Assembly: GCF_947495995.1 (NCBI RefSeq)
Contig: NZ_CANMAX010000002.1
Span: forward strand, 434,001 to 498,000
DNA length: 64,000 nucleotides
Source: an uncultured Tenacibaculum sp.
GTDB taxonomy: Bacteria; Bacteroidota; Bacteroidia; Flavobacteriales; Flavobacteriaceae
Direction: 5' to 3'
This document shows positions 1 to 64,000 of the stretch, in pieces. The position numbers and the translations under genes are program-made. Position 1 is the first letter of the stretch; each line of letters starts with the position of its first letter. The notes under the pieces were generated by a model. The model was given only the letters and a program-made list of their open reading frames with translations, had not been told where the DNA came from and did no database searches.

Positions 1-1442
1 TGGCTATTTTCTTGTCTTTGTTTATGGGAGTAATCCAACTTTCATTAGGATTGTTAAGAGCAGGATTTTTAGTTAATTTTTTATCAAAACCAGTGATTAG
101 TGGATTTACCTCAGGAGCAGCTATAATTATTGGTTTAAGTCAATTAAAACATGTTTTAGGAGTTGATATTCCAAGAAATAATAAAGTACACCAACTACTG
201 TTCAATGTTATTGAAAAGTTTAAAGAAATCAATATTTATACGGTTACCATAGCTACAATAGCTATACTCATCATTCTTCTTATAAAAAAGCTAAATAAGC
301 GTTATCGCATCAATATACCAGGAGCATTGTTAGTGGTTTTATTTGGTATTTTAACTGTATACGGATTAGAATTATATCATTCAGATGTGAAAATTATAGG
401 TGTTGTTCCAGATGGACTTCCCGCTTTTAAAATTCCAAATATTTCTTTACACACTGTAGCTGAATTAACTCCAATAGCAATAACATTAGCTTTAGTAGCA
501 TTCATGGAAGCTATTTCAGTAGCAAAAGCAGTACAAGAGAAGCAGAATGAATATGAAGTATATGCTAATCAAGAGTTAATAGCTTTAGGAACTTCAAATA
601 TTATTGGATCTTTATTTCAATCGTACCCAACAACAGGAGGATTTTCAAGAACAGCTGTAAATGAACAAGCTGGAGCCAAAACAGGTATTTCTTCTATGGT
701 AAGTGCAGTTATTGTTGGTAGCACATTATTATTTTTCACTTCTCTTTTTCACTATTTACCAAATGCTGTTTTAGGAGCCATAATTATGGTGGCTGTTTTT
801 GGTTTGATTGATTTTAAATATCCTGTAGAACTTCTTAAGAAGAGAAAAGATGAATTTGTACTATTGTTAGTCACTTTTTTGATAACAATTTCTGTAGGAA
901 TAACCCAAGGAATAATTCTAGGCATACTTTTCTCATTATTACTTATGGTTTATCGAGTTTCTAAACCTCATATCGCTGTAATTGCGAGAATAGAAGGAAC
1001 GAATTATTATAATAATATAAATCGTTTTCATTCATCTGTAGCTATTAGAAAAGATGTTTTAGGAATACGTATAGATGCACAATTATTCTTCGGAAATACT
1101 ACATTTTTCAAGAAAGCATTGTTAAAAGAAATTAAGCTTAAAGGCAAACATTTAAAATTACTTATCATTAACACAGAGGCAATTAGTTATATCGATAATA
1201 CTGCAGCTAATATGCTGTATAAAATGATACAAGAATTAAAACAAAAGAACATTAAAGTCATGTTTTCTGGAACTACAGGACCAACACGTGATATTTTATT
1301 CAAAAGCGGCATTATAGATATTTTAGGTAAAGAGAATTTATTTTTAAGATCTCATGAAGCTGAAGATTTTTACGATGGAAAACATAATAGAACAGAAAAA
1401 TTTAGAAGTATAGCAGAGCAAACAGAAAGTATTGCGAGTTAA
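1..1442 (+). CDS. SulP family inorganic anion transporter, 5' end cut by window
   Basis: Inner-membrane SulP/SLC26-type transporter for sulfate, bicarbonate or a related anion; the substrate cannot be read from sequence. The visible ~480 residues are strongly hydrophobic, with many membrane segments in the first ~320 residues, then a cytoplasmic STAS domain (about 340-450, including the stretch IINTEAISYIDNTAA). The frame is open back to base 3 and the protein begins inside a membrane segment, so the true start lies upstream; the in-frame TTG at 12 is not a credible start. It lies 23 bp before a persulfide dioxygenase-like gene and heads a cluster of sulfur genes, which favours a sulfur oxyanion, but a bicarbonate role is possible. 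Confidence 0.9.
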   Translation, partial: AIFLSLFMGVIQLSLGLLRAGFLVNFLSKPVISGFTSGAAIIIGLSQLKHVLGVDIPRNNKVHQLLFNVIEKFKEINIYTVTIATIAILIILLIKKLNKRYRINIPGALLVVLFGILTVYGLELYHSDVKIIGVVPDGLPAFKIPNISLHTVAELTPIAITLALVAFMEAISVAKAVQEKQNEYEVYANQELIALGTSNIIGSLFQSYPTTGGFSRTAVNEQAGAKTGISSMVSAVIVGSTLLFFTSLFHYLPNAVLGAIIMVAVFGLIDFKYPVELLKKRKDEFVLLLVTFLITISVGITQGIILGILFSLLLMVYRVSKPHIAVIARIEGTNYYNNINRFHSSVAIRKDVLGIRIDAQLFFGNTTFFKKALLKEIKLKGKHLKLLIINTEAISYIDNTAANMLYKMIQELKQKNIKVMFSGTTGPTRDILFKSGIIDILGKENLFLRSHEAEDFYDGKHNRTEKFRSIAEQTESIAS

Positions 1443-1465
1443 TTTTAATTCATAAAAACACAAAA

Positions 1466-2875
1466 ATGAAGATAGAGCAAATTTATACCGGTTGTTTAGC
1501 ACAAGGTGCATATTATATTGAAAGTGAAGGTGAAGTAGCAATTATAGATCCACTCAGAGATGTGAATCCGTATCTTAAAAGAGCAAAAAAAGATAACGCA
1601 AAAATTAAGTATATTTTCGAAACTCATTTTCATGCTGATTTTGTAAGTGGTCACGTTACTTTAGCAAAAGAAACTCAGGCTCCAATTATTTACGGACCAT
1701 TAGCAAATCCTAGTTTTGATGCTATTATTGCGGAAGACGGACAAACATTTTCTTTAGGGAAAGTTACAATTACAGTACTTCACACACCTGGTCATACTAT
1801 GGAAAGTTCGGTTTTTCTTTTAAAAGATGAAAAAGGTAAAGATCATGCTGTTTTTACCGGGGACACTTTATTTCTTGGAGATGTTGGTCGTCCAGATTTA
1901 GCTCAGAAAAAAGGACACATTACTCAGGAAGATTTGGCCAGTTACCTTTTCGATAGTCTTAGAAACAAAATAATGCCTTTGGCAAACAATGTCATTGTTT
2001 ATCCAGCTCATGGTGCAGGTTCAGCTTGCGGTAAAAATTTAAGCAAAGAAACTGTAGATACACTTGGAAATCAAAAAGCAACGAATTACGCACTTCGAGA
2101 AGATATGACTAGAGAAGAGTTTATTAAAGAAGTTACTGATGGATTATTACCACCACCAAAATATTTTCCAGCAAATGTAAAAATGAATAAAGAAGGTTAT
2201 GAAGATTTTCCAACAATTTTAAAACGAAGTACTAAAGCTTTACATCCGAATGATTTTGAAATAGTTGCGAATAAAAATGAGGCTTTAATTTTAGATGTTC
2301 GCCATCAAAATGATTTTGTAAAAGGACATATTCCTCGTTCAATATTTATTGGCTTAGATGGAGGATTTGCACCTTGGGTTGGGGCATTAATTGTAGATGT
2401 AAATCAGCCAATTTTGTTAGTTACGCCAAATGGAAGAGAAGAAGAAGCTATTGAACGATTATCAAGAGTTGGTTTTGATAATGTTTTAGGTTATTTAGAA
2501 GGAAGTTTTGAATCTTGGAAACACGAAAGTAAAGAATACGATACTATTAGTTCTGTAGAAGCTTCAACGTTAAATAACAAGGAAAATACAGCAGAAATGC
2601 GTATTTTTGATGTACGAAAATCATCAGAATTTTTATCACAACATGTCAAAGAAGCTAAGAATACTCCTTTAGATTATATTAATGATTTTCTGAATGATTT
2701 TCCACAGAAAGAAACCTTTTACATCCATTGTGCTGGAGGTTACAGAAGTGTAATAGCAGCATCAATATTAAAAAGCAGAGGAATTCATAATTTTATTGAT
2801 ATCGCTGGAGGTTTCAAAGCTATAACGGCTACAGAAATGCAAGTGACAGCTTATGTTTGTCCTTCTACACTGTAG
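1466..2875 (+). CDS. MBL-fold hydrolase with two rhodanese domains (persulfide dioxygenase-like)
   Basis: Resembles the ETHE1/CstB group, which oxidises persulfides to sulfite and moves sulfane sulfur. The N-terminal metallo-beta-lactamase domain has the iron-site motif THFHADF (H54, H56, D58), then H63, LHTPGH (H110) and TGDTLF (D133). Two rhodanese-like domains follow, at about 265-355 and 370-465. The second has the Cys loop CAGGYRS and should be active. The first has TPNGREE at the equivalent place and no Cys, so it is probably structural. 469 residues fits the fused form. It sits directly after the SulP gene and before an HMA protein, consistent with a sulfide/thiosulfate detoxification operon. 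The exact substrate is inferred. Confidence 0.9.
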   Translation: MKIEQIYTGCLAQGAYYIESEGEVAIIDPLRDVNPYLKRAKKDNAKIKYIFETHFHADFVSGHVTLAKETQAPIIYGPLANPSFDAIIAEDGQTFSLGKVTITVLHTPGHTMESSVFLLKDEKGKDHAVFTGDTLFLGDVGRPDLAQKKGHITQEDLASYLFDSLRNKIMPLANNVIVYPAHGAGSACGKNLSKETVDTLGNQKATNYALREDMTREEFIKEVTDGLLPPPKYFPANVKMNKEGYEDFPTILKRSTKALHPNDFEIVANKNEALILDVRHQNDFVKGHIPRSIFIGLDGGFAPWVGALIVDVNQPILLVTPNGREEEAIERLSRVGFDNVLGYLEGSFESWKHESKEYDTISSVEASTLNNKENTAEMRIFDVRKSSEFLSQHVKEAKNTPLDYINDFLNDFPQKETFYIHCAGGYRSVIAASILKSRGIHNFIDIAGGFKAITATEMQVTAYVCPSTL

Positions 2876-2895
2876 CAATCTTAAAAATATCCAAC

Positions 2896-3162
2896 ATGAA
2901 AAGTACTATCATAATACAGAATTTAAAATGCTCTGGTTGTTCAAATACAATCGTTAAAAAAGTATCTCAGTTAGAAGCTATTTCTGAGGTAGAAGTAGAT
3001 GTAGATAATTCAACAGTAAGCTTTAATTATTCAAATGAAAGTGATGTTGAAATGGTTAAAAAAACATTATACACATTAGGTTATCCGGAAGAAAATGATC
3101 CAAATTCTATTTCAAGAAAAGTAAAATCATTTATCAGTTGTGCTAACGGAAGAATGAGTTAA
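2896..3162 (+). CDS. Heavy-metal-associated (HMA) domain protein
   Basis: Small cytosolic protein of about 88 residues with one ferredoxin-like HMA fold. The metal-binding motif is CSGC (C12, C15) after a beta strand, as in copper chaperones and P-type ATPase N-termini. I chose ATG 2896, 20 bp after the preceding stop; the frame is also open upstream to 2857, but that would overlap the upstream gene and add a non-HMA leader. A further Cys near the C-terminus (SCANG) is unusual for a plain chaperone. In this sulfur cluster it could handle a thiophilic metal or a persulfide, but nothing in the sequence decides this. Confidence 0.8.
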   Translation: MKSTIIIQNLKCSGCSNTIVKKVSQLEAISEVEVDVDNSTVSFNYSNESDVEMVKKTLYTLGYPEENDPNSISRKVKSFISCANGRMS

Positions 3163-3168
3163 GTTATT

Positions 3169-3810
3169 TTGATTACAGAAGCTTTAAATACTTACTTTCC
3201 AAAACTAGCTAATATGCAAGCTCTCAGAGAAGAGCTTGCTAAAATTAGCAGTATCGTAACTATAGAAAAAGGCACTACTATTTTAAGACAAGGAGAATAT
3301 GTAAAGGTTATTCCTTTATTAACTTCAGGTTTAGTAAAAGTTTTTAAAGAAGAATCTGTTAATGGAAATGAAGTACTTTTATATTACATTAAGCCAGGTG
3401 AAAGCTGTGTAATGTCTGTTACAACGCTTATAAAACAACAAAAAAGTCATGTTAAAGCTGTTTTAGAACAAGATTCTACAATGGTTTTAATTCCTGCAAA
3501 TAAAGCGCTAGAAATCGCTAAAAAGTTTCCAAAATGGAATGAATTCATCTATGATCTTTTTAGTTTAAAATTTGATGAACTACTTGATATCATCGAAGTA
3601 TTAACTTTTTCTACAAAAAATGTACGCTTGCTATCTTATTTGACAAAAGAAGCATCATTAAAAAACACTAAAGTTTTACATAAAACACACCAGCAAATTG
3701 CTTACGATTTAGGTTCTTCTAGAGAAGTAATTTCTAGGTTATTAAAAAAACTAGAAATAGAAGGGCTAATAAAACTAGGCCAAGGTAAAATCACTTTAAC
3801 TTCTGAATAA
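3169..3810 (+). CDS. Crp/Fnr family transcriptional regulator
   Basis: 213 residues. An N-terminal cyclic-nucleotide-binding-like beta barrel (about 25-115) is followed by a dimer helix and a winged helix-turn-helix (about 172-197, HQQIAYDLGSSREVISRLLKK). There is no N-terminal Fnr-type Cys cluster, so it is not an obvious oxygen-sensing Fe-S protein; C80 in PGESC is the one notable Cys. The only early start in frame is TTG 3169; an internal ATG lies at 3214. The gene lies between sulfur oxidation and sulfur transport genes. Two GTRAC-N4-GTYAC palindromes downstream (3820-3833 and 4231-4244) are its likely operators, so it probably activates DUF2892 and the YeeE/YedE pair. Confidence 0.9.
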   Translation: MITEALNTYFPKLANMQALREELAKISSIVTIEKGTTILRQGEYVKVIPLLTSGLVKVFKEESVNGNEVLLYYIKPGESCVMSVTTLIKQQKSHVKAVLEQDSTMVLIPANKALEIAKKFPKWNEFIYDLFSLKFDELLDIIEVLTFSTKNVRLLSYLTKEASLKNTKVLHKTHQQIAYDLGSSREVISRLLKKLEIEGLIKLGQGKITLTSE

Positions 3811-3819
3811 AATTCACTT

Positions 3820-3863
3820 GTGACATTTGTCACTGTATACCGAATTTAACTACAATATTTTTG
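3820..3863 (+). promoter_or_regulatory. Predicted Crp/Fnr-type operator and promoter for the DUF2892 gene
   Basis: Palindrome GTGAC-ATTT-GTCAC at 3820-3833, followed by a perfect Bacteroidota -7 box TATTTTTG at 3856-3863. The palindrome centre is 29.5 bp upstream of the -7 box, close to the class II activator position. A second operator with identical spacing occurs at 4231-4274. Confidence 0.6.
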
Positions 3864-3925
3864 ATATAGAATATGAATTACAAATGAGTTTGTAACAAAA
3901 CTTGTTGTTTTAAATAGATATCAAA

Positions 3926-4132
3926 ATGAAAAAAAATATGAGTGGTTTCGACCGCATTTTTAGAATTGCAATTGCAGTAGTTGTGGGAGTATTATATTCA
4001 CAAGGAATTATTACAGGAATACTAAGTTATATTCTAATTACTGTAGCTTTTGTGTTTTTATTGACAAGTTTTGTAAGTTTTTGTCCATTATATAGACTTA
4101 TAGGTATAAGCACTTGTAAAATAAAAAATTAA
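3926..4132 (+). CDS. DUF2892 (YgaP-type membrane domain) protein
   Basis: 68-residue inner-membrane protein with two hydrophobic segments, beginning MSGFDRIFRIAIA. This matches the DUF2892 family, the domain fused to rhodanese in E. coli YgaP. Two Cys (CPLY and STC) lie near the C-terminal membrane edge. DUF2892 proteins commonly accompany rhodanese and YeeE/YedE genes. It has its own promoter with a putative Crp/Fnr operator and is closed by a hairpin terminator at 4156-4194, so it is probably a single-gene transcript. Its exact role is unknown. Confidence 0.8.
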   Translation: MKKNMSGFDRIFRIAIAVVVGVLYSQGIITGILSYILITVAFVFLLTSFVSFCPLYRLIGISTCKIKN

Positions 4133-4155
4133 ATCGTCCCAAGGAAGCTTGGAAG

Positions 4156-4194
4156 AAGGTAGTTGTAATCTATTGTTACGGCTACCTTTTTTAC
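4156..4194 (+). terminator. Rho-independent terminator after DUF2892
   Basis: Stem AAGGTAG / CTACCTT, extended inward by G-U pairs, then a T-rich run. It separates the DUF2892 transcript from the YeeE/YedE operon. Confidence 0.7.
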
Positions 4195-4230
4195 TTTTAT
4201 AAAGTTAAATTTTCTAGTAAAATAACTAGT

Positions 4231-4274
4231 GTAACCAAAGTTACTTTCAGTACCAATTTAGATGATTTTATTTG
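4231..4274 (+). promoter_or_regulatory. Predicted Crp/Fnr-type operator and promoter for YeeE/YedE genes
   Basis: Palindrome GTAAC-CAAA-GTTAC at 4231-4244, then a near-consensus -7 box TTTATTTG at 4267-4274 (one mismatch to TAnnTTTG). The centre-to-box distance is 29.5 bp, exactly as at 3820-3863. The ATG follows at 4293. Confidence 0.55.
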
Positions 4275-4292
4275 TGACTTCAATACAAAAAT

Positions 4293-4850
4293 ATGGAGTT
4301 TATATTACAATCTTGGCCTTGGTATTTTTCAGGCTTTATGATCGCATTCGTGATGTTTTTACTTCTTATGTTAGATAAGAAATTAGGAATGTCTTCTAAC
4401 CTAAGAACTTTATGTACGATTTGTGGAGCAGGGAAGAAGGTTTCTTTTTTCAGTTTCGATTGGAAAGCACAAAAATGGAATTTAATTGTTGTTTTCGGAG
4501 TTATAGTTGGCGGATATATTGCGTACAATTTTTTAAGTATCAGTACTTCAGCAAACATCAACACTGAAACCATTCAACATTTAAATGCATTAGGATTTAG
4601 AAATGCAGGTAAAAGCTTTTTACCAGAAGAACTATTCGGAATTAGTGCTTTATCAAATTTTAAATCGGTTTTAATCTTAGTTATTGGAGGGTTTTTAGTT
4701 GGTTTTGGTGCAAGATATGCAGGCGGATGTACATCTGGTCATGCAATATCTGGATTAAGTAATTTACAGTTTCCTTCTTTAATTGCTGTTATTGGTTTCT
4801 TCTTAGGTGGGTTATTTATGATTCACATTTTATTTCCTTTAATATTTTAA
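4293..4850 (+). CDS. YeeE/YedE family transporter, first half
   Basis: 185-residue inner-membrane protein of the YeeE/YedE family (DUF395; TsuA-type thiosulfate/sulfur-compound uptake). The signature GARYAGGCTSGHAISG near residues 139-154 contains the key Cys C146. An extra CTIC pair occurs near residue 41. In TsuA the two halves are one polypeptide; here they are two genes separated by 2 bp, as often in Bacteroidota. Together with the following gene it probably forms one channel that imports thiosulfate or a related sulfur compound for the rhodanese/persulfide enzymes upstream. Confidence 0.9.
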   Translation: MEFILQSWPWYFSGFMIAFVMFLLLMLDKKLGMSSNLRTLCTICGAGKKVSFFSFDWKAQKWNLIVVFGVIVGGYIAYNFLSISTSANINTETIQHLNALGFRNAGKSFLPEELFGISALSNFKSVLILVIGGFLVGFGARYAGGCTSGHAISGLSNLQFPSLIAVIGFFLGGLFMIHILFPLIF

Positions 4851-4852
4851 AA

Positions 4853-5266
4853 ATGAGAATAGTATTTTACTTTTTAGTTGGTGTTTTATTTGGAATAACA
4901 CTATTTAAATCAGAAGCAGCTTCTTGGTTTAGAATTTATGAAATGTTTCGATTCGAATCGTTTCACATGTATGGAATTATAGGTACAGCTGTAACTTTAG
5001 GAATTATAATTGTTCAATTAATTAAACGATTAGATATAAATTCATTTTATGGAAAAAAAATAGAAATAAAAGCTAAAGAAAAAAGTATAAAACGATACTT
5101 ATATGGTGGTTTCGTTTTTGGTTTAGGTTGGGCGTTAGCAGGAGCGTGTCCTGGACCAATATTTGTTTTACTTGGAGCTGGATTTACTCCTATAATTATA
5201 GTCGTTTTATCTGCTATAGTTGGAACTTATTGCTATGGTTTATTGAAAGATAGATTACCACATTAA
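4853..5266 (+). CDS. YeeE/YedE family transporter, second half
   Basis: 137-residue membrane protein with the second YeeE/YedE signature, GWALAGACPGPIFVLLGAGF (Cys C99). It starts 2 bp after the first half and is surely co-translated with it. The two Cys motifs would line the pore as in TsuA. The role in thiosulfate or sulfide handling rests on family knowledge and on the neighbouring persulfide dioxygenase and Crp/Fnr genes. Confidence 0.9.
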   Translation: MRIVFYFLVGVLFGITLFKSEAASWFRIYEMFRFESFHMYGIIGTAVTLGIIIVQLIKRLDINSFYGKKIEIKAKEKSIKRYLYGGFVFGLGWALAGACPGPIFVLLGAGFTPIIIVVLSAIVGTYCYGLLKDRLPH

Positions 5267-5273
5267 AGTTGAA

Positions 5274-5300
5274 TAAAACCTGTTTTTTTGATAGGTTTTA
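5274..5300 (+). terminator. Hairpin after YeeE/YedE genes
   Basis: Perfect 8-bp inverted repeat TAAAACCT / AGGTTTTA with an 11-nt T-rich loop, 8 bp after the stop. There is no strong T-tract after it. A competing stem CCTGTTTTT / AAAAACAGG overlaps it. Confidence 0.45.
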
Positions 5301-5411
5301 GTTAAAAACAGGAAAAACACTGTATATGAGCTAACTATATACTATTTGTAAGTTTTTTCATTATGTTTGCTCAACTTTTTTTACAAAATTAGAATAAACA
5401 ATATTTATATA

Positions 5412-5484
5412 TAGATCAATGATCGTTGGGGGAAAAACATGATTATTTGATCAAAAAGCCTACGTTATTTTATCGTAGGCTTTT
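5412..5484 (+). ncRNA. Possible small RNA or leader ending in a terminator
   Basis: In a 540-bp gene-free stretch (5267-5808), a short stem GATCA / TGATC encloses a loop with GGGGGAAA, followed directly by a strong terminator hairpin (GCCTACG / CGTAGGC, 5453-5484). The GGGGGAAA loop is complementary to the C-rich loop TTTCCCCC of the RNA candidate at 5697-5772. No promoter was identified. Confidence 0.35.
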
Positions 5485-5696
5485 GTGGCCTAACTTCACT
5501 TCAAAATTTCAATAAAATTTACTGGAAGAATAGTGTTAATTCCCTTATAAATTTTTTAGTTTGATAATAATAATTGTAATTAATAAAGTATACTGTTAAC
5601 TCCTTAATTATTAATAATTAATTTCTAAAAAGCATTAATAGAAAGGGTGTTTTACCTATAAAGGTAACTTGTTTATTTTCTTATATTTACATCATG

Positions 5697-5772
5697 CTTT
5701 CTTTCCCCCGGATCTTCGCATGAAGATTAGAAAGTCTCTCGAATACATAAAATTATTGAGAGACTTTTTTTT
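5697..5772 (+). ncRNA. Candidate structured small RNA, copy 1
   Basis: Order of elements: CTTTCT (5697-5702), CCCCC (5705-5709), two bases, 6-bp stem ATCTTC / GAAGAT with 4-nt loop (5712-5727), TAGAAAG (5728-5734), terminator stem (TCTCTC / GAGAGA) and T-run. CTTTCT can pair with AGAAAG to close the domain. A second copy at 6621-6690 has the same lengths but different stem bases, so the pairing covaries. It may match a known Bacteroidota RNA motif such as Flavo-1; this was not checked. Confidence 0.5.
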
Positions 5773-5808
5773 GTTTCCATACTTACATTTTTTTACTTTT
5801 AAGAATCT

Positions 5809-6447
5809 ATGGAAAACACATATTTGCAATCATCTTTTTATTTAGATTATGATAATCCTGTAATTCAAGACGTCGTTGAAAATTTTCGTTATTTAAATAC
5901 AGAACAAGAGAAAATAGAACAATTATATCTTTTTGTTAGAGACAATTGGCGTTACAATGCTTATAATATCGGACTCACAGCTAATCATTTTAAAGCAAGT
6001 ACAATAGCCAAGAAAAAAGATGGACATTGCGTTGATAAATCTATTTTATACATCACCTGTTTAAGAGCTTTAAATATTCCTGCTAGATTACGTTTGGCAA
6101 AAGTTTCTAATCATATAGCTATTGAGAAATTAATTGAAAAGCTTGGTAGTAATGAAATTGCTCCACACGGACTTACTGAGGTTTTTTACAATGGAAATTG
6201 GGTTAAATGTTCTCCTGCATTTAATAAAGAGTTATGCGATAAATTTCAAGTAGATGTTTTAGATTTTAATGGAAGTGAAGATTCAGTATTTCAAGAGTTT
6301 AATAATAAAGATCAAAAGTTTATGACTTACCTTGAAGATTACGGAAGTTTTGAAGATGTTCCTTTAGATTTTATCAAAAAAACATTTCAAGATAATTATC
6401 CGAAACTCTATGAAGAATTCAAAAATCAATCTAATATAAGTATTTAA
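5809..6447 (+). CDS. Transglutaminase-like domain protein
   Basis: 212 residues with no signal peptide, so probably cytosolic. The transglutaminase/protease-like core has the catalytic Cys in DGHCVDKS (C74) and His in APHGLTEVFY (H120), with a third polar residue expected in the following strand (SPAFN, about 139; Asn rather than the usual Asp). Family members are cysteine proteases or peptide cyclases; the substrate is unknown. It sits alone between two copies of a structured RNA-like element. The last ~60 residues are acidic and helical. Confidence 0.75.
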   Translation: MENTYLQSSFYLDYDNPVIQDVVENFRYLNTEQEKIEQLYLFVRDNWRYNAYNIGLTANHFKASTIAKKKDGHCVDKSILYITCLRALNIPARLRLAKVSNHIAIEKLIEKLGSNEIAPHGLTEVFYNGNWVKCSPAFNKELCDKFQVDVLDFNGSEDSVFQEFNNKDQKFMTYLEDYGSFEDVPLDFIKKTFQDNYPKLYEEFKNQSNISI

Positions 6448-6620
6448 AATACTTATTTTCAGTAACTTGTTTAAGTTTGTATGTTTTTAATGAAACAAAA
6501 AAATCGTTTTTGATAGGAAAATCACTTTTTCTGATACTAAATTTAAATTTTGTTTTTTATTTCTCTTATTTAGTGTTAAATTTAATTGACAATATTTCAA
6601 TAGATTAGATCAAAATCTAG
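6448..6620. other. Gene-free stretch before second RNA candidate
   Basis: Very A/T-rich. It contains a GTAACTTGTTTA string also found at 5665-5676 upstream of the first RNA candidate. No reading frame or convincing promoter was seen. Confidence 0.4.
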
Positions 6621-6690
6621 TTTTTTAGTCCCCCACGGTTTAGTTGTAAACCTAGAAAGCCTCTTGTAAAATTAAACAAGAGGCTTTTTA
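6621..6690 (+). ncRNA. Candidate structured small RNA, copy 2
   Basis: Same architecture as 5697-5772: TTTTTTAG (6621-6628) able to pair with CTAGAAAG (6652-6659), CCCCC (6630-6634), two bases, stem GGTTTA / TAAACC with a 4-nt loop (6637-6652), TAGAAAG, then terminator stem CCTCTTGT / ACAAGAGG and a T-run. The stems keep their lengths and pairing while the bases differ, which supports a real RNA. Confidence 0.5.
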
Positions 6691-6787
6691 TTTATTCTAA
6701 ACATATTTCTCAAGGCTTACACAATAATGTTTATTTTATTTACAGTAATACAAAATTGACTAGAATTTAGTAAAAATTTACAATCGC

Positions 6788-6842
6788 TGAGAATCGCGTA
6801 TTTAAAAATTCACGATCATTTATACTGTATACTAAATTCTCA
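6788..6842. repeat. 55-bp dispersed intergenic repeat, copy 1
   Basis: Begins TGAGAAT and ends ATTCTCA (terminal inverted repeat). A second copy of the same length lies at 25029-25083; the two are about 70% identical by eye over 65 bp. Confidence 0.5.
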
Positions 6843-6944
6843 GAAATTAGAGTTTTTTGACAACTTATCAATCTTTCTTATAAGTTAATTTATCAGTATA
6901 ATTTTTTGTGATACATATTAAAAACATTTCTTCCAAGAGATATT

Positions 6945-6952
6945 TATTTTTG
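6945..6952 (+). promoter_or_regulatory. Promoter -7 box (TATTTTTG)
   Basis: Perfect TAnnTTTG box. Transcription should start near 6958, so the in-frame TTG at 6956 cannot be the start of the following gene; TTG 6977 is more likely. Confidence 0.5.
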
Positions 6953-6976
6953 TAATTGTATTTTAAATCCTCAAAC

Positions 6977-7576
6977 TTGTTAGAAAAAAAACGAGAATTA
7001 GTTCAAAAACAATTTATAGAAACAGATTATTTTATATTCTGTTTGGAAGGTGTAAATGACGTAGAAATTGACATTGTTACTGACACTCAAAAAAAGTTAG
7101 AAGAATTAACAATGGATTATGGAATTACTAGTATTCATAAAACTTGTGATACCATAGAAGATCTAGAAAATAGTTTGAACGCATTAGTTTTAGATGATCA
7201 TAATTTCAAGAATTATGAAATCATTTATCTAGTTATGACTGGCGAAGCCAATAGTATTTGTTTAAACGATTATTATTATAGTTTACAAGAAATTGCTGAG
7301 ATTTTTGAAGGAAGACTTAACGATAAAATATTACATTTTTCTAATGCTAAAGTACTTGATCTAGATGAAGAAGAAGCTCAATATTTTTTAGATATTACTG
7401 GAGCTAAAGCGATTTCAGGTTACGGATACGAATTCAATGGAATATCTAGCGCAAATCTCGATAAAGTATTCTTTAATTTGTTTAATGAAGATGATGATAT
7501 GTTTGAAGTTGTAGAAAAACTACACCAAAAACACTACAAGTTATGTAAATTATTAGATTTCAGGTTATACTACTAG
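6977..7576 (+). CDS. DUF6642-like protein, apparently without catalytic residues
   Basis: About 200 residues, cytosolic, acidic. The pattern FIFCLEGVND ... YEIIYLVMTGEANSI ... YYSLQEIAEIFEG ... ILHFSNAKVLDLD ... FLDITGAKAISGYGYE matches, from memory, the DUF6642 family. Active-looking relatives carry a His-Gly in the central strand and a Cys in the GSC turn, a caspase/CHAT-like layout. Here those places read TGE and FSN, so a peptidase activity looks lost. The start is uncertain: no ATG is available, TTG 6977 lies downstream of the predicted promoter, and the frame is open from 6956. No clear functional neighbour. Confidence 0.6.
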   Translation: MLEKKRELVQKQFIETDYFIFCLEGVNDVEIDIVTDTQKKLEELTMDYGITSIHKTCDTIEDLENSLNALVLDDHNFKNYEIIYLVMTGEANSICLNDYYYSLQEIAEIFEGRLNDKILHFSNAKVLDLDEEEAQYFLDITGAKAISGYGYEFNGISSANLDKVFFNLFNEDDDMFEVVEKLHQKHYKLCKLLDFRLYY

Positions 7577-7724
7577 ATTAACAACTTTTTAACTACACTA
7601 ATTTATACTAAATCCTTTTACGCTATTTAAATTTGTTTCAGAGAAAAGAAAATTTTAAAACTTTATTCTCTTATATAATATCGCTATATCAAATTTTAAT
7701 TGATATGCTGAAATTTAGATATGA

Positions 7725-8558
7725 ATGAATTACACATACAGTGGATATCCAGATAATGGAAGGTTTATTTTAACCGATTTCAATTGCGCTTCTTTTGAAA
7801 ATCGTTTGGGTTTAGGAAGTTTTTATAAAATAATTTGGGCTAAAGATCAAGATATTAAAATTGGTATTGATGGCTACTCTATGTTACTTAAAAAAAACAA
7901 TGTCTTATTTTGTACTCCCTTCAATATAATTCAATTAGAACCTTATATTCAAGGCGCTATATCTTTAGTTTTCGAAAGAGAATTTTATTGTATTAGAGAT
8001 CATGATCATGAAGTATCTTGTAATGGTTTTTTGTTTTTAGGATCATCAGTTCCAGCGACTGTTTCATTATCTGAAAAAGAAATTAAAAGTTTCGAATCTT
8101 TGTTCATGATTCTCGAAGAAGAGTTTGAAACTAAAGACCATATTCAAGGTGAGATGTTAAGAGTATTACTTAAAAGACTTTTAATAAAATCGGTTAGATT
8201 ATTGAAGAAAACTATTATAGAACCTGATATGACTCAATCTAAAATAGACGTAATTAGGCAATATAATCTACTGGTTGAAGCACATTTTAAAGAAAAGCAT
8301 AAAGTTTCTGAATATGCATTATTATTAAATAAAACACCAAAAACATTATCTAACTTATTTGCTAAATATAATGACAAAAAGCCTTTACAAATTATTAATG
8401 AACGTTTAATATTGGAAGCTAAAAGATTACTTCAATTCTCTGAAAAATCTTCAAAAGAAATTGCTTTTATTCTAGGGTTTTCTGAAGCATCACATTTTTC
8501 AAAGTTTTTTAAAAATCATGTTGGTGTTTCCCCTACCAATTACAAAAAACAAGGTTAA
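7725..8558 (+). CDS. AraC family transcriptional regulator
   Basis: 277 residues. An N-terminal cupin-like sensor half is followed by an AraC DNA-binding domain (about 180-277) with two helix-turn-helix units; the second ends FILGFSEASHFSKFFKNHVGVSPTNYKK, the family signature. It lies upstream of, and in the same direction as, a SnoaL-like gene and a Rieske/TPP oxidoreductase cassette, which it may control. An inverted repeat ATATCAA / TTGATAT (7686-7706) just before the ATG could be an autoregulatory site. The effector is unknown. Confidence 0.88.
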   Translation: MNYTYSGYPDNGRFILTDFNCASFENRLGLGSFYKIIWAKDQDIKIGIDGYSMLLKKNNVLFCTPFNIIQLEPYIQGAISLVFEREFYCIRDHDHEVSCNGFLFLGSSVPATVSLSEKEIKSFESLFMILEEEFETKDHIQGEMLRVLLKRLLIKSVRLLKKTIIEPDMTQSKIDVIRQYNLLVEAHFKEKHKVSEYALLLNKTPKTLSNLFAKYNDKKPLQIINERLILEAKRLLQFSEKSSKEIAFILGFSEASHFSKFFKNHVGVSPTNYKKQG

Positions 8559-8635
8559 ATTATTCTTGATTAAAATATCCTATCTAGATTTGATTTAAGG
8601 AAGAATATACATTAAATTAGGTTAAATGTAAATCT

Positions 8636-8663
8636 TTTGCCGTAATTGACTCATTTATTTTTG
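8636..8663 (+). promoter_or_regulatory. Promoter of the SnoaL-like gene
   Basis: -33 element TTTG (8636-8639) and perfect -7 box TATTTTTG (8656-8663), 16 bp apart, upstream of the ATG at 8720. Confidence 0.6.
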
Positions 8664-8719
8664 TTGCTCTCAATGAAGAGAAAATTAATATAACAACAAT
8701 AAATTATAAATTAAGAAAA

Positions 8720-9091
8720 ATGAGTTTATCAAATCAAGAAAATGAAATCTTAGGAAGAGTGAATGACGTTTTAGCTTTATTAGCTAAAGGTCAATTTATC
8801 AAAGCAATGACTGATTATTTAGCAGATGACGTACAACTTTTTGAAGGAAATAATCCGCCTAAAGTTGGAAAAGATTTTTGTATTGCTGAAGAAGAAAAAT
8901 TATTAAGTACTGTTGTTGAATTTGGCGGTTACAATGTTATTAGTGGTCCTGCTGTAAAAGATGACACAACTTTTTATGAAGTTGTAATGGAATTTAAAAC
9001 AAATGACGGTGTTTCTCATAGGTTTGAGCAAGCGGTTCGTTCGCAATGGAAAGATGGTAAAATTATTAATGAGCGTTACTATCACGCTTAA
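8720..9091 (+). CDS. SnoaL-like / NTF2-like small protein
   Basis: 123 residues with the alpha+beta cone layout of SnoaL/NTF2-like proteins (helix, VNDVLALLAKGQFIKAMTDYLADDVQLFEG, strands to the C-terminus). The family includes isomerases, hydrolases and ligand binders, so the reaction cannot be inferred. It has its own promoter and a strong terminator directly after it (9104-9129), so it is transcribed mainly alone even though it sits just before the Rieske-fusion operon. Confidence 0.75.
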   Translation: MSLSNQENEILGRVNDVLALLAKGQFIKAMTDYLADDVQLFEGNNPPKVGKDFCIAEEEKLLSTVVEFGGYNVISGPAVKDDTTFYEVVMEFKTNDGVSHRFEQAVRSQWKDGKIINERYYHA

Positions 9092-9103
9092 AACAATAAA
9101 TAA

Positions 9104-9129
9104 GGCAGTTAATTCTTAACTGTCTTTTT
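9104..9129 (+). terminator. Rho-independent terminator
   Basis: Stem GGCAGTTAA / TTAACTGTC with a 3-nt loop, followed by TTTTTC, 12 bp after the SnoaL-like gene. Confidence 0.8.
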
Positions 9130-9166
9130 CTTATCTTAATTACTTATTAATCAAAACAATATTCCA

Positions 9167-10783
9167 ATGCTAAAAATAGAAGTAGCCAGATTATCAAAGC
9201 TTAAAGAAAACAAGCCAGAACATGCTTTAGTAAAAAACACAGACTTAGTTATTACAAAGCATAAAACAGGAATTTCTATTTTGTATGGTAGGTGTTTACA
9301 CAGAGGAGCTTTAATGTCTGATGGTTATGTAGATGGACATAATTTAATTTGTGGAGTTCATGGTTGGGATTATAGAGTAGATACCGGAGTTTCTGAATAC
9401 AATAATAAAGAAGTATTACATAAATTTCAAGAATATATTGAAGGTGATAGTGTTTATGTTGATGAAAATGAAATTATAGCTTTTGAAGTTAATCATCCAC
9501 AACCTTTTAATCGTGATGAATATTTAGGTGAGTATGCAGATACACATCCTGAAGATTCAGAGCCATACACAGGTTATATTAAAGAGCTAGCTAAAAACGG
9601 TTTAAAAAACATTGGCCACCATGGTTTCTCAGCCTCTATGGGAGTTGATAGAAATACATTACCTAAATGGAATGATATTCAGTTTCTTCCAGCACAATTA
9701 GCAACAAGACCATTATTGGATTATGAAAATGTAAATACAAAAGTGGTAATTGGACCTAATGCCAAAAAACCTTTAGAATTAGATATTCCTTTATTTGTTA
9801 GTGATATGAGTTTTGGGGCATTGTCACGAGAAGCAAAAATATCTTTAAGTAAAGGAGCAGAATTAGCAGGAACAGGAATTTGTTCTGGTGAAGGTGGCGT
9901 ACTTCCTGAAGAACAAGAAAACAATTCGAAATATTTTTATGAATTGGCTTCTGCTCAATTTGGTTTTTCTTGGGAAAAATTAGACAATGTACAAGCATTT
10001 CATTTTAAAGCCGGTCAAGGTGCAAAAACTGGTACTGGAGGGCATCTTCCTGGTAGCAAAGTAACTAAAGAAATAGCAAAAGTTCGTGGACTTAAAGAGG
10101 GGGAAACTGCAATATCTCCAGCAGCAAATCCTAATTTTCATACTGTTCAAGATTATAAAGATTTCAGCAATAAAGTTCGTGAACGAACTGGAGGAATTCC
10201 TATTGGATTTAAAATTGCTGCTAGCCATATAGAAGCTGATATCCAATTTGCTATAGATTGTGATGTTGATTACATTATTTTAGATGGTAGAGGAGGAGGA
10301 ACAGGTTCAGCTCCTACAATATTAAGAGACCATATTAATGTACCAACAATTCCTGCTTTAGCAAGAGCCAGAAAATATTTAGATAAGGTTGGAGCATCAC
10401 ATATTACATTAATTATTACTGGCGGTTTACGTGTTGCTGAAGATTTTGCTAAGGCTATGATGCTTGGAGCAGATGCCATTGCTGTTTCAAACGCTGCATT
10501 ACAAGCTATTGGATGTCTTGGTATGCGTGCTTGTGGTTCAAATAATTGTCCAGTTGGTATTGCAACTCAAAAAGAATCATTACGTAGCAGAATAATTATA
10601 GACTCTTCTGCCAAACAATTACATAACTATTTTGAGGCTACTAATAGCCTCATTAAAGTAATTGCTAGAGCTTGTGGATATGATGATATTTCTAAATTTA
10701 ATCATAACGATTTATCAACTTATGATACAGATATGCATAAACTAACAGGAATCAATTATGCAGGCCTAAATTTAGAAAAATAA
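9167..10783 (+). CDS. Rieske ferredoxin fused to FMN-binding glutamate-synthase domain
   Basis: 538 residues in two parts. Residues 1-115 are a Rieske [2Fe-2S] domain with C43-x-H45 and C62-x2-H65. Residues about 130-510 are the FMN-binding glutamate synthase large-subunit domain (GlxD type): SDMSFGALS, GEGGV, GQGAKTGTGGHLPG, ILDGRGGGTGSAP, and a 3Fe-4S cluster motif CLGMRACGSNNCPVG from about residue 450. There is no glutaminase domain, so it cannot make glutamate by itself. A redox reaction with electrons relayed from the Rieske centre is inferred. It overlaps the next gene by one base (TAATG) and is in an operon with a second Rieske fusion. Confidence 0.88.
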   Translation: MLKIEVARLSKLKENKPEHALVKNTDLVITKHKTGISILYGRCLHRGALMSDGYVDGHNLICGVHGWDYRVDTGVSEYNNKEVLHKFQEYIEGDSVYVDENEIIAFEVNHPQPFNRDEYLGEYADTHPEDSEPYTGYIKELAKNGLKNIGHHGFSASMGVDRNTLPKWNDIQFLPAQLATRPLLDYENVNTKVVIGPNAKKPLELDIPLFVSDMSFGALSREAKISLSKGAELAGTGICSGEGGVLPEEQENNSKYFYELASAQFGFSWEKLDNVQAFHFKAGQGAKTGTGGHLPGSKVTKEIAKVRGLKEGETAISPAANPNFHTVQDYKDFSNKVRERTGGIPIGFKIAASHIEADIQFAIDCDVDYIILDGRGGGTGSAPTILRDHINVPTIPALARARKYLDKVGASHITLIITGGLRVAEDFAKAMMLGADAIAVSNAALQAIGCLGMRACGSNNCPVGIATQKESLRSRIIIDSSAKQLHNYFEATNSLIKVIARACGYDDISKFNHNDLSTYDTDMHKLTGINYAGLNLEK

Positions 10784-11169
10784 TGGACAATTGGTATTTA
10801 CCTATTACAATATTACCAGGAATAGGCTTATTAATTTTATCTACTTCAAATCAGTTAATAGCCTTAAGTAACGAGATTTCTGATCGTTTGAAATTAGATT
10901 CTTGTGATGATGAAATTAGTAATCGTAAACTTAGGCAACTCAAATTATTAAACAAAGGTTTGGTAGGCTTATATATTGGCGCTGGTGCAATGGTAACCTC
11001 AGGGATTATCTCTGGTATTCAAAACTTTTACAGTTTTTCAAATACATTCGGAGTCATAATTATGCTTATTGGTGTTATAAGCATATTCATTTCTTTGGGA
11101 TATCTAATCACATATTCATTAAGAGCCGTAAAAATAAGACAAGAACAATTTAAAAAATCTACATATTAA
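10783..11169 (+). CDS. DUF2721 family membrane protein
   Basis: 128 residues with an N-terminal hydrophobic segment ending LLILSTSNQLIALSNEISDRL, a charged linker and two further membrane segments. This fits DUF2721, a family without known function. It is translationally coupled to the Rieske-glutamate synthase gene (TAATG) and ends 1 bp before the Rieske-TPP gene, so it belongs to the same unit and may anchor the oxidoreductases to the membrane (inference). Confidence 0.75.
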   Translation: MDNWYLPITILPGIGLLILSTSNQLIALSNEISDRLKLDSCDDEISNRKLRQLKLLNKGLVGLYIGAGAMVTSGIISGIQNFYSFSNTFGVIIMLIGVISIFISLGYLITYSLRAVKIRQEQFKKSTY

Positions 11170-11170
11170 A

Positions 11171-13123
11171 ATGGCAGAAAAAAATATCGTTTGGCACAAA
11201 ATTTTAGGTAATAAAAATGAATTACCTGAAGGTAGAGTAAAAACTGTTACAGCAAATCATAAAGGAATTTGTTTAACACATTATAAAGGAAAATTTTCTG
11301 CTTTAGATAATCGTTGTCCACATCAAGGAGGTCCTTTAGGAGAAGGTTCTATTGAAAATGGAATGTTACGTTGCCCTTGGCATGGTTGGGATTTTGATCC
11401 TTGTACTGGAAATTCGCCAGGAGGGCATGATGATGGAATTGAAACATTTCCTATTAAAGAGGAAGACAATGCTATTTTTGTTGGTTTAGAAGAAGAGGCC
11501 TCGCATACAACTACAATTTCTGATGTTATGGTAGAAACTATGATTAATTGGGGAGTTACTAAAATTTTTGGAATGGTAGGTCATTCCAACCTTGGTTTAG
11601 CAGATGCCATGAGAAGACAAGAAAACAAAGGAAACCTAAACTTTTATGGCATAAGACATGAAGGAACTGCAGCTTTTGCAGCCTCTGCATATGGTAAGTT
11701 AACGGGGAAACCAGCTGCTTGTTTTTCTATTGCAGGTCCAGGAGCAACTAATATGTACACAGGTCTTTGGGACGCAAAAGTAGATAGAGCACCAATTTTA
11801 GCTCTAACTGGACAGGTTAAAACTCAAGTTGTAGGTACTGGTAATTTTCAAGAAGTAGATTTAGTACAAGGATTTAATACAGTCGCCGAGTTTAATCAAC
11901 GTGTTCAAAGCGATAGTCAACATGCAGAACTTATGTCGTTAGCTATAAAACATGCTATTTTAAAAAGAGATGTTTCTCATTTAACATTTCCTGACGAAGT
12001 ACAAGAGTTACCTACAAAAACGAATAGTAAAGCCAAAACACCAGATAAGCGAATTACATCGGTGCAAATTGCTCCTCCAATATCAGCTGTTAATGATGCT
12101 GTAGCATTAATTAAAAAAGCAAAACGTCCTGTAATTATTATGGGGCATGGTGCTAGAGAACATAAACAAGCAGTTGTAAAATTTGCTGAAAGTTTAAATG
12201 CAGCTGTGGTTACCACTTTTAAAGGAAAAGGGTTAATTTCTGATGATCATGAGCTCGGATGTGGTGTTTTAGGTAGAAGTGGAACTCCTATTGCATCTTG
12301 GTTTATGAACGAATCAGATTTATTAATTGTATTTGGTGCTTCTTTTTCAAATCACACTGGAATTACCCCTAAAAAACCGATTATTCAAATTGATTTCGAT
12401 CCTTTAGCATTAAGCAAATTCCATAAAATAGAAGTTGCAGTTTGGGGAGAAATTTCAAGAACCTTAGCTATTTTTAATACCGAATTAGAGGGACAAATAA
12501 ATACACATGATCAACGAAATGAAATAGCAAAGCGTTGGTCTATTTGGAAAGCAGAAAAACAAAAAAGATTATTAGAAACTTCAAATAATGGTATTAGTTC
12601 TATTGCCATTTTTGAAACTATGAATAAATTAACACCTGAAAATGCAGTGATGTGCGTAGATGTTGGTAATAATGCGTATTCTTTTGGTCGTTATTTTGAA
12701 CCTAAGAATCAAGATTTTTTAATGTCTGGTTATTTGGGTTCAATTGGATTTGCTTTACCAGCTTCTATAGGAGCTTGGACTGCAGTAGGGGATTCTAGAC
12801 CTGTAGTTGCAGTAGCGGGTGATGGAGGTTTATGTCAATATTTAGCTGAAATAACAACGCTAGTTAAATACAATATGCCCGTAAAAGTTATTGTAATTAA
12901 TAATCATGAACTTGGTAAAATATCTAAAGAACAACGCGCAGGAGAATTTGATGTATGGAAAACTACGCTATCAAATCCTAACTTTTCTGAATTCGCAGTA
13001 TCATGTGGTGCTTGAGGAAAACGTGTTGAAAAACAAGAAGATTTACAAACTGTAATGGAAGAGTTCTATAAACAGCCTAAAACAGCTGTGTTAGAAATTA
13101 TAGCAGATGTAAATCTAATCTAA
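11171..13123 (+). pseudogene. Rieske domain fused to TPP-dependent (acetolactate synthase/pyruvate oxidase-like) enzyme, with in-frame TGA
   Basis: Residues 1-105 form a Rieske domain (C49-x-H51, C68-x2-H71). A full TPP enzyme follows: PYR domain with catalytic Glu in IRHEGTAAFAA (~165), a central domain, and a PP domain with the VAGDGG motif (~550). The frame ends at TGA 13013-13015 in CGA-stop-GKRVEKQEDL. The same frame then continues 35 codons to TAA at 13121, and those residues are the normal C-terminus (ending TAVLEIIADVNLI). So a single nonsense codon removes the last 36 positions. Possible reasons are a recent mutation, a sequencing error or readthrough. Selenocysteine is unlikely, as this position is not catalytic. 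It is the last gene of the Rieske cassette. Confidence 0.8.
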
Positions 13124-13157
13124 AGTCAACGACAGAAACAAGCCATATTATTTTTCG

Positions 13158-13202
13158 TAGGCATAAAACATAACATAGTATTCGTGTTATGTTTTATGCC
13201 TA
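13158..13202. terminator. Long perfect hairpin, probable terminator
   Basis: 18-bp perfect inverted repeat (left 13158-13175, starting TAGGCATAAAACATAACA; right 13185-13202) with a 9-nt loop, 34 bp after the TPP gene. It is followed by A/T-rich sequence rather than a clean T-tract. Confidence 0.6.
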
Positions 13203-13268
13203 TAATTATATTTATATGTCAGTTTCAAGTTATTCTTTATAAACTCCTATTACTAAGATCACACTACT

Positions 13269-13276
13269 TACCTTTG
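13269..13276 (+). promoter_or_regulatory. Promoter -7 box for the helicase pair (TACCTTTG)
   Basis: Perfect TAnnTTTG match 14 bp before the ATG at 13291; no clear -33 element. Confidence 0.45.
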
Positions 13277-13290
13277 CAAAAAATACTTTC

Positions 13291-14625
13291 ATGTCAAAAA
13301 GGTTTACCGATTTAGGAATGCATCCTGAATTTCAACAGAGTTTAACTAACTTAAAAATTTCTGTACCAACAGATATACAAGAAAAAACGATTCCTATTAT
13401 CTTGACTAAAAATCAAGATGTAGTTGCATTAGCAAAAACAGGAACAGGTAAAACCGCTGCTTTTGGATTACCATTATTACAGTTAATAGATACGAATAAT
13501 CCTAATATTCAAGCAGTAATTTTGGCTCCAACAAGAGAATTAGGTCAACAAATTCATGCAAATTTAACTGCTTTTTCATCTCATGATTCTTCAATATCTA
13601 TAGCTGCTATTTGCGGAGGAATTCCTATAAAACCACAAATTGAACGATTAAAAACTGAAACACATATTGTTGTCGCTACACCAGGACGTTTAGCAGATTT
13701 AGTAAAACGTGAAGCAATTGATATCAAAAACATCTCTTATTTTATTTTAGATGAAGCTGATGAAATGGTAAGTGCTTTAAAAGATGGTTTAGATAGTATT
13801 ATTAAAGAGATTCCTAAAAAAAGAAGAACTTTATTATTTACGGCAACATTATCTGGAGCTATAAAACAGTTAGTGAACAATTATATGTCTAAAGATGTAG
13901 TTCAAATTGAAGCAGACATGAAAACTGTTGGTCATCAGGGAATAAAACATCAATATGTAGTTGTAAAACCGATAGAAAAGTTAGAAGTATTATTACATTT
14001 TTTAGCTTCAAAAGAAGGAGAAAGAGGTATTATTTTTTGTAAAACTAAAGCAGCAGTAAATAAATTAGCGAAAAAATTAGCCATTAATAAATTCTCTTCA
14101 GGTGCAATTCATGGAAGTTTAACACAAGGAATTCGTGATCGAATAATGGAACAATTTAGAGCTGGTCATATTGATATTTTAGTAGCTACTGATTTAGCAG
14201 CTCGTGGTATTGATGTAAAAGATGTTTCTTACGTTGTAAATTATCATTTACCAGATACTTATGAAGCATATGTACATAGAAGTGGACGAACGGCAAGAGC
14301 AGGAGCAAAGGGTCTTTCGTTGAGTGTTATACAAGAAGAAGAAATAGAAGAAATTCCTGATTTTGAAGAAGAATTAGGGATTACTTTTCGTCAGTTTAAA
14401 AAAGCAGATGCGCAAAGTATAGAAGAAAACAATACGCTGTTATGGGCGAAGAAAATATTTAAAACGAAACCGAATAGAACAGTTTCAGAAAATTTTAAAG
14501 AAAAGGTAAAAACAGTTTTTCATCATTTAACTAAAGATGAATTAGTGGAAAAGATTTTAGCACATCATTTAGCTGAAGTGAATACAAACAAATTGAAACA
14601 AGATTCTCAAAAAAATAAAAAATAG
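13291..14625 (+). CDS. DEAD-box RNA helicase (RhlE/CshA-like)
   Basis: 444 residues, two RecA domains. Motifs in order: Q motif (PTDIQEKTIP), motif I AKTGTGKT (48-55), Ia PTRELGQQ, II DEAD (~154), III TAT (FTATLSG), V RGIDV, VI HRSGRTARAG. The C-terminal ~90 residues lack a recognised RNA-binding domain and are basic at the very end. Expected to unwind RNA duplexes in ribosome assembly or RNA decay. It is followed 2 bp later by a second, divergent helicase, an arrangement suggesting co-expression. Confidence 0.93.
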   Translation: MSKRFTDLGMHPEFQQSLTNLKISVPTDIQEKTIPIILTKNQDVVALAKTGTGKTAAFGLPLLQLIDTNNPNIQAVILAPTRELGQQIHANLTAFSSHDSSISIAAICGGIPIKPQIERLKTETHIVVATPGRLADLVKREAIDIKNISYFILDEADEMVSALKDGLDSIIKEIPKKRRTLLFTATLSGAIKQLVNNYMSKDVVQIEADMKTVGHQGIKHQYVVVKPIEKLEVLLHFLASKEGERGIIFCKTKAAVNKLAKKLAINKFSSGAIHGSLTQGIRDRIMEQFRAGHIDILVATDLAARGIDVKDVSYVVNYHLPDTYEAYVHRSGRTARAGAKGLSLSVIQEEEIEEIPDFEEELGITFRQFKKADAQSIEENNTLLWAKKIFKTKPNRTVSENFKEKVKTVFHHLTKDELVEKILAHHLAEVNTNKLKQDSQKNKK

Positions 14626-14627
14626 TT

Positions 14628-15941
14628 ATGGCTAGTAGCATTAAAAATCAACAGGATATTTTAGCTAAATTGAATATCAATGAGTTAAATCCAATGCAAA
14701 AAGAAGCTGTAACTGTTATTGAAAAAGCAACAAACACGATTCTACTTTCTCCAACAGGAACAGGGAAAACATTGGCTTTTTTATTACCATTACTAAAAAC
14801 GTTAGATCCTAATAATTCAGAGATCCAAGCTTTGGTTTTAGTGCCTTCACGTGAATTAGCCATACAAATAGAGCAAGTAGCTAGAAATATGGGATCTGGA
14901 TTTAAAATAAATGCTGTTTATGGAGGAAGACCAATGGCTAAAGATAAAGCTGAATTAAAACATTTACCCGCTATTTTAATAGGAACACCAGGAAGAATTG
15001 CAGATCATTTTAGTAGTGATCGTTTTCCTAAGGATAGTATAAAAACCATAGTTTTAGATGAGTTTGATAAATCTTTAGAGGTTGGGTTTGAGTATGAAAT
15101 GAGAGGAATTATAAATCAAATTCCTAATCTCAATAAACGAATACTAACTTCTGCTACTCAAGGTGTTGAAATTCCTGATTTTGTAGGTTTAGATAAACCT
15201 GAGATCATTAATTACTTGCAACATAAAAAAGCTTCAAAATTAGAGATAAAAACAGTTATTTCTAATAAAGAAGACAAAACACAAACCTTGGTTGATTTGC
15301 TATTACACATAGGAAATAAACCAGGAATTATCTTTTTTAACTTTAAAGATAGTATTGCTAAGGTTAGTGATATTTTAAAGAAAAGTAAGATTAGTCATAC
15401 TTGTTTTTCCGGAGGAATGGAGCAAAGAGATCGTGAACGTTCTTTAATTAAATTTAGAAACGGAACTTCTCAATTATTAGTTGCTACTGATTTGGCTGCC
15501 AGAGGTATCGATATTCCAGAACTGAAATTTATTATTCATTACGAACTTCCTAGAGCAATTGAGGAGTTTACGCATAGAAATGGTAGAACGGCAAGAGTAA
15601 ATGCTGAAGGTGTAGCTTATGTATTGCAATCGGAAAAAGAATTTTTACCAGAATTCATAAAGAAAACAGAAGCTATAGATATTTCTAAAAAAGCTGTGTG
15701 GAAACCTCAATTTTGGACAACTTTATTTATTTCAGGTGGACGAAAAGATAAAATATCAAAAGGAGATATTGCTGGACTTTTCTTTAAACAAGGAAATTTA
15801 AATAAAGATCAATTAGGTGTTATAGAATTAAAACAAGACTGTGCTTTTATTTCTGTTCCGTTAACTATTGCTAATGACTTAGCTGAAAAACTGAATAATT
15901 CTCGTTTAAAAAAGAAGAGAGTGAGAATATATGTTGTTTAA
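14628..15941 (+). CDS. DEAD-box-like helicase with DEFD motif and DbpA-type RNA-binding domain
   Basis: 437 residues. Motif I is SPTGTGKT, motif Ia PSRELAIQ, motif III TSATQG, motif VI HRNGRTARV. Motif II reads DEFD (144-147) instead of DEAD; the two acidic residues for Mg-ATP are kept, so ATPase activity is plausible. The last ~75 residues (KDKISKGDIAGLFFKQG ... RLKKKRVRIYVV) form a DbpA-type RNA-binding domain, which in E. coli DbpA targets 23S rRNA hairpin 92. A role in large-subunit assembly is therefore likely. It is in an operon with the DEAD-box gene 2 bp upstream. Confidence 0.88.
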   Translation: MASSIKNQQDILAKLNINELNPMQKEAVTVIEKATNTILLSPTGTGKTLAFLLPLLKTLDPNNSEIQALVLVPSRELAIQIEQVARNMGSGFKINAVYGGRPMAKDKAELKHLPAILIGTPGRIADHFSSDRFPKDSIKTIVLDEFDKSLEVGFEYEMRGIINQIPNLNKRILTSATQGVEIPDFVGLDKPEIINYLQHKKASKLEIKTVISNKEDKTQTLVDLLLHIGNKPGIIFFNFKDSIAKVSDILKKSKISHTCFSGGMEQRDRERSLIKFRNGTSQLLVATDLAARGIDIPELKFIIHYELPRAIEEFTHRNGRTARVNAEGVAYVLQSEKEFLPEFIKKTEAIDISKKAVWKPQFWTTLFISGGRKDKISKGDIAGLFFKQGNLNKDQLGVIELKQDCAFISVPLTIANDLAEKLNNSRLKKKRVRIYVV

Positions 15942-16074
15942 TAATCCAGATCAACGTAGGAGGGAAGGACAATGCATACTTTATAGCTTTAACTTTTTTA
16001 AGAATTTTTCTAGTAATATTTTCAATATCTTGAATATTATAATGCTTATTCATAATATATAATAATAAACAAAC

Positions 16075-16156
16075 GTCAACCTGAACTTGTTTCAGGTTCT
16101 CATCATAAACCCTAATTTATTAAAATTATGAGATTCCGAAATAAATTCGGAATGAC
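16075..16156. repeat. Inverted pair of REP-like palindromes
   Basis: Two 28-nt palindromic units: 16075-16102 on + (GTCA ... TCTCA around CTGAA / TTCAG) and 16129-16156 on - (TGAGA ... TGAC around TTCCGAA / TTCGGAA). They share end sequences but differ in stem. This is the BIME-like layout of REP elements mobilised by RAYT transposases. The rest of the 360-bp gap (15942-16301) is A/T-rich and shows nothing else. Confidence 0.6.
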
Positions 16157-16301
16157 GCTAAAATATCAAATACGATTTACCACAAATATTCAAAAAGATT
16201 ATTTAGAAAAAGTTAAAAAATGGCTGAATAAAATTTTAGTTATTATTTTTAGTTTTAATATTTAACAAAAAGCTTATACTACTGTTATAATCATAAGTAT
16301 T

Positions 16302-19300
16302 ATGAAATTTAAAGTCTTTAAAAAAAGAAAATTTTGGTTGCGATTTATTGCTTGTGTAATACTTTTACCATTATTATTACTGAGTGCTACGGTAATATAT
16401 ATCAATACAAAACATAACAGTATTATCAAAGATCATATCGCTGATCTTAACAAAACCCATAAAGGTTTTATAACTATAGGAGAAACACATTTATCACTTT
16501 TTAATAATTTTCCAAATATTTCTTTTAAAGTAGACGATCTAAAAATAAATGAAACTAAAAAGGATAATTCACCTGTTATTCTGGATGTTAAAGACATCTA
16601 CGTAGGATTTAATTTATGGGATATTTTAAAAGGAGATTATACCATTAAATCATTAACAGTAGAAGAAGGTTTTTTTGATATTGTAATTCATAAAGATAAA
16701 AGTCTAAATCTTTTAAATGCATTAAAATCTTTTGATGAAACAAAAAGTGATGAGCCAATAGATTTTAAACTTCAAAAAGTTAAATTACATAATTTAGATA
16801 TCCATAAAAAAGACGAAGGTCAAAACACAGACTTAGAAACATTTATTTACGATGCAGATGGTGGTTTCAATATTGATAATGAAGTTATTTCAGGACATAT
16901 TGATACGAAGTTTGAAATGAATTTAATTAGTAATGGTGACACTACGTATGTAAAACACAAACACTTTGATCTTCATACAGATATTAGTCTTGATAAAAAT
17001 ACCGGATTACTTACTATCGAACCTTCTGGAGTTACTATGGAACATGGTGATTTTGAGTTAGAAGGAATAGTAGATACCAAAAACGATTTTGATCTTGATT
17101 TTAAAATAAAAGGAGCGAAGCCAAATTTTGATATGCTTATCGCTTTTGCTCCAGAGGATCTTATCCCAGTTTTAGAACGTTATAAAAATGCAGGAAAAAT
17201 CTATTTTAATGCAATAGTTAAAGGACCTACATTAAATCAGCAAGTTCCTTTTTTTGATGTTAATTTTGGTGTAAGTGAAGCTTTTTTAGAAAATCCTAAC
17301 AAAGGTAAGCGAGTCAAAAACATTGGCTTTAAAGGACATTTTACAAATGGAAATGAACGAAGTTCTCGTACAACAACATTTTCATTAGAAGATATGACCG
17401 CCAAACTTGGAAAAGGAAAATTTTTAGGAAATGTTGTGATCAATAATTTTGATGAACCAGAAATAGATATGCGATTGAATGCAGATTTCAATCTTGAATT
17501 TGTAACGGATTTCTTGAATTTAAATCAAGCAGATATTACATCAGGAAAGGTTTCATTAAAAATGAATTTTCATGATATTGTAGATCTTGATAATCCAGAA
17601 CAAGCGCTCAGTAAATTGAATCAAGCGTATTATAGTGAGTTAAAAATTGATAGCCTAAGTTTAACTTCCGAAGATCTTCCTGCACCATTAAAAAAGCTGA
17701 ATGCACATATCGTAATGAATGGAAAAAAAGCGACAATTAATGAGTTTGATATGCTTTTAGGAAAATCAGATATTTCAGTAATTGGATATGTATCAGATCT
17801 TCCTGCTATTGTTCATCATACAGATACATTAGTCGTTACTCATTTAGATATTCAATCGAAGCTGTTAGATATTGCTGAACTTACACAATTTTCTGCTACT
17901 GATAGTGTAAAAACTGGTATCGATGAGCAAATTAAAGATTTAACTGCTGGATTTTCATTTAAATCCTCAGCAAAGGCTTTTACTGAAAGTAAATATTTAC
18001 CTAAAGGAGAGTTTTTTGTAGATAGTTTAAATGCACAATTAAAACATTATCCTCATAAATTACACGATTTTCATGTAGATGTATTAATCGATGATGAAGA
18101 TCTTAGAATCAAAGATTTTACAGGTTTTATCGATGATTCTGATTTCCATTTTAACGGACTTGCACATAACTATGGTTTTTGGCTGCAAAAAGAATTGAAT
18201 GGTGATGTGGATTTAGATATTACTTTAACTTCTGATTTATTGCGATTGGAAGACATTTTCTCTTATCAAGGTGAAAATTATGTTCCTGAAGAATATAGAC
18301 ATGAAGAATTTGAAAAATTGGCATTACATGTAAATTCTAGCATGCATTATAAAGCATCTAAATTACATTCTATAGATTTAGAATTGGACAAGCTAAACAC
18401 TAAAATGCATGTACATCCATTACGATTTGAACGATTTACGGGTGATTTCCATTATGAAGATGATCATCTTGTAGTAAAAGATTTTATAGGTAAAATTGGT
18501 AGAACTTCTTTTAATATTGGCTTGAACTATTATTTAGGAGATAATGAGGAAATTAGAAAAAGAGACAATTACCTTAGTTTCAAGGCAAATTATGTTGATT
18601 ATGACCAACTATTTCCTCCTGATGAAACATCAGAGAAAGCGACCATAACTATAAAATCAAAAACAGCAGATGTTGCAGCACATGCAGATGCTTTTAATTT
18701 GTATGAACTACCATTTACAGATATGAAATTTGATGTTGATGTAGATTATTTTATGTATCAAAGAATTCATTTAGAAGATATAAAAGCAAGTTTACGTACA
18801 ACTCAAAACCATTACATTTATGTAGATACTTTACACATGAATGCGGCTGGTGGAAATTTAAAAATGTCAGGTTATTTTAACGGTAGTAATCCGAAGAAAA
18901 TTTATATGAAACCTAATATAAAAGCTACTAATATTGATTTGGATAAGTTCTTATTTAAGTTTGAAAATTTCGGACAAGATCATTTGGTTTCAGATAATTT
19001 AAAAGGACATGTTTCTACTACTATAAATGGAAAAATTAGAGTATATCCTGATTTAGTACCAGATTTAGATCAATCTGAAGTTCATATGGATGTAAAAGTT
19101 CTTAATGGGAAATTATTGAATTATGAACCTATGAAATTATTGTCTAGTTATATGGGAGATAAAAACCTGAATAATATCAAGTTTGATACCATTCAAAATC
19201 ATATTGATATAAATAACGGACGCATAAATATCCCTAATATGACGATTGAATCTACATTAGGACATATGGAATTGTCTGGAACACAAGATTTGAATAACAA

Positions 19301-19514
19301 TATTGAATATTATATTAGAATTCCTTGGAAAACTGTTAGGAAAGCTGTTTGGTATAAACTGTTTAAAAACAAAAAAAATAGTGGAAATAAAACAGAAGAA
19401 GATGAAATTATAGAAGTTGATCCTAACAAGAAAGTAAAATACTTGAATTTAAAATTGCATGGTACTGTGGATGATTTCAAAGTTTCCATGAAGAAGAAGC
19501 CAAAAAAGAAATAA
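16302..19514 (+). CDS. Large AsmA-like protein
   Basis: 1070 residues. A short basic N-terminus precedes one membrane helix (about 12-33, FIACVILLPLLLLSATVIYIN), then a very long beta-strand-rich periplasmic region with AsmA-type repeats. The N-terminal AsmA segment has LSLFNNFPNISFKVDDLKI, and the C-terminal AsmA_2-like segment has LNLKLHGTVDDFKV. AsmA/TamB relatives are inner-membrane-anchored bridges thought to move phospholipids to the outer membrane. Length fits the Bacteroidota members. Its C-terminus is very basic (MKKKPKKK). It is a single-gene unit; no partner is adjacent. Confidence 0.85.
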   Translation: MKFKVFKKRKFWLRFIACVILLPLLLLSATVIYINTKHNSIIKDHIADLNKTHKGFITIGETHLSLFNNFPNISFKVDDLKINETKKDNSPVILDVKDIYVGFNLWDILKGDYTIKSLTVEEGFFDIVIHKDKSLNLLNALKSFDETKSDEPIDFKLQKVKLHNLDIHKKDEGQNTDLETFIYDADGGFNIDNEVISGHIDTKFEMNLISNGDTTYVKHKHFDLHTDISLDKNTGLLTIEPSGVTMEHGDFELEGIVDTKNDFDLDFKIKGAKPNFDMLIAFAPEDLIPVLERYKNAGKIYFNAIVKGPTLNQQVPFFDVNFGVSEAFLENPNKGKRVKNIGFKGHFTNGNERSSRTTTFSLEDMTAKLGKGKFLGNVVINNFDEPEIDMRLNADFNLEFVTDFLNLNQADITSGKVSLKMNFHDIVDLDNPEQALSKLNQAYYSELKIDSLSLTSEDLPAPLKKLNAHIVMNGKKATINEFDMLLGKSDISVIGYVSDLPAIVHHTDTLVVTHLDIQSKLLDIAELTQFSATDSVKTGIDEQIKDLTAGFSFKSSAKAFTESKYLPKGEFFVDSLNAQLKHYPHKLHDFHVDVLIDDEDLRIKDFTGFIDDSDFHFNGLAHNYGFWLQKELNGDVDLDITLTSDLLRLEDIFSYQGENYVPEEYRHEEFEKLALHVNSSMHYKASKLHSIDLELDKLNTKMHVHPLRFERFTGDFHYEDDHLVVKDFIGKIGRTSFNIGLNYYLGDNEEIRKRDNYLSFKANYVDYDQLFPPDETSEKATITIKSKTADVAAHADAFNLYELPFTDMKFDVDVDYFMYQRIHLEDIKASLRTTQNHYIYVDTLHMNAAGGNLKMSGYFNGSNPKKIYMKPNIKATNIDLDKFLFKFENFGQDHLVSDNLKGHVSTTINGKIRVYPDLVPDLDQSEVHMDVKVLNGKLLNYEPMKLLSSYMGDKNLNNIKFDTIQNHIDINNGRINIPNMTIESTLGHMELSGTQDLNNNIEYYIRIPWKTVRKAVWYKLFKNKKNSGNKTEEDEIIEVDPNKKVKYLNLKLHGTVDDFKVSMKKKPKKK

Positions 19515-19881
19515 GTCACAGATATTTTAAATATAAAGTATTGCTACTTATTTCTTATCTCACAAAAATGCACTATAATGTTTTGCGTTATGTAACTTTG
19601 CTTTGGTAAAAAGCGTAACTCTATACTACAAACGTTATTTGTTTTTTTCTTTCTAAAAGCTTCTTAAAAAATGTAATGGAATACGCTTTGCCTGAAACGA
19701 CGATAGGAGTGAAATGGCAATGTGTATGGAATGGGAATATTCTCTCTAATTTTCAATTAATTACGGAATTCCGTAGAAAGTTACTTGTTAAAATTCTTTA
19801 TATTGTGATGGAATTATAGACCTCTTCCTATCTATAAAATTCTGGCCAAATATTATAACTAAAGAATTATCTAATTAATTT
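19515..19881. other. Gene-free stretch before Gabija genes
   Basis: A/T-rich, with a perfect -7 box TAACTTTG at 19593-19600 too far upstream to assign, and a palindromic ACGGAATTCCGT near 19763. The string around 19693-19717 (CCTGAAACGACGATAGGAG) recalls a degenerate flavobacterial intergenic repeat. No gene seen. Confidence 0.3.
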
Positions 19882-21888
19882 ATGTTTTTAGAAAAACTCA
19901 ACATTAAAAATTTTAGGGGAATTAAAGAATTAAACCTTAATTTCAATAGTAGTGTAAATATTATAATAGGAGAAAATAATGCAGGTAAATCAGCAATTAT
20001 AGATGCTCTTCGTATTTGTTTAAGTATTGGTAAGCAATGGAAAGATATTGGTATTAAAAATGACGAAGACTTTCATATTAATGTCAATGAGATAAACTCA
20101 CCTTTAGAACCAATTGAATTTGGTTTGGTATTTAAAATAGAAACGCCTCAAGACCGAGAGTATTTTCAAAGTTTACTTTGGCAAAATCCAGATGATCCAA
20201 CAGATGTTAACTTACAAATACAAGCTAGATATTCTTTGGAGACTAATCCTAAGGGGAATTTGGTGTTAAGATGGGATATTTGGGGAGGACAAAATCCTGG
20301 TCAAAGAATAAAACCAGAAGAAGCCCAACTTTTATTTTATTCTTATTTAGAGCCTTTAAGAAATGCTGAGTTAGAATTAAGACCATATGCCAAAGGTAAT
20401 AAAGTAACTTCCCTATTTAAAGAAATGACTAAATATGAAAAAATCAATGAAGCAGGTGAAAATGAAGAGGTTGAGTTGAATATTGATAAAAAAAATCAAC
20501 TAGCAAATACTCTTCAAGATGTTATCCAAGATAGAGATTGGACAGGAGTAGTAAAAACAGGGGAAAGTTTTGTAAATGAACATTTAGAAAAAGCTGATAT
20601 AAGAAAGAAAGAATCTAGAGTACATTTAAAATTATTAGAATACAAATATGATAATATAGTCAAAGGGGTTTTAACTAGAAAACCCGTTTATGAAGAGGAA
20701 CTGTTAAATGGAGATTTTACTCAACAAAAGTACTTTGACATTAGTCAAAATGGTTTAGGAGAAAATAATCTGATTCTAGCCTCATCGGTACTAGGAGATT
20801 TAAAAAACAGAAGAGCTGAACAAATAGAACATTATTATGCCCTTTTAATAGAAGAGCCAGAAGCTCATTTACATCCTCAAAAACAGAATTCATTCTTTAA
20901 TTACTTAAGTAGTTTAAAGGATTTAGGAGTACAAATATTCGTTACTTCTCATTCTCCTACTATAACTGCAAAATCAGATTTAGATAATTTATTAGTCTTA
21001 CAAAAACAAGACGATTTAATTAGCAATTTTGCATTGAAAAAATCAGAGTTAAGTTCTAATAATAAAAATTATTTGAGGAAGTTTCTAGATGTTACCAAAT
21101 CTCAACTCTTTTTCTCAAATGGGACAATTATGGTTGAGGGAATCTCAGAAGCATTATTACTTCCCGTATTTGCAGAAATAATGGGTGAAGAATTTAATTT
21201 AGATAAAAATGGAATTGAATTAATCAATATAAATGGAGTTGCATTCGAACCATTTGCTAAACTTTATAATTCTGAAGATGCTAGTAAACGCTTATCAGCT
21301 TTTTGTTCAATAATAACAGATAATGATAAGGGGCTAATCGCTCCAAAACATTTTCTTAATGAAGAGCAGAACATAGATAAATCTAAGGCTAAACTAATAT
21401 TTGAAAAACTTAAAGAATTAAATATTATTGATACAAATAATCGAATTATAAACTTTGATAATAATGTAGATTTAGTAATTCAAGGTTACGAAGTAGAATC
21501 TGACTATATTAAAGAAGTGCTAAATATAATGTTTGACAAGATATCAGATAGAGCTTTTAAAGTAAACGAATTAACAGGAGCCAACTTGAAAGTTGTTTTA
21601 GCTGAAAATACATTTGAATATGAATTGATGGTAGTAGGTTCTGATAATTCTAAGATTATGTTAGGTGTTTATAAGAGAATGCATCCAAAAACCATTTTCA
21701 TTGATTCTGAAGAAAGTTTACATAATAAAGCCATTGATTTATTGGAAAAATTAAAATCTAATAAGGATAAGTCTGAATTTGCTCAAAATCTAAGCTTAAT
21801 TCTTGAATCCAAAGAAATATTTAGAGATAGATTTATAATTCCTGACTATATTCAAAATTCAATTCGTTGGGTAATAAATAGAGAATAA
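19882..21888 (+). CDS. gajA: Gabija defence protein GajA (OLD-family ATPase/TOPRIM nuclease)
   Basis: 668 residues. The N-terminal ABC-type ATPase has Walker A GENNAGKS (30-37), Walker B LLIEEPEAHLHP (~321-332) and the switch VTSHSPT. The C-terminal TOPRIM domain has the Glu in MVEGISEALL (~417) and the acidic pair ITDNDKG (~479). An OLD protein immediately followed by a UvrD-like helicase (class 2 OLD) is the Gabija anti-phage system. In that system GajA nicks specific DNA and is released from NTP inhibition when phage replication depletes nucleotides. The next ATG overlaps its stop by one base. It is somewhat longer than the well-studied Bacillus protein. Confidence 0.9.
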   Translation: MFLEKLNIKNFRGIKELNLNFNSSVNIIIGENNAGKSAIIDALRICLSIGKQWKDIGIKNDEDFHINVNEINSPLEPIEFGLVFKIETPQDREYFQSLLWQNPDDPTDVNLQIQARYSLETNPKGNLVLRWDIWGGQNPGQRIKPEEAQLLFYSYLEPLRNAELELRPYAKGNKVTSLFKEMTKYEKINEAGENEEVELNIDKKNQLANTLQDVIQDRDWTGVVKTGESFVNEHLEKADIRKKESRVHLKLLEYKYDNIVKGVLTRKPVYEEELLNGDFTQQKYFDISQNGLGENNLILASSVLGDLKNRRAEQIEHYYALLIEEPEAHLHPQKQNSFFNYLSSLKDLGVQIFVTSHSPTITAKSDLDNLLVLQKQDDLISNFALKKSELSSNNKNYLRKFLDVTKSQLFFSNGTIMVEGISEALLLPVFAEIMGEEFNLDKNGIELININGVAFEPFAKLYNSEDASKRLSAFCSIITDNDKGLIAPKHFLNEEQNIDKSKAKLIFEKLKELNIIDTNNRIINFDNNVDLVIQGYEVESDYIKEVLNIMFDKISDRAFKVNELTGANLKVVLAENTFEYELMVVGSDNSKIMLGVYKRMHPKTIFIDSEESLHNKAIDLLEKLKSNKDKSEFAQNLSLILESKEIFRDRFIIPDYIQNSIRWVINRE

Positions 21889-23690
21889 TGTACGAGCATT
21901 TATCTGAGAAGCAAAAAGAAATATTAAATTATAACCAAGGAACAGTTGTAGTAAAAGCTTGTCCTGGAAGTGGTAAAACTTATTCTGTATCTGCCCGAAT
22001 TTCTAAATTATTATATGAAAACGAATTTAAGAGAAAAGGAATTGCTGCAATTTCTTTTACTAATGTGGCTTGCTCTGAAATCGAAGAGAAACTTAGAGAT
22101 GATTTTGGTATATATGTTCCTTTAAAGCACCCTCATTTTATAGGAACTATAGATAGTTTTATTAATACATATATATTTCTTCCATTTGGTCATTTGATTA
22201 TGAAATGCTCAATTCGCCCAGTGCTTGTTGGTGAACCTCATTCCAATTGGTCACACAAATTATTCGCTACAGATTATAGTCAATATTTTGATAAAACAAG
22301 CTTCAATATAAATGATGAACTAATTCGACTTGCTCCACATCAAGCATTTCATTTTATATGGAATTATTATACTAAAGCTGGTAAACTGAATGGAAATATT
22401 AAAAATATAATTAATTCTAAATGGAATTTTTTCTCTAAGGGCTATGCGAATCAATCAGATGCTAATTACATCTCTTTAAAAATATTAGAAAAATACCCTC
22501 TTATTGCATCTAATGTTGCCAATCTTTTTGAATATTTTATAATTGATGAAGCACAAGATACTAATGAGATTCAAATGAGAATTCTTGATATATTAAAGAA
22601 TTCAGGTACTAATAACATAATGCTCATTGGAGATAGAGACCAATCTATCTTTGAATGGAATGATGCTAAACCTGAATTATTTGATAAAAAGTTTGATGAA
22701 TGGGAAAGTATTCTCCTTGACGAAAACCGAAGAAGTTCTCAAGCTATTTGTGATTTTACAAAAAATCTATCATCATTTGACAAATCCAAAGCTGTAAACG
22801 AGGAAGTAGCTGATTATGATTTGGCACCTCAGGTAATAGGATATAAGCTACCGAAGAAAGCAACTAAAAAAGATCCAACAATAATAAGTAGAGAAGAAAG
22901 TAAAGCCAGTTTTGATACTATTTTATCAGGGTTCTTACAATTGTGTAGAGAGAATGATATCGAAATTAATAAGGAAAATGTGGCAGTATTATATAGAGGT
23001 AAAAGTAGCTCCAAATATTTAGGGTTAAACCTTGATATTTCATCTTATGAAAATATCCCGTGGATAGACAAACAATATCACGTTAGAAATATCATTTTAG
23101 GAAAACATTTAATAGACAATCAAGATTTTTTTAAAGGTTATAGACTTTTAGAAAAAGGATATTTTGAAGCTTTATTTAGAAAAACAAATCCTAATTTTTA
23201 TTGTACAGATGATTTTATAAAGACTCAAATTGAGCGTAATGGGTTTATGAAACATAGAGATAATGTCTTTAATTTTATTAATAAGCTTTCTGAAACTAAT
23301 GGTAAAACGTTTAATCAATGGATTGATGAGTCCAACAAAAAAATAAAAGATATTGAGATAGCATTAAATATTAATTCAGAAAATGGAGATGTTTTAATAG
23401 ACGACTATTATGCGAGTAATTTAAATTCAGATAGTATGCATCCTTTTTATTATGGTACAGTTCACTCGGTAAAAGGAAAAACTTTCGAAGCTGTATTATT
23501 ACTTCTTGGTAAAAGAGCGATTAGAAATTATGTGAATATTATAAATGCACCTGATTTTAATGCTTTACCAAACAATTGTAAAGAAGAATTAAGGATAGTT
23601 TATGTAGGAATAACACGACCTAGAAAAATATTGGTAATGGCTGTTCCTGATTCAGATACAGAAGTTTGGAATAACAAAATGTTCAGTTAA
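21888..23690 (+). CDS. gajB: Gabija defence protein GajB (UvrD-like helicase)
   Basis: 600 residues, superfamily 1A helicase. Q motif and Walker A ACPGSGKT (24-31), ISFTNVA, motif II FIIDEAQDTNE (~218), GDRDQSIFEWNDA (motif III), TVHSVKGKTFEAV (motif V) and VGITRPRK (motif VI) are all present. It is translationally coupled to gajA (one-base overlap), the defining Gabija pair. In known systems GajB docks on a GajA tetramer and takes part in DNA degradation. It is about 100 residues longer than the best-studied GajB; the extra length is in the middle helical insertions. Confidence 0.9.
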   Translation: MYEHLSEKQKEILNYNQGTVVVKACPGSGKTYSVSARISKLLYENEFKRKGIAAISFTNVACSEIEEKLRDDFGIYVPLKHPHFIGTIDSFINTYIFLPFGHLIMKCSIRPVLVGEPHSNWSHKLFATDYSQYFDKTSFNINDELIRLAPHQAFHFIWNYYTKAGKLNGNIKNIINSKWNFFSKGYANQSDANYISLKILEKYPLIASNVANLFEYFIIDEAQDTNEIQMRILDILKNSGTNNIMLIGDRDQSIFEWNDAKPELFDKKFDEWESILLDENRRSSQAICDFTKNLSSFDKSKAVNEEVADYDLAPQVIGYKLPKKATKKDPTIISREESKASFDTILSGFLQLCRENDIEINKENVAVLYRGKSSSKYLGLNLDISSYENIPWIDKQYHVRNIILGKHLIDNQDFFKGYRLLEKGYFEALFRKTNPNFYCTDDFIKTQIERNGFMKHRDNVFNFINKLSETNGKTFNQWIDESNKKIKDIEIALNINSENGDVLIDDYYASNLNSDSMHPFYYGTVHSVKGKTFEAVLLLLGKRAIRNYVNIINAPDFNALPNNCKEELRIVYVGITRPRKILVMAVPDSDTEVWNNKMFS

Positions 23691-23825
23691 TTATATAATA
23701 TGAAAGAAAGAATTTATTTATTAAAATCTGATTTAGAATAAACTTCAAACGCAAATAGTAGGGAAGGAGTTGGTTTTAAATTATAACTAAAATTTATAGG
23801 TTTAGACACTTAAAAAACACAATAA

Positions 23826-24416
23826 ATGGTTTATATCGAAATTGAAGCGATTAATAATTTAGATGTTTTATCTGAAAAAGAAGAAAATAATTCTATTCTT
23901 TTTCATTTTATATTTAAAGAACTAAATGTAAGATGTATTTATTTCGGAAATAGTAAAACAATGATTATCGGGTTTTCAGGAAGAAATTCGGCTTGGAATC
24001 TTAATTTATCAAAAGGTAAAATATCTGAATTTATTCCAAATGAAGCTTATAAGTTGATTAGTGATACCCTAAAAGAAGAAGGAATTTATTCGAATAAAGA
24101 TTTTTTCATTACTCTAAAAGACAAAATAGAGTCTTTAGAGGGAGAAGATGTTGATAATGTAACTGAGAACCAAATTATAGAAGCATTAAGAAATACAAAA
24201 ACAAGAGATAAAAAATACGATAGAGAAGGAGATAAGCCCTTTTTTCATCATTGGAGAAGAGTACGACCGAGTAAAGAATCTTTAAATAAGATACAGCGTT
24301 ATTTTGGAGATGAAATACGTGAGGAATGTTTTAAAAATAAGATTACTGCTGTTTGGTCTGAAATACCAACTAGTAATTCTTTAGATTTCTTGAATCCAAA
24401 CATTGATGTTAGTTAA
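23826..24416 (+). CDS. Unknown protein downstream of Gabija genes
   Basis: 196 residues, no recognised domain. The N-terminal half alternates strands (IGFSGRNSAWNLNLSKG). The C-terminal half is basic, with FFHHWRRVRPSKESLNKIQRYFGDEI, which looks like a nucleic-acid or nuclease-associated segment. It has no signal peptide or membrane segment. It starts 135 bp after gajB on the same strand and lies between the defence genes and the dif-site element. It may be a third defence component or an unrelated passenger; the sequence does not decide. Confidence 0.55.
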   Translation: MVYIEIEAINNLDVLSEKEENNSILFHFIFKELNVRCIYFGNSKTMIIGFSGRNSAWNLNLSKGKISEFIPNEAYKLISDTLKEEGIYSNKDFFITLKDKIESLEGEDVDNVTENQIIEALRNTKTRDKKYDREGDKPFFHHWRRVRPSKESLNKIQRYFGDEIREECFKNKITAVWSEIPTSNSLDFLNPNIDVS

Positions 24417-24431
24417 ATAATTTTAACAACA

Positions 24432-24450
24432 TTATGTAAAATAGAAAATA
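24432..24450 (+). repeat. XerD-arm-like sequence with dif flank (decayed half site)
   Basis: TTATGTAAAAT followed by AGAAAATA. With the preceding A, 19 of 20 bases match 33310-33329, the XerD arm of the right-hand dif site plus its outer flank. No matching XerC arm precedes it. Confidence 0.4.
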
Positions 24451-25028
24451 AATGTTTAAAACGGCCTCAGAAAACTTTGGTCAAAACAATAGGTGAATCA
24501 GCGTACATATTTTAGAGGGCTAGCAATACATATTCTTAATATTTATAGAATTTAAAGCTAGTTCAAAGCAATCTTAATGAGTTACAATGTTTTCTAAAAT
24601 ATAGCGATTGAACCGTGATTGTTTCCAAAGTTTTATGCAGCCTTGATTTTTTTGTTTCTTTTTGTATCAAGACAAAAAGATATGCAAACTCTAAAAATGT
24701 TTAATTATAGTTCTATAGTGAACAAGTGTATAGAAATTTTAGAGCGTGGATTTGAGCCAGGGAAAATTTTATACTCTTGTGACAAGTTTACGAAAATGTC
24801 GTAGAAAAAAATTTTACGGGATTTTCCTCGAATACGAGAATTATAATTAAGAGCAAAAGGTTTAGCTTTTTTTGGTGTGGCCAAGCGTTGGCAAATTGAG
24901 TTTAAAAATAAATGCCATAAAGCATTTAATTTTTTAAAAACAATACGAGCGATTTTGGCAAGAGGCAATTTTACATAATGGCTAATTATAGTTACAAATA
25001 TAGTTCGAATGTTTATTGTGAACGATTC

Positions 25029-25083
25029 TGAGAATCTCGTATTTTGAAAATTACGAAACATTGCACAGAATATTAAATTCTCG
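25029..25083. repeat. 55-bp dispersed intergenic repeat, copy 2
   Basis: Starts TGAGAAT, ends ATTCTCG; same length as the copy at 6788-6842 and about 70% identical by eye, with the ends best conserved. Confidence 0.5.
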
Positions 25084-25199
25084 TAAATGCCAAAAATAAA
25101 TGTTTAATGACCCAAGTAATACAGTTTATATAGAAACGAGAATATTCTGGGATATTTTACATAGTATTATATTATAGCTACTAATGTGGCAGGCGTGTC

Positions 25200-25293
25200 G
25201 CAAAACGGCTTTAACATAATATCTGTCGATATAATACGCTGGCGCGTAGTTATATCTGATATTATATCAAATACGTGGTATTCGCCGTTTTGC
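25200..25293. repeat. Inverted repeat enclosing nested palindromes
   Basis: GCAAAACGGC (25200-25209) and GCCGTTTTGC (25284-25293) are perfect 10-bp arms. The 74-bp interior contains smaller palindromes built on ATATC/GATAT. It lies 13 bp outside the left dif-like site. Confidence 0.5.
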
Positions 25294-25306
25294 TTGAATA
25301 TATAAT

Positions 25307-25334
25307 TTGTTCTATAATTTATAGTATGCAAAAT
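25307..25334 (+). other. Left dif-like attachment site (attL) of the element
   Basis: 28-bp XerCD-type site: XerC arm TTGTTCTATAA, centre TTTATA, XerD arm GTATGCAAAAT. It matches the right site (33294-33321) at 24 of 28 positions, with an identical centre. The XerD arm departs from consensus, as expected for a phage-derived half. Confidence 0.75.
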
Positions 25335-25451
25335 ATAAAACCCAATAAAAATGCGGGTTACAGAAAAAAAGAGACAAAAAAAGTTCTATTTGCATGAGAT
25401 TTTTAACTTAACTTAAAAATTGGTTTATTTCGGTTTTTCTCATATTTGATA

Positions 25452-26009
25452 ATGAGAAAGTTACAATTACCCGTTAATGCTGTGAAAAACGGGATTGAAT
25501 CCCCATACAAATACTCTGTCTATTTGCATGATCGAAAGATTTTGTATTTTAAGAGTAGGAGAAAAGCACAGGATTTCGTAAGAAATTTTAATACTTATGT
25601 TTCGGACACAATACGATTGTGTTACGATATACATGTATTCCTTTATTCAACATATTTAAATAACTCTTTTACCATTAAGCCTTATGAATCTAATCAGATC
25701 AAACGTAAACTTGACGGTTTTTTAGACCTTATAGAAAAATGGTCTCGTGATTATGGTGACGGTTGGCAATCAATGAAGCTTAATGGATTCTTTAATATTT
25801 TAAACCATATTGAAGATTCAGCTCTTGAAATGAATAACTATTTTAAAAAGCAAAAAGATTATTTTCATGTAAATAGAATTAATTCTTACTTACAAATGAT
25901 TTATATTTTTTACGAAAAATATGATGAGATATTTAAAGACGTTGTTACCGATCTTTCCTATAAAAATAAACCTGTTAAACATCTTAAACCACTTAAAGAT
26001 ATCTCTTAG
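25452..26009 (+). CDS. Prophage protein of unknown function
   Basis: About 185 residues, basic at the N-terminus and rich in Tyr, Phe and Lys, with a largely helical second half (SYLQMIYIFYEKYDEIF). It has no membrane segment or known motif. I chose ATG 25452; the TTG at 25446 adds only two residues. It is the first gene inside the left attachment site and upstream of two small genes and rep, where early or regulatory phage genes usually lie. Confidence 0.6.
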   Translation: MRKLQLPVNAVKNGIESPYKYSVYLHDRKILYFKSRRKAQDFVRNFNTYVSDTIRLCYDIHVFLYSTYLNNSFTIKPYESNQIKRKLDGFLDLIEKWSRDYGDGWQSMKLNGFFNILNHIEDSALEMNNYFKKQKDYFHVNRINSYLQMIYIFYEKYDEIFKDVVTDLSYKNKPVKHLKPLKDIS

Positions 26010-26027
26010 AGCATAACATTTAAAGTT

Positions 26028-26222
26028 ATGCAAACTACATCACCACAACCATTGTACACCTTAGAAGAGGGTCAAAGATTCGTTAAATCTATTAACGGAC
26101 TACCATCTAAAAACATTTATCTACATGTTAGATCATTGGACGATCATTACTCAGAAGTTGAACTATTCGACGGCGTAATTGAGTTTATGAACCCTAGAAC
26201 TTACGTGTATGGGTTACGCTAA
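26028..26222 (+). CDS. Small prophage protein, unknown
   Basis: 64 residues, mixed strand/helix, no known motif. It starts 18 bp after the previous gene and overlaps the next by 14 bp, consistent with a compact phage early operon ending at the terminator at 26460-26500. Confidence 0.5.
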   Translation: MQTTSPQPLYTLEEGQRFVKSINGLPSKNIYLHVRSLDDHYSEVELFDGVIEFMNPRTYVYGLR

Positions 26223-26457
26223 AGATCAGGTTAATTTACAAGCTCGTCGACAATTCATATTGGAGAAAGTCGATGAGCTTTTAAAAAACCCAAACAACAG
26301 TATTTATACTTTCACTGATGCTTATCACTATATCGCTGATGAGTATCTTTTTTGCAGTGTTAGCACTATATACCGTGCTATTAGTTTAAAAGAGCAAAAG
26401 AAGTCTTTAAATACTCCGTCTAGATCAACCAATGTATTAACCCTAAAATTTGATTAA
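26209..26457 (+). CDS. Small prophage protein with possible helix-turn-helix
   Basis: 82 residues. YTFTDAYHYIADEYLFCSVSTIYRAISLKEQ reads like a helix-turn-helix (IADEYLFCSVSTIYRAI), so it could bind DNA. It overlaps the upstream gene by 14 bp and is followed directly by a strong terminator. Position before rep suggests control of replication or of the lysogenic state; this is inference. Confidence 0.55.
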   Translation: MGYAKDQVNLQARRQFILEKVDELLKNPNNSIYTFTDAYHYIADEYLFCSVSTIYRAISLKEQKKSLNTPSRSTNVLTLKFD

Positions 26458-26459
26458 CT

Positions 26460-26500
26460 CCGTTATACGAGCCTAAAAAAGCCCGTATAACGGGGTTTTA
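26460..26500 (+). terminator. Strong Rho-independent terminator
   Basis: 10-bp perfect stem CCGTTATACG / CGTATAACGG with a 14-nt loop, followed by GGTTTTATTT. It ends the first prophage operon before rep. Confidence 0.85.
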
Positions 26501-26536
26501 TTTATTGGCTTGGCAAAACATAACGGTTGTGTCGAA

Positions 26537-26569
26537 AAACTGAGCGGAGCGCACGCGGAGACTCAGTTT
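26537..26569. promoter_or_regulatory. GC-rich hairpin before rep, candidate replication origin
   Basis: Inverted repeat AAACTGAG / CTCAGTTT around a 17-nt loop that is markedly GC-rich (CGGAGCGCACGCGGAGA) in an otherwise A/T-rich element, 14 bp before the rep ATG. Such hairpins are typical nick sites for HUH Rep proteins; it could also be a translational control hairpin. Confidence 0.4.
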
Positions 26570-26583
26570 CTCATTTCCCTAAA

Positions 26584-27738
26584 ATGAACGCACCCTGTAC
26601 ATTTTCCATTAAAAATGGAGGAATATCTCAATACTTTGATGTAAGCTATCTTGATTTCAACCGAAATGGTGATACTTCTGTATTAAAACAGAATCAAAAA
26701 ACACCATTCAACGATATTATTAAGAAGTATCAGCCAACACAAAACTTTTTACATGACTTAGATCGTATTAAGTTTAAACACGACTTACATCGCCAAATTT
26801 TAAGTAAAAGAGGTAAAACGATTAAAGAACTTGGTACACTTTCCAATAATCAAAAAAAGGCTTGTAAAAAGGTTTGCGAAAACATAATCAATACAGTTAT
26901 ATTTTCAAGACAAAAAGACGTTCACTACAAGTCTGGTCAATATGTTGCTTTTGTAACACTTACGCTACCAACAACACAAATACACTCAGATAAACAAATC
27001 AAAAGACTACAAACACGATACATAGAGAATTTACAAAAGACTTACGGTGTAAAATATTACGTGTGGAAAGCAGAAGCACAAAAGAATGGAAATATACATT
27101 TTCACTTATTAGTCGATAAATGGATTGATTGGACTGTGCATAGAAAGCTATGGAATAAACAACTAGACAAACTTGGCTATTTAGATACTTACCAACAAAT
27201 TCACGGAAATAGAAACCCAAATACTACAGACGTACATTCTTTAAAAACAGATAAAAAAGGTCGTAAGATTAAGAATGTAACTACATACATAATCAAGTAC
27301 ATGACTAAACTTGAATTTGGTAAACGTCCAATACTTGGTAAACTTTGGGGTTGTTCTGATGAAGCCAAAAACCTAGACTATCCTAAATATGCAGAGGGCG
27401 AACCGCTTTTCGATCATGTTGTGCACCTTGTAAACTCAGGGAAATTAAAACAAGTTTTAAAGGAGGACTTTTTTAGTTTTTTCTCGGGCAAATCTTTCAA
27501 AATCATATCAGAAAAATATAAAAATCTTTGGTCTGACTTAAAAAGCTTCTATCAATTCCAAAACGGAAATAATAAGCCTAAAACATTTCAAGAAAAATCT
27601 TTTGTTAGAGCTGAAAAATATATCCCCGATACAAAACCTGTATCTATTCCAAAAATTGAAATATTAGATCAACCAACATTCGAACAGGTAAAAATTAACT
27701 ATGGAAATCAAGCTTTTTGGACAAATAATGTTAAATAA
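26584..27738 (+). CDS. HUH-family replication initiation endonuclease (Rep)
   Basis: 384 residues from ATG 26584; the open frame upstream to 26527 runs through the GC-rich hairpin and is not credible as coding. All three HUH motifs are present: motif 1 FVTLTLP (123-129), motif 2 HFHLL with the paired His (172, 174), and motif 3 YIIKYMTK (235-242) with the catalytic Tyr. It should nick one strand and drive rolling-circle replication, as in microviruses, filamentous phages and other ssDNA elements. It is preceded by a terminator and a GC-rich hairpin that may be the origin. It is the only clear replication gene and no helicase is fused. Confidence 0.88.
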   Translation: MNAPCTFSIKNGGISQYFDVSYLDFNRNGDTSVLKQNQKTPFNDIIKKYQPTQNFLHDLDRIKFKHDLHRQILSKRGKTIKELGTLSNNQKKACKKVCENIINTVIFSRQKDVHYKSGQYVAFVTLTLPTTQIHSDKQIKRLQTRYIENLQKTYGVKYYVWKAEAQKNGNIHFHLLVDKWIDWTVHRKLWNKQLDKLGYLDTYQQIHGNRNPNTTDVHSLKTDKKGRKIKNVTTYIIKYMTKLEFGKRPILGKLWGCSDEAKNLDYPKYAEGEPLFDHVVHLVNSGKLKQVLKEDFFSFFSGKSFKIISEKYKNLWSDLKSFYQFQNGNNKPKTFQEKSFVRAEKYIPDTKPVSIPKIEILDQPTFEQVKINYGNQAFWTNNVK

Positions 27739-27842
27739 TTACCACCTGTAAAACAAATAAATCGACCATTGCACATTGCGAGAAGTTTAGTGTAATATGC
27801 TCGTAGAATTGTATCAAAATTAATAATTAAATACAATTCAAA

Positions 27843-28679
27843 ATGTCATTAAAATTCGATTTATCAGGATTAACACAAAAGAAAATCAAGCTGACTGAAA
27901 ACGACAATCCAGCATCAATGATTTTAACTAATGTTTCTCCCGAAGCTAAAATTAAAGTTGATTATAGAAAGAAAAACGGGCAAACTGTTACTTACATCAA
28001 TAATCTTTCTGTTGGTTTGGTTTTAGAATCTCAAAAGAAAATTGAAGCCTTATCTTCTTCACGTGTTCCTTTTAATCATCCTAGAACCGGAAAAATCGCT
28101 TTCTTAGATATTCCAGTCACTGCTAGAAGTTATGAAACTCACATGCACACTACTGGGCAGATGTCTCCTGAAGCTTTAGCTCTAAAATCTGCTATAATTT
28201 CTTTAGGTGTTAACGGCGAGATTAACTTAGAAAAAGGTGATGACTTAACTATCACTATTTCAAACTTAAAAAAACACGATAATTCCTTTGTAGAGTTTAA
28301 AGGAGGTCGTTCTGTCGCTACAGGCTTTTACACTTTTACTAATAGTGTATGGGAGAAAAAAGATGATAGACTAAATGTTGATTTATCAAACGTTCAGTTT
28401 CTAGCATTTAAACCACAAGACATTCCCGATCAAATTAATTTCATTATCAATGGTCAGTTAATTGAGCATACAAGCGATAATCTAAAAGCTTTTTCTGTTG
28501 ATCGTTTTGGTATCACTTCCGTTCAGTCTTATTTCAATGAGGGTGTTACAGAAGTAAAAAATATTACATACGGCGTTGGTAATGTTTTACTATTAGACGT
28601 TAGAGGTGCTTCTTCTGTGGTTCTAGAAAAAGACGGACGCACAACTGATTTAGACTACTACACTTTAAACTTCAAATAA
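27843..28679 (+). CDS. Candidate major capsid protein of the prophage
   Basis: 278 residues, almost entirely beta-strand-like with short loops, no signal or membrane segment, and no recognised motif. It is the first gene of the late operon after rep and is followed 1 bp later by a membrane structural candidate. Size and strand pattern would suit a PM2/FLiP-type double jelly-roll capsid protein, but this rests on appearance and position only. Alternatives are a minor coat or spike protein. Confidence 0.45.
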   Translation: MSLKFDLSGLTQKKIKLTENDNPASMILTNVSPEAKIKVDYRKKNGQTVTYINNLSVGLVLESQKKIEALSSSRVPFNHPRTGKIAFLDIPVTARSYETHMHTTGQMSPEALALKSAIISLGVNGEINLEKGDDLTITISNLKKHDNSFVEFKGGRSVATGFYTFTNSVWEKKDDRLNVDLSNVQFLAFKPQDIPDQINFIINGQLIEHTSDNLKAFSVDRFGITSVQSYFNEGVTEVKNITYGVGNVLLLDVRGASSVVLEKDGRTTDLDYYTLNFK

Positions 28680-28680
28680 T

Positions 28681-29484
28681 ATGCTTTCATATCCATTAGT
28701 AAATACATCAATCTCGGCTTTTGATACAGATCATATACTTACCTCTAGTGGTTATGCTTCGGGCGGTGGTAGTGCTGTTTCCAACTTTGCTCAAAACGCT
28801 GTTGGTTCTATACCAGTAGTAGGTGACTTACTTGGTGGTGCTTTAAATTTTCTTGGTGTTGATTTTAACTGCATTAACGCAAGTTTTCCGCCTGAAAAAG
28901 CCCAGCAAGAAACTACAGCTTTCGTAGCTGAAAAAATCAGAGAATCTAAACTAGATCATTTAATCGCAACAAATGCTAGTTTAAAAACTGTTGAAGATAC
29001 TGCTAACAAATTATTGATAACATTCTCTGCAGGTGAATACAATCGTAAGTTAACAGGAGACGGCGCTAGTGGTTGTACTAAGGACGGTGAATACGTCTCA
29101 ATGGGAATCTTTAAAAATGCTAAACAACGCATTTTATCAGCTTTAGAAAGTGTATTCGATATCAGTATTAAAAACACTTTTGTAGATGCTAGATCAGGTT
29201 TTAGAGGTGGTTTAGTTAGAAGTAACCCTACACCTTTAGTAACCATTCACGCACGTAAAGGTAGTCCAGTTCCTAAAAATGACGATTCTAGTAATTCAGG
29301 TTCTAATACTGATACTGATTCGACAACAGATTCAAACGACTTAACAGGAGAACAAGGAAGTCCAATTTATCCAAGTCCGAAACATTGGTCTGTAAAAGAG
29401 ATTTTAGTTCACGTTCTACTGTTTTTGTTAACTGTAGTATTATTTCCAATCCTCTTATATAAAACCCTAAAAAAGAAAAAATAA
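28681..29484 (+). CDS. Prophage membrane-anchored structural candidate
   Basis: 267 residues. The N-terminal region has a Gly/Ser-rich stretch and amphipathic segments (AVGSIPVVGDLLGGALNFLG). The middle is alpha/beta. A Ser/Asp/Thr-rich linker (about 205-220) leads to one strong C-terminal membrane helix (EILVHVLLFLLTVVLFPILL) and a basic tail. The layout fits a virion-membrane or outer-coat protein attached by its C-terminus. It starts 1 bp after the candidate capsid gene. Exact role unknown. Confidence 0.55.
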   Translation: MLSYPLVNTSISAFDTDHILTSSGYASGGGSAVSNFAQNAVGSIPVVGDLLGGALNFLGVDFNCINASFPPEKAQQETTAFVAEKIRESKLDHLIATNASLKTVEDTANKLLITFSAGEYNRKLTGDGASGCTKDGEYVSMGIFKNAKQRILSALESVFDISIKNTFVDARSGFRGGLVRSNPTPLVTIHARKGSPVPKNDDSSNSGSNTDTDSTTDSNDLTGEQGSPIYPSPKHWSVKEILVHVLLFLLTVVLFPILLYKTLKKKK

Positions 29485-29505
29485 CAACATAACAACATTA
29501 AAATC

Positions 29506-29661
29506 ATGAAACAATATTTCATAAAAATTTGGGACTTCTTGAAAAAAGAAATCTACGGTATTCCTTACTGGGCTATAGCGATCTTACCATTAGCCTTACT
29601 AATTTATTTAATCTATTGGTTGTTAAAACCAAAAGGAAGTAAAAACTCTAAACCTTGGTAA
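29506..29661 (+). CDS. Small prophage membrane protein (51 aa)
   Basis: Starts MKQYFIKIWDFL and has one membrane helix (AIAILPLALLIYLIYWLL), then a basic tail. It is tightly packed between the membrane structural candidate and the next gene (ATG 3 bp after its stop). Such short proteins are typical membrane constituents of lipid-containing phages. Confidence 0.6.
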   Translation: MKQYFIKIWDFLKKEIYGIPYWAIAILPLALLIYLIYWLLKPKGSKNSKPW

Positions 29662-29663
29662 TT

Positions 29664-30143
29664 ATGTCAAAAAATTATAACAAAGATTACGATAAAGACA
29701 CGTATTCAAACGGAAACCCAAGAAAAGACTCTTATGGTAGAGCTTTAACTTATAACGGAAAGTATTATTCAGGTGCTCAATTTGGTTATACTAAAGAGTC
29801 TTATGACTATTTAGCCCGTCAGCCTAAATCTGATTCAACAAAACAAGTTAATAGAAATAAGTTTTGGATCAATGGTTTCAACATCTCTAAAAAGGCTGGA
29901 AAAATCACTTTTTCAGGAATTGAAAATTCATCATCATTGCGCTACACAGGTGAAAAAAATGGTAAGAAGCATATCATGTTGTTTATTGAGATATTCTACC
30001 ATAACACAGGTAACACAGTTGTAGAGTACATCGATTTTTGTATTGATAGTAAAACAGCTTTAGTGCCAAAATTAAATATGTTTATCGACTGCTCAACTAA
30101 AGGCGGTGGAAGTTTTAACCGAATTATTAAAGCTTTAAAGTAA
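29664..30143 (+). CDS. Prophage protein, unknown (possible structural)
   Basis: 159 residues from ATG 29664 (the frame is open to 29655). Tyr-, Lys- and Ser-rich N-terminal tail, then a compact strand-rich domain (FWINGFNISKKAGKITFSGI ... GNTVVEYIDFCID). It has no membrane helix and no match I recognise. Its stop overlaps the next ATG by one base. Position in the late operon suggests a virion component. Confidence 0.6.
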   Translation: MSKNYNKDYDKDTYSNGNPRKDSYGRALTYNGKYYSGAQFGYTKESYDYLARQPKSDSTKQVNRNKFWINGFNISKKAGKITFSGIENSSSLRYTGEKNGKKHIMLFIEIFYHNTGNTVVEYIDFCIDSKTALVPKLNMFIDCSTKGGGSFNRIIKALK

Positions 30144-30370
30144 TGACAAGCATATTCAAAAAACTAGGCTCAATCATCCAACCCGTCATAAATTTTTTAG
30201 ACGGGTTGGAAAAAGCCTCAAAAACATTAGAAGCTTTTAATTCTTCTTTTAAAATGTTTAACGAGGAAAGAAAACAGATTTGGAGTACTCCAAAAGTAGA
30301 AGTTAAACCACAAGAAACTAAAGAAAATGAACCCGATACAACCACTATTCAGACAGGAGATACCGAATAA
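30143..30370 (+). CDS. Small prophage protein with helical region
   Basis: 75 residues: an amphipathic helix (IFKKLGSIIQPVINFLDGLEKASKTLEAF) and an acidic, Thr-rich C-terminal tail. It overlaps the upstream gene by one base and the endolysin gene by 44 bp, typical phage packing. It might bind membrane or act as a scaffold; function unknown. Confidence 0.55.
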   Translation: MTSIFKKLGSIIQPVINFLDGLEKASKTLEAFNSSFKMFNEERKQIWSTPKVEVKPQETKENEPDTTTIQTGDTE

Positions 30371-30974
30371 TGTAGAATGGCACGAAATTTATTTGCCTTT
30401 ACCATATGACGGAGTAGTTAAAAGAGATTTATCTAAAAACTTCACATTACAAGAAGTTGTTAAAGCTTCATTCGTAAGAGGTTTCGAAAAACCTGAATTC
30501 ACAAAAATACCTATTGACCCAATCTTGCCAAAAGCTGCGCAATTGATTAGAGACGCACTTGGTAAACCTATAAGATTAGGCAGTACGTTCAGATCAATGG
30601 AATGGGAATTCTACAAAAAAAGACCCGGTACATCTCGCCACACTTATGGAATGGCTTGGGACTTGAACGGAGAGGGGCTTGTGGATTTAATCATTGAAGC
30701 TACAAATAGTAAAAACGACCTTTACAAGCAACTCCGTCAGTTAGGTATCGGATTCATCAGAATTTACGAAGATCATGCGGGTAATTTCATTCATATGGAT
30801 ACAAGACCACAACTTGCAAGCGGAGAAATTCACGTGACTTACGAAAAAAAAAAAGGTGAATCTATAGGCTGGCAAAAAGTTGACTTTTGGGCAACTGTAG
30901 CTGTTTTTCTAACTATAGCTACAACTGTTTGGCAAGTAGGTAAGTTTTTATATAACAAATTCAAAAAGAAATAA
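30327..30974 (+). CDS. M15-type peptidase, prophage endolysin
   Basis: 215 residues. The D-Ala-D-Ala carboxypeptidase-like core has the zinc-site motif SRHTYGMAWDLN (His and Asp ligands) and the distal FIHMDTR His. It should cleave peptidoglycan cross-links for entry or lysis. A C-terminal membrane helix (FWATVAVFLTIATTVWQVGKFLY) is unusual for an endolysin and suggests a membrane- or virion-bound form. The start ATG lies 44 bp inside the previous gene. It is followed by several one-helix proteins that could complete a lysis cassette. Confidence 0.8.
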   Translation: MNPIQPLFRQEIPNNVEWHEIYLPLPYDGVVKRDLSKNFTLQEVVKASFVRGFEKPEFTKIPIDPILPKAAQLIRDALGKPIRLGSTFRSMEWEFYKKRPGTSRHTYGMAWDLNGEGLVDLIIEATNSKNDLYKQLRQLGIGFIRIYEDHAGNFIHMDTRPQLASGEIHVTYEKKKGESIGWQKVDFWATVAVFLTIATTVWQVGKFLYNKFKKK

Positions 30975-30978
30975 AAAA

Positions 30979-31197
30979 ATGAAAAGGAGGGAAGCAGACA
31001 AAGTATATAGACTAATAACAGTGTGCATTATAATAACATTAACAGCTTTGTTTCTTCTCTCCATAATACTAACAATATTATGTCTAAAACTGTCAAAATT
31101 ATCCTTGCATTACTTGCGTTTATTTTTATATCGCTTTATTTTTATTTTAAAGGAAAGTATTCTTCTTTTGCTCCTGTATCTTCTACTAATCCTTTAA
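30979..31197 (+). CDS. Possible holin-like small protein overlapping the next gene
   Basis: 72 residues starting MKRREADKVYRLITV, then almost continuous hydrophobic sequence. It begins 4 bp after the endolysin stop, as a real gene would, but its second half overlaps the gene at 31080 in another frame, so part of the hydrophobicity may be a by-product of that gene. A nested lysis protein is possible. Confidence 0.35.
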   Translation: MKRREADKVYRLITVCIIITLTALFLLSIILTILCLKLSKLSLHYLRLFLYRFIFILKESILLLLLYLLLIL

Positions 31198-31475
31198 CTG
31201 ATTTACAGGCTTCAAAGTATGCTGATGAACTACACGTTGCTATGGGAAGTATTGGTACCGATTTTAATACAATTGAGTCTGTTTTTTCTGTTCTTGATGA
31301 GGATAGTTATAGACAGGTCTATAACGTATTTGGAACTCGAGGTTACATCGATGTTTTAGGTTCTGGAACAGATTTACCCGGAGCCACTCAATTAAATCTA
31401 ACTCAGTGGCTTAAATCTGAATTAACATCTTATGAGGTAGATGTGGTTAAAAAGAACTATCCTTTTGTTCTTTGA
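31080..31475 (+). CDS. Prophage protein with N-terminal membrane anchor
   Basis: 131 residues from ATG 31080 (MSKTVKIILALLAFIF); the frame is open from 31023, but that region has a different character. An N-terminal membrane helix precedes a soluble helical domain containing SIGTDFNTIESVFSVLDEDSYRQVYNVFGTRG, which faintly recalls an annexin-type helix bundle. It lies downstream of the endolysin. Possibly a virion membrane protein; not identified. Confidence 0.6.
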   Translation: MSKTVKIILALLAFIFISLYFYFKGKYSSFAPVSSTNPLTDLQASKYADELHVAMGSIGTDFNTIESVFSVLDEDSYRQVYNVFGTRGYIDVLGSGTDLPGATQLNLTQWLKSELTSYEVDVVKKNYPFVL

Positions 31476-31603
31476 TTTTTTCCGATTTTAACTCCTATTT
31501 TATAACATACAAAACAGCATGTTATAAAAGTTGTTACTCCTAAAATCATTAACTCTAATCCACTTATAAATAAAATCATTTCTAATCCTTTTAAAATTTC
31601 CAT
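31457..31603 (-). CDS. Possible small antisense membrane protein (48 aa)
   Basis: Reads MEILKGLEMILFISGLELM..., with one or two hydrophobic helices and a basic tail GKNQRTKG. It lies in the 134-bp gap between + genes and overlaps the 3' end of the upstream one. It could be real or chance in A/T-rich DNA. On + the same place holds an inverted repeat TTATAACAT / ATGTTATAA. Confidence 0.25.
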   Translation of the reverse strand: MEILKGLEMILFISGLELMILGVTTFITCCFVCYKIGVKIGKNQRTKG

Positions 31604-31609
31604 AAATAT

Positions 31610-31780
31610 ATGAAACAATATTCATTCGCTATGTGTTCGATACTTTTCGGGTATACACAAAGCACCATTGATGACCCAATGCCAAAAGTAATTAGTTTAT
31701 TAGTTGCTATACTAGCTGAGCTCTTACGTTACGCGTGGTCTAATTACAAACGCAAAAAACAAGATAAAAATGAACTTTAA
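31610..31780 (+). CDS. Small prophage protein (56 aa)
   Basis: MKQYSFAMCSILFGYT..., with one amphipathic to hydrophobic helix (VISLLVAILAELLRYAW) and a basic tail. Its last 11 bases overlap the next gene. Unknown function; probably membrane-associated. Confidence 0.5.
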   Translation: MKQYSFAMCSILFGYTQSTIDDPMPKVISLLVAILAELLRYAWSNYKRKKQDKNEL

Positions 31781-32081
31781 AAACCTTGCTGAAAACTTAA
31801 TCATAGTTTTAATATCTGTTGCAATAGGTGGTTACATTGGTTATAAATCAAGTATTCATTCTAACAAACAAACTATTGAATTACTTAGACCCGCAATAGT
31901 TGAAGCTATTAAAGTTGAGAAAACAGTGATAACTAATGAGTTTCAAACATATATCCGTAAACTCAAAAACAAAAACGGAAACTTGGACTTCAATTTAGAC
32001 CCAAGTTTGGAAAGTCAAATCAAACAACAAAACGATACTATTAGACCTAAAAAGCGAAAAAGGTTCTTAGGCATCTTTTAA
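31770..32081 (+). CDS. Prophage protein with N-terminal helix and coiled-coil
   Basis: 103 residues: membrane helix (LIIVLISVAIGGYIGYK) followed by a charged, helical, probably coiled-coil region and a basic C-terminus (RPKKRKRF). This resembles an inner-membrane spanin by layout and sits in the region downstream of the endolysin. No sequence match is recognised. Confidence 0.55.
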   Translation: MNFKNLAENLIIVLISVAIGGYIGYKSSIHSNKQTIELLRPAIVEAIKVEKTVITNEFQTYIRKLKNKNGNLDFNLDPSLESQIKQQNDTIRPKKRKRFLGIF

Positions 32082-32092
32082 AATATTTTACT

Positions 32093-32596
32093 ATGTCAAG
32101 AATTATATTAAATAATAAAGAATACGATACAAAACCTGTATCGGTTCTGTTACCATTAGAAAAAGACCCTGTAACAAACTATTATGTTTTAAAACCCGAT
32201 TTTTTAAGTACTAATGAGCAACTATTGGGAAGTATTAAATTAACACCCGATGCAATTCCTAATATACAGGGACAGGCTTACCCAAGACCAACTGCGTATA
32301 TTCATGGTTTTAACGATGATATTCCTTACTATTTCCAAGGTTATCAATTCACCGAGGATATAAACATACCTGTTAAACAGATTGCTGTAAGTAAATACTG
32401 GCATGTGTTTTTTGAGGGAATTATCTTAATAAACGATACAGATTATAAAACATACAATGTCTTAGACTTCAACGATCAAAAAGAGATTTTAAGTTTATGT
32501 TATCCCGACGGACACCCCGAAGAATACACTCCTTATATCATCCATAATTCAACTGGAGATACATTGCCCGGAACAGGTGGTAGCGGTGGAATTTAA
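32093..32596 (+). CDS. Prophage protein, last gene of the late operon
   Basis: 167 residues, strand-rich, no membrane segment, ending with a flexible PGTGGSGG tail. It has no recognised domain. Position at the end of the late operon, followed by a strong terminator, would suit a spike or receptor-binding protein, but nothing in the sequence proves it. Confidence 0.55.
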   Translation: MSRIILNNKEYDTKPVSVLLPLEKDPVTNYYVLKPDFLSTNEQLLGSIKLTPDAIPNIQGQAYPRPTAYIHGFNDDIPYYFQGYQFTEDINIPVKQIAVSKYWHVFFEGIILINDTDYKTYNVLDFNDQKEILSLCYPDGHPEEYTPYIIHNSTGDTLPGTGGSGGI

Positions 32597-32612
32597 TCAC
32601 ATTCGTAACAAC

Positions 32613-32648
32613 AAAAAAAAAGCCTACTGTTTAGTAGGCTTTTTTTAT
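32613..32648 (+). terminator. Rho-independent terminator of prophage late operon
   Basis: Stem AGCCTACT / AGTAGGCT with a 4-nt loop, A-tract before and T-tract after, so it can work in both directions. Confidence 0.9.
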
Positions 32649-32718
32649 ATATTGACATTTCTTTCTTGGAAACAATTGTCCGCTCCAGGTGTTGACAATT
32701 TTACTTCAGTGCTGTAGG

Positions 32719-32895
32719 TTAATTTTCAATCCAACTTCTGAAACGACTTTTCATTGATTCTCTATTATTGTAGTATGACTTTTTGCAATTATTGCAAATC
32801 CATCTATTTCCAGATCCTGCAATTCCTACGCACTTCATGAATTCTTCGTACCTCTTTTTCTTACATGAATAGCATGTGTGTCTTGATTTTTTCAT
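32719..32895 (-). CDS. Small zinc-ribbon protein (58 aa) in the prophage
   Basis: Starts MKKSRHTCYSCKKKRYEEF and has two Cys pairs, CYSC and CNNC, spaced as in a zinc ribbon or HNH-like finger (CxxC ... CxxC), with basic flanks. It is the only well-supported gene on - inside the element and faces the late operon. A DNA- or RNA-binding regulator controlling lysogeny or copy number is possible; a truncated HNH protein is the alternative. Confidence 0.6.
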   Translation of the reverse strand: MKKSRHTCYSCKKKRYEEFMKCVGIAGSGNRWICNNCKKSYYNNRESMKSRFRSWIEN

Positions 32896-32899
32896 GTTT

Positions 32900-33293
32900 A
32901 TTGAGTTTTACGGGATTCTCCCTATTAAAAAAAAAAAATATTTTTTTGGCTTTAAAACCAACAAACAACCCTCTGATACTGCTTTAGAAAGAAAAAAATT
33001 TTTTTGGGAGGTTGCTCCAGCGGATACCCAAACAAAATTCTTTTTGTTTCTAAAGTGGTATCTATATTCGTGAGGTGGTATTAAAACCACTAAAATATAT
33101 CCGCAGTCGAACCACATTCGACTATCCACAATAGCTTCTTAAATCACCTTTAAAATGCCTTAAATTTGCATTTAGAGAACTTTTTGCATACATTTATGCA
33201 CATATAATCCGCTCTTTGAAATATATTTAATTGATAATCAGAAGTTTAATGAAAAACCGTTATAATTCGTGGAATTATTTTCTCTTTAAAAAA
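32900..33293. other. Prophage non-coding end region
   Basis: Poly-A and poly-T runs (around 32929-32946 and 32990-33006), a small hairpin GTGGT / ACCAC (33075-33090) and A/T-rich sequence up to the right attachment site. Open frames here are low-complexity and not credible. It could hold a complementary-strand origin or packaging signal. Confidence 0.35.
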
Positions 33294-33321
33294 TTGTACT
33301 ATAATTTATATTATGTTAAAT
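33294..33321 (+). other. dif: Chromosomal dif site / right attachment site (attR)
   Basis: XerC arm TTGTACTATAA, centre TTTATA, XerD arm TTATGTTAAAT; the last is identical to the XerD arm of E. coli dif. This is the more canonical of the two sites and probably the working dif for chromosome dimer resolution. Gene orientation switches from + to - around it. Confidence 0.8.
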
Positions 33322-33346
33322 AGAAAATATTGAATGATATCTCCTA

Positions 33347-34189
33347 TCATTCTGGCAATATCAAAAAAGGAATTTTTGTGTGATATCCCATTTTGTTTAC
33401 CACCGATTCATTCATCCAATTGTAAAAATCGTCGTGCTTGTAATTTATCATAATTAATAAATCGTAATCAATTGTGTTCAAATAATCTCTAATATCTTTT
33501 TCTGTGGATGTATTCTTAGTTATTAAGTTAATTGAATAATTAATACCGCTTAAATTCTCTTCAAGTATTTTGCGATGTTCATTTTCATCATCAGTAAATT
33601 CTTTTAAATTATCTACATGAATGATTTCTAAATTACTTTTATGTAATTCACAGTAAGTTTTTAAGTAGTTTATTGATCTTGATGAATACTTTTTATCAAA
33701 AGCTGTTGCAAAAGCTATTTTACTTAAATTAAAATCATTGATCTCTGTAGGAACAATCAATAACGGAATTTCATGTATCGATTTAATAACCTTTACAGTA
33801 TTACTTCCTATAAAAATCTCTTTCAATCCACTAGCACCTTTTGTTCCCATAATTACTAAATCTATTTTAAACTTTTTAATAGATTTTTGTATCGATTCAA
33901 CTAAAGAATTAGTTGATGCTAATGTTTCAAAAGAATGATCAGATGTATCAGAAATTACAGAAACACTTAATAATGTTTCGTTAAGTTGCTGATTTACATC
34001 AGCAAGCTTGGTTTCATATCTTAATTTACCTTCTTCTTTATGATTTTTACCAAGAAAAATTGGCATTTCTACTTCAAAAGTATGTAAAAGATAAAACTTA
34101 CAAGGTTCATTTTTTAATACTTTTAACGCATAAAATAATGCTTCATTCGCGTTTTTAGAAAAGTCTGTAGGTATTAATATATTCATCAT
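33347..34189 (-). CDS. Universal stress protein, two UspA domains
   Basis: About 281 residues from MMNILIPTDFSKNANEALFY. The N-terminal UspA domain has the ATP-binding motif GTKGASGLKEIFIGSNTVKVI. The second domain (about 155-280) lacks it and looks degenerate. Tandem Usp proteins of this length are common in Flavobacteria and respond to stress or energy limitation. The frame extends six codons upstream, but the ATGs at 34189/34186 fit the family start. It is downstream of, and on the same strand as, the LysR gene, 70 bp apart. It lies next to the dif site. Confidence 0.85.
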   Translation of the reverse strand: MMNILIPTDFSKNANEALFYALKVLKNEPCKFYLLHTFEVEMPIFLGKNHKEEGKLRYETKLADVNQQLNETLLSVSVISDTSDHSFETLASTNSLVESIQKSIKKFKIDLVIMGTKGASGLKEIFIGSNTVKVIKSIHEIPLLIVPTEINDFNLSKIAFATAFDKKYSSRSINYLKTYCELHKSNLEIIHVDNLKEFTDDENEHRKILEENLSGINYSINLITKNTSTEKDIRDYLNTIDYDLLIMINYKHDDFYNWMNESVVNKMGYHTKIPFLILPE

Positions 34190-34275
34190 TTTACATTCTA
34201 TTTTCAAGTAAAATTACTTGTAATGTAAATGATTATCTATGATAATTATCATGTTACACAAATGATAAAGCCAAA

Positions 34276-35199
34276 CTATATGGCCTCATCAATCCATGAA
34301 AAGTATTTTGATTTAATTGAATTCTTATTCAGCGTTATATAGTCTACGAAAGCTTTGGCAATTGGAGTTAGCTTTTTTTCTTTTCTCCACACAAGGTTCC
34401 ACTCTGTTTCTATTGGCAAACCTTTATAAGGAATAATAGAAATTTCTTTGTTTATTAATGCATTTTTAATTCCTATTAATGGCATTATAGAATATCCCAT
34501 TCCTGCTATAACTGCTTGTTTTAAAGCTTCATTAGAAGTTAATTCTATCTTTTTTGCTGATTGCAGCTTCTTCGCTTCCATAAAATTCTCCATAGCATTT
34601 CGTGTTGCCGATCCTTTTTCACGATAAATTAGCGGACCTTCAGTGAAAATTTTATTCTTTTTTATCTTTTTATCTACTCTAGATGAACTTCCAACTAAGT
34701 ATAAACTATTACGTAGTAAAGGAACTTTCTCTAAGTTTAAATGTGCTGGTAATACCGAAACTAAAGCAAAATCAACATCATTATTTTCAAGATTAGTCAC
34801 AACTCGTTGTTTATTCGTTACATCCATAGAAAAATCTATTGAAGGATGTTGTTGCAAAAAATCAGTAACATAGTATGGCATTACATATTTTCCAGTAGAA
34901 ACCACAGCTAACCTTAATTGTCCGGCAAGTTTTCCTTGATAAGCATAAGTTTTATGGTTAATCGTTTCAACTTCGATAAGAATCTGTTTGGCTGTATCTG
35001 CAATTTCCTGACCGAAATCTGTAATATAGAGCTTCTTCCCTACTACTTCTGTTAACGGAATAGGAAATTGATCTTGAAAATTTCTAAGTTGAATTGAAAC
35101 AGCAGGCTGTGTTAGAAATAAAGATTCTGCAGCTTTTGTTATGCTCTTTTTATCTACAATTTCTAAAAAAACTTTTAATTGATGCAGTGTATAATTCAT
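34276..35199 (-). CDS. LysR family regulator (CbbR/CmpR-like)
   Basis: 307 residues. N-terminal winged HTH (MNYTLHQLKVFLEIVDKKSITKAAESLFLTQPAVSIQLRNF), then a substrate-binding-like effector domain (about 90-295). It is divergent from the small-protein/SbtA operon, the typical place for a LysR activator, so it probably controls bicarbonate uptake, like CmpR/CcmR in cyanobacteria. The 240-bp intergenic region has repeated TATAAGTT/AACTT-type elements that may be its binding sites. The effector is unknown. Confidence 0.88.
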   Translation of the reverse strand: MNYTLHQLKVFLEIVDKKSITKAAESLFLTQPAVSIQLRNFQDQFPIPLTEVVGKKLYITDFGQEIADTAKQILIEVETINHKTYAYQGKLAGQLRLAVVSTGKYVMPYYVTDFLQQHPSIDFSMDVTNKQRVVTNLENNDVDFALVSVLPAHLNLEKVPLLRNSLYLVGSSSRVDKKIKKNKIFTEGPLIYREKGSATRNAMENFMEAKKLQSAKKIELTSNEALKQAVIAGMGYSIMPLIGIKNALINKEISIIPYKGLPIETEWNLVWRKEKKLTPIAKAFVDYITLNKNSIKSKYFSWIDEAI

Positions 35200-35439
35200 A
35201 CAATTATAGGATCTAAGTTGTGAAGCAAAATTAACTCATCTATAACTTTAAGTTTATGTAAATATACTTAAATATAAGTTAATATTTTATCTTATTGAAT
35301 TAAATAAAGACTCATTAAACTCAATTATTTCAACAGTTTAAAACTAATACATAAAAACAATTAATGTTTAAATGAAATATAATAAATAATAATATATCAA
35401 AAATTAATATAAAATTTGTGGTATCAAAAAAGCACAAAG

Positions 35440-35739
35440 ATGAGTATAGAAACAAAAACTTTAGTAAACAGTTTAAAATTAGTAGATGGTACTTTCTCTC
35501 CAGTACATACACACGATTTAATTAAGAGTTTTATCAATACTAAAATCAATTACCATAAACTAAACCGATTGATTATCCAAGAAGGTAATCATAATAGTGA
35601 GACCGTTTTTGATAATGAACGAATTAAAGAGTTAGAAATTGAGAAAGCTAATTTAATGGAAGCTGTAGATTATGCTAAAGCAAATGGAAAACAAATCAAA
35701 TTAAAAGCAATAATAAACTTAGAGTTTACAGATAAATAA
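35440..35739 (+). CDS. Small protein in front of SbtA-type transporter
   Basis: 99 residues from ATG 35440; the open frame upstream to 35416 has no good start. A helical, charged protein: SPVHTHDLIKSFINTKINYHKLNRLI, then a probable coiled-coil (ERIKELEIEKANLMEAVDYAKANGKQ) and a short strand. It is not similar to the PII-like SbtB that I can recognise. Being only 11 bp before sbtA and divergent from the LysR gene, it is a candidate accessory or regulatory subunit of the transporter. Confidence 0.65.
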   Translation: MSIETKTLVNSLKLVDGTFSPVHTHDLIKSFINTKINYHKLNRLIIQEGNHNSETVFDNERIKELEIEKANLMEAVDYAKANGKQIKLKAIINLEFTDK

Positions 35740-35750
35740 ACCAATTCTAA

Positions 35751-36719
35751 ATGGACATTCACTTGTTAATAGATAATTTAACAAATCCAGCATTATTATT
35801 TTTCTTTTTAGGAATCTTCGCTTCTCAAGTAAAAAGTGATTTAGAAATTCCTAAAAATTCATCAAAGTTTATCTCGCTGTATTTGCTTTTATCTATAGGA
35901 TTTAAAGGTGGTCAAGAATTAGCACATAGTAACTTTTCATCAGAAATTTATGCAAGCCTTATTATAGGTGTTTTATTAGCAATTCTTACTCCTTTCTATA
36001 CGTTCTTTATTTTAAAAAGAAAATTTTCAGTAGAAAACTCAGGAGCCATAGCAGCGGCTTATGGTTCTGTAAGTGCTGTAACCTTTATTACAGCAATAAG
36101 TTTTCTTGATATGGAAAAAATAAGTTATGGTGGACACATGGTAGCCGTAATGGCATTAATGGAAGCACCTTCGATTATTGTAGGTGTTTTGTTAATGCGA
36201 TTGTTTTCAAACGGTAAAAGATCAACCAAAGAATTACTTGAATTAGTAAAACATTCAGTTACCAACGGAAGTGTACTACTTATTATAGGGAGTTTAATAA
36301 TCGGATACTTTGCTAGCGATGCACAAGCAGCAGGAATTAAACCTTTTACAACAGATATTTTTAAAGGTTTTCTAGCAGTATTTTTATTAGACATGGGAAT
36401 AACAAGCGGTAAAAAAATAGGAGCATTAATTAAAAAGGGGTGGTTTGCATTAATCTTCGCGCTTGTTATTCCTTTAATTAATGGATGCCTTGTAGCTTAT
36501 GTTTCTGGTTTTTGGTTAGATGAAATTGGTAATCGTTTTTTAATTGCAATTTTAGCTTCAAGTGCTTCTTACATAGCAGTTCCAGCAGCAATGAGAATTG
36601 CCGCACCAAAAGCGAATCCGAGTTTATATTTACCCATGGCCTTAGCAATAACATTTCCCTTTAATATAACCTTAGGTATGCCAATATACATGTTTGTAGT
36701 TCAACATACTTTTATATAA
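35751..36719 (+). CDS. sbtA: SbtA-type sodium-dependent bicarbonate transporter
   Basis: 322 residues, about ten membrane helices in two inverted halves; NPALLFFFLGIFASQVKSDLEIP and GGHMVAVMALMEAPSIIVG are typical of SbtA (PF05982). It imports bicarbonate with sodium across the inner membrane. In non-photosynthetic flavobacteria it probably supplies bicarbonate for carboxylases. It is in an operon with the small upstream protein, under probable control of the divergent LysR regulator, and ends at a strong terminator (36773-36805). The SulP transporter at the window start may serve a related anion. Confidence 0.9.
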   Translation: MDIHLLIDNLTNPALLFFFLGIFASQVKSDLEIPKNSSKFISLYLLLSIGFKGGQELAHSNFSSEIYASLIIGVLLAILTPFYTFFILKRKFSVENSGAIAAAYGSVSAVTFITAISFLDMEKISYGGHMVAVMALMEAPSIIVGVLLMRLFSNGKRSTKELLELVKHSVTNGSVLLIIGSLIIGYFASDAQAAGIKPFTTDIFKGFLAVFLLDMGITSGKKIGALIKKGWFALIFALVIPLINGCLVAYVSGFWLDEIGNRFLIAILASSASYIAVPAAMRIAAPKANPSLYLPMALAITFPFNITLGMPIYMFVVQHTFI

Positions 36720-36772
36720 CGAAATTCAAAGAATTATTCTGTTCTTTTTCATTAAACCCGTTCTTTTATAAG

Positions 36773-36805
36773 AGACCTAACTTTTTATGAGTTAGGTCTT
36801 TTTTT
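36773..36805 (+). terminator. Rho-independent terminator after sbtA
   Basis: 10-bp stem AGACCTAACT / AGTTAGGTCT followed by a T-run. Confidence 0.9.
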
Positions 36806-36903
36806 ATACACTTCTTTATTATTCATCAGAAATGCTGGCCTGATCAATATCATATTTTATTAGCTCAAAGTGAAATACTTTTATAACTATAAAACAGATT
36901 ATT

Positions 36904-37254
36904 ATGAGCACCAAACTACAATTAAAAACAGACTGGAATAATGAAGAACTGAAAGCTTACTTCTACATTTATGCAATGAATGCGGATTTAAACGAATCTG
37001 AAAGTGAATTATCATTAATAAAAACTAAAGTTTCTGAAGCCATATTTAATAAAATGTATCAAGAATTTAATTCTGATAATGATTATGAATCTATTCATAA
37101 AATAAAAAACACATTACAAGATCTTAATTACTCTCCACATCAAATTCAACTACTTTTCAATGAAATGAGAGATATTTTTAATGCTGACGATGATTTTGAT
37201 TTTTCTGTATTGGAAAGAAATATAGCTCTAGGATTAAAAAGAATTATCGAATAA
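36904..37254 (+). CDS. Unknown helical protein (TerB-like fold possible)
   Basis: 116 residues, acidic and all-helical: FYIYAMNADLNESESELSLIKTKVSEAIFNKMYQEF ... LERNIALGLKRIIE. The spacing of helices and an acidic NADLN segment recall TerB-like domains, but I am not certain. It has no signal peptide. The next gene, a lipoprotein, starts 15 bp later. Confidence 0.55.
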   Translation: MSTKLQLKTDWNNEELKAYFYIYAMNADLNESESELSLIKTKVSEAIFNKMYQEFNSDNDYESIHKIKNTLQDLNYSPHQIQLLFNEMRDIFNADDDFDFSVLERNIALGLKRIIE

Positions 37255-37269
37255 AAAACACAGGTTGAT

Positions 37270-37908
37270 ATGAAAAAAATAATTGCTTTAGGATTAATAT
37301 TATTAATTAACGTTGGTTGTGTTAGTAGTAAATTAGTTCAGCAATATAAAAATCCAGATATAGGATTTTTTCAGGCTAATAAAGCCTTAATAATTAGCTT
37401 AAATACAAATACCGAATCAAGACAAATTACTGAAAACACTATAGAAAAAGCTTTAAAGATTGAAGGTGTATTTGTTGAAAAAAGTCTTGATTTTTTTGAT
37501 GAACCTTTCATAAAAAGAGAAATATCTAAAGCTAAATTTCAACAAATTGAAAAAGATTTATTGGAAGATGATTTTGATGCAATTTTAGTAACAAAAATTG
37601 TAGGTAGACAAAAAAGATACCATACAGCAAACTTACTTTATGAATACATGAAAAGTAATCAAACTTTTGAAGAGTACTATTATGGTAATCAATACAATTA
37701 CATGAGAAAAAAGGGCAAGAAAGAAGATTATGTCATTTTAGTATTCGAAACGTCTTTATATTGTATTTGTCCAGATAAGGAAAGAGAATTGATATGGAAA
37801 GGTCAATTTGAAATAAAAGACGAACATAATATGGAAAAGAACATCAATAAATTAAAAAAACAATTAATAATAGTCCTGAAAGACAACGATTTACTAATTC
37901 AGGAATAA
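37270..37908 (+). CDS. Lipoprotein of unknown function
   Basis: 212 residues. Signal peptide with lipobox (LILLINVGC), so it is lipidated at Cys 17. The mature part is alpha/beta (NKALIISLNTNTESRQITENTIEKAL ... DFDAILVTKIVGRQKRY), like a DUF4136/secreted stress-protein type fold, but not identified. It is convergent with the DNA-repair operon; the palindrome AAAGTTTAAACTTT (37913-37926) between them may end both transcripts. Confidence 0.65.
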   Translation: MKKIIALGLILLINVGCVSSKLVQQYKNPDIGFFQANKALIISLNTNTESRQITENTIEKALKIEGVFVEKSLDFFDEPFIKREISKAKFQQIEKDLLEDDFDAILVTKIVGRQKRYHTANLLYEYMKSNQTFEEYYYGNQYNYMRKKGKKEDYVILVFETSLYCICPDKERELIWKGQFEIKDEHNMEKNINKLKKQLIIVLKDNDLLIQE

Positions 37909-37916
37909 AGTAAAGT

Positions 37917-38564
37917 TTAAACTTTGAAAATGAGTTGCTCATCAAATGCATAAGCTTTATTCTCATCTTGATCAAATTTTGTGTTTAAGCCTGTAAATAA
38001 ACTAAATGCAGGTAAAATCAACTGATGTTTACTTACCAAATAGCATGGTAATTTTATATACTGATTCCCTTTGAATTTTATACGAACTCCAGGATGCATA
38101 TGACCACAGATTATAGATTCTCCTTCAACTGCATCATCTAAATCATGACGAAAAGTAAGTCCGTTTTCTCGTAAAAAAGAGACGGTTTCAAAACCGAGTT
38201 TTTGTATTTTCTTTTCAGACATTTTATCATGATTCCCTTTAATCAAAACTTTTTCAATATGTGCAATTGAAAGCAACCAATCTTTAAAAATCTCGATATT
38301 CGAATTGTAATTTGCGTGAAATAAATCTCCAACCACAATAATTCTTTTCGGAGAAAAATGAGTAATTAAGGTTGATAAACGTTCTAAATCTTCATGTAAA
38401 ATAGTGTCTGCAACAGCAATTCCATGTTGTCTAAAATGTGCTGTTTTTCCAATATGAATGTCAGATAAAATTAATGTTTCTTTGTCTTTCCAATAGATAA
38501 CTCGTTGATTTGTTAAGGTTAATTTAGTATTGGAAAACTCAATATCTTCTGTTAAAATATTCAC
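37917..38564 (-). CDS. pdeM: Ligase-associated DNA damage response endonuclease PdeM
   Basis: 215 residues, calcineurin-like metallophosphoesterase with the metal-binding series ILSDIHIGK, VVGDLFH, IKGNHD and CGHMHPG. It matches the PdeM family that always accompanies the ligase-associated repair operon. It overlaps the helicase gene by 4 bp and is the last gene of the four-gene operon. It is thought to act as a nuclease or phosphodiesterase on DNA ends. Confidence 0.9.
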   Translation of the reverse strand: MNILTEDIEFSNTKLTLTNQRVIYWKDKETLILSDIHIGKTAHFRQHGIAVADTILHEDLERLSTLITHFSPKRIIVVGDLFHANYNSNIEIFKDWLLSIAHIEKVLIKGNHDKMSEKKIQKLGFETVSFLRENGLTFRHDLDDAVEGESIICGHMHPGVRIKFKGNQYIKLPCYLVSKHQLILPAFSLFTGLNTKFDQDENKAYAFDEQLIFKV

Positions 38565-41017
38565 TGAATCAGTTTATAATGTTGTTTTTGTAATCGTAAA
38601 ATACGATCTGCTAGTTTCTCATTACTCATAGTATCTCGTAAACTATCAACTTTTATAGGGAAACTTAAAGGTGTATAACCTCTCGCCTCTTTTAAAATGA
38701 TTTTACTTTTCGAAATACGATCGAAAGCTTCAAATAAGCGTGCTTGTTCTAGCTGTTCATTAAACACTTCTGTGTAGGCTTGTCGTAATAACAAATTATT
38801 AGGCTCATGATCTTCTAAAACTCTAAAAATTAAACCAGATGAAGACTGTAAACTCTTATTTGTTTTTCTTGCTCCAGGTTGCGATTGGATAACTAAACCA
38901 GCAATTACAGCAATATCACGAAACTTTCTACTGGCCATTTCTGAAGCATTTACACTCGCTATGGCATCTTCCATGAGATTTTCTTTGGACAATATACGAT
39001 CTAAATTTTCTTTAAAAACAGGAATTTCTTGATCACTCAATAAATCAAAACCATAATCATTCATCGCAATTGTAAATGTAATTGGTTTCAATTTACTGAT
39101 TCTGTAGGCAATTAATGATGCCATAATTTCGTGTACCAAACGACCTTCAAACGGATAGAAAAATAAGTGATAACCTTCTTTTGTTTTTATTTTTTCTACC
39201 AGAAACTCATCCGATTTTGGAATATGAGAATTACTATTTTGGGTTGTTAGTAACGGATTTAAAAACTTTAATTCTTTCTCTCTAATTCCAGGATGCAAAG
39301 CATCATTAAGCTTTAATCGTAAATAATGACTTAAATATGAAGTCAATGGTAGCCTCCCTCCTTTCCAGCTTGGTGTGATCGCTTTCTTAGAATTACTTTT
39401 CTTCACAAAAACCGTCATGTCTTTAATATGTACGATTTCCAAAACTCGACCAGCTAACACAAACGGAGTTCCGTTTTTTAATTTAGAAATAAAGAACTCT
39501 TCAATCATACCAATAAATCCGCCTTTCATAAAACGAACTTTCAACATGGCATCACTTACAATAGCACCAACATTCATACGATGTAACATGCTAATTCTTC
39601 TACTCGTAACTTTATATAAATTGGTTTCTTCTTCAAAAACCACTTTATGAAATTCCTCGTAAGTCTTTAATGTGTTTCCGCCTTGCGTGATAAATTGCAT
39701 TGCCCAACTAAAATCTTCTTCTGTAAGTTCAGTAAATGCATGTGTTTGCTGAATTAATTCAAAAGTTTCTTTCCATTGAAAACCTTCTCCAACAGCTAAA
39801 GACACTAAGAACTGAACTAAAACATCATAAGGTAATACGACAGGGATTCTAGCTTCTACATCTTTTTGTTTTACAGCTTCTTTTAATGCAGAAACTTCAA
39901 TCAATTGTAATGTATGCGTTGGTAAACAATATACTTTTGATACTTCGTTTGGTGAATGTCCACTTCTACCCGCTCGTTGCATAAAACGTGCGATTCCTTT
40001 GGCAGAACCAATTTGTACCACACAATCTACAGGTTTAAAATCGACACCTAAATCTAAAGAAGAAGTACAAACTACGGCTTTCAATAATCCATCATTAATA
40101 GCATCTTCTATCCAATTTCTTAGTTTTTTATCAATAGAACCATGGTGAATCGCAATTTGTCCGGCTAAATCTGGATCTGTATCTAATAACAATTGATACC
40201 AAAGTTCTGATTGACTTCTAGTATTTGTGAAAATTAGCGTTGTTGTATTTTCATAAATAATTGGGAGCACTTTTTTCACCAATTGTCCGCCTAAATGACC
40301 AGCCCAAGGCAGTAATTCCACTTCATCTGGTAATAAAGAAACAATTTTAAGTTTCTTCTTTTCTTTAGAAGTGATGATTGTAGTTTTCAATTCTGGGTTT
40401 GGTAATAAAACTGTTTTGGCTTCTTCTAGATTTCCAATAGTTGCTGAAATTCCCCAAACTCTCAAATCTTTGGTTAACGATCGAATTCTAGCAATAGCTA
40501 ATTCTGTTAAAACTCCACGTTTTGTAGCTAAAAGTTCATGCCACTCGTCAATAACTACACAACGAATATTCTTAAACCATCTTGAGTTTTTCTTTTGTGT
40601 AAACAACAAATGCATGGTTTCTGGAGTAGTTAAAAACACATCTGGCATTTTTCGTTCTTGTTGTCTACGAATATTTTGTGGAGTATCACCATTTCTAACA
40701 GCTGCAACCCAATCTAAACCGATTTCATCGATTACTGCTTGCATTGCTTTTTGCAAATCTTTAGCTAAAGACCTCAGGGGACTTATCCAAAGTAATTTAC
40801 AGCCTTTTTTGTATTGATCAGGGTGATTTAAATAATCTATCAAAACAGCTAAAAACAAGGAATAAGTTTTGCCAAAACCAGTTGGTGCGACAATTAATCC
40901 ACTATAATTTTGAGCATATTTTTTCCAAGCTTTCAATTGAAAATCAAAAGGTGAAAAGTTTTTAGAAGACAACCAATCTTCAATAATTTTATATCCTTCA
41001 GTTGTTTCTATACTCAT
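38561..41017 (-). CDS. Ligase-associated DNA damage response DEXH-box helicase (Lhr-like)
   Basis: 818 residues. Walker A APTGFGKT (~44-51), motif II VVIDEWHELL (DEWH), SATIG, HHGS, and motif VI QRAGRSGHSP, with a long Lhr-type C-terminal half (winged helix and Lhr core). It matches the helicase of the ligase-associated operon. It probably unwinds DNA or RNA-DNA hybrids in repair of damaged DNA. It overlaps both neighbours by 4 bp (ATGA), so the four genes are translationally coupled. Confidence 0.92.
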   Translation of the reverse strand: MSIETTEGYKIIEDWLSSKNFSPFDFQLKAWKKYAQNYSGLIVAPTGFGKTYSLFLAVLIDYLNHPDQYKKGCKLLWISPLRSLAKDLQKAMQAVIDEIGLDWVAAVRNGDTPQNIRRQQERKMPDVFLTTPETMHLLFTQKKNSRWFKNIRCVVIDEWHELLATKRGVLTELAIARIRSLTKDLRVWGISATIGNLEEAKTVLLPNPELKTTIITSKEKKKLKIVSLLPDEVELLPWAGHLGGQLVKKVLPIIYENTTTLIFTNTRSQSELWYQLLLDTDPDLAGQIAIHHGSIDKKLRNWIEDAINDGLLKAVVCTSSLDLGVDFKPVDCVVQIGSAKGIARFMQRAGRSGHSPNEVSKVYCLPTHTLQLIEVSALKEAVKQKDVEARIPVVLPYDVLVQFLVSLAVGEGFQWKETFELIQQTHAFTELTEEDFSWAMQFITQGGNTLKTYEEFHKVVFEEETNLYKVTSRRISMLHRMNVGAIVSDAMLKVRFMKGGFIGMIEEFFISKLKNGTPFVLAGRVLEIVHIKDMTVFVKKSNSKKAITPSWKGGRLPLTSYLSHYLRLKLNDALHPGIREKELKFLNPLLTTQNSNSHIPKSDEFLVEKIKTKEGYHLFFYPFEGRLVHEIMASLIAYRISKLKPITFTIAMNDYGFDLLSDQEIPVFKENLDRILSKENLMEDAIASVNASEMASRKFRDIAVIAGLVIQSQPGARKTNKSLQSSSGLIFRVLEDHEPNNLLLRQAYTEVFNEQLEQARLFEAFDRISKSKIILKEARGYTPLSFPIKVDSLRDTMSNEKLADRILRLQKQHYKLIQ

Positions 41018-42600
41018 TGATTAAAAATTAAGTCTTTTACAGATTCTATAGTGTCAATATCTGCTACTGTTTTATCTTTTCGCCAACGTTTAATTCGAGG
41101 AAAACGAAGTGCAACACCAGATTTATGTCTATTACTTAAAGCGATTCCTTCAAAAGCAATTTCAAAAACCAATTCTGGTTTCACTGTACGAACCGGTCCA
41201 AATTTCTCTGTAGCATTTTTAGTTACCCAACGACTAACTTCAGTTATTTCAGCATCTGTAAGTCCTGAATAAGCTTTAGCAATCGTAACTAAACTATCAT
41301 CTTTTTTTACTGCAAACGTATAATCTGTGTATTTTGAACTTCTACGACCACTACCCTTTTGCGCATAAATCATAACAACATCAATCGTTAACGGATCTAT
41401 TTTCCATTTCCACCAAGTTCCTTTTTTTCGACCAATATGATACTCTGCTCTTTTAGATTTCAGCATTAATCCTTCAGCATTTAACTTTCGAGAATCATTT
41501 CTAATTTCATCTAATTCATCCCATGAATCTACTTTAATTTCATCTGATAATTGAATAGAGTTAGTTTTATTATTTTGAAATATGCTTTCTAATTTTTTTC
41601 TTCTTTCACCGAGATTTTCTGATCTAATATCTTCATTTTGATATTCTAACAAATCGTAAGCATAAAATCCGATCGGAATTTCTTCTAGCAGTTTTTTAGT
41701 GACATTCTTACGATTTAATCGCTTTTGTAAATCATTAAATAACAACACACTACTATCTTTAATAGCCAGAATTTCTCCATCTAAAACAAAATCTTCTTTC
41801 CAGGTAGAAAATACTTCTACAAGTTCAGGAAACTGATTTGTTACTAGTTCTTCTCCTCTACTCCAGATAAATAATTCGTTATTTCTTTTTACAATTTGCC
41901 CTCGAATTCCATCCCATTTATGTTCTATTTGCCAATCGTTTATATCGCCTAATTCTTCAAGTTCTTTCTCTAAACTATAAGCCAAAGCAAACGGATATGG
42001 TTTAGAATTATCGTAGTTTATATGAGTTCCTGATAATAATTCATCAAAAGAAATCGTATTGATATCCCAATTACCAATGATGCTATGCATCAATTTATTT
42101 ACATCGATATTCGTCAATTTTGCTAAAGCGTTGACCAATGTTTTTTTGGAAACACCGATTCGAAAACTTCCACCAATTAACTTATTAAAAATTAAACGTT
42201 CTTGCATTTCTAATCCGTTCCAAGCATTGATCACATATTCTTTTTTCTCTTCTTCACTTTTAGGTTTTAAAGCAATTAATTCTAACATCCATTCATGCAA
42301 CGACTTTTCAATGCTCGCTTTTGGTTCAGGTAATAATAAGGCTAAAGTTTCTCCTAAATCACCTACTGTGCTGTAACTTTCTAAAAACAACCATTCTGGA
42401 AGTTCAGAAATCTCTGCACACCATAATTTCATTAACGAAGATTTTACAGGTCGTGATGGCCTTTTTCCTGTAAATAAAGCAATCATCCAAAGTTTATCTT
42501 TGTCTGGTGCTGTTGCAAAAAAATCGACTAATGCATCAATTTTAGCATTGGTTTTATTTGTGATTTCTATTACATTTATAAGTTCGGCAAACTGTTTCAT
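41014..42600 (-). CDS. ATP-dependent DNA ligase of the damage-response operon
   Basis: 528 residues. An N-terminal helical DNA-binding domain (1-200) precedes the adenylation domain with the nucleotide lysine in EHKWDGIR (K228), DGEI (motif III), EGLMLKSKRAEYHIG (motif IV), then WWKWK (motif V) and the OB domain. It seals nicks after processing by the exonuclease, helicase and PdeM encoded beside it. It is a second ligase beside the expected NAD-dependent LigA. It overlaps both neighbours by 4 bp. Confidence 0.93.
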   Translation of the reverse strand: MKQFAELINVIEITNKTNAKIDALVDFFATAPDKDKLWMIALFTGKRPSRPVKSSLMKLWCAEISELPEWLFLESYSTVGDLGETLALLLPEPKASIEKSLHEWMLELIALKPKSEEEKKEYVINAWNGLEMQERLIFNKLIGGSFRIGVSKKTLVNALAKLTNIDVNKLMHSIIGNWDINTISFDELLSGTHINYDNSKPYPFALAYSLEKELEELGDINDWQIEHKWDGIRGQIVKRNNELFIWSRGEELVTNQFPELVEVFSTWKEDFVLDGEILAIKDSSVLLFNDLQKRLNRKNVTKKLLEEIPIGFYAYDLLEYQNEDIRSENLGERRKKLESIFQNNKTNSIQLSDEIKVDSWDELDEIRNDSRKLNAEGLMLKSKRAEYHIGRKKGTWWKWKIDPLTIDVVMIYAQKGSGRRSSKYTDYTFAVKKDDSLVTIAKAYSGLTDAEITEVSRWVTKNATEKFGPVRTVKPELVFEIAFEGIALSNRHKSGVALRFPRIKRWRKDKTVADIDTIESVKDLIFNQ

Positions 42601-43625
42601 GAAGTAGTTTCTTGGGTTACAATTTGCTTTTCTTCTGATTCTATTTGATCGTTACCATACTCGGTGATAACTTCTTCAGATTCTATTCCAATTTCATTTA
42701 AATAACGAGAAAAAATAGCTTGAGATCCGTGAGTTACATAAACTTTCTCTGCATTTGTAGCTTTCACAGCTTTTAGTAATCCATCCCAATCGGCATGATC
42801 ACTTACTACAAAACCAGCATCTACACCTCTCCAACGTCTATTTCCTCTAATTTGCATCCAACCAGAACAAATTGCTGTAGCTGCATTGGGAACTCTTTTC
42901 AGCATTTTACTTCCAAGCAAAGCTGGCGGCATAATGATAATTTTATTCTGAATATCTGCTTTTTTAAAGTTACCATCTAAACGAATAGTATCTGGTATTT
43001 TAACTCCTGAAGCTGTAATTGCAGTATTTATATGATGAATTGCATTATGAACATAGATTTCATCTAATCCTTCTAAAAGTTTCATAATACGTTGTGATTT
43101 TCCTAACGAATAACCAAAAAACACACTTGTTCGGTTATTAGCTTTGTTTTTTGCCACCCAATTATGGATCTGTGATTGAATCGCAGCTTCTGTTTGCCAT
43201 TTATAAATTGGTAATCCGAAAGTACTTTCTGTTATGAATTCGTGACAAGTAATCGGTTCAAAAGGAACAGTTAAATTATCCTCTTTTATCTTGTAATCTC
43301 CTGAAAAAACTACAATTTTTCCTTTGTATTCTAATCGAACTTGAGAAGATCCGATAATATGTCCAGCTGGATGAAAACTAACTTTAACTCCGTTTATTGT
43401 TTTTGACTCATTATAATTAAGTGTTTCTACAGAAATATCTGGACTAATACGATGTTTAAGAATATTTTTAGTGTGTGTATGACACAGATAATGTTTCATT
43501 CCCCATCGAGCATGGTCAGCGTGTCCATGAGATATGACTGCATAATCTACAGGATACCAAGGATCGATGTAAAACTTTCCAGGAATACAATAAATACCTT
43601 TTTTAGTGAAACGAACTATTTTCAT
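42597..43625 (-). CDS. Ligase-associated DNA damage response exonuclease (MBL fold)
   Basis: About 342 residues from MKIVRFTKKGIYC; the frame is open for ten codons further upstream (to 43655), but the family begins at this Met. Metallo-beta-lactamase/beta-CASP-type nuclease, with the metal motif HGHADH (33-38) and further His in AGHIIGSS and VSDHADW. It trims DNA ends and is the first gene of the operon exonuclease-ligase-helicase-PdeM. Confidence 0.92.
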   Translation of the reverse strand: MKIVRFTKKGIYCIPGKFYIDPWYPVDYAVISHGHADHARWGMKHYLCHTHTKNILKHRISPDISVETLNYNESKTINGVKVSFHPAGHIIGSSQVRLEYKGKIVVFSGDYKIKEDNLTVPFEPITCHEFITESTFGLPIYKWQTEAAIQSQIHNWVAKNKANNRTSVFFGYSLGKSQRIMKLLEGLDEIYVHNAIHHINTAITASGVKIPDTIRLDGNFKKADIQNKIIIMPPALLGSKMLKRVPNAATAICSGWMQIRGNRRWRGVDAGFVVSDHADWDGLLKAVKATNAEKVYVTHGSQAIFSRYLNEIGIESEEVITEYGNDQIESEEKQIVTQETTS

Positions 43626-43689
43626 GTTTAACAAATTTAATATATTATTAAACAAATAGTCTTTTTAGAATTACTAATGTAGAATTTTA

Positions 43690-44067
43690 TTAGTTATTTT
43701 CTTTAGACCAAGCTAAATAACCACCTGTTAAGTTATAGATCTTTTTAAAACCAAGTTCATCACATATTTTAGAAGCTTTAGTGCTCCTTTTTCCACTCTT
43801 ACAATACAGATATATAGGTTTTGTTTTATCTAATGTATTCAAATCAGCTTTAAAAGTTGATGAAAAATAGTCTATTGATTTTGCTTTTGGAATATGACCT
43901 TGATCGAATTCTTTAAGAGTTCTAACATCTATTAACTGTACGCTTTCTTTGGTTATAGCTTCCTTATAATCAACTACATTTAATTGAGTTACGTTAGAAG
44001 TTTCTTGAGAAGTATTACAGCTTAAAAAGCTAATCAAAGTAACTAATATTATGAATGATTTTTTCAT
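43690..44067 (-). CDS. Rhodanese-like lipoprotein
   Basis: 125 residues. Signal peptide with lipobox (LISFLSC), then one rhodanese domain with active-site loop CKSGKRS. It should transfer sulfane sulfur in the periplasm or at the outer membrane, perhaps linked to the sulfur cluster at the left of the window. It is just upstream of the repair operon on the same strand, 65 bp away, but probably a separate unit. Confidence 0.88.
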   Translation of the reverse strand: MKKSFIILVTLISFLSCNTSQETSNVTQLNVVDYKEAITKESVQLIDVRTLKEFDQGHIPKAKSIDYFSSTFKADLNTLDKTKPIYLYCKSGKRSTKASKICDELGFKKIYNLTGGYLAWSKENN

Positions 44068-44112
44068 TGATTTGGAAACTATTATGCTCTTTCAAAAATA
44101 ACGATTCAAAAC

Positions 44113-44148
44113 AAAAAAGACAATCAATTAGAATTTGACTGTCTTTTT
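44113..44148. terminator. Bidirectional-looking terminator
   Basis: Stem AAAAGACA / TGTCTTTT extended inward with mismatches, A- and T-tracts on both sides. It would end the DUF1330 transcript read on -. Confidence 0.65.
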
Positions 44149-44244
44149 AAATTATATTTTAGAGAAATCTATTCAGAGTAATACTGTTTATCGCTTCGTT
44201 ATTATTAAAGTTTACATTTTCTTGTGTATTCATTTTAATTAAGT

Positions 44245-44547
44245 TTATTGAGCTAAATCATCTTTAGCTTCAATTAAAAAATGATGACTTACAGAACCTG
44301 CCGTACGAGCTTTCAAATGCGGTACATATTCTGGATCTTTCATAAAATTTAAAGCGGCTTCTTTTGGTGGCCATTCTAAAATTATTCTTAAAGCAGCACC
44401 AGCGTCATCTCCTTCAATTTGTTCGTGAGATGCAGTTCTTGCTAAATACTTTCCTCCGTGTTTTTTTACTATTACTCCAGTCTCAGCGATATAAGCTGGA
44501 ATCCATGTGTCTACTGTAGGTCTAACATCTAATACTGAATAAAACAT
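44245..44547 (-). CDS. DUF1330-type small protein
   Basis: 100 residues, dimeric alpha/beta barrel (ferredoxin-like) type: VIVKKHGGKYLARTASHEQIEGD ... ILEWPPKEAALNFMKDPEYVPH is close to the DUF1330 signature. Function unknown; family members are found near oxidative or stress genes. It is divergent from the TonB receptor gene. A 24-codon frame immediately downstream (44159-44233, -) starting MNTQENVNFN was seen but is too short to support. Confidence 0.75.
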   Translation of the reverse strand: MFYSVLDVRPTVDTWIPAYIAETGVIVKKHGGKYLARTASHEQIEGDDAGAALRIILEWPPKEAALNFMKDPEYVPHLKARTAGSVSHHFLIEAKDDLAQ

Positions 44548-44804
44548 ATTTTATTTTTTTAATTATTTACACCACAAAATTAGTGTAACAATAAAAGTTT
44601 TGTCGAGTAAAAAAAAAGGTGATATGAGTAAAAAATGAAGTTATAAAATGATAACATGAATGAAATCAATAACTCACAAAAATCGTGAATAAAAACAGAT
44701 GTTAAGGGCTTGTTAATTTGTCTTAAATAGACTTAAAATCATGGTTGTTTTTTTAGATTTACACGCTGATAAATGACAAACTTAAATCAACCATCACGTA
44801 AAAA

Positions 44805-47012
44805 ATGAAGTATCTAATTACAGTATGTAGTTTATTATGCATACAACAGTTCTTCGCACAAACTTTAAAAGGAAAAGTAGTATCGCAAGACAACATTTCA
44901 ATAGTAGAAGCACATATTTATAATACAAACGATAAGCATCATACGCATAGTAATCAAAGAGGTGCTTTTGTTTTACATCATGTCACTATTGGAGACACTT
45001 TAATCATCAGCCATATAAACTTCAAAAAGAAAGAAGTTGTAGTAAAAGATTTAAATCCGATAACAATTACTTTAGAAGAAAACTTAGTCTCTCTTGAAGA
45101 AATTACAATCGCAAAAAAATTAAATGCTCTAAATGTAATTACAGATGTAGACATTCAAACAAATCCAGTAAATTCTTCACAAGAAATTCTACAAAAAGTT
45201 CCAGGACTATTTATTGGTCAACATGCCGGTGGTGGAAAAGCTGAACAAATTTTCCTTCGTGGTTTCGATATTGATCATGGCACTGATATCACAATCACAG
45301 CAGATGGACTTCCAGTAAACATGGTTTCTCATGCACACGGACAAGGTTATGCTGACTTACATTTTGTAATTCCTGAAACAGTTGACAAAATTGATTTTGG
45401 AAAAGGAGCTTATTATGCAGATAAAGGAAACTTTAATACAGCTGGTTATGTAAACTTTAAAACTAAGAGTAGATTATCATCGAACACATTAAAACTTGAT
45501 GTTGGTCAGTTTAACACTAAACGTTTGTTAGGAATGTTTAATGTGGTAAATAACAATAAACACAGTGCTTATATTGCTTCAGAATATATACTTACAGATG
45601 GTTATTTTGAAAGTCCACAAAACTTCAACCGCTTAAATATTTTTGGGAAATATACTGTTAACGTTACTGATTCTGATAAAGTAGGTTTAACTGTTTCTCA
45701 TTTTACAAGTAAATGGGATGCTTCAGGTCAAATTCCACAGCGTGCTGTTGATAGTGAATTAATCACACGATTTGGTGCAATAGATGATACAGAAGGAGGA
45801 TCTACGAGTCGTACCAATGCATTACTTACGTATGACAAAATAATTTCTGATCATTCATCAATCAAAAATAAGATCTTTTACAACAAATATGATTTTGAAT
45901 TGTTTTCAAACTTTACTTTTTTCTTAGATGATCCTGTAAATGGTGATCAAATTAAACAAAAAGAAACACGTAAAATCTTTGGTTTAACAATTGATTATAA
46001 GCAAGATTTCAATTCTATTGATGGAAGTTTTTCTGCTGGAATAAGCTTAAGAAATGATCAGAGTTTTGGTAATGAATTAGCAAATACAGTAAATCGTAGA
46101 CAAACTTTAAATAGAATTCAGTTTGGTGATATTAATGAAACTAATATTGGAACTTACGCTAGCGCTAATTTCAACTTTGGAAAATTTACTATTAATCCAG
46201 CTTTACGTTTCGATTATTTCAATTTTGAATATAATGACAACTTACAAACAGCTTATGAAACACAGTCTGAAACGGCAAGTATTGTGAGTCCGAAGTTAAA
46301 TATCTTCTATAATCATAACGACAACACACAGTTTTACTTAAAAACTGGTAAAGGATTTCATTCAAATGATACTCGTGTAGTTGTTGCTCAAAATGGAAAT
46401 ACAATTTTACCTGCTTCGTATGGATTTGATGCTGGTGTTGTTTGGAAACCGATTCCTAGAATTTTAATTAACACAGCATATTGGTATTTATTCTTAGAAC
46501 AAGAATTTGTATATGTTGGAGATGCTGGAATTGTAGAACCTAGCGGAAAAACTAATCGTCAGGGAATTGATTTTAGTTTAAGATATGAACCAATCGATCA
46601 ACTTTATTTCAATTTTGATGCAAATTATACACATGCAAGAGCTTCAGAAGAATTAGACGGACAAGATTTTATCCCGCTTGCTCCTGATTTTACAATAACA
46701 AGTGGATTAAGTTATAAAAGCAAGTCTGGATTCTTTGGAAGTGCTCAGTTAAGGCATATAAAAGATAGGCCTGCAAATGAAGATAATTCTATAGTTGCCG
46801 AAGGTTATACAATTACTGATTTAAATGTTGGTTATGAATTTAGGAACATCACTTTAGGAGTTCAAGTAAAAAACCTTTTCGATACTGAATGGAATGAAAC
46901 TCAATTTGCTACAGAATCTCGTTTACAAAGTGAAGTAAATTCTGTTGAAGAAATTCATTTTACACCAGGTACTCCATTTTTCTTAACAGGAAGTATCACA
47001 GTAAGATTTTAA
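44805..47012 (+). CDS. TonB-dependent receptor
   Basis: 735 residues. Signal peptide (MKYLITVCSLLCIQQFFAQ), carboxypeptidase-regulatory-like domain (20-95) with a His-rich NDKHHTHSN patch, plug domain (about 115-220, QEILQKVPGLFIGQHAG, FLRGFDIDHGTDI), then a beta barrel ending in the outer-membrane signature SITVRF. It imports an unknown ligand with TonB energy. No SusD partner follows, so a metal complex, siderophore or vitamin is more likely than a glycan. The His patch may hint at a metal. It is convergent with an AraC regulator, separated by a shared terminator (47034-47066). Confidence 0.9.
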   Translation: MKYLITVCSLLCIQQFFAQTLKGKVVSQDNISIVEAHIYNTNDKHHTHSNQRGAFVLHHVTIGDTLIISHINFKKKEVVVKDLNPITITLEENLVSLEEITIAKKLNALNVITDVDIQTNPVNSSQEILQKVPGLFIGQHAGGGKAEQIFLRGFDIDHGTDITITADGLPVNMVSHAHGQGYADLHFVIPETVDKIDFGKGAYYADKGNFNTAGYVNFKTKSRLSSNTLKLDVGQFNTKRLLGMFNVVNNNKHSAYIASEYILTDGYFESPQNFNRLNIFGKYTVNVTDSDKVGLTVSHFTSKWDASGQIPQRAVDSELITRFGAIDDTEGGSTSRTNALLTYDKIISDHSSIKNKIFYNKYDFELFSNFTFFLDDPVNGDQIKQKETRKIFGLTIDYKQDFNSIDGSFSAGISLRNDQSFGNELANTVNRRQTLNRIQFGDINETNIGTYASANFNFGKFTINPALRFDYFNFEYNDNLQTAYETQSETASIVSPKLNIFYNHNDNTQFYLKTGKGFHSNDTRVVVAQNGNTILPASYGFDAGVVWKPIPRILINTAYWYLFLEQEFVYVGDAGIVEPSGKTNRQGIDFSLRYEPIDQLYFNFDANYTHARASEELDGQDFIPLAPDFTITSGLSYKSKSGFFGSAQLRHIKDRPANEDNSIVAEGYTITDLNVGYEFRNITLGVQVKNLFDTEWNETQFATESRLQSEVNSVEEIHFTPGTPFFLTGSITVRF

Positions 47013-47033
47013 AATATATCTAGTACAAGAAGA

Positions 47034-47066
47034 TAAAAAAGGGAGCTTTACAGTTCCCTTTTTTTA
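47034..47066. terminator. Bidirectional terminator between TonB receptor and AraC gene
   Basis: Stem AAAGGGA / TCCCTTT with A- and T-tracts on either side, serving both convergent genes. Confidence 0.8.
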
Positions 47067-47924
47067 TTTTAAACTTTCTTTAAAAGCACCTATCGTAGTT
47101 CCTTTATAAGCCAAGAAGGTTTTATTTAAATGACTAGCGTCTGTAAAACCTAATTCTAAAGCTATTTCAGAAAATTGCATGTCTGTGTATTTTAAACGAG
47201 TTTCTACTAAGTTTAATTTATAATTCAAGATATACTTCTTAATACTCATTCCCATATGTTTTTTAAAGTATTGTCCGATATAATTATCAGCAATCCCAAA
47301 TTCTTCTGCTAAATGTGTGTTCGTGATTACTTTAGAATCATAAATATGAGTTTGAATATAATTAATAAGATCTTGAACTTTCGATTTTGGTTTATTTACA
47401 GTTAAATGCGTAGCATTTTCCCTCATATTTCGAGCAATTAAATGCAATACGACAGATAAAGAGTTCTCAATAATAAATAAATCATTTGCGCTGTTCTTAA
47501 GGTATTCTTTAGTTAATAATTTCACCAAAGAAGTAACATTTTCTTTTTCAAAAGATTCTTTAAAATCTAGTAAACGTAATTGCTTTATTTCATTATATAA
47601 AATCCCTTCTTTTTGACGAAACCAATTATTTATTGGTAAAGTAGCATTTGCTTCACTAGTTGTGTTAAAAAAGCTTTTTAAGAATTTTATAGTTGTCACC
47701 GTTGTAGAAGAATCTACATTTACAGTATAAATATCATCAGGAATAAATACAAAAACACTGTTATCTACATAAGGAACAGTGCTTCCATTAATTTTTAAAT
47801 TACCAGTTCCTTTTTCAAAATATAACACTTCAAAAAAACGAATACTAGTATATCTACAGAAATCGAAATATGTTTCGTTTTCGTAATGCTGTAGTACAAA
47901 GTTATTTATAATAGTTCTTGGCAA
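47064..47924 (-). CDS. AraC family transcriptional regulator
   Basis: 286 residues. Cupin-like N-terminal half and AraC DNA-binding domain (about 185-285, LAEEFGIADNYIGQYFKKHMGMSIKKYI ... LELGFTDASHLNKTFLAYKG). It lies convergent to the TonB receptor, which may be its target, but nothing shows this directly. There is no membrane segment. Confidence 0.88.
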   Translation of the reverse strand: MPRTIINNFVLQHYENETYFDFCRYTSIRFFEVLYFEKGTGNLKINGSTVPYVDNSVFVFIPDDIYTVNVDSSTTVTTIKFLKSFFNTTSEANATLPINNWFRQKEGILYNEIKQLRLLDFKESFEKENVTSLVKLLTKEYLKNSANDLFIIENSLSVVLHLIARNMRENATHLTVNKPKSKVQDLINYIQTHIYDSKVITNTHLAEEFGIADNYIGQYFKKHMGMSIKKYILNYKLNLVETRLKYTDMQFSEIALELGFTDASHLNKTFLAYKGTTIGAFKESLK

Positions 47925-47965
47925 TAGACGAATTTTACAAAGAATAAAATTACTATAAAATTGGT

Positions 47966-48844
47966 TTACTTCACAATCAATTTATAACCCACACCATGAA
48001 CATTGGTAATTTTAACATTGGTATCTTCTACTAATTTCTTTCGTAACTTAGAAATGTAAGTATCTAAACTTCTGCTAACCACTACTCCATTATCTTCCCA
48101 TACTTTTTTAGTAAGTTCTTCTCTTTTTACTGTCTGATTCTTATTTTCAACTAAAATCAGCAGTAAATCACACTCTTTTTTAGATAGATTCATTTCAGCA
48201 GAATTTCTTATCAAAATGTTTCGATCTGGTAAAAAAGAATAATTACCAATACTTATTTTAATTTCTTCATTTTCTAGATTACTTTTTGAAGAATTTCTCT
48301 TTTTAAACCAGAATAAGATTGAAATTATAATAAACACAAGTGGAATTAAACCATAGAGATAATTTGTAGTTGTATCGGTTTTAAAATCAATTGTTCCAGT
48401 AAACTTAACTTGAATTGTATAACAACTTTTGCCTAAAATTCTATTAGCACAAGGTATAATTCCTTCTTTTTCTTTTGCTTTCATTAAATAACTATACGCC
48501 ACTTCATTATCTAAACACTGAAAAACTTGAACGATATAATCGTCAGGCAGTTTAGCTTTTTGAAAATTATTTTTAATTAAGCTAACTAACTTATCTGGCT
48601 CTATTTCTAAACTATTCGGAAAAGACACTTCATAAAGGAAAGGATCGATTTCTTTTACTGGTTTTACTGGAGTAGTTAAATCTTCATTTAAAACCAAAAG
48701 TTCGTGACCAACATTTCGTAAAGAGATTTTAACTGTTTCAGAAAAATGTTCGTTTGAAGATGAAGAAGTACATGCAACTATATTTATAAGAAATACAAGT
48801 GCAATACTGCGTAAATAAATAGAAAAGTTATTTTTAAAAATCAT
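47966..48844 (-). CDS. ToxR-like membrane-bound winged-helix regulator with lipobox
   Basis: About 292 residues from MIFKNNFSIYLRS (ATG 48844; five codons more are open upstream). An N-terminal hydrophobic signal ends in a lipobox-like LINIVAC; a periplasmic domain (30-165) with paired Cys (CANRILGKSC) follows, then a membrane helix (LIPLVFIIISILFWF) and a C-terminal OmpR/PhoB winged helix (about 200-292). The DNA-binding part is in the cytosol and the sensor outside, the reverse of ToxR. Divergent from the lipoprotein gene at 49011; three tandem CTTTTGACACTT-type sites lie between them. Confidence 0.82.
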   Translation of the reverse strand: MIFKNNFSIYLRSIALVFLINIVACTSSSSNEHFSETVKISLRNVGHELLVLNEDLTTPVKPVKEIDPFLYEVSFPNSLEIEPDKLVSLIKNNFQKAKLPDDYIVQVFQCLDNEVAYSYLMKAKEKEGIIPCANRILGKSCYTIQVKFTGTIDFKTDTTTNYLYGLIPLVFIIISILFWFKKRNSSKSNLENEEIKISIGNYSFLPDRNILIRNSAEMNLSKKECDLLLILVENKNQTVKREELTKKVWEDNGVVVSRSLDTYISKLRKKLVEDTNVKITNVHGVGYKLIVK

Positions 48845-48881
48845 TGCAACAAATAACACATAATTTTACCACTTTTTATAG

Positions 48882-48940
48882 CTTTTGACACTTCTTTTAC
48901 ACTCTTTTGACACTTTTTGGAAGTACAAAATATAACTTTG
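48882..48940 (+). promoter_or_regulatory. Tandem operator repeats and promoter of lipoprotein gene
   Basis: CTTTTGACACTT at 48882-48893 and again at 48904-48915, 22 bp apart, with a similar CTTTTACACT between them at 48894. A perfect -7 box TAACTTTG follows at 48933-48940. Direct repeats phased at about one helical turn are typical for OmpR/PhoB-type winged-helix proteins, so the adjacent ToxR-like regulator is the likely binder. Confidence 0.6.
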
Positions 48941-49010
48941 GAATATCAAAAATGAAATAAAATTTCGCGATAATTTTTCATAAATTACTAATTATTAAAT
49001 CAATAAAAAA

Positions 49011-49595
49011 ATGATTAAATATATATTCTTAAGTGTTATCTTATTTGTCGGTGTTTCATGTCAGTCAGAAAATAAAACTGAGAAAAAACAAGATAATACA
49101 GTTGCTGAAACAGTAAAAACGAACAATTATATTAGTCCTTACGACAGTTTTAATTATGACGTTTCAAAAGATGTTGATCCTTATAAATTATCGCTAAACA
49201 CTTTTCAAATTGCAAAAGATGAATTTAGTTTAGAAGTAAATATTGAATTAAATCAAGGTTCATTTTTTGTATCTCCAAAATCTAAAGGAAGTTTTAAAGG
49301 CAAATTCAGAATTGAATTTAATGAGAACAATCATCTTGAAATAGATAAAGCTTTTACTGAAAGTCCAGAATCTAAAGAAGTATTCGATTCTCATCCTTAT
49401 GTGAATGGCTACGTAAACTGGGTAAAAGAAAATACGAAATACAATAAAACTCTAAAACTTAAAGAGAAAAAAGGAAATTTTACAGTTACAGGTGTAATTA
49501 AATTCGTTATCGAGCCAAAATGTACATTAGAAGAAATTCCTTTTATCTTGATTTATGAAAACGGTGAATTAATTGTTAGAAGAGATATGTGTTAA
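49011..49595 (+). CDS. Lipoprotein, probable target of the ToxR-like regulator
   Basis: 194 residues. Signal peptide with lipobox (ILFVGVSC), acidic/Lys linker, then a strand-rich domain (LEVNIELNQGSFFVSPKSKGSFKGKF ... IEPKCTLEEIPFILIYENGELIVRRDMC) with two Cys near the end that could form a disulfide. No family recognised. Divergent from the regulator gene, with shared operator region; a sensor or partner role is possible. Confidence 0.65.
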   Translation: MIKYIFLSVILFVGVSCQSENKTEKKQDNTVAETVKTNNYISPYDSFNYDVSKDVDPYKLSLNTFQIAKDEFSLEVNIELNQGSFFVSPKSKGSFKGKFRIEFNENNHLEIDKAFTESPESKEVFDSHPYVNGYVNWVKENTKYNKTLKLKEKKGNFTVTGVIKFVIEPKCTLEEIPFILIYENGELIVRRDMC

Positions 49596-49652
49596 TAAAT
49601 ATGCTTACGAAATCTGTAATACAGCTATTTCTTTTAATATTTTTGAAAACCT

Positions 49653-50513
49653 ATGCATTCTAGAAATATCCATAAAGATACGCCGTATAATTTCGATCAA
49701 TTATTAAAAGTTAATCCAGATTTAAAAGCATTTATCTTTACTAATGAATACAATACAACTACCATAGATTTTGGAAATCCGAAAGCTGTGGTAGCTTTGA
49801 ATAAAGCACTTTTAAAAGCTTTTTATAATGTAGAAAACTGGGAATTGCCAGAAGGATATTTATGCCCGCCAATTCCTAGTAGAGTTGATTATATTCATCA
49901 TGTAGCAGATTTGTTACCTAACAAAGCATCGATAAAAGGTATTGATATTGGTGTGGGTGCGAATGCTATTTACTGTATTCTCGGAGCACAAGTTTATAAT
50001 TGGCAAATGCTTGGAAGCGATATTAACTCAGAAAGTGTCGCTATAGCACAAAAAAACATCAATTATACTCCTAATACAGCTGAAAAAGTTAAAATTGTTT
50101 ATCAAGAAAATAATGCAAATATCTTTGACGGATTGATTAAACCTGATGATTTCTATGATTTTTCTGTTTGTAATCCACCTTTTCATAGTTCAGAGAAGGA
50201 AGCAAAAAACAGTGCTCTTCGTAAAATCACAAACTTAAATCAGAAGGATTTTGATCTTAACTTTGGTGGACAAGCAAATGAATTATGGTGTAATGGTGGT
50301 GAAGCTTTATTTTTAAAACGAATGATAAAACAAAGTGCTACTTTTAAAAAGCAAGTAGGATATTTCACTAGTTTAGTTTCTAAAAAAGAAAGTTTACAAA
50401 AGCTCGAAAAACAATTAACCAAACTAAAAGCCAGTTATAAAATTATTCCTATGCAACATGGAAATAAAATTACACGAATTTTAGTTTGGTCATTTATTCA
50501 TAAGTTAACTTAA
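49653..50513 (+). CDS. rlmF: 23S rRNA (adenine-1618 N6)-methyltransferase RlmF
   Basis: 286 residues. Class I methyltransferase with SAM loop GIDIGVGANAIY and catalytic motif CNPPFHSSEKEA (NPPF). N-terminal HSRNIHKD and DYIHHVADL are RlmF signatures. It methylates A1618 of 23S rRNA. The gene is convergent with the DUF4251 gene (10 bp between stops). Confidence 0.93.
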   Translation: MHSRNIHKDTPYNFDQLLKVNPDLKAFIFTNEYNTTTIDFGNPKAVVALNKALLKAFYNVENWELPEGYLCPPIPSRVDYIHHVADLLPNKASIKGIDIGVGANAIYCILGAQVYNWQMLGSDINSESVAIAQKNINYTPNTAEKVKIVYQENNANIFDGLIKPDDFYDFSVCNPPFHSSEKEAKNSALRKITNLNQKDFDLNFGGQANELWCNGGEALFLKRMIKQSATFKKQVGYFTSLVSKKESLQKLEKQLTKLKASYKIIPMQHGNKITRILVWSFIHKLT

Positions 50514-50523
50514 AATATCTGTG

Positions 50524-51069
50524 CTAGTTTACAACTGTTCCAGAGTATTGTATAGGAAACCTATGAGTAGAGTTAATATTGATTTGTGTTCTTAAGTTTT
50601 TAAATACAATTAATGTTACATCGTAACTTTCTGTATTTGAATTTTTATCGCGTACAGTAAATTGTATTTTATGATTGTTTCTCTTCGTTTTTGAAGTTTT
50701 ATAATTTGTAATTTTTGAATCAAATTCAATACCGATGTTCGTACTTCCGTAATTACTGGTAAATTGTCTTTCTCCATAATACGGTAAATATCCAGTAGAA
50801 ATAGAATCTTTATTAAACTTAAAAACGTTCGTATGACTTGATATATCAATCATGTTAGGTGAACTCCCATTTGCATAAAAAATTGCAGTTGGTAAAGCAT
50901 TTAAAGAAGTTGTATTTCTTGGAAATGCTTTTTGAGAATCAACACTAAATGGTTTTCCTTCAACTATTTCGTTAAACTTTTGTAATTGTACTGCAGTATA
51001 ATTTTGATTTGTAGAAGCACAACTATAACACAATACAAAAACAACTAAAAATTTGAAAATCTTAATCAT
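50524..51069 (-). CDS. DUF4251-type lipoprotein
   Basis: 181 residues. Lipobox FVLCYSC, then a strand-rich domain with GYLPYYGERQFTSNYGSTNIGIEF ... HKIQFTVRDKNSNTESYDVTLIVFKNLRTQININ, matching the DUF4251 family of Bacteroidota. Its function is unknown; surface or periplasmic location is expected. Confidence 0.75.
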   Translation of the reverse strand: MIKIFKFLVVFVLCYSCASTNQNYTAVQLQKFNEIVEGKPFSVDSQKAFPRNTTSLNALPTAIFYANGSSPNMIDISSHTNVFKFNKDSISTGYLPYYGERQFTSNYGSTNIGIEFDSKITNYKTSKTKRNNHKIQFTVRDKNSNTESYDVTLIVFKNLRTQININSTHRFPIQYSGTVVN

Positions 51070-51135
51070 AATATGTTGTTTTCTATAAAATTAACAAAAA
51101 AGCAGATAATATACTGAAAACTAAGTGTTAAAATA

Positions 51136-52197
51136 TTAAGAGTTCGTAATGTTATTTTCTTTTTTGAATACTGATGGAGTTACTCCAACAAACTTTTTAA
51201 ATGCTGAGTTAAAAGAAGATAAACTATTAAAACCGACATCAAATGCAATGGAAGATATCTTATAGTTCTCTCTTTCTTTTGACAACAGTTCTCTTTTAGC
51301 TTCTAAAATTCTATAATGATTTATAAAATCATTAAAATTTTGCTTACTGTATTCATTTATTATTCCCGATGTTTTTTGTGTACTTAATCCTAATAATTTA
51401 CTTAATTCAGTTAACGAAATATTGGGATTTAAAAACTGTTTTTCATCTATTATATAATTTGTTATTCGTTTAAAAAACAAATCATCGTCATTAGTTTTAA
51501 AAGCATTTCCGTCAATATCTATGCTATTCAATTCAAATGCTTTATACGTTAGAAAATAAATAGCCAAACTGTATAACACCGGACCAATTATATACGGAAT
51601 TGTATTTTCAATAATATTCAAAAAATAGGAAATCCAGATTACAATACAACAAATCACCAATAGTTGTAGCCAAGTAATAATTGCTTTTTGCGATTTTGTG
51701 TATGTACTTATTTCTAATTTCTTTACTTGTTTTAAAACTCTATATGACAAAGCTATGTAAACTATAAAGTGCAGATAAATAAAAATTAATGTACTACCGA
51801 AAAGTATAACAGCTTCTTTATTATTTTCATCAAACCAATCTTTTGTAATAAATAAACTTAAACTTGAAACCATTAAAAAAGGTAACATTTCTAAAGTATT
51901 AGCTTTTTGAATTTTAAAATTAGGTATTGTCATCACTTTAAAATACCACCTTAACAAAGGACCTATCAATAGAATGAATGCTAAACCTATAAAAATGAAA
52001 ATCGGTTCTAATTCGTCTCCAAAATTTAATAGAATGGACTTCCCTACTCTAAAAGCCATAAAAACTAGAATTAGAGCCAATAAAGTATTAGATAACATTT
52101 TTTTCTTTTTGAAAAATGCTAAATAAATGGCAAAAGAAATACCATGTAAAAGTCCGGCACTACTGAGAATAATCAGAAATATATCAGAAAAATTCAA
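51136..52197 (-). CDS. AraC family regulator with 7-helix membrane domain
   Basis: 353 residues. About seven membrane helices (1-215) form an integral sensor domain, then an AraC DNA-binding domain (about 250-350, LTELSKLLGLSTQKTSGIINEYSKQNFNDFINHYRILEAKREL ... IAFDVGFNSLSSFNSAFKKFVGVTPS). Such fused sensors are common in Flavobacteria; ligand unknown. It lies 19 bp downstream of the DJ-1/PfpI gene on the same strand, so it is probably co-transcribed with it. Confidence 0.85.
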   Translation of the reverse strand: MNFSDIFLIILSSAGLLHGISFAIYLAFFKKKKMLSNTLLALILVFMAFRVGKSILLNFGDELEPIFIFIGLAFILLIGPLLRWYFKVMTIPNFKIQKANTLEMLPFLMVSSLSLFITKDWFDENNKEAVILFGSTLIFIYLHFIVYIALSYRVLKQVKKLEISTYTKSQKAIITWLQLLVICCIVIWISYFLNIIENTIPYIIGPVLYSLAIYFLTYKAFELNSIDIDGNAFKTNDDDLFFKRITNYIIDEKQFLNPNISLTELSKLLGLSTQKTSGIINEYSKQNFNDFINHYRILEAKRELLSKERENYKISSIAFDVGFNSLSSFNSAFKKFVGVTPSVFKKENNITNS

Positions 52198-52216
52198 TTC
52201 TTTATTTTTCTCAAAT

Positions 52217-53326
52217 TTAATTGTTTTTCAACAACTTTTTTTCGCAACTTTTGATAAATGAAACTAAGCTTACAAGATCTACAAATCCAGACACTTTTCC
52301 TCCTAAAACTTCCAACATACTATGTTGAGCTATTAATAATCGATCAACAGGTTTAGAATTATCAAACATAAATTCTGATATTTTTTCTTTGGCAGCTTTC
52401 TTTCCTTTTGATTTGTAAACAGCTAAAACTGAAACAGCATTTTCTTCGCCTGTTATTTCTCTTTCTTTTGGAGTGTGACCTAATTGTTTGATCATAGTTT
52501 CTGCCACTTTCCAAGTAGACCATGGGTTTTGACCAGTAATAATGTTCTCGTCATGATTTACTTTCTCTAAATACTTTTCGCTTGAAATAAATTTAGCGCC
52601 TTGCTTTCTTATTTCTTCTTCCAATAAAAACGGAAATATATTTTTGGCTTCTGGAATTAAAAATAACTCTTCTTCATTCGTAAAACTGGTGATCTTTTTA
52701 TCTTTTAATAAAGCCGATCCATTACTTAATTTTACGTTAACCAATGCAGCTGGACCATGACATACCGCTCCAATTACTTTATTATTTTCGTAATAATTTT
52801 TAAGCATTTCATGAATCATAGGATGATTTGGGAAATCAAACATTGCTCCTTTTCCACCTACAAAAAAAACTGCATCGTATTCATTAAAATCAATATCTCC
52901 TAAAACCAAAGTATTATTAATTTTCTCTTGAGCTTCCTCATCATTTAAAAAGGCATAATCGTATATACCCATATCTTCTTTGTCAAGCACAACAGGTGCT
53001 TTTCCTCCTAACGGACTTGCCACTGAAACTTCGTAACCATTAGCTTGAAAAACATAATAAGCTCTAGATAATTCTGTTAATTCATAACCGGTTTTCTTTT
53101 GAGATTTTCCCATTACAGCTGTACTTGTAACTACAGTCAATATTTTTCCTCTATTGGAAATTCTATTTTGTGATAAATATGGAATTTCTTCTGCAATAGT
53201 ATTTTCTATATTTAATTTTTTAGCAGGAAGTAAACTCACAAACCAAAAACCAAAACATACAATTATTAAGATTAAACTGGCAAGTACTCCTAAACTGTAC
53301 TTTAAAAAAGGATATCTTTTTAGCAT
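52217..53326 (-). CDS. DJ-1/PfpI family protein with membrane anchor
   Basis: 369 residues. N-terminal membrane helix (YSLGVLASLILIIVCFGFWFVSLL), then a DJ-1/PfpI (class I glutamine amidotransferase-like) domain with the nucleophile elbow AVCHGPAALV. The last ~100 residues (EREITGEENAVSVLAVYKSKGKKAAKEKI ...) are an extra helical part not found in short DJ-1 proteins. Likely faces the periplasm. Possible glyoxalase III, chaperone or peptidase activity; not decided. Upstream of the membrane AraC gene. Confidence 0.8.
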   Translation of the reverse strand: MLKRYPFLKYSLGVLASLILIIVCFGFWFVSLLPAKKLNIENTIAEEIPYLSQNRISNRGKILTVVTSTAVMGKSQKKTGYELTELSRAYYVFQANGYEVSVASPLGGKAPVVLDKEDMGIYDYAFLNDEEAQEKINNTLVLGDIDFNEYDAVFFVGGKGAMFDFPNHPMIHEMLKNYYENNKVIGAVCHGPAALVNVKLSNGSALLKDKKITSFTNEEELFLIPEAKNIFPFLLEEEIRKQGAKFISSEKYLEKVNHDENIITGQNPWSTWKVAETMIKQLGHTPKEREITGEENAVSVLAVYKSKGKKAAKEKISEFMFDNSKPVDRLLIAQHSMLEVLGGKVSGFVDLVSLVSFIKSCEKKLLKNN

Positions 53327-53424
53327 TTTATAAATTTTTATAATTAATGCTAAATACGTTATAATCCCTTGAAATCACTGACGAAATGATAATTCCGTCA
53401 GATTATATTATAAAAAAGTAAACA

Positions 53425-53453
53425 AAAAAAGAGGGAAATAATCCCTCTTTTTT
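53425..53453 (-). terminator. Terminator of the crystallin-like gene
   Basis: Stem GAGGGA / TCCCTC with A- and T-tracts; on - it follows the gene ending at 53473. Confidence 0.8.
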
Positions 53454-53472
53454 ATATCGTATGATTTCTTAT

Positions 53473-54258
53473 TTATGGCATCCAAAAAGATGAAATTTTA
53501 TCATTCCAAGATACTTTCCAAAACCAAGTTCCAGATAAAGTATGATGTCTTAAATTACTTTCTCCATAAAAATTAGAACCTTGGTATTTGTTAAATGTCA
53601 ACCTTTTTCCTGTATAACAACTATGCTCATAAAAACTTACTTGTTGGAAACTATTAGATCTCATGTAAAAAGAACTAATTCTATCATTATTATGTCCTAA
53701 ATATTGTTTTCCGTACGTTCTTTTGTTTAATCCTCTTATATCAGATAATTCATAAACATAGTTAATGTCTTCAAAGAAACGAATTTCGTCGTTACCTGGT
53801 AAATCTACATTAATACAATTGTTTCTTGAAGCTAATTCTCCTTTTACAACTTCTTTTGTTTCTCTTAACTCTTCTGCTGTAAATGCATCAATTTCTTTAG
53901 CTGTATTAAAGATTTTCATTTTAATCTCTTTGTAATTTCCTTTTTCAACAACACCTGTTACTAAAGTACCTTGCGGTCCTTCTTCTCCTCTACCGAAAAC
54001 TTCAACTGCTATTTCTTGATCTCCATAAGCATCGACGATTTCTTGAGTTTCATTATTAAATACATATGTTACTTGAAACTCTTTTCCGTAGTAATCGTAT
54101 TTGTGATTTATGTTTATAATTTCGCTAGGAAACTCTTTTAATAAAACACTTGCTTTAGTTTCTAAATCTGGCTTCATCTCAACTAATTCTTCATTAGTAT
54201 TGCATCCAATAATTAAAATACTCAACGCTAATACTATGTAATTATAAAATACTTTCAT
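53473..54258 (-). CDS. Lipoprotein with beta/gamma-crystallin domain
   Basis: 261 residues. Lipobox ILIIGC; a first domain (25-150) with strand-rich part and acidic helix; then a beta/gamma-crystallin domain (about 165-261). It contains two copies of the calcium motif D/N-D/N-x-x-S-S, NDRISS and NDKISS, and Tyr/Trp corners (VSFYEHSCYTGKRLTF). It should bind calcium and become rigid at the cell surface; the role may be adhesion or stress. The N-terminal region may act as a propeptide. Followed by its own terminator. Confidence 0.75.
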   Translation of the reverse strand: MKVFYNYIVLALSILIIGCNTNEELVEMKPDLETKASVLLKEFPSEIININHKYDYYGKEFQVTYVFNNETQEIVDAYGDQEIAVEVFGRGEEGPQGTLVTGVVEKGNYKEIKMKIFNTAKEIDAFTAEELRETKEVVKGELASRNNCINVDLPGNDEIRFFEDINYVYELSDIRGLNKRTYGKQYLGHNNDRISSFYMRSNSFQQVSFYEHSCYTGKRLTFNKYQGSNFYGESNLRHHTLSGTWFWKVSWNDKISSFWMP

Positions 54259-54450
54259 TCTTTAAATTTTATGTTTTTTATTGTTTGGTTGGATCGGTAT
54301 TGAATAGCTATTGTTTGATCACAAAGCAAAACTATTATCAGTATAAAAATATCTTACAAGGGATTTTCCCTTTTTTCGATAAGGGAAAAAATGAATTATC
54401 TCAGTTATAACACTTGGAGCTAAGAAAATTAAAACTTCATATTATACAAC

Positions 54451-54485
54451 AAAAAAAGGACCATGAAAACTGTCATGATCCTTTT
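54451..54485 (-). terminator. Terminator of the maltodextrin operon
   Basis: Stem AAAGGA-CATGA / TCATG-TCCTTT (imperfect) with a 5-nt loop and A/T-tracts; on - it follows the last GH13 gene. Confidence 0.75.
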
Positions 54486-54507
54486 AAAAGTATAGTTGAT
54501 TTTTAGT

Positions 54508-55944
54508 TTATTTTGTCTTTTCTAAAACTAAATATTCCCAAGGTTGTAATTCAACTTCTGTTGTACCTTTGAATTCTTTTTTAGTGAAATAATCTTTTTG
54601 ATCTTCTGTTAAAGGTAAAGTAACTTTCTGACTATCTTTAGATAAGTTTCCAACAAAAGTAACTTTATCACCATCTTTTTCTCTAGAAAACGCTAAAACA
54701 TGATCATTTTTAAGATCTATATTTGTATAAGAAGCTTTTTCTTTTCCTCCGTTTAAAGCCTTATTTGTTTTCTTTAAGTTCGCAAGTTCAGCTAATAAAT
54801 TCCATGCTGCTCCTTTTGCTTTAGGAATAGAATCTTTTTCGAAGAATTTTAATCTGTGACTTAAACCATATTCTTGTCCAGAATAAATCAAAGGCATTCC
54901 AGGTGTTACATAACTTAATACAGTAAAAGCATTCGCTCCTTCTCCCATTCTTTCTTTAATAGTTCCATTCCAAGAATTTTCGTCGTGATTCGTAACGAAA
55001 GTCATGATTATATCATCTTTAGCATAACGTTTTTGATCTTTAACAAAAGTGCTATCCCATTCTTTTACATTCTTTTCTCCTTTAGCTATATGATTCATTG
55101 CATGATGACGATCCCATCCGTAACCCATATCAAATAAACCATCTTTTAATAATTCTGGTTCCCAAGCTTCAGCTAACATAAAAATATCTTTTTTCGCACG
55201 TAATTGAGGAATTGCTTCTTGCCAGAATGCAGTAGGAACTTGTCCTGCTACATCACAACGGAATCCATCAACACCTTCATTTGTAATCCAGTGGCTCATA
55301 TCAGCAATCATTTGCTTACGCAATTCTGGATTATCATAATTTAAATCAGCAACATCTGTCCAATCTGTTCCTTCAGGATGTACCACTTCTCCTTTATCAT
55401 TTTTTGTATAAAAATCAGGATTTGTAGTTAACCAAGTATGATCCCAACCAGTATGATTTGGTACCCAATCTAATATTACATAAATACCGTTATCGTGAGC
55501 AGTTTTTACTAATTCTCTAAAATCCTCAATAGTTCCGAATTCTGGATTGATTTTTTTGAAATCAGAAACAGCATAATAACTTCCTAAATATTTTTCTCTT
55601 TCTCCTTCAGGAAATTCAGAAGCAAACTTACTATTCTCGCCTCCAGTAGCTTTACGTTTCGTTTCTGAAATAGGGAAAACTGGCATTAACCAAATAATTT
55701 TCACACCTAATTTCTTTAACTCAGGAATATCTTTTGTGAAAGCATCAAAACTTCCTTCTGGTGAATATTGACGAATATTAGCTTCATAAATCACCGCTGT
55801 TTCTAGAACATCTTTACTAATAGGTTTTAGTACTTCGGCGACTATATTTTCTTGTTTTTCTGCTACTTTTTCTTCCTTTTTTTGCTCTTGTTTACAAGAT
55901 AAAAGCAACAAACTTATTGATACTATACTTAGTATTTTTTTCAT
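54508..55944 (-). CDS. GH13 alpha-amylase family lipoprotein
   Basis: 478 residues. Lipobox SLLLLSC; (beta/alpha)8 barrel with the GH13 series VILDWVPNHTG (I), GFRCDVAGQ (II, nucleophile Asp), FMLAEAWEPE (III, acid Glu) and FVTNHDENSW (IV, Asp), then a C-terminal beta domain. Probably acts on maltodextrins at the outer membrane or in the periplasm. It is last in the operon, 2 bp after the next GH13 gene. Exact bond specificity cannot be read. Confidence 0.92.
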   Translation of the reverse strand: MKKILSIVSISLLLLSCKQEQKKEEKVAEKQENIVAEVLKPISKDVLETAVIYEANIRQYSPEGSFDAFTKDIPELKKLGVKIIWLMPVFPISETKRKATGGENSKFASEFPEGEREKYLGSYYAVSDFKKINPEFGTIEDFRELVKTAHDNGIYVILDWVPNHTGWDHTWLTTNPDFYTKNDKGEVVHPEGTDWTDVADLNYDNPELRKQMIADMSHWITNEGVDGFRCDVAGQVPTAFWQEAIPQLRAKKDIFMLAEAWEPELLKDGLFDMGYGWDRHHAMNHIAKGEKNVKEWDSTFVKDQKRYAKDDIIMTFVTNHDENSWNGTIKERMGEGANAFTVLSYVTPGMPLIYSGQEYGLSHRLKFFEKDSIPKAKGAAWNLLAELANLKKTNKALNGGKEKASYTNIDLKNDHVLAFSREKDGDKVTFVGNLSKDSQKVTLPLTEDQKDYFTKKEFKGTTEVELQPWEYLVLEKTK

Positions 55945-55946
55945 AA

Positions 55947-57614
55947 TTATATCTTTTCTAATAAAATAGTAGTGTATGGAGAATCTAATGTTATTTTTCC
56001 TTCGGAAACTTTCACTTTTTGATTTGAGTATGCGTCTCTTAGTTCATCTTCATTTTTAAATACAGATGAAACATCAACAGTTTTTGATCCTTGTTTTAAA
56101 TCTACACCAATAATAACTTGATCTTTAAAGTCATTTTTATTGAAAGTTCTTGAGAAAACATAAGGTGTTTCTGCAAGCATTTTATGACTACCTGCTCCAA
56201 TTGATGGATGATTTTTTCTAAACTGACCTAATTTTTGCCAATGTGCTAAAACTTCTTGAGTTTTTTGATCATTTTGAATCTTTTCCCAATTCATGAAAGA
56301 ACGTAACGTAGCGTCACCTATAGTTCCTTCAATAATCAATGATCTTGCAGATTCGTCACCATAATATACTTGAGAAGTACCCAAACCTAATAACAATCGA
56401 TTAGCTGTTTCAAATGGTTTTTCTCTTTTTGGATCAAATGGCATTCCATCATCGTGTGAACTCATGTAATTTAAAACACCATAATCTTTTAAATCGTTAC
56501 TTAAAATACTGTCGTACTTTTTATTAAAATCTTCAAAAGATAATTGCTTAGCATTCCATTTGAACTCAAAATTGATTAAACTGTTAAATGCATTATCGAA
56601 ATAATTCACATCTTTATCTCCAAAATTGAATAGTTTACCATTAGAAATACTGTAATTGTAAACTTCTCCAACTAAATAAAAATCGTTGTTATCTAATACT
56701 TTAGCAGGATTATTTTTCTTCCACTCAGCAAAAGTATAATCACATTCTTTTTTAAATTCTTGCCAAACATTTTCTTCTGTATGTTTTACAGTATCAACTC
56801 TATAACCATCGATTCCATATTCTTTAATGTAATCTGTAAGCCATTTCATGATGTAAAACCTCGGAGCTCTTGGATGACCAGTTCTAGTGAAAAATTCGTC
56901 TAGCTCTTTTACTTCCTGTTCGTAACGTCCTTCTTTTTTCCACTTCTCTACCAATTGTGGAGGTAAAGCAACTTCTTCATTACTTTCAGTCTTAATATCT
57001 GGTAAGTTTTTAACTAAAGTACACGTAATTGTATTTTCATAATTACTGTATTTACATTGTGGTTCAGTTCTAACCCATTCATTTGGCCAAACTGGATCTT
57101 TTTCTGTAACCGGGCCAATATGATTAATCACAGCATCTAACAGAATTCGAATTCCGTGTTTATGAGCTGTTTCTACTAGTTCTTTTAAATCTTTATCAGT
57201 ACCATAATTAGGATCAATTTTAGTCCAATCTTTAGTCCAATATCCATGGAATCCGTATGTAATTCCAGTTCCTTCATCTGTTCCTCCGTGAATTTGTTCA
57301 ACTACAGGAGTCATCCAAATTGCATTGATTCCTAACGTATTGAAATAACCTTCTTTAATTTTTTGAGTAATTCCTTTTAAATCGCCTCCTTTAAAACCTC
57401 TTAATTTGGCTGTCTTTTTTGTTCGATCAAAGTTTACATCGTTTGCAGTATCTCCATTATTAAAACGATCTGTTAATAGGAAATATAAATTTGCACCATT
57501 CCACACAAATGGTGTTTCTGGCTTTTTAGCTACTGATTTTTCTTCAACTTTTTTTTGTTCTTTGCAACTAATTATAGCTAGTGCAACAAACAAGATTGTA
57601 AGTAGTTGTTTCAT
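55947..57614 (-). CDS. GH13 alpha-amylase family lipoprotein (SusG-like)
   Basis: 555 residues. Lipobox ALAIISC; motifs LLDAVINHIGP (I), GYRVDTVKHTEENV (II), FYLVGEVYNYS (III), MSSHDDGMPF (IV), with a Cys-containing insertion between strands. Expected to cleave starch or maltodextrin outside the inner membrane. It is only modestly similar to the neighbouring GH13, suggesting different substrate or product ranges. Operon with GH31 upstream (43 bp). Confidence 0.92.
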   Translation of the reverse strand: MKQLLTILFVALAIISCKEQKKVEEKSVAKKPETPFVWNGANLYFLLTDRFNNGDTANDVNFDRTKKTAKLRGFKGGDLKGITQKIKEGYFNTLGINAIWMTPVVEQIHGGTDEGTGITYGFHGYWTKDWTKIDPNYGTDKDLKELVETAHKHGIRILLDAVINHIGPVTEKDPVWPNEWVRTEPQCKYSNYENTITCTLVKNLPDIKTESNEEVALPPQLVEKWKKEGRYEQEVKELDEFFTRTGHPRAPRFYIMKWLTDYIKEYGIDGYRVDTVKHTEENVWQEFKKECDYTFAEWKKNNPAKVLDNNDFYLVGEVYNYSISNGKLFNFGDKDVNYFDNAFNSLINFEFKWNAKQLSFEDFNKKYDSILSNDLKDYGVLNYMSSHDDGMPFDPKREKPFETANRLLLGLGTSQVYYGDESARSLIIEGTIGDATLRSFMNWEKIQNDQKTQEVLAHWQKLGQFRKNHPSIGAGSHKMLAETPYVFSRTFNKNDFKDQVIIGVDLKQGSKTVDVSSVFKNEDELRDAYSNQKVKVSEGKITLDSPYTTILLEKI

Positions 57615-57657
57615 TAATTTAAATTTTAAATGCTATAAAATTTAGTTTGTTTCGAGA

Positions 57658-60036
57658 CTAAAATTTTACAGTGATTTTATTTGATTTTGAAGTATGCCAC
57701 TTTACAGAAATATGTAACTGATTTAAAGTACTATTCCATTTAAAATCGACTTTCTTCTTATTTGATTTTACTTTTTTAGGTTTTGACTTAATATTATGTA
57801 CTATTAAAACAACATCCTTATCATTTTCTTTGTAATTCTTTCCTGTAGTTGCCTTAAATTTAATTTCTAGCTCCTTTTTAGTAGACTTTGAACTAAATTT
57901 TAAAATCTCATATGCTTCTTTCTGATAAGCATCTGCAGTTATACCATCATCATTGTAAATTTTTCTTTTTGATTTCTCTACTGAAGGATGATGATAATAA
58001 TGTAAATCGAAAGAATTTAAGTTATAATCTTTAGTAGTTTGTACTAAAGCACTCATAGGAATAAAGCTTCCAGCTCTTACATAAGTTGGAATATTTTCTT
58101 CTACAGTTTTTATACTTTTTGTTGTGCCACCTTCTTCTATAGTATCTGTATAAAAATTGAACCAGTAATTCTTTTTAGGAAAATAAACTTCTTGTTCAGT
58201 TTGTTTTGCCTTTAAAATTGGTGTGATTAAGAAATCTTTACCCCATAAATATGAAGTTGACTTGGTAAACATATCTGCATCTTGCTCTTCAAAAAATAAA
58301 GGACGCATTAATGGTTTTCCTTTACGACTATTTTCGAAAACTAAATTATAGTTATATGGTAATAATTGATAACGTAATTCGATAGCTTTCTTAGCTAAAG
58401 ATTTTGCTTTATCAGCTCTAAAAACAGGTTCACTAGCAACTTCTTCTTGCGCATGAGGCCTAAATATTGGTTGGAAAACTCCGTATTGTAACCAACGAAC
58501 ATATAGCTCGTCATCTAAATTTGCTCCAGCGAAACCTCCTAAATCAGAATGCATATAAGCTAATCCTTGCATTCCCATTTGTAAAGCAATTTCTGGTTGA
58601 CTTTGTAATCCGCCCCAAGTTCTATTTACGTCACCAGACCAAGGAACTAAACCAAATCGTTGTGATCCAGAATAACCGGCACGCATCAAGATAAACGGAC
58701 GCTCATTAGGATAATTTGCTTTATAACCATCGAAGATTAATTTAGCCCAATCGTGTCCATAAATATTATGTACTTCATCAGCTGTTCCTGTAGCATGTAA
58801 TAGTTTTGAAGGATGAACTTCTGGCTCTCCTAAATCTCCCCAGAAACCTTCAACTCCCATATCTTTTAAACCTTTATAAATATTCCAAAACCATTTGTTA
58901 CCTTCAGGATTGTAAATATCTATTAATCCAGTATTTCCGAAGTAAAAATCATATGTAAAAGGATTTCCTGCTTCATCTTTACCTAAAATTCCTTTAGATT
59001 TAGCTTCATCCCATTTTTTAGATGTAGTTAAAATAAAAGGTTCAGTAATTAAAACAGTTTTTACACCTTCATTTTTAAAATCACTTACCATTTTCTTCAT
59101 ATCAGGAAAAGAATCTTTAAACACTTCTAAATTCCCCATGGTTCCTTTGATGTCTTTGCCAAACCAGTATAAATCTAGAATAACAGCATCAATAGGAATT
59201 TGTTCTTTTTTAAATGCTTGAATTGTATTTCTTGTTTCTTGTTCTGAATGATAACCAAATCTACTCGAAAAATTACCTAAACTCCAACGTGGAATCATTG
59301 GTTGTTTTCCTGTTAAATCTGTATAATTATCTAATAATTCATACCAAGTATCTCCTACAATAATTTGATATGTTTTTCTACCAGAAATGGTTTCGTAGGT
59401 AAGTGTGTTATTTTTCTCGCTATCTAAATCTAAATATCCAATTGGAGCATTATCAAAATGAACCATATATTTTTTTGAAGAAACTACTAATGGCATTGTG
59501 TAATTCATTAACTCTGATCGAGTTTCGTAACCATAATGAGCTCTATTGTATAATTGTAAACGATTTCCTCGTCTGTTCATACCTAAAGCTCTTGCTCCTC
59601 CTCCGTATAAAACTTCATCTGAAGTTAGATTTAATTCAATAGCGTCGTTCTTGTCTTTTTTATAGTATCCTTTCTTCTCAGAAGTAATTAATTGATCTTT
59701 ATAATAATACTTGATTTGAAAAGGAGATTTTACAACCTCAATTTTTGCTTTTTTGGTTTTAAACGTTACTTTATCACCAGAATCATTAAGGTTGATATCT
59801 ACGTTTTTTGGTTTTGCAACCACCGCATGTGAAGCTGCTTTATAACTTTCATTCTTAGGAATAAAGGTTGTTTCTATGATTTGGTTAGAATAAAAACGGA
59901 TTATATAAATTCCGTCGTTAACTACAACATTTAAAACATCTCCTGTTTGTACAGAAGCTTCTTTGAAAATTCTATTACTATTTTGTGCGTATACAATACT
60001 TTGTATACAAAATAAAATGAAGAAAAACTTTTTCAT
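57658..60036 (-). CDS. GH31 alpha-glucosidase
   Basis: 792 residues. Signal peptide (FFFILFCIQSIVYA), N-terminal beta domain, catalytic barrel with nucleophile Asp in GFWGDLGEPEVH and acid Asp in WSGDVNRTWGG, RPHAQEE, and C-terminal beta domains. It should release glucose from malto-oligosaccharides in the periplasm. The stop shares its last base region with the start of this gene's upstream esterase (1-bp overlap), so they are co-translated. Confidence 0.92.
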   Translation of the reverse strand: MKKFFFILFCIQSIVYAQNSNRIFKEASVQTGDVLNVVVNDGIYIIRFYSNQIIETTFIPKNESYKAASHAVVAKPKNVDINLNDSGDKVTFKTKKAKIEVVKSPFQIKYYYKDQLITSEKKGYYKKDKNDAIELNLTSDEVLYGGGARALGMNRRGNRLQLYNRAHYGYETRSELMNYTMPLVVSSKKYMVHFDNAPIGYLDLDSEKNNTLTYETISGRKTYQIIVGDTWYELLDNYTDLTGKQPMIPRWSLGNFSSRFGYHSEQETRNTIQAFKKEQIPIDAVILDLYWFGKDIKGTMGNLEVFKDSFPDMKKMVSDFKNEGVKTVLITEPFILTTSKKWDEAKSKGILGKDEAGNPFTYDFYFGNTGLIDIYNPEGNKWFWNIYKGLKDMGVEGFWGDLGEPEVHPSKLLHATGTADEVHNIYGHDWAKLIFDGYKANYPNERPFILMRAGYSGSQRFGLVPWSGDVNRTWGGLQSQPEIALQMGMQGLAYMHSDLGGFAGANLDDELYVRWLQYGVFQPIFRPHAQEEVASEPVFRADKAKSLAKKAIELRYQLLPYNYNLVFENSRKGKPLMRPLFFEEQDADMFTKSTSYLWGKDFLITPILKAKQTEQEVYFPKKNYWFNFYTDTIEEGGTTKSIKTVEENIPTYVRAGSFIPMSALVQTTKDYNLNSFDLHYYHHPSVEKSKRKIYNDDGITADAYQKEAYEILKFSSKSTKKELEIKFKATTGKNYKENDKDVVLIVHNIKSKPKKVKSNKKKVDFKWNSTLNQLHISVKWHTSKSNKITVKF

Positions 60037-60989
60037 TATTTCTTTAATAAAAATAAAAGAGGAATATTTAATCTCTTACTCCAAGATATTTCTGAGTGAT
60101 TTGTTCCTTCAAAAAATAAATTTTTAGAATTGTTTTCAGAATATCCTTTTTGTTTTAAAATTTCATCAACTTTTGGAGCATATTGAGGATAAAATTTATC
60201 TAAAGTTTTGTTACCATAATCAAAATAAACCTTGTGATTACCTGACTTTGGTAAATGTTTAGACATGTATTTGAAAATAGCTTCAGGAAAAGGATTATCG
60301 TCCATTGGCATTGCTCCAACCCAATGTGTAGATAAGCACGCTGCACCACCAAAGACTGATGGATACTCGCTAATCGCATACATTGACATTAATCCACCCA
60401 TACTAGATCCCATAATAAATGTGTGATCTTTATCTGTGTAAACGGAATAATTCTTATCTATAAAAGGTTTTAATTCTTTAACGATAAACTTTAAATAATT
60501 GTCTCCATTTAGTTTAAAGTTTTTAGAACCTGAAATACTTTTTAGTATAGCTTTCGTTTCTTCTGCTATAAAATCATAAGCTTTTTGAGGAAACAAATCT
60601 TGCCATCTAATATTAGGAATATTGTGAATACCTACGATTATGAAGTCTTTAATTTTGTCTTCTTTCAATAGTTTCGTAGCCCATTCATCGATTTCCCATT
60701 CTTGTTTATTCCATGTTTGGGTGCTATCAAATAACATTTGTCCGTCGTGCATGTACAATACATTATACTTTTTAGTTTTAGTATAATCTTTTGGTAACCA
60801 TACATCAACAGGTCTATCTTTTATAAACTTAGAAGAAAAATGTTCTACACGTTCTAGTGTACCAGAAAAAAGTACAGTTTTACTTAACTTTTTAACAGAA
60901 AACTCTTTTGTTGTAGATGTGGTGTTGTTTTGTTGCCCGGTCGCACTTATTACTATTAAAAAAACGATAAGGTGTAGAACATTCTTCAT
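60036..60989 (-). CDS. Putative esterase (alpha/beta hydrolase, Fes-like)
   Basis: 317 residues. Signal peptide (LHLIVFLIVISATG), alpha/beta hydrolase with nucleophile GSSMGG, PVDVWLPKDYTKTKKYNVLYMHDGQ (putative esterase family), and His in GTNHSEISW. It may remove acyl groups from substituted glycans. It is inserted between the GH65 and GH31 genes, so it belongs to the maltodextrin pathway; the real substrate is unknown. Overlaps GH31 by one base. Confidence 0.85.
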   Translation of the reverse strand: MKNVLHLIVFLIVISATGQQNNTTSTTKEFSVKKLSKTVLFSGTLERVEHFSSKFIKDRPVDVWLPKDYTKTKKYNVLYMHDGQMLFDSTQTWNKQEWEIDEWATKLLKEDKIKDFIIVGIHNIPNIRWQDLFPQKAYDFIAEETKAILKSISGSKNFKLNGDNYLKFIVKELKPFIDKNYSVYTDKDHTFIMGSSMGGLMSMYAISEYPSVFGGAACLSTHWVGAMPMDDNPFPEAIFKYMSKHLPKSGNHKVYFDYGNKTLDKFYPQYAPKVDEILKQKGYSENNSKNLFFEGTNHSEISWSKRLNIPLLFLLKK

Positions 60990-61011
60990 ATTTATATATT
61001 AACGAACTTAA

Positions 61012-63318
61012 TTATACAGTTACTAAGTTATTTGGTTTTACTACAATTTTAGTATCATTTACGAGAAGTTCTAACTCTTTATTTCCTTCAAGTTCGAACT
61101 CAGTTCCTTTTTTAGAAACTTTAATCTTTAAAATCTGATCTCTAAAGTTTATTTTAAATGAAAATGCTTCCCATTGCTCTGGAATTTGAGGAGTAAAACT
61201 CAACATTCCATCTTTGATACGCATTCCTCCGAAACCTTCAACAATACTCATCCAAGTTCCTGCCATAGATGTAATATGAAGTCCTTCTTCAACTTCTTTA
61301 TTATAATCATCTAAATCTAAACGAGATGTTCTTAAATAGAATGTATACGCTTGTTCCATTCTACCTAATTTTGCTGCTTGAATACTGTGAACACAAGGAG
61401 AAAGAGAACTTTCATGAACCGTGTAAGGCTCATAGAAATCAAAATGTCTTTCTAATTCTTCTGTAGAAAAATGATCTTCAAAGAAGTAAAAACCTTGTAA
61501 TGTATCAGCTTGTTTGATGTATGGAGAACGTAAAATACGATCCCAACTCCACTTTTGATTAATTGGACGCTGAGATTTATCTAAATCTGCAACAGTGATT
61601 AATTCTTTATCTAAGAAACCATCTTGTTGTAAATATACTTGATGTTTTTCTGAATATGGGAAAAACATATTATCTGCAACTCTTTTCCAATCAGTTAATT
61701 CAGCTTCAGTGAATTTAGTTTTAGCTAATATTCTTTCGTAATCTTGAGAATACTCTGATTTTACAACTGCTATATTTTCTAAAGCATAATCGATACACCA
61801 TTTAGCAATGTAATTTGTGTACCAGTTATTATTAATGTTGTTTTCGTATTCATTTGGTCCAGTTACACCTAACATTACGTATTTCTGTTTGTCTTCAGAA
61901 AAATTAACCCGTTGATGCCAAAAACGAGCTATACCGATTAAAACTTCTAATCCTTTTTCAGGAATGTAGCTATAATCATTAGTATATCTATGGTAATTAA
62001 AAATTGCAAATGAGATAGCTCCATTTCTATGAATTTCTTCAAATGTGATTTCCCATTCATTATGACATTCTTCACCATTCATTGTTACCATTGGATATAA
62101 AGCTGCACCATTAGTAAAACCTAATTTCTCAGCATTCTCTATAGCTTTGTCCAATTGATTGTAACGGTATGTTAATAAGCTTTTTGCTACTTCTTGGTTT
62201 TTAGTAGCCATATAGAAAGGTAAACAATATGCTTCTGTATCCCAATATGTACTTCCACCATATTTTTCTCCGGTAAATCCTTTCGGACCAATGTTTAATC
62301 GAGCATCTTTACCTAAATATGTATGATTTAATTGCATGATATTAAACCGAATACCTTGTTGAGCTTTAACATCACCTTCAATAGTAATATCGGCCATTTC
62401 CCAAATATTACCCCAAGCTTCTTTTTGTTGAGTTAATAAAGTAGCAAAACCTAAATCTGTAGCTAATTTTAAAGTATTTTTAGCTGCAGTAATTAATTGA
62501 TTTTTATCGTGATTTCTATCAACTACATAACCACCAAATTTGTGTATCGTAGCTGTTTCATTAGCTTTAGTTTCAAGAACATATTTAAAACTAACTTTAG
62601 TTTCAGTCTCTATAATTACTGGAGAAGCTTCTTGTTTCGCCGAGTTTGCAAATAATTCTGATTGCATAAAAGTACACGTATGAAAATTAGTTTTCATTGT
62701 GTGCGCTTCTATAAATGCTTGTCCGTTTTCAGCTAAAACATTAACAGTATTCCAGAATTGATCGTCCCAATTACTATCTTCATTCTGAATGCCACTATCT
62801 AAATAAGGTTCAAAAGTAATAGTAGCATCACCAGAAATTGGAGTTACGTTATATTCAATAGCTCCAACTTCATCTAAATCAACACTTAAAAAACGTTTAG
62901 TATTAACTTGTATTTTAATATCATTGGCTAAAACTGCAGTAAAACTACGTGATAACCAACCTTCTTTCATGTTTAATTCACGTTTAAAATCTGAAACTTC
63001 TTTACAAGTATGTAAATCAAGTTCTTCATTATTAACGTATACATTTATTCCTATCCAATTAGGAGCATTCAAAACTTTAGCAAAATACTCTGGATATCCA
63101 TTTTTCCACCAACCAACTCTAGTTTTATCTGGGTAATATACACCTCCGATATAACTTCCTTGAAAGGTTTCTCCTGAATATTTTTCTTCAAAATTAGCGC
63201 GTTGTCCCATGGCACCATTACCAATACTGAATAAACTTTCAGAAGATTTTACACGATCTTCATTATATCCTTCTTCAATAATAGACCATTCGTTAGGTAT
63301 GATATAATCTTGGTTCAT
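61012..63318 (-). CDS. GH65 family phosphorylase (maltose phosphorylase-like)
   Basis: 768 residues, cytosolic (no signal). N-terminal beta-sandwich, helical (alpha/alpha)6 barrel with the catalytic acid Glu in GVTGPNEYENNINNNWYTN, and C-terminal beta domains. With the beta-phosphoglucomutase gene directly upstream, it most likely splits maltose (or kojibiose/trehalose) with phosphate into glucose and beta-glucose 1-phosphate. Full length for the family. Confidence 0.92.
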   Translation of the reverse strand: MNQDYIIPNEWSIIEEGYNEDRVKSSESLFSIGNGAMGQRANFEEKYSGETFQGSYIGGVYYPDKTRVGWWKNGYPEYFAKVLNAPNWIGINVYVNNEELDLHTCKEVSDFKRELNMKEGWLSRSFTAVLANDIKIQVNTKRFLSVDLDEVGAIEYNVTPISGDATITFEPYLDSGIQNEDSNWDDQFWNTVNVLAENGQAFIEAHTMKTNFHTCTFMQSELFANSAKQEASPVIIETETKVSFKYVLETKANETATIHKFGGYVVDRNHDKNQLITAAKNTLKLATDLGFATLLTQQKEAWGNIWEMADITIEGDVKAQQGIRFNIMQLNHTYLGKDARLNIGPKGFTGEKYGGSTYWDTEAYCLPFYMATKNQEVAKSLLTYRYNQLDKAIENAEKLGFTNGAALYPMVTMNGEECHNEWEITFEEIHRNGAISFAIFNYHRYTNDYSYIPEKGLEVLIGIARFWHQRVNFSEDKQKYVMLGVTGPNEYENNINNNWYTNYIAKWCIDYALENIAVVKSEYSQDYERILAKTKFTEAELTDWKRVADNMFFPYSEKHQVYLQQDGFLDKELITVADLDKSQRPINQKWSWDRILRSPYIKQADTLQGFYFFEDHFSTEELERHFDFYEPYTVHESSLSPCVHSIQAAKLGRMEQAYTFYLRTSRLDLDDYNKEVEEGLHITSMAGTWMSIVEGFGGMRIKDGMLSFTPQIPEQWEAFSFKINFRDQILKIKVSKKGTEFELEGNKELELLVNDTKIVVKPNNLVTV

Positions 63319-63341
63319 TTCTAGTTTAATTGTTGTGGGGG

Positions 63342-64000
63342 TTAGTGTTTGTTTATAAGTTCAGTAATAAATTCTGTAGTGATTTCTGTAAAATCTTGAA
63401 AAACAAAATCTGCTTCAGATAATACATCCTCTTCTCCAATACCAATTGACACCATATTTGCTGCATTAGCTGCCTGAATACCTGCAATTGAATCTTCGAA
63501 GACTATACAATGTTCTGGTTGTATATCTAAATTTTTAGCGGCAATCATAAAAACTTCGGGGTCTGGTTTTGCTTTTGAAACATTGGTTCCATCTACAATT
63601 GCATCAAATGTATCGTACAGTGCTACTTTCTTTAAGATAGTTCTGGCATTCTTACTCGCCGAACCTAAAGCAACACCTTGATTTTCGTCTTTTAGAAGAT
63701 CTAAGACTTTTGGAACATCAACTAAAATCTCATCTTTAGTCATTGTTTCTATGTAAGATAAGTAATCTTGATTTTTCTTATCCATCAATTGATTAAACTC
63801 TTCTTCGGAAATAGAAACTCCACCCCAATTCAGTATTTTTTCTAGGGATTTTACTCTACTTACTCCTTTTAATTGTTCGTTCTGATCTTCTGTAAAATCG
63901 ATACCTAAATCGTTAGCCAGCTTTTTCCAAGCTAAAAAATGGTATTTAGCAGTGTCTACAATAACACCGTCTAAATCAAATATGAATCCTTTTTTATTCA
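63342..64000 (-). CDS. pgmB: Beta-phosphoglucomutase, start one base outside window
   Basis: The protein runs to the window edge: the last two bases read TG of a start codon whose A lies at 64001, followed by NKKGFIFDLDGVIVDTAKYHFLAW. About 219 residues, the full length for the family. HAD fold with nucleophile Asp in FDLDGVI, Ser/Ala loop ASKNARTIL (GSAS), Lys in SKAKPDPEVF and acidic FEDSIAGIQAA. It converts beta-glucose 1-phosphate to glucose 6-phosphate, the product of the GH65 enzyme 24 bp downstream. First visible gene of the operon on -. Confidence 0.92.
   Translation of the reverse strand, partial: NKKGFIFDLDGVIVDTAKYHFLAWKKLANDLGIDFTEDQNEQLKGVSRVKSLEKILNWGGVSISEEEFNQLMDKKNQDYLSYIETMTKDEILVDVPKVLDLLKDENQGVALGSASKNARTILKKVALYDTFDAIVDGTNVSKAKPDPEVFMIAAKNLDIQPEHCIVFEDSIAGIQAANAANMVSIGIGEEDVLSEADFVFQDFTEITTEFITELINKH

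Follow-up and report, generated by a model that had tools for sequence, protein, structure and literature searches.

A putative tailless, capsid-forming prophage at dif on a Tenacibaculum chromosome

The window, the whole 64,000-nucleotide stretch of Tenacibaculum DNA analysed here, contains an 8,015 bp element (25307-33321) that extends from a dif-like site on the left to an intact host dif on the right (Table 1). An earlier, sequence-only reading had described the block as tightly packed, rich in one-helix membrane proteins and devoid of integrase, tail and terminase genes, and this description holds. All of the genes lie on one strand, and a hydropathy scan of 15 ORFs revealed at least one predicted membrane helix in five of them (one helix in four, two in the 72-aa ORF). 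Pfam and PHROG scans, covering ten proteins each, gave no match to integrase, terminase or tail families. The M15 endolysin assigned in the same reading matches a PHROG endolysin family (4.5e-14); its Pfam M15 score of 18.9 is below the cut-off of 23.2, which the orthologue in the Tenacibaculum genome G072 exceeds (24.6). The endolysin also has a C-terminal hydrophobic stretch, visible by eye and under the threshold of the helix scan.

Table 1. Features of the element and its left flank. Fractions are counts among the nine Tenacibaculum elements.
Feature	Position	Strand	Remarks
Host left flank	25098..25306		75% alignment into the single dif of element-free G045; G016 likewise, 71%
Left dif-like site (attL)	25307..25334	+	Centre TTTATA and XerC-type arm conserved, XerD-type arm divergent; 0/500 in shuffles of the 400-bp region preceding g1
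g1, 185 aa	25452..26009	+	First gene in all Tenacibaculum elements, 9/9
g2, 64 aa, small protein	26028..26222	+	8/9
g3, 82 aa, small protein, perhaps DNA-binding	26209..26457	+	Weak FUR match, E 0.016, under cut-off; 9/9
Rep, HUH rolling-circle initiator, PF23343	26584..27738	+	9/9
Major capsid protein, double jelly-roll (predicted)	27843..28679	+	Model, structure and profile matches
g6, 267 aa, C-terminal membrane helix	28681..29484	+	Profile 2/9; G221 by blastp, E 8e-4
g7, 51 aa, one membrane helix	29506..29661	+	8/9
g8, 159 aa	29664..30143	+	2/9
g9, 75 aa	30143..30370	+	9/9
M15-type endolysin	30327..30974	+	PHROG and Pfam scans; 6/9
Small hydrophobic ORF, 72 aa, two predicted helices	30979..31197	+	Overlap with g11; doubtful as a gene
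g11, 131 aa, one membrane helix	31080..31475	+	9/9
g12, 56 aa	31610..31780	+	7/9
g13, 103 aa, one membrane helix	31770..32081	+	Window element only
g14, 167 aa, end of plus-strand block	32093..32596	+	9/9
Terminator-like hairpin, end of gene block	32615..32646		
Strong hairpin in non-coding end	32975..33062		z -5.9, 0/200 shuffles
Right site (attR), intact host dif	33294..33321	+	Match to dif of the genus

Among the remaining genes, g6 likely encodes a virion membrane protein. A two-row profile of g8 gave a weak match (13.1 bits) to the structural protein gp6 of phage phi18:4, and the g11 profile also matches a phi18:4-type prophage in another genus (G423, 1.6e-32). The position of g14 resembles that of the PhiCjT23 spike gene. 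Similarity to the spike gene was not detected, profiles of the 14 element genes matched no homologue of spike protein gp13, and a single-sequence search of the PDB with g14 returned nothing useful. The strong hairpin near the right end is a candidate origin or packaging hairpin. Six Rfam matches over 24300-33400, all under the gathering score and situated around the terminator hairpin, were taken as chance, and a promoter scan counted 29 hits against 35.1 in shuffles.

The left site reads TTGTTCTATAA-TTTATA-GTATGCAAAAT and the right site TTGTACTATAA-TTTATA-TTATGTTAAAT. As proposed from the sequence, both are present in direct orientation with an identical centre, and they differ at 4 of 28 positions. 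Searched with a 20-base core and at most 3 mismatches, the whole window yields only these two sites, against an expectation of 0.18; two sites occurred in 1 of 100 shuffles. Across the 4.54-Mb assembly and at the same tolerance, the 28-mer has a single place, 33294, and a shorter pattern of 22 bases has four, the left and right sites and two elsewhere. Because of these two further matches the left site on its own is not beyond chance, and its support rests on recurrence in the elements of relatives. A conserved non-coding block at 24462-25180 was considered as the mark of a second dif element and rejected, as a search near its upstream copies, allowing 8 mismatches, gave no dif-like site.

The capsid gene is present in 9 of 166 genomes of the genus, with gene order kept across the nine. 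The right end of every one of the nine elements is formed by a dif with no more than 3 mismatches. Seven have a clear left site, which departs at no more than one specified letter from a 17-base pattern made up of XerC arm and centre (0/500 shuffles each). The left site of G171 has 3 mismatches (15/500 shuffles), and in G221 this pattern found none, the left half-site being lost. In each of the eight elements with both sites the centre is the same left and right (TTTATA in three, TTAATA in five). Dif-like words are less rare in AT-rich sequence, and the expectation of 0.18 and the two weak matches elsewhere in the genome could be taken to mean that the direct sites are fortuitous and the block an ordinary genomic island. 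With the left site recurring in seven of nine homologous elements and the right site being the genus-wide dif, however, we find this explanation scarcely credible.

A dif within 3 mismatches was found in 140 of the 166 genomes, exactly one in 136 of these 140; G188, G189 and G209 have two, and 26 genomes have none at this tolerance. A single dif, as anticipated for relatives, is thus the rule; in G045 and G016, which have just one, the alignment of the left flank runs up to it and into it. None of the element-free relatives was found to have both flanks: right-flank synteny occurs, among the compared loci, only in G072, which is itself a carrier. G072 is a closely related host (LysR 89%, SbtA 93% at the amino acid level) with a different element at the same dif (capsid 37%). 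The window host and G072 have the left arm TTGTTC in common, an arm that five element-free genomes (G020, G042, G190, G193 and G196) likewise have in their dif. That the phage-side arms of the two elements differ while the host left arm is shared is as exchange in the centre predicts. In the host, an XerD-type and an XerC-type tyrosine recombinase score 327.4 and 247.9 bits against the XerD model, both under its cut-off of 329.6; the assignment is our own, from these scores, and the XerD model gives a match in 13 of 14 control genomes.

Structure prediction bore out the double jelly-roll suspected for the capsid gene product. The best PDB match of its AlphaFold model (pLDDT 74.9, pTM 0.76) is the PhiCjT23 capsid (7zzz, Foldseek E 1.6e-16). 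Structural alignments, which took in Foldseek's own top chains only, gave Z-scores of 18.0 over 227 residues for PhiCjT23, 11.9 for PRD1, 11.2 for PM2 and 11.1 for FLiP. A single-sequence search of the PDB yielded nothing useful; with a profile of nine homologues, the top PDB sequence was PhiCjT23 P5 (E 1e-4 for 177,635 sequences). The profile also matched phi18:4 gp4 at 27.5 bits (hhalign 80.7%), whereas the hhalign probability for FLiP was 0.7%. By these profile matches the predicted capsid protein is near those of PhiCjT23 and phi18:4, and its tie to FLiP is by modelled fold only. The earlier likening to FLiP or Cellulophaga ssDNA phages was right in this general sense. A tblastn search with the capsid protein gave no match among 50,697 phage records, and pattern scans of IMG/VR with capsid and Rep gave none; a separate IMG/VR search returned one 3.6-kb contig with a distant Rep, which was set aside. 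Since neither the phage records nor IMG/VR gave a capsid match, the lineage is without a known free virus here.

The assignment of Rep as an HUH protein was confirmed by a PF23343 match of 45.2 bits (cut-off 27.8) and an H-F-H motif that is invariant across six aligned Reps. The link to FLiP and the Cellulophaga phages that had been sought through Rep did not emerge: blastp at E 0.01 found no match among proteins of PhiCjT23, phi18:4 or FLiP, hhalign gave no link to the PhiCjT23 and FLiP Reps, and a PDB search with the Rep profile returned nothing useful. The phi18:4 Rep matches Rep_trans, the PhiCjT23 Rep scores 24.2 bits against Rep_trans (PF02486), under the cut-off of 29.6, and the FLiP Rep matches Phage_CRI. 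As judged from these family matches, what is new here is a lineage with an HUH Rep of PF23343, as opposed to Rep_trans in PhiCjT23 and phi18:4 and Phage_CRI in FLiP.

The best phage-record matches of Rep are Inoviridae sp. records (23% identity, 2e-14), and integrase-free integration at dif by host XerC/XerD is classic for CTX-type filamentous phages. Both observations would suit a filamentous, inovirus-type prophage. We nevertheless consider such a prophage highly improbable, as the element has a predicted double jelly-roll capsid protein and an endolysin, and no inovirus morphogenesis family appeared when ten proteins each were scanned with Pfam and PHROG. The element resembles CTX-type phages in its proposed use of XerC/XerD at dif and differs from them in predicted virion type and in gene content. 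It resembles XerCD-exploiting mobile elements in its location at dif, the lack of a detected recombinase of its own and the intact dif at one end.

Taken together, we propose that the block is very probably the genome of a temperate, tailless, capsid-forming PhiCjT23-like phage integrated at the Tenacibaculum chromosomal dif. The incoming genome would be made double-stranded by host enzymes and then copied by the HUH Rep. Its attP, with a XerC-type arm, a centre matching that of the host and a weak XerD-type arm, would be recombined with dif by host XerC/XerD. Integration would leave an intact dif at the right, so that chromosome dimer resolution could continue. The cycle could be restarted by Rep-driven replication or by XerCD excision, which may be weak because the XerD-type arm of the left site has diverged. 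Judging from Rep, the virions would hold single-stranded DNA: circles would be packaged into a capsid containing internal membrane proteins, and the endolysin would bring about their release. An overlapping explanation gives the block the same origin by XerCD integration, but long ago, with the prophage now decayed or domesticated, stuck at dif and perhaps serving its host. The diverged left arm and the missing left half-site of G221 are consistent with this. On the other hand, the main reading frames are open and gene order is kept in nine genomes, dN/dS of the compared genes is well below 1 (against G072, Rep 0.085 and capsid 0.30; rough values, with dS >1), and the presence of distinct elements at one and the same dif in two closely related hosts points to turnover. 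We therefore regard decay as unlikely.

The temperate phage proposed here has close counterparts. In the accessible part of one report, 57 putative PhiCjT23-like prophages of 6,021-8,407 bp, with Rep followed by the capsid gene and flanked by dif, are described in Flavobacterium (PMC9719478, Nat Commun 2022), and the earlier characterization of this lifestyle as largely undescribed was overstated. The present element likewise has dif-like sites at both ends, and its length falls within their 6.0-8.4 kb range (PMC9719478). With PhiCjT23 itself it shares a small circular genome, the order of Rep and capsid gene and a homologous double jelly-roll capsid protein. It differs in host (Tenacibaculum, not Flavobacterium), in its HUH Rep in place of a Rep_trans-type Rep, and in having the dif site on the gene strand, whereas that of PhiCjT23 reads better on the opposite strand (2 versus 3 mismatches). 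The Obscuriviridae have a related capsid protein, as matched in phi18:4, and their members phi18:4, phi12:2 and Omtje carry a dif-like site in one intergenic stretch, on the strand opposite the genes in phi18:4. In place of the HUH Rep and M15 protein found here, phi18:4 carries a Rep of the Rep_trans family and a gene annotated as glucosaminidase. These putative sites in the Cellulophaga phages appear to be new, the portions of the literature consulted containing no mention of them.

FLiP (Finnlakeviridae) shares the double jelly-roll fold, contains no dif-like site (best 8 mismatches) and is reported, in the part of the source available, as not integrating (PMC13269007). Membership of the element in this group was rejected on the Phage_CRI Rep of FLiP, the capsid hhalign value and the missing Rep link; neither capsid nor Rep is linked to FLiP by sequence. 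Vibrio prophages also combine a double jelly-roll with dif, but, as far as the accessible text of that study goes, a few lie at dif, those regularly have integrases, and the tailless genomes are larger, at 12.1-15.1 kb (PMC11630473).

The range of dif lysogeny without an integrase among double jelly-roll ssDNA-type phages is thereby extended beyond Flavobacterium, to Tenacibaculum and to another Flavobacteriaceae genus, represented by G301. In G301 this lineage is joined with an element having a FLiP-like Rep in a tandem array at dif, which is also new here. Prophages of phi18:4 type add two further genera, one of which could be Flavobacterium: that of G423 lies between two sites, and one end was found for that of G349. 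Their Reps had no Pfam match, and their alignment, in four rows, with the Reps of PhiCjT23 and phi18:4 showed 18-19% identity and was not counted as evidence. One capsid type is here combined with different replication initiators at a single chromosomal site. A broader hypothesis, to which we give even odds, is that the Flavobacteriaceae dif is a shared landing site for a wide range of ssDNA phages with double jelly-roll capsids, in which the capsid is retained while the replication initiator is exchanged (PF23343 HUH, Rep_trans and a FLiP-like type at the least). Under it, phi18:4, phi12:2 and Omtje, treated as being without lysogeny genes, would carry a working attP and be XerCD-temperate, and tandem arrays such as that of G301 would be places of module exchange. 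A dif-like site is present in a Cellulophaga ssDNA phage that has been cultured, forms plaques with turbid edges and has no known lysogeny genes, which makes the hypothesis directly testable.

As a separate and likewise new observation, the left side of dif is a place where Tenacibaculum genomes hold varied defence genes.

The capsid protein of the element (278 aa), taken as a single sequence, had no match in Pfam, PHROG or the phage records. A structural model was built from five of nine homologous sequences (pLDDT 74.9, pTM 0.76; pLDDT below 50 at positions 74-79, 84-93, 123-126, 156-160 and 231-237). When Foldseek compared the model with the PDB, the PhiCjT23 capsid protein ranked first (E 1.6e-16), with FLiP, PRD1 and PM2 next, and VIA-align Z-scores were 18.0 for PhiCjT23, 11.1 for FLiP, 11.9 for PRD1 and 11.2 for PM2. 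A nine-row capsid profile placed PhiCjT23 P5 at the top of 177,635 PDB sequences (E 1e-4), and hhalign probabilities were 87.7% for PhiCjT23, 80.7% for gp4 of the Cellulophaga phage phi18:4 and 0.7% for FLiP. The sequence-only reading had proposed comparing the predicted structure of 27843-28679 with double jelly-roll capsids; based on the fold matches and the sequence profiles, this protein is predicted to be a PhiCjT23-type double jelly-roll capsid.

Everything described for the 8-kb block is present in the sequence: a dif-like site on either side, the HUH Rep, the endolysin and the small membrane proteins. The two 28-bp sites are indeed directly oriented with an identical centre. They differ at 4 of 28 positions, and the right site agrees at every position with the recurrent dif consensus of the genus. 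Allowing 3 mismatches, a dif was found in 140 of 166 genus genomes and in none of the other 26. It is single in 136 of these 140; G022, G188, G189 and G209 have two, the second dif of G022 being the left end of its own element.

A six-row capsid profile matched nine of the 166 genomes: the window's own, G072, G022, G028, G049, G080, G147, G171 and G221. All nine carriers have a dif within 3 mismatches at the right end, the poorest being that of G080 (3 mismatches). At the left end, the XerC-type arm and centre fit a 17-base pattern with 0 or 1 mismatch in seven of the nine, and shuffling the 400 bp upstream 500 times gave no equally good match in any of these seven; the left site of G171 has 3 mismatches and was matched by 15 of 500 shuffles. 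No left half-site was found in G221, where the GajB gene ends at the place expected for it (L092 5770-5800); the left half of attL is lost in this genome. The XerD-type arm of the left site has diverged in most carriers. In all eight elements with two sites the left and right centres agree; they read TTTATA in three (window, G072, G171) and TTAATA in G022, G028, G049, G080 and G147. The most informative comparison is with G072. The window and G072 have common chromosome-side arms, TTGTTC at the left site and TTATGTTAAAT at the right, and differ in the phage-side arms of both sites. Five element-free genomes (G020, G042, G190, G193 and G196) likewise have TTGTTC in their dif. This pattern is what exchange inside the centre would predict, although in one arm it could be imitated by mutation.

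The left flank of the element runs straight into the sole dif of two element-free relatives, aligning over 25098-25338 at 75% (G045) and over 25099-25335 at 71% (G016), their own dif included. As had been expected of relatives without the element, all 16 dif loci from genomes lacking a capsid match hold one dif within 2 mismatches. G072 is a closely related host with a different element at dif (LysR 89% identical, SbtA 93%, phosphoesterase 94%, part of an AsmA-like protein 97%). Conservation is weaker on the right flank, which among the 24 loci compared is shared by G072 only. The left junction therefore has good support, and for the right one the evidence is G072 together with dif itself. Between dif and LysR the window has a UspA-like gene, named by eye (33347-34207), which is absent in G072, where LysR directly follows dif. 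Degenerate inverted dif look-alikes with 8-9 mismatches lie about 650 bp left of dif at two of the element-free loci (L070 8149-8176 and L071 8559-8586, both minus strand).

The element is very probably a XerCD-integrated double jelly-roll prophage. The sequence-only reading was thus largely right about the kind of element; the novelty it attached to the lifestyle does not hold, as PMC9719478 had already reported, for Flavobacterium, that PhiCjT23 is temperate and that dif sites flank 57 putative prophages. The main text of that paper does not name Tenacibaculum, the terms ssDNA, tailless and Microviridae are absent from a study of Tenacibaculum prophages (PMC11672841), and none of the listed titles and abstract openings of openly licensed papers describes the lineage of this element. 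What is new is the lineage, which carries a different initiator; the lifestyle was already known.

In each of the six elements scanned against Pfam (window, G072, G049, G147, G171 and G301, a genome of another genus), Rep scores above the PF23343 cut-off. In contrast, the PhiCjT23 and phi18:4 proteins match PF02486 Rep_trans (below the cut-off for PhiCjT23, 24.2 vs 29.6; above it for phi18:4, 30.3) and the FLiP protein with PF05144 Phage_CRI. A search of Rep against FLiP and Cellulophaga phages had been proposed; hhalign did not link the Rep profile to PhiCjT23, FLiP or the candidate Rep of G349, and the phi18:4 Rep matches PF02486 instead. One capsid type is thus paired with different initiators; M13-like Reps with FLiP-type capsids, and a general swapping of replication modules, were noted earlier (PMC5894146).

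Gene order, compared over 17-18 kb around each of the eight other carriers, is kept among the nine Tenacibaculum elements. Iterated profiles found g1, g3, Rep, capsid, g9, g11 and g14 in all nine, g2 and g7 in eight, g12 in seven, the M15 enzyme in six, g6 and g8 in two and g13 in one. Other ORFs occupy the M15 place in G221 (183 aa), G147 and G171, none of the three with a Pfam assignment. Between G072 and the window, Rep is 81% and the capsid 37% identical; Rep has a dN/dS of 0.085 and the capsid one of 0.30, of which only the direction is safe as dS exceeds 1 for every gene with a value (g1 was not computable). The non-coding end of the element contains a strong hairpin (32975-33062), a candidate origin or packaging signal. 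A 58-aa ORF with four cysteines (32719-32895, minus strand) resembles sequences of the G028 and G221 elements that lie there on the gene strand.

The search for relatives provided two testable leads, a tandem array and a dif-like site in Cellulophaga phages. Among 397 family genomes, the Rep profile recognized the window's genome and G301, where two elements follow each other at dif, with a dif-like site before the first, another between them and a third after the second (L097 6793-19001, L109 1-12644). The first element has a window-type Rep and capsid (capsid profile 2.9e-6), and its first gene was not recognized by the g1 profile. The second has relatives of g1, g6 and g11, a Rep resembling FLiP gp15 (E 7e-16) that Pfam did not recognize, and a protein with a weak match to the FLiP capsid (E 3e-05), each E value from a single comparison; the capsid profile of the window element did not detect this protein. 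The phi18:4 capsid protein matched two of the 397 genomes: G423, with a phi18:4-type prophage between dif-like sites and genes opposite to the site orientation, and G349, where one end only of such a prophage was found.

Positions of attachment and dif-like sites in the element and its relatives
Site	Position	Strand	Detail
Element, left (attL)	window 25307-25334		centre TTTATA
Element, right (attR, host dif)	window 33294-33321		centre TTTATA
G301, first	L097:6793		
G301, second	L097:16472 = L109:472		
G301, third	L109:12617		dif with 2 mismatches
G423 prophage	L100:3828 and 11658		
phi18:4	L059 5166-5193	minus	TTGTACTATAATTTATAGTATGTAAATT; 3 mismatches to dif
phi12:2	L093 264-291	minus	same as phi18:4
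Omtje	L094 332-359	minus	1 mismatch in XerC arm and centre, 5 overall
PhiCjT23	record start	minus	CTATAATTTATA

The phi18:4 site is intergenic, and none of 200 shuffles had such a match; the phi12:2 site and the weaker Omtje site occupy the corresponding intergenic stretch. The site of these three phages is likely attP. A paper on phi18:4 reports no identifiable lysogeny genes. For PhiCjT23, 3 of 200 shuffles have such a site, and a figure legend in PMC9719478 refers to dif motifs of phages and bacteria but does not appear to specify the phages. FLiP has no dif-like site (best 8 mismatches), and the term 'dif site' is absent from PMC8776804. The site lies on the gene strand in Tenacibaculum elements, whereas phi18:4, phi12:2, Omtje and the G423 prophage have it on the opposite strand; for PhiCjT23 the opposite strand fits better (2 vs 3 mismatches).

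Immediately to the left of dif, the defence genes differ from genome to genome: Gabija in the window (19882-24416; GajA 1.7e-153, GajB 5e-210) and, 75% identical, in G221; Lamassu in G072; a CBASS operon in G049; DrmA/DrmB in G080; a methyltransferase and DpdB-like gene in G147; and a candidate system, via the second-largest ORF, in G028. When the largest ORF in the 6 kb to the left of the site (chosen from ORF lists for six carriers and by script for three) was scored for a PADLOC match at 1e-10, five of nine carriers were positive, with G221 a sixth through identity to the window GajA; G022, G028 and G171 had no match. Among element-free loci, 5 of 16 matched (L065, L068, L069, L070 and L075); L063, where a UvrA-like protein matched a defence model, was left out of this count. 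These numbers are too small to claim a difference between carriers and element-free loci. Varied defence genes, including type I restriction, lie left of dif in the window, L013, L016, L017, L090, L092 and the five matching element-free loci, and thus appear beside dif in many of the Tenacibaculum loci examined. Also left of dif, a non-coding block of about 720 bp (24462-25180) is kept in parts at about 69-88% in many relatives, and further copies of it lie about 4-13 kb upstream in G003, G056, G027, G016 and G026. Elsewhere in the window's genome, a pair of tyrosine recombinase genes is present twice, at a distance of about 6.7 kb (G000:C15 2978-4709 and 9727-11458; L105-L108).
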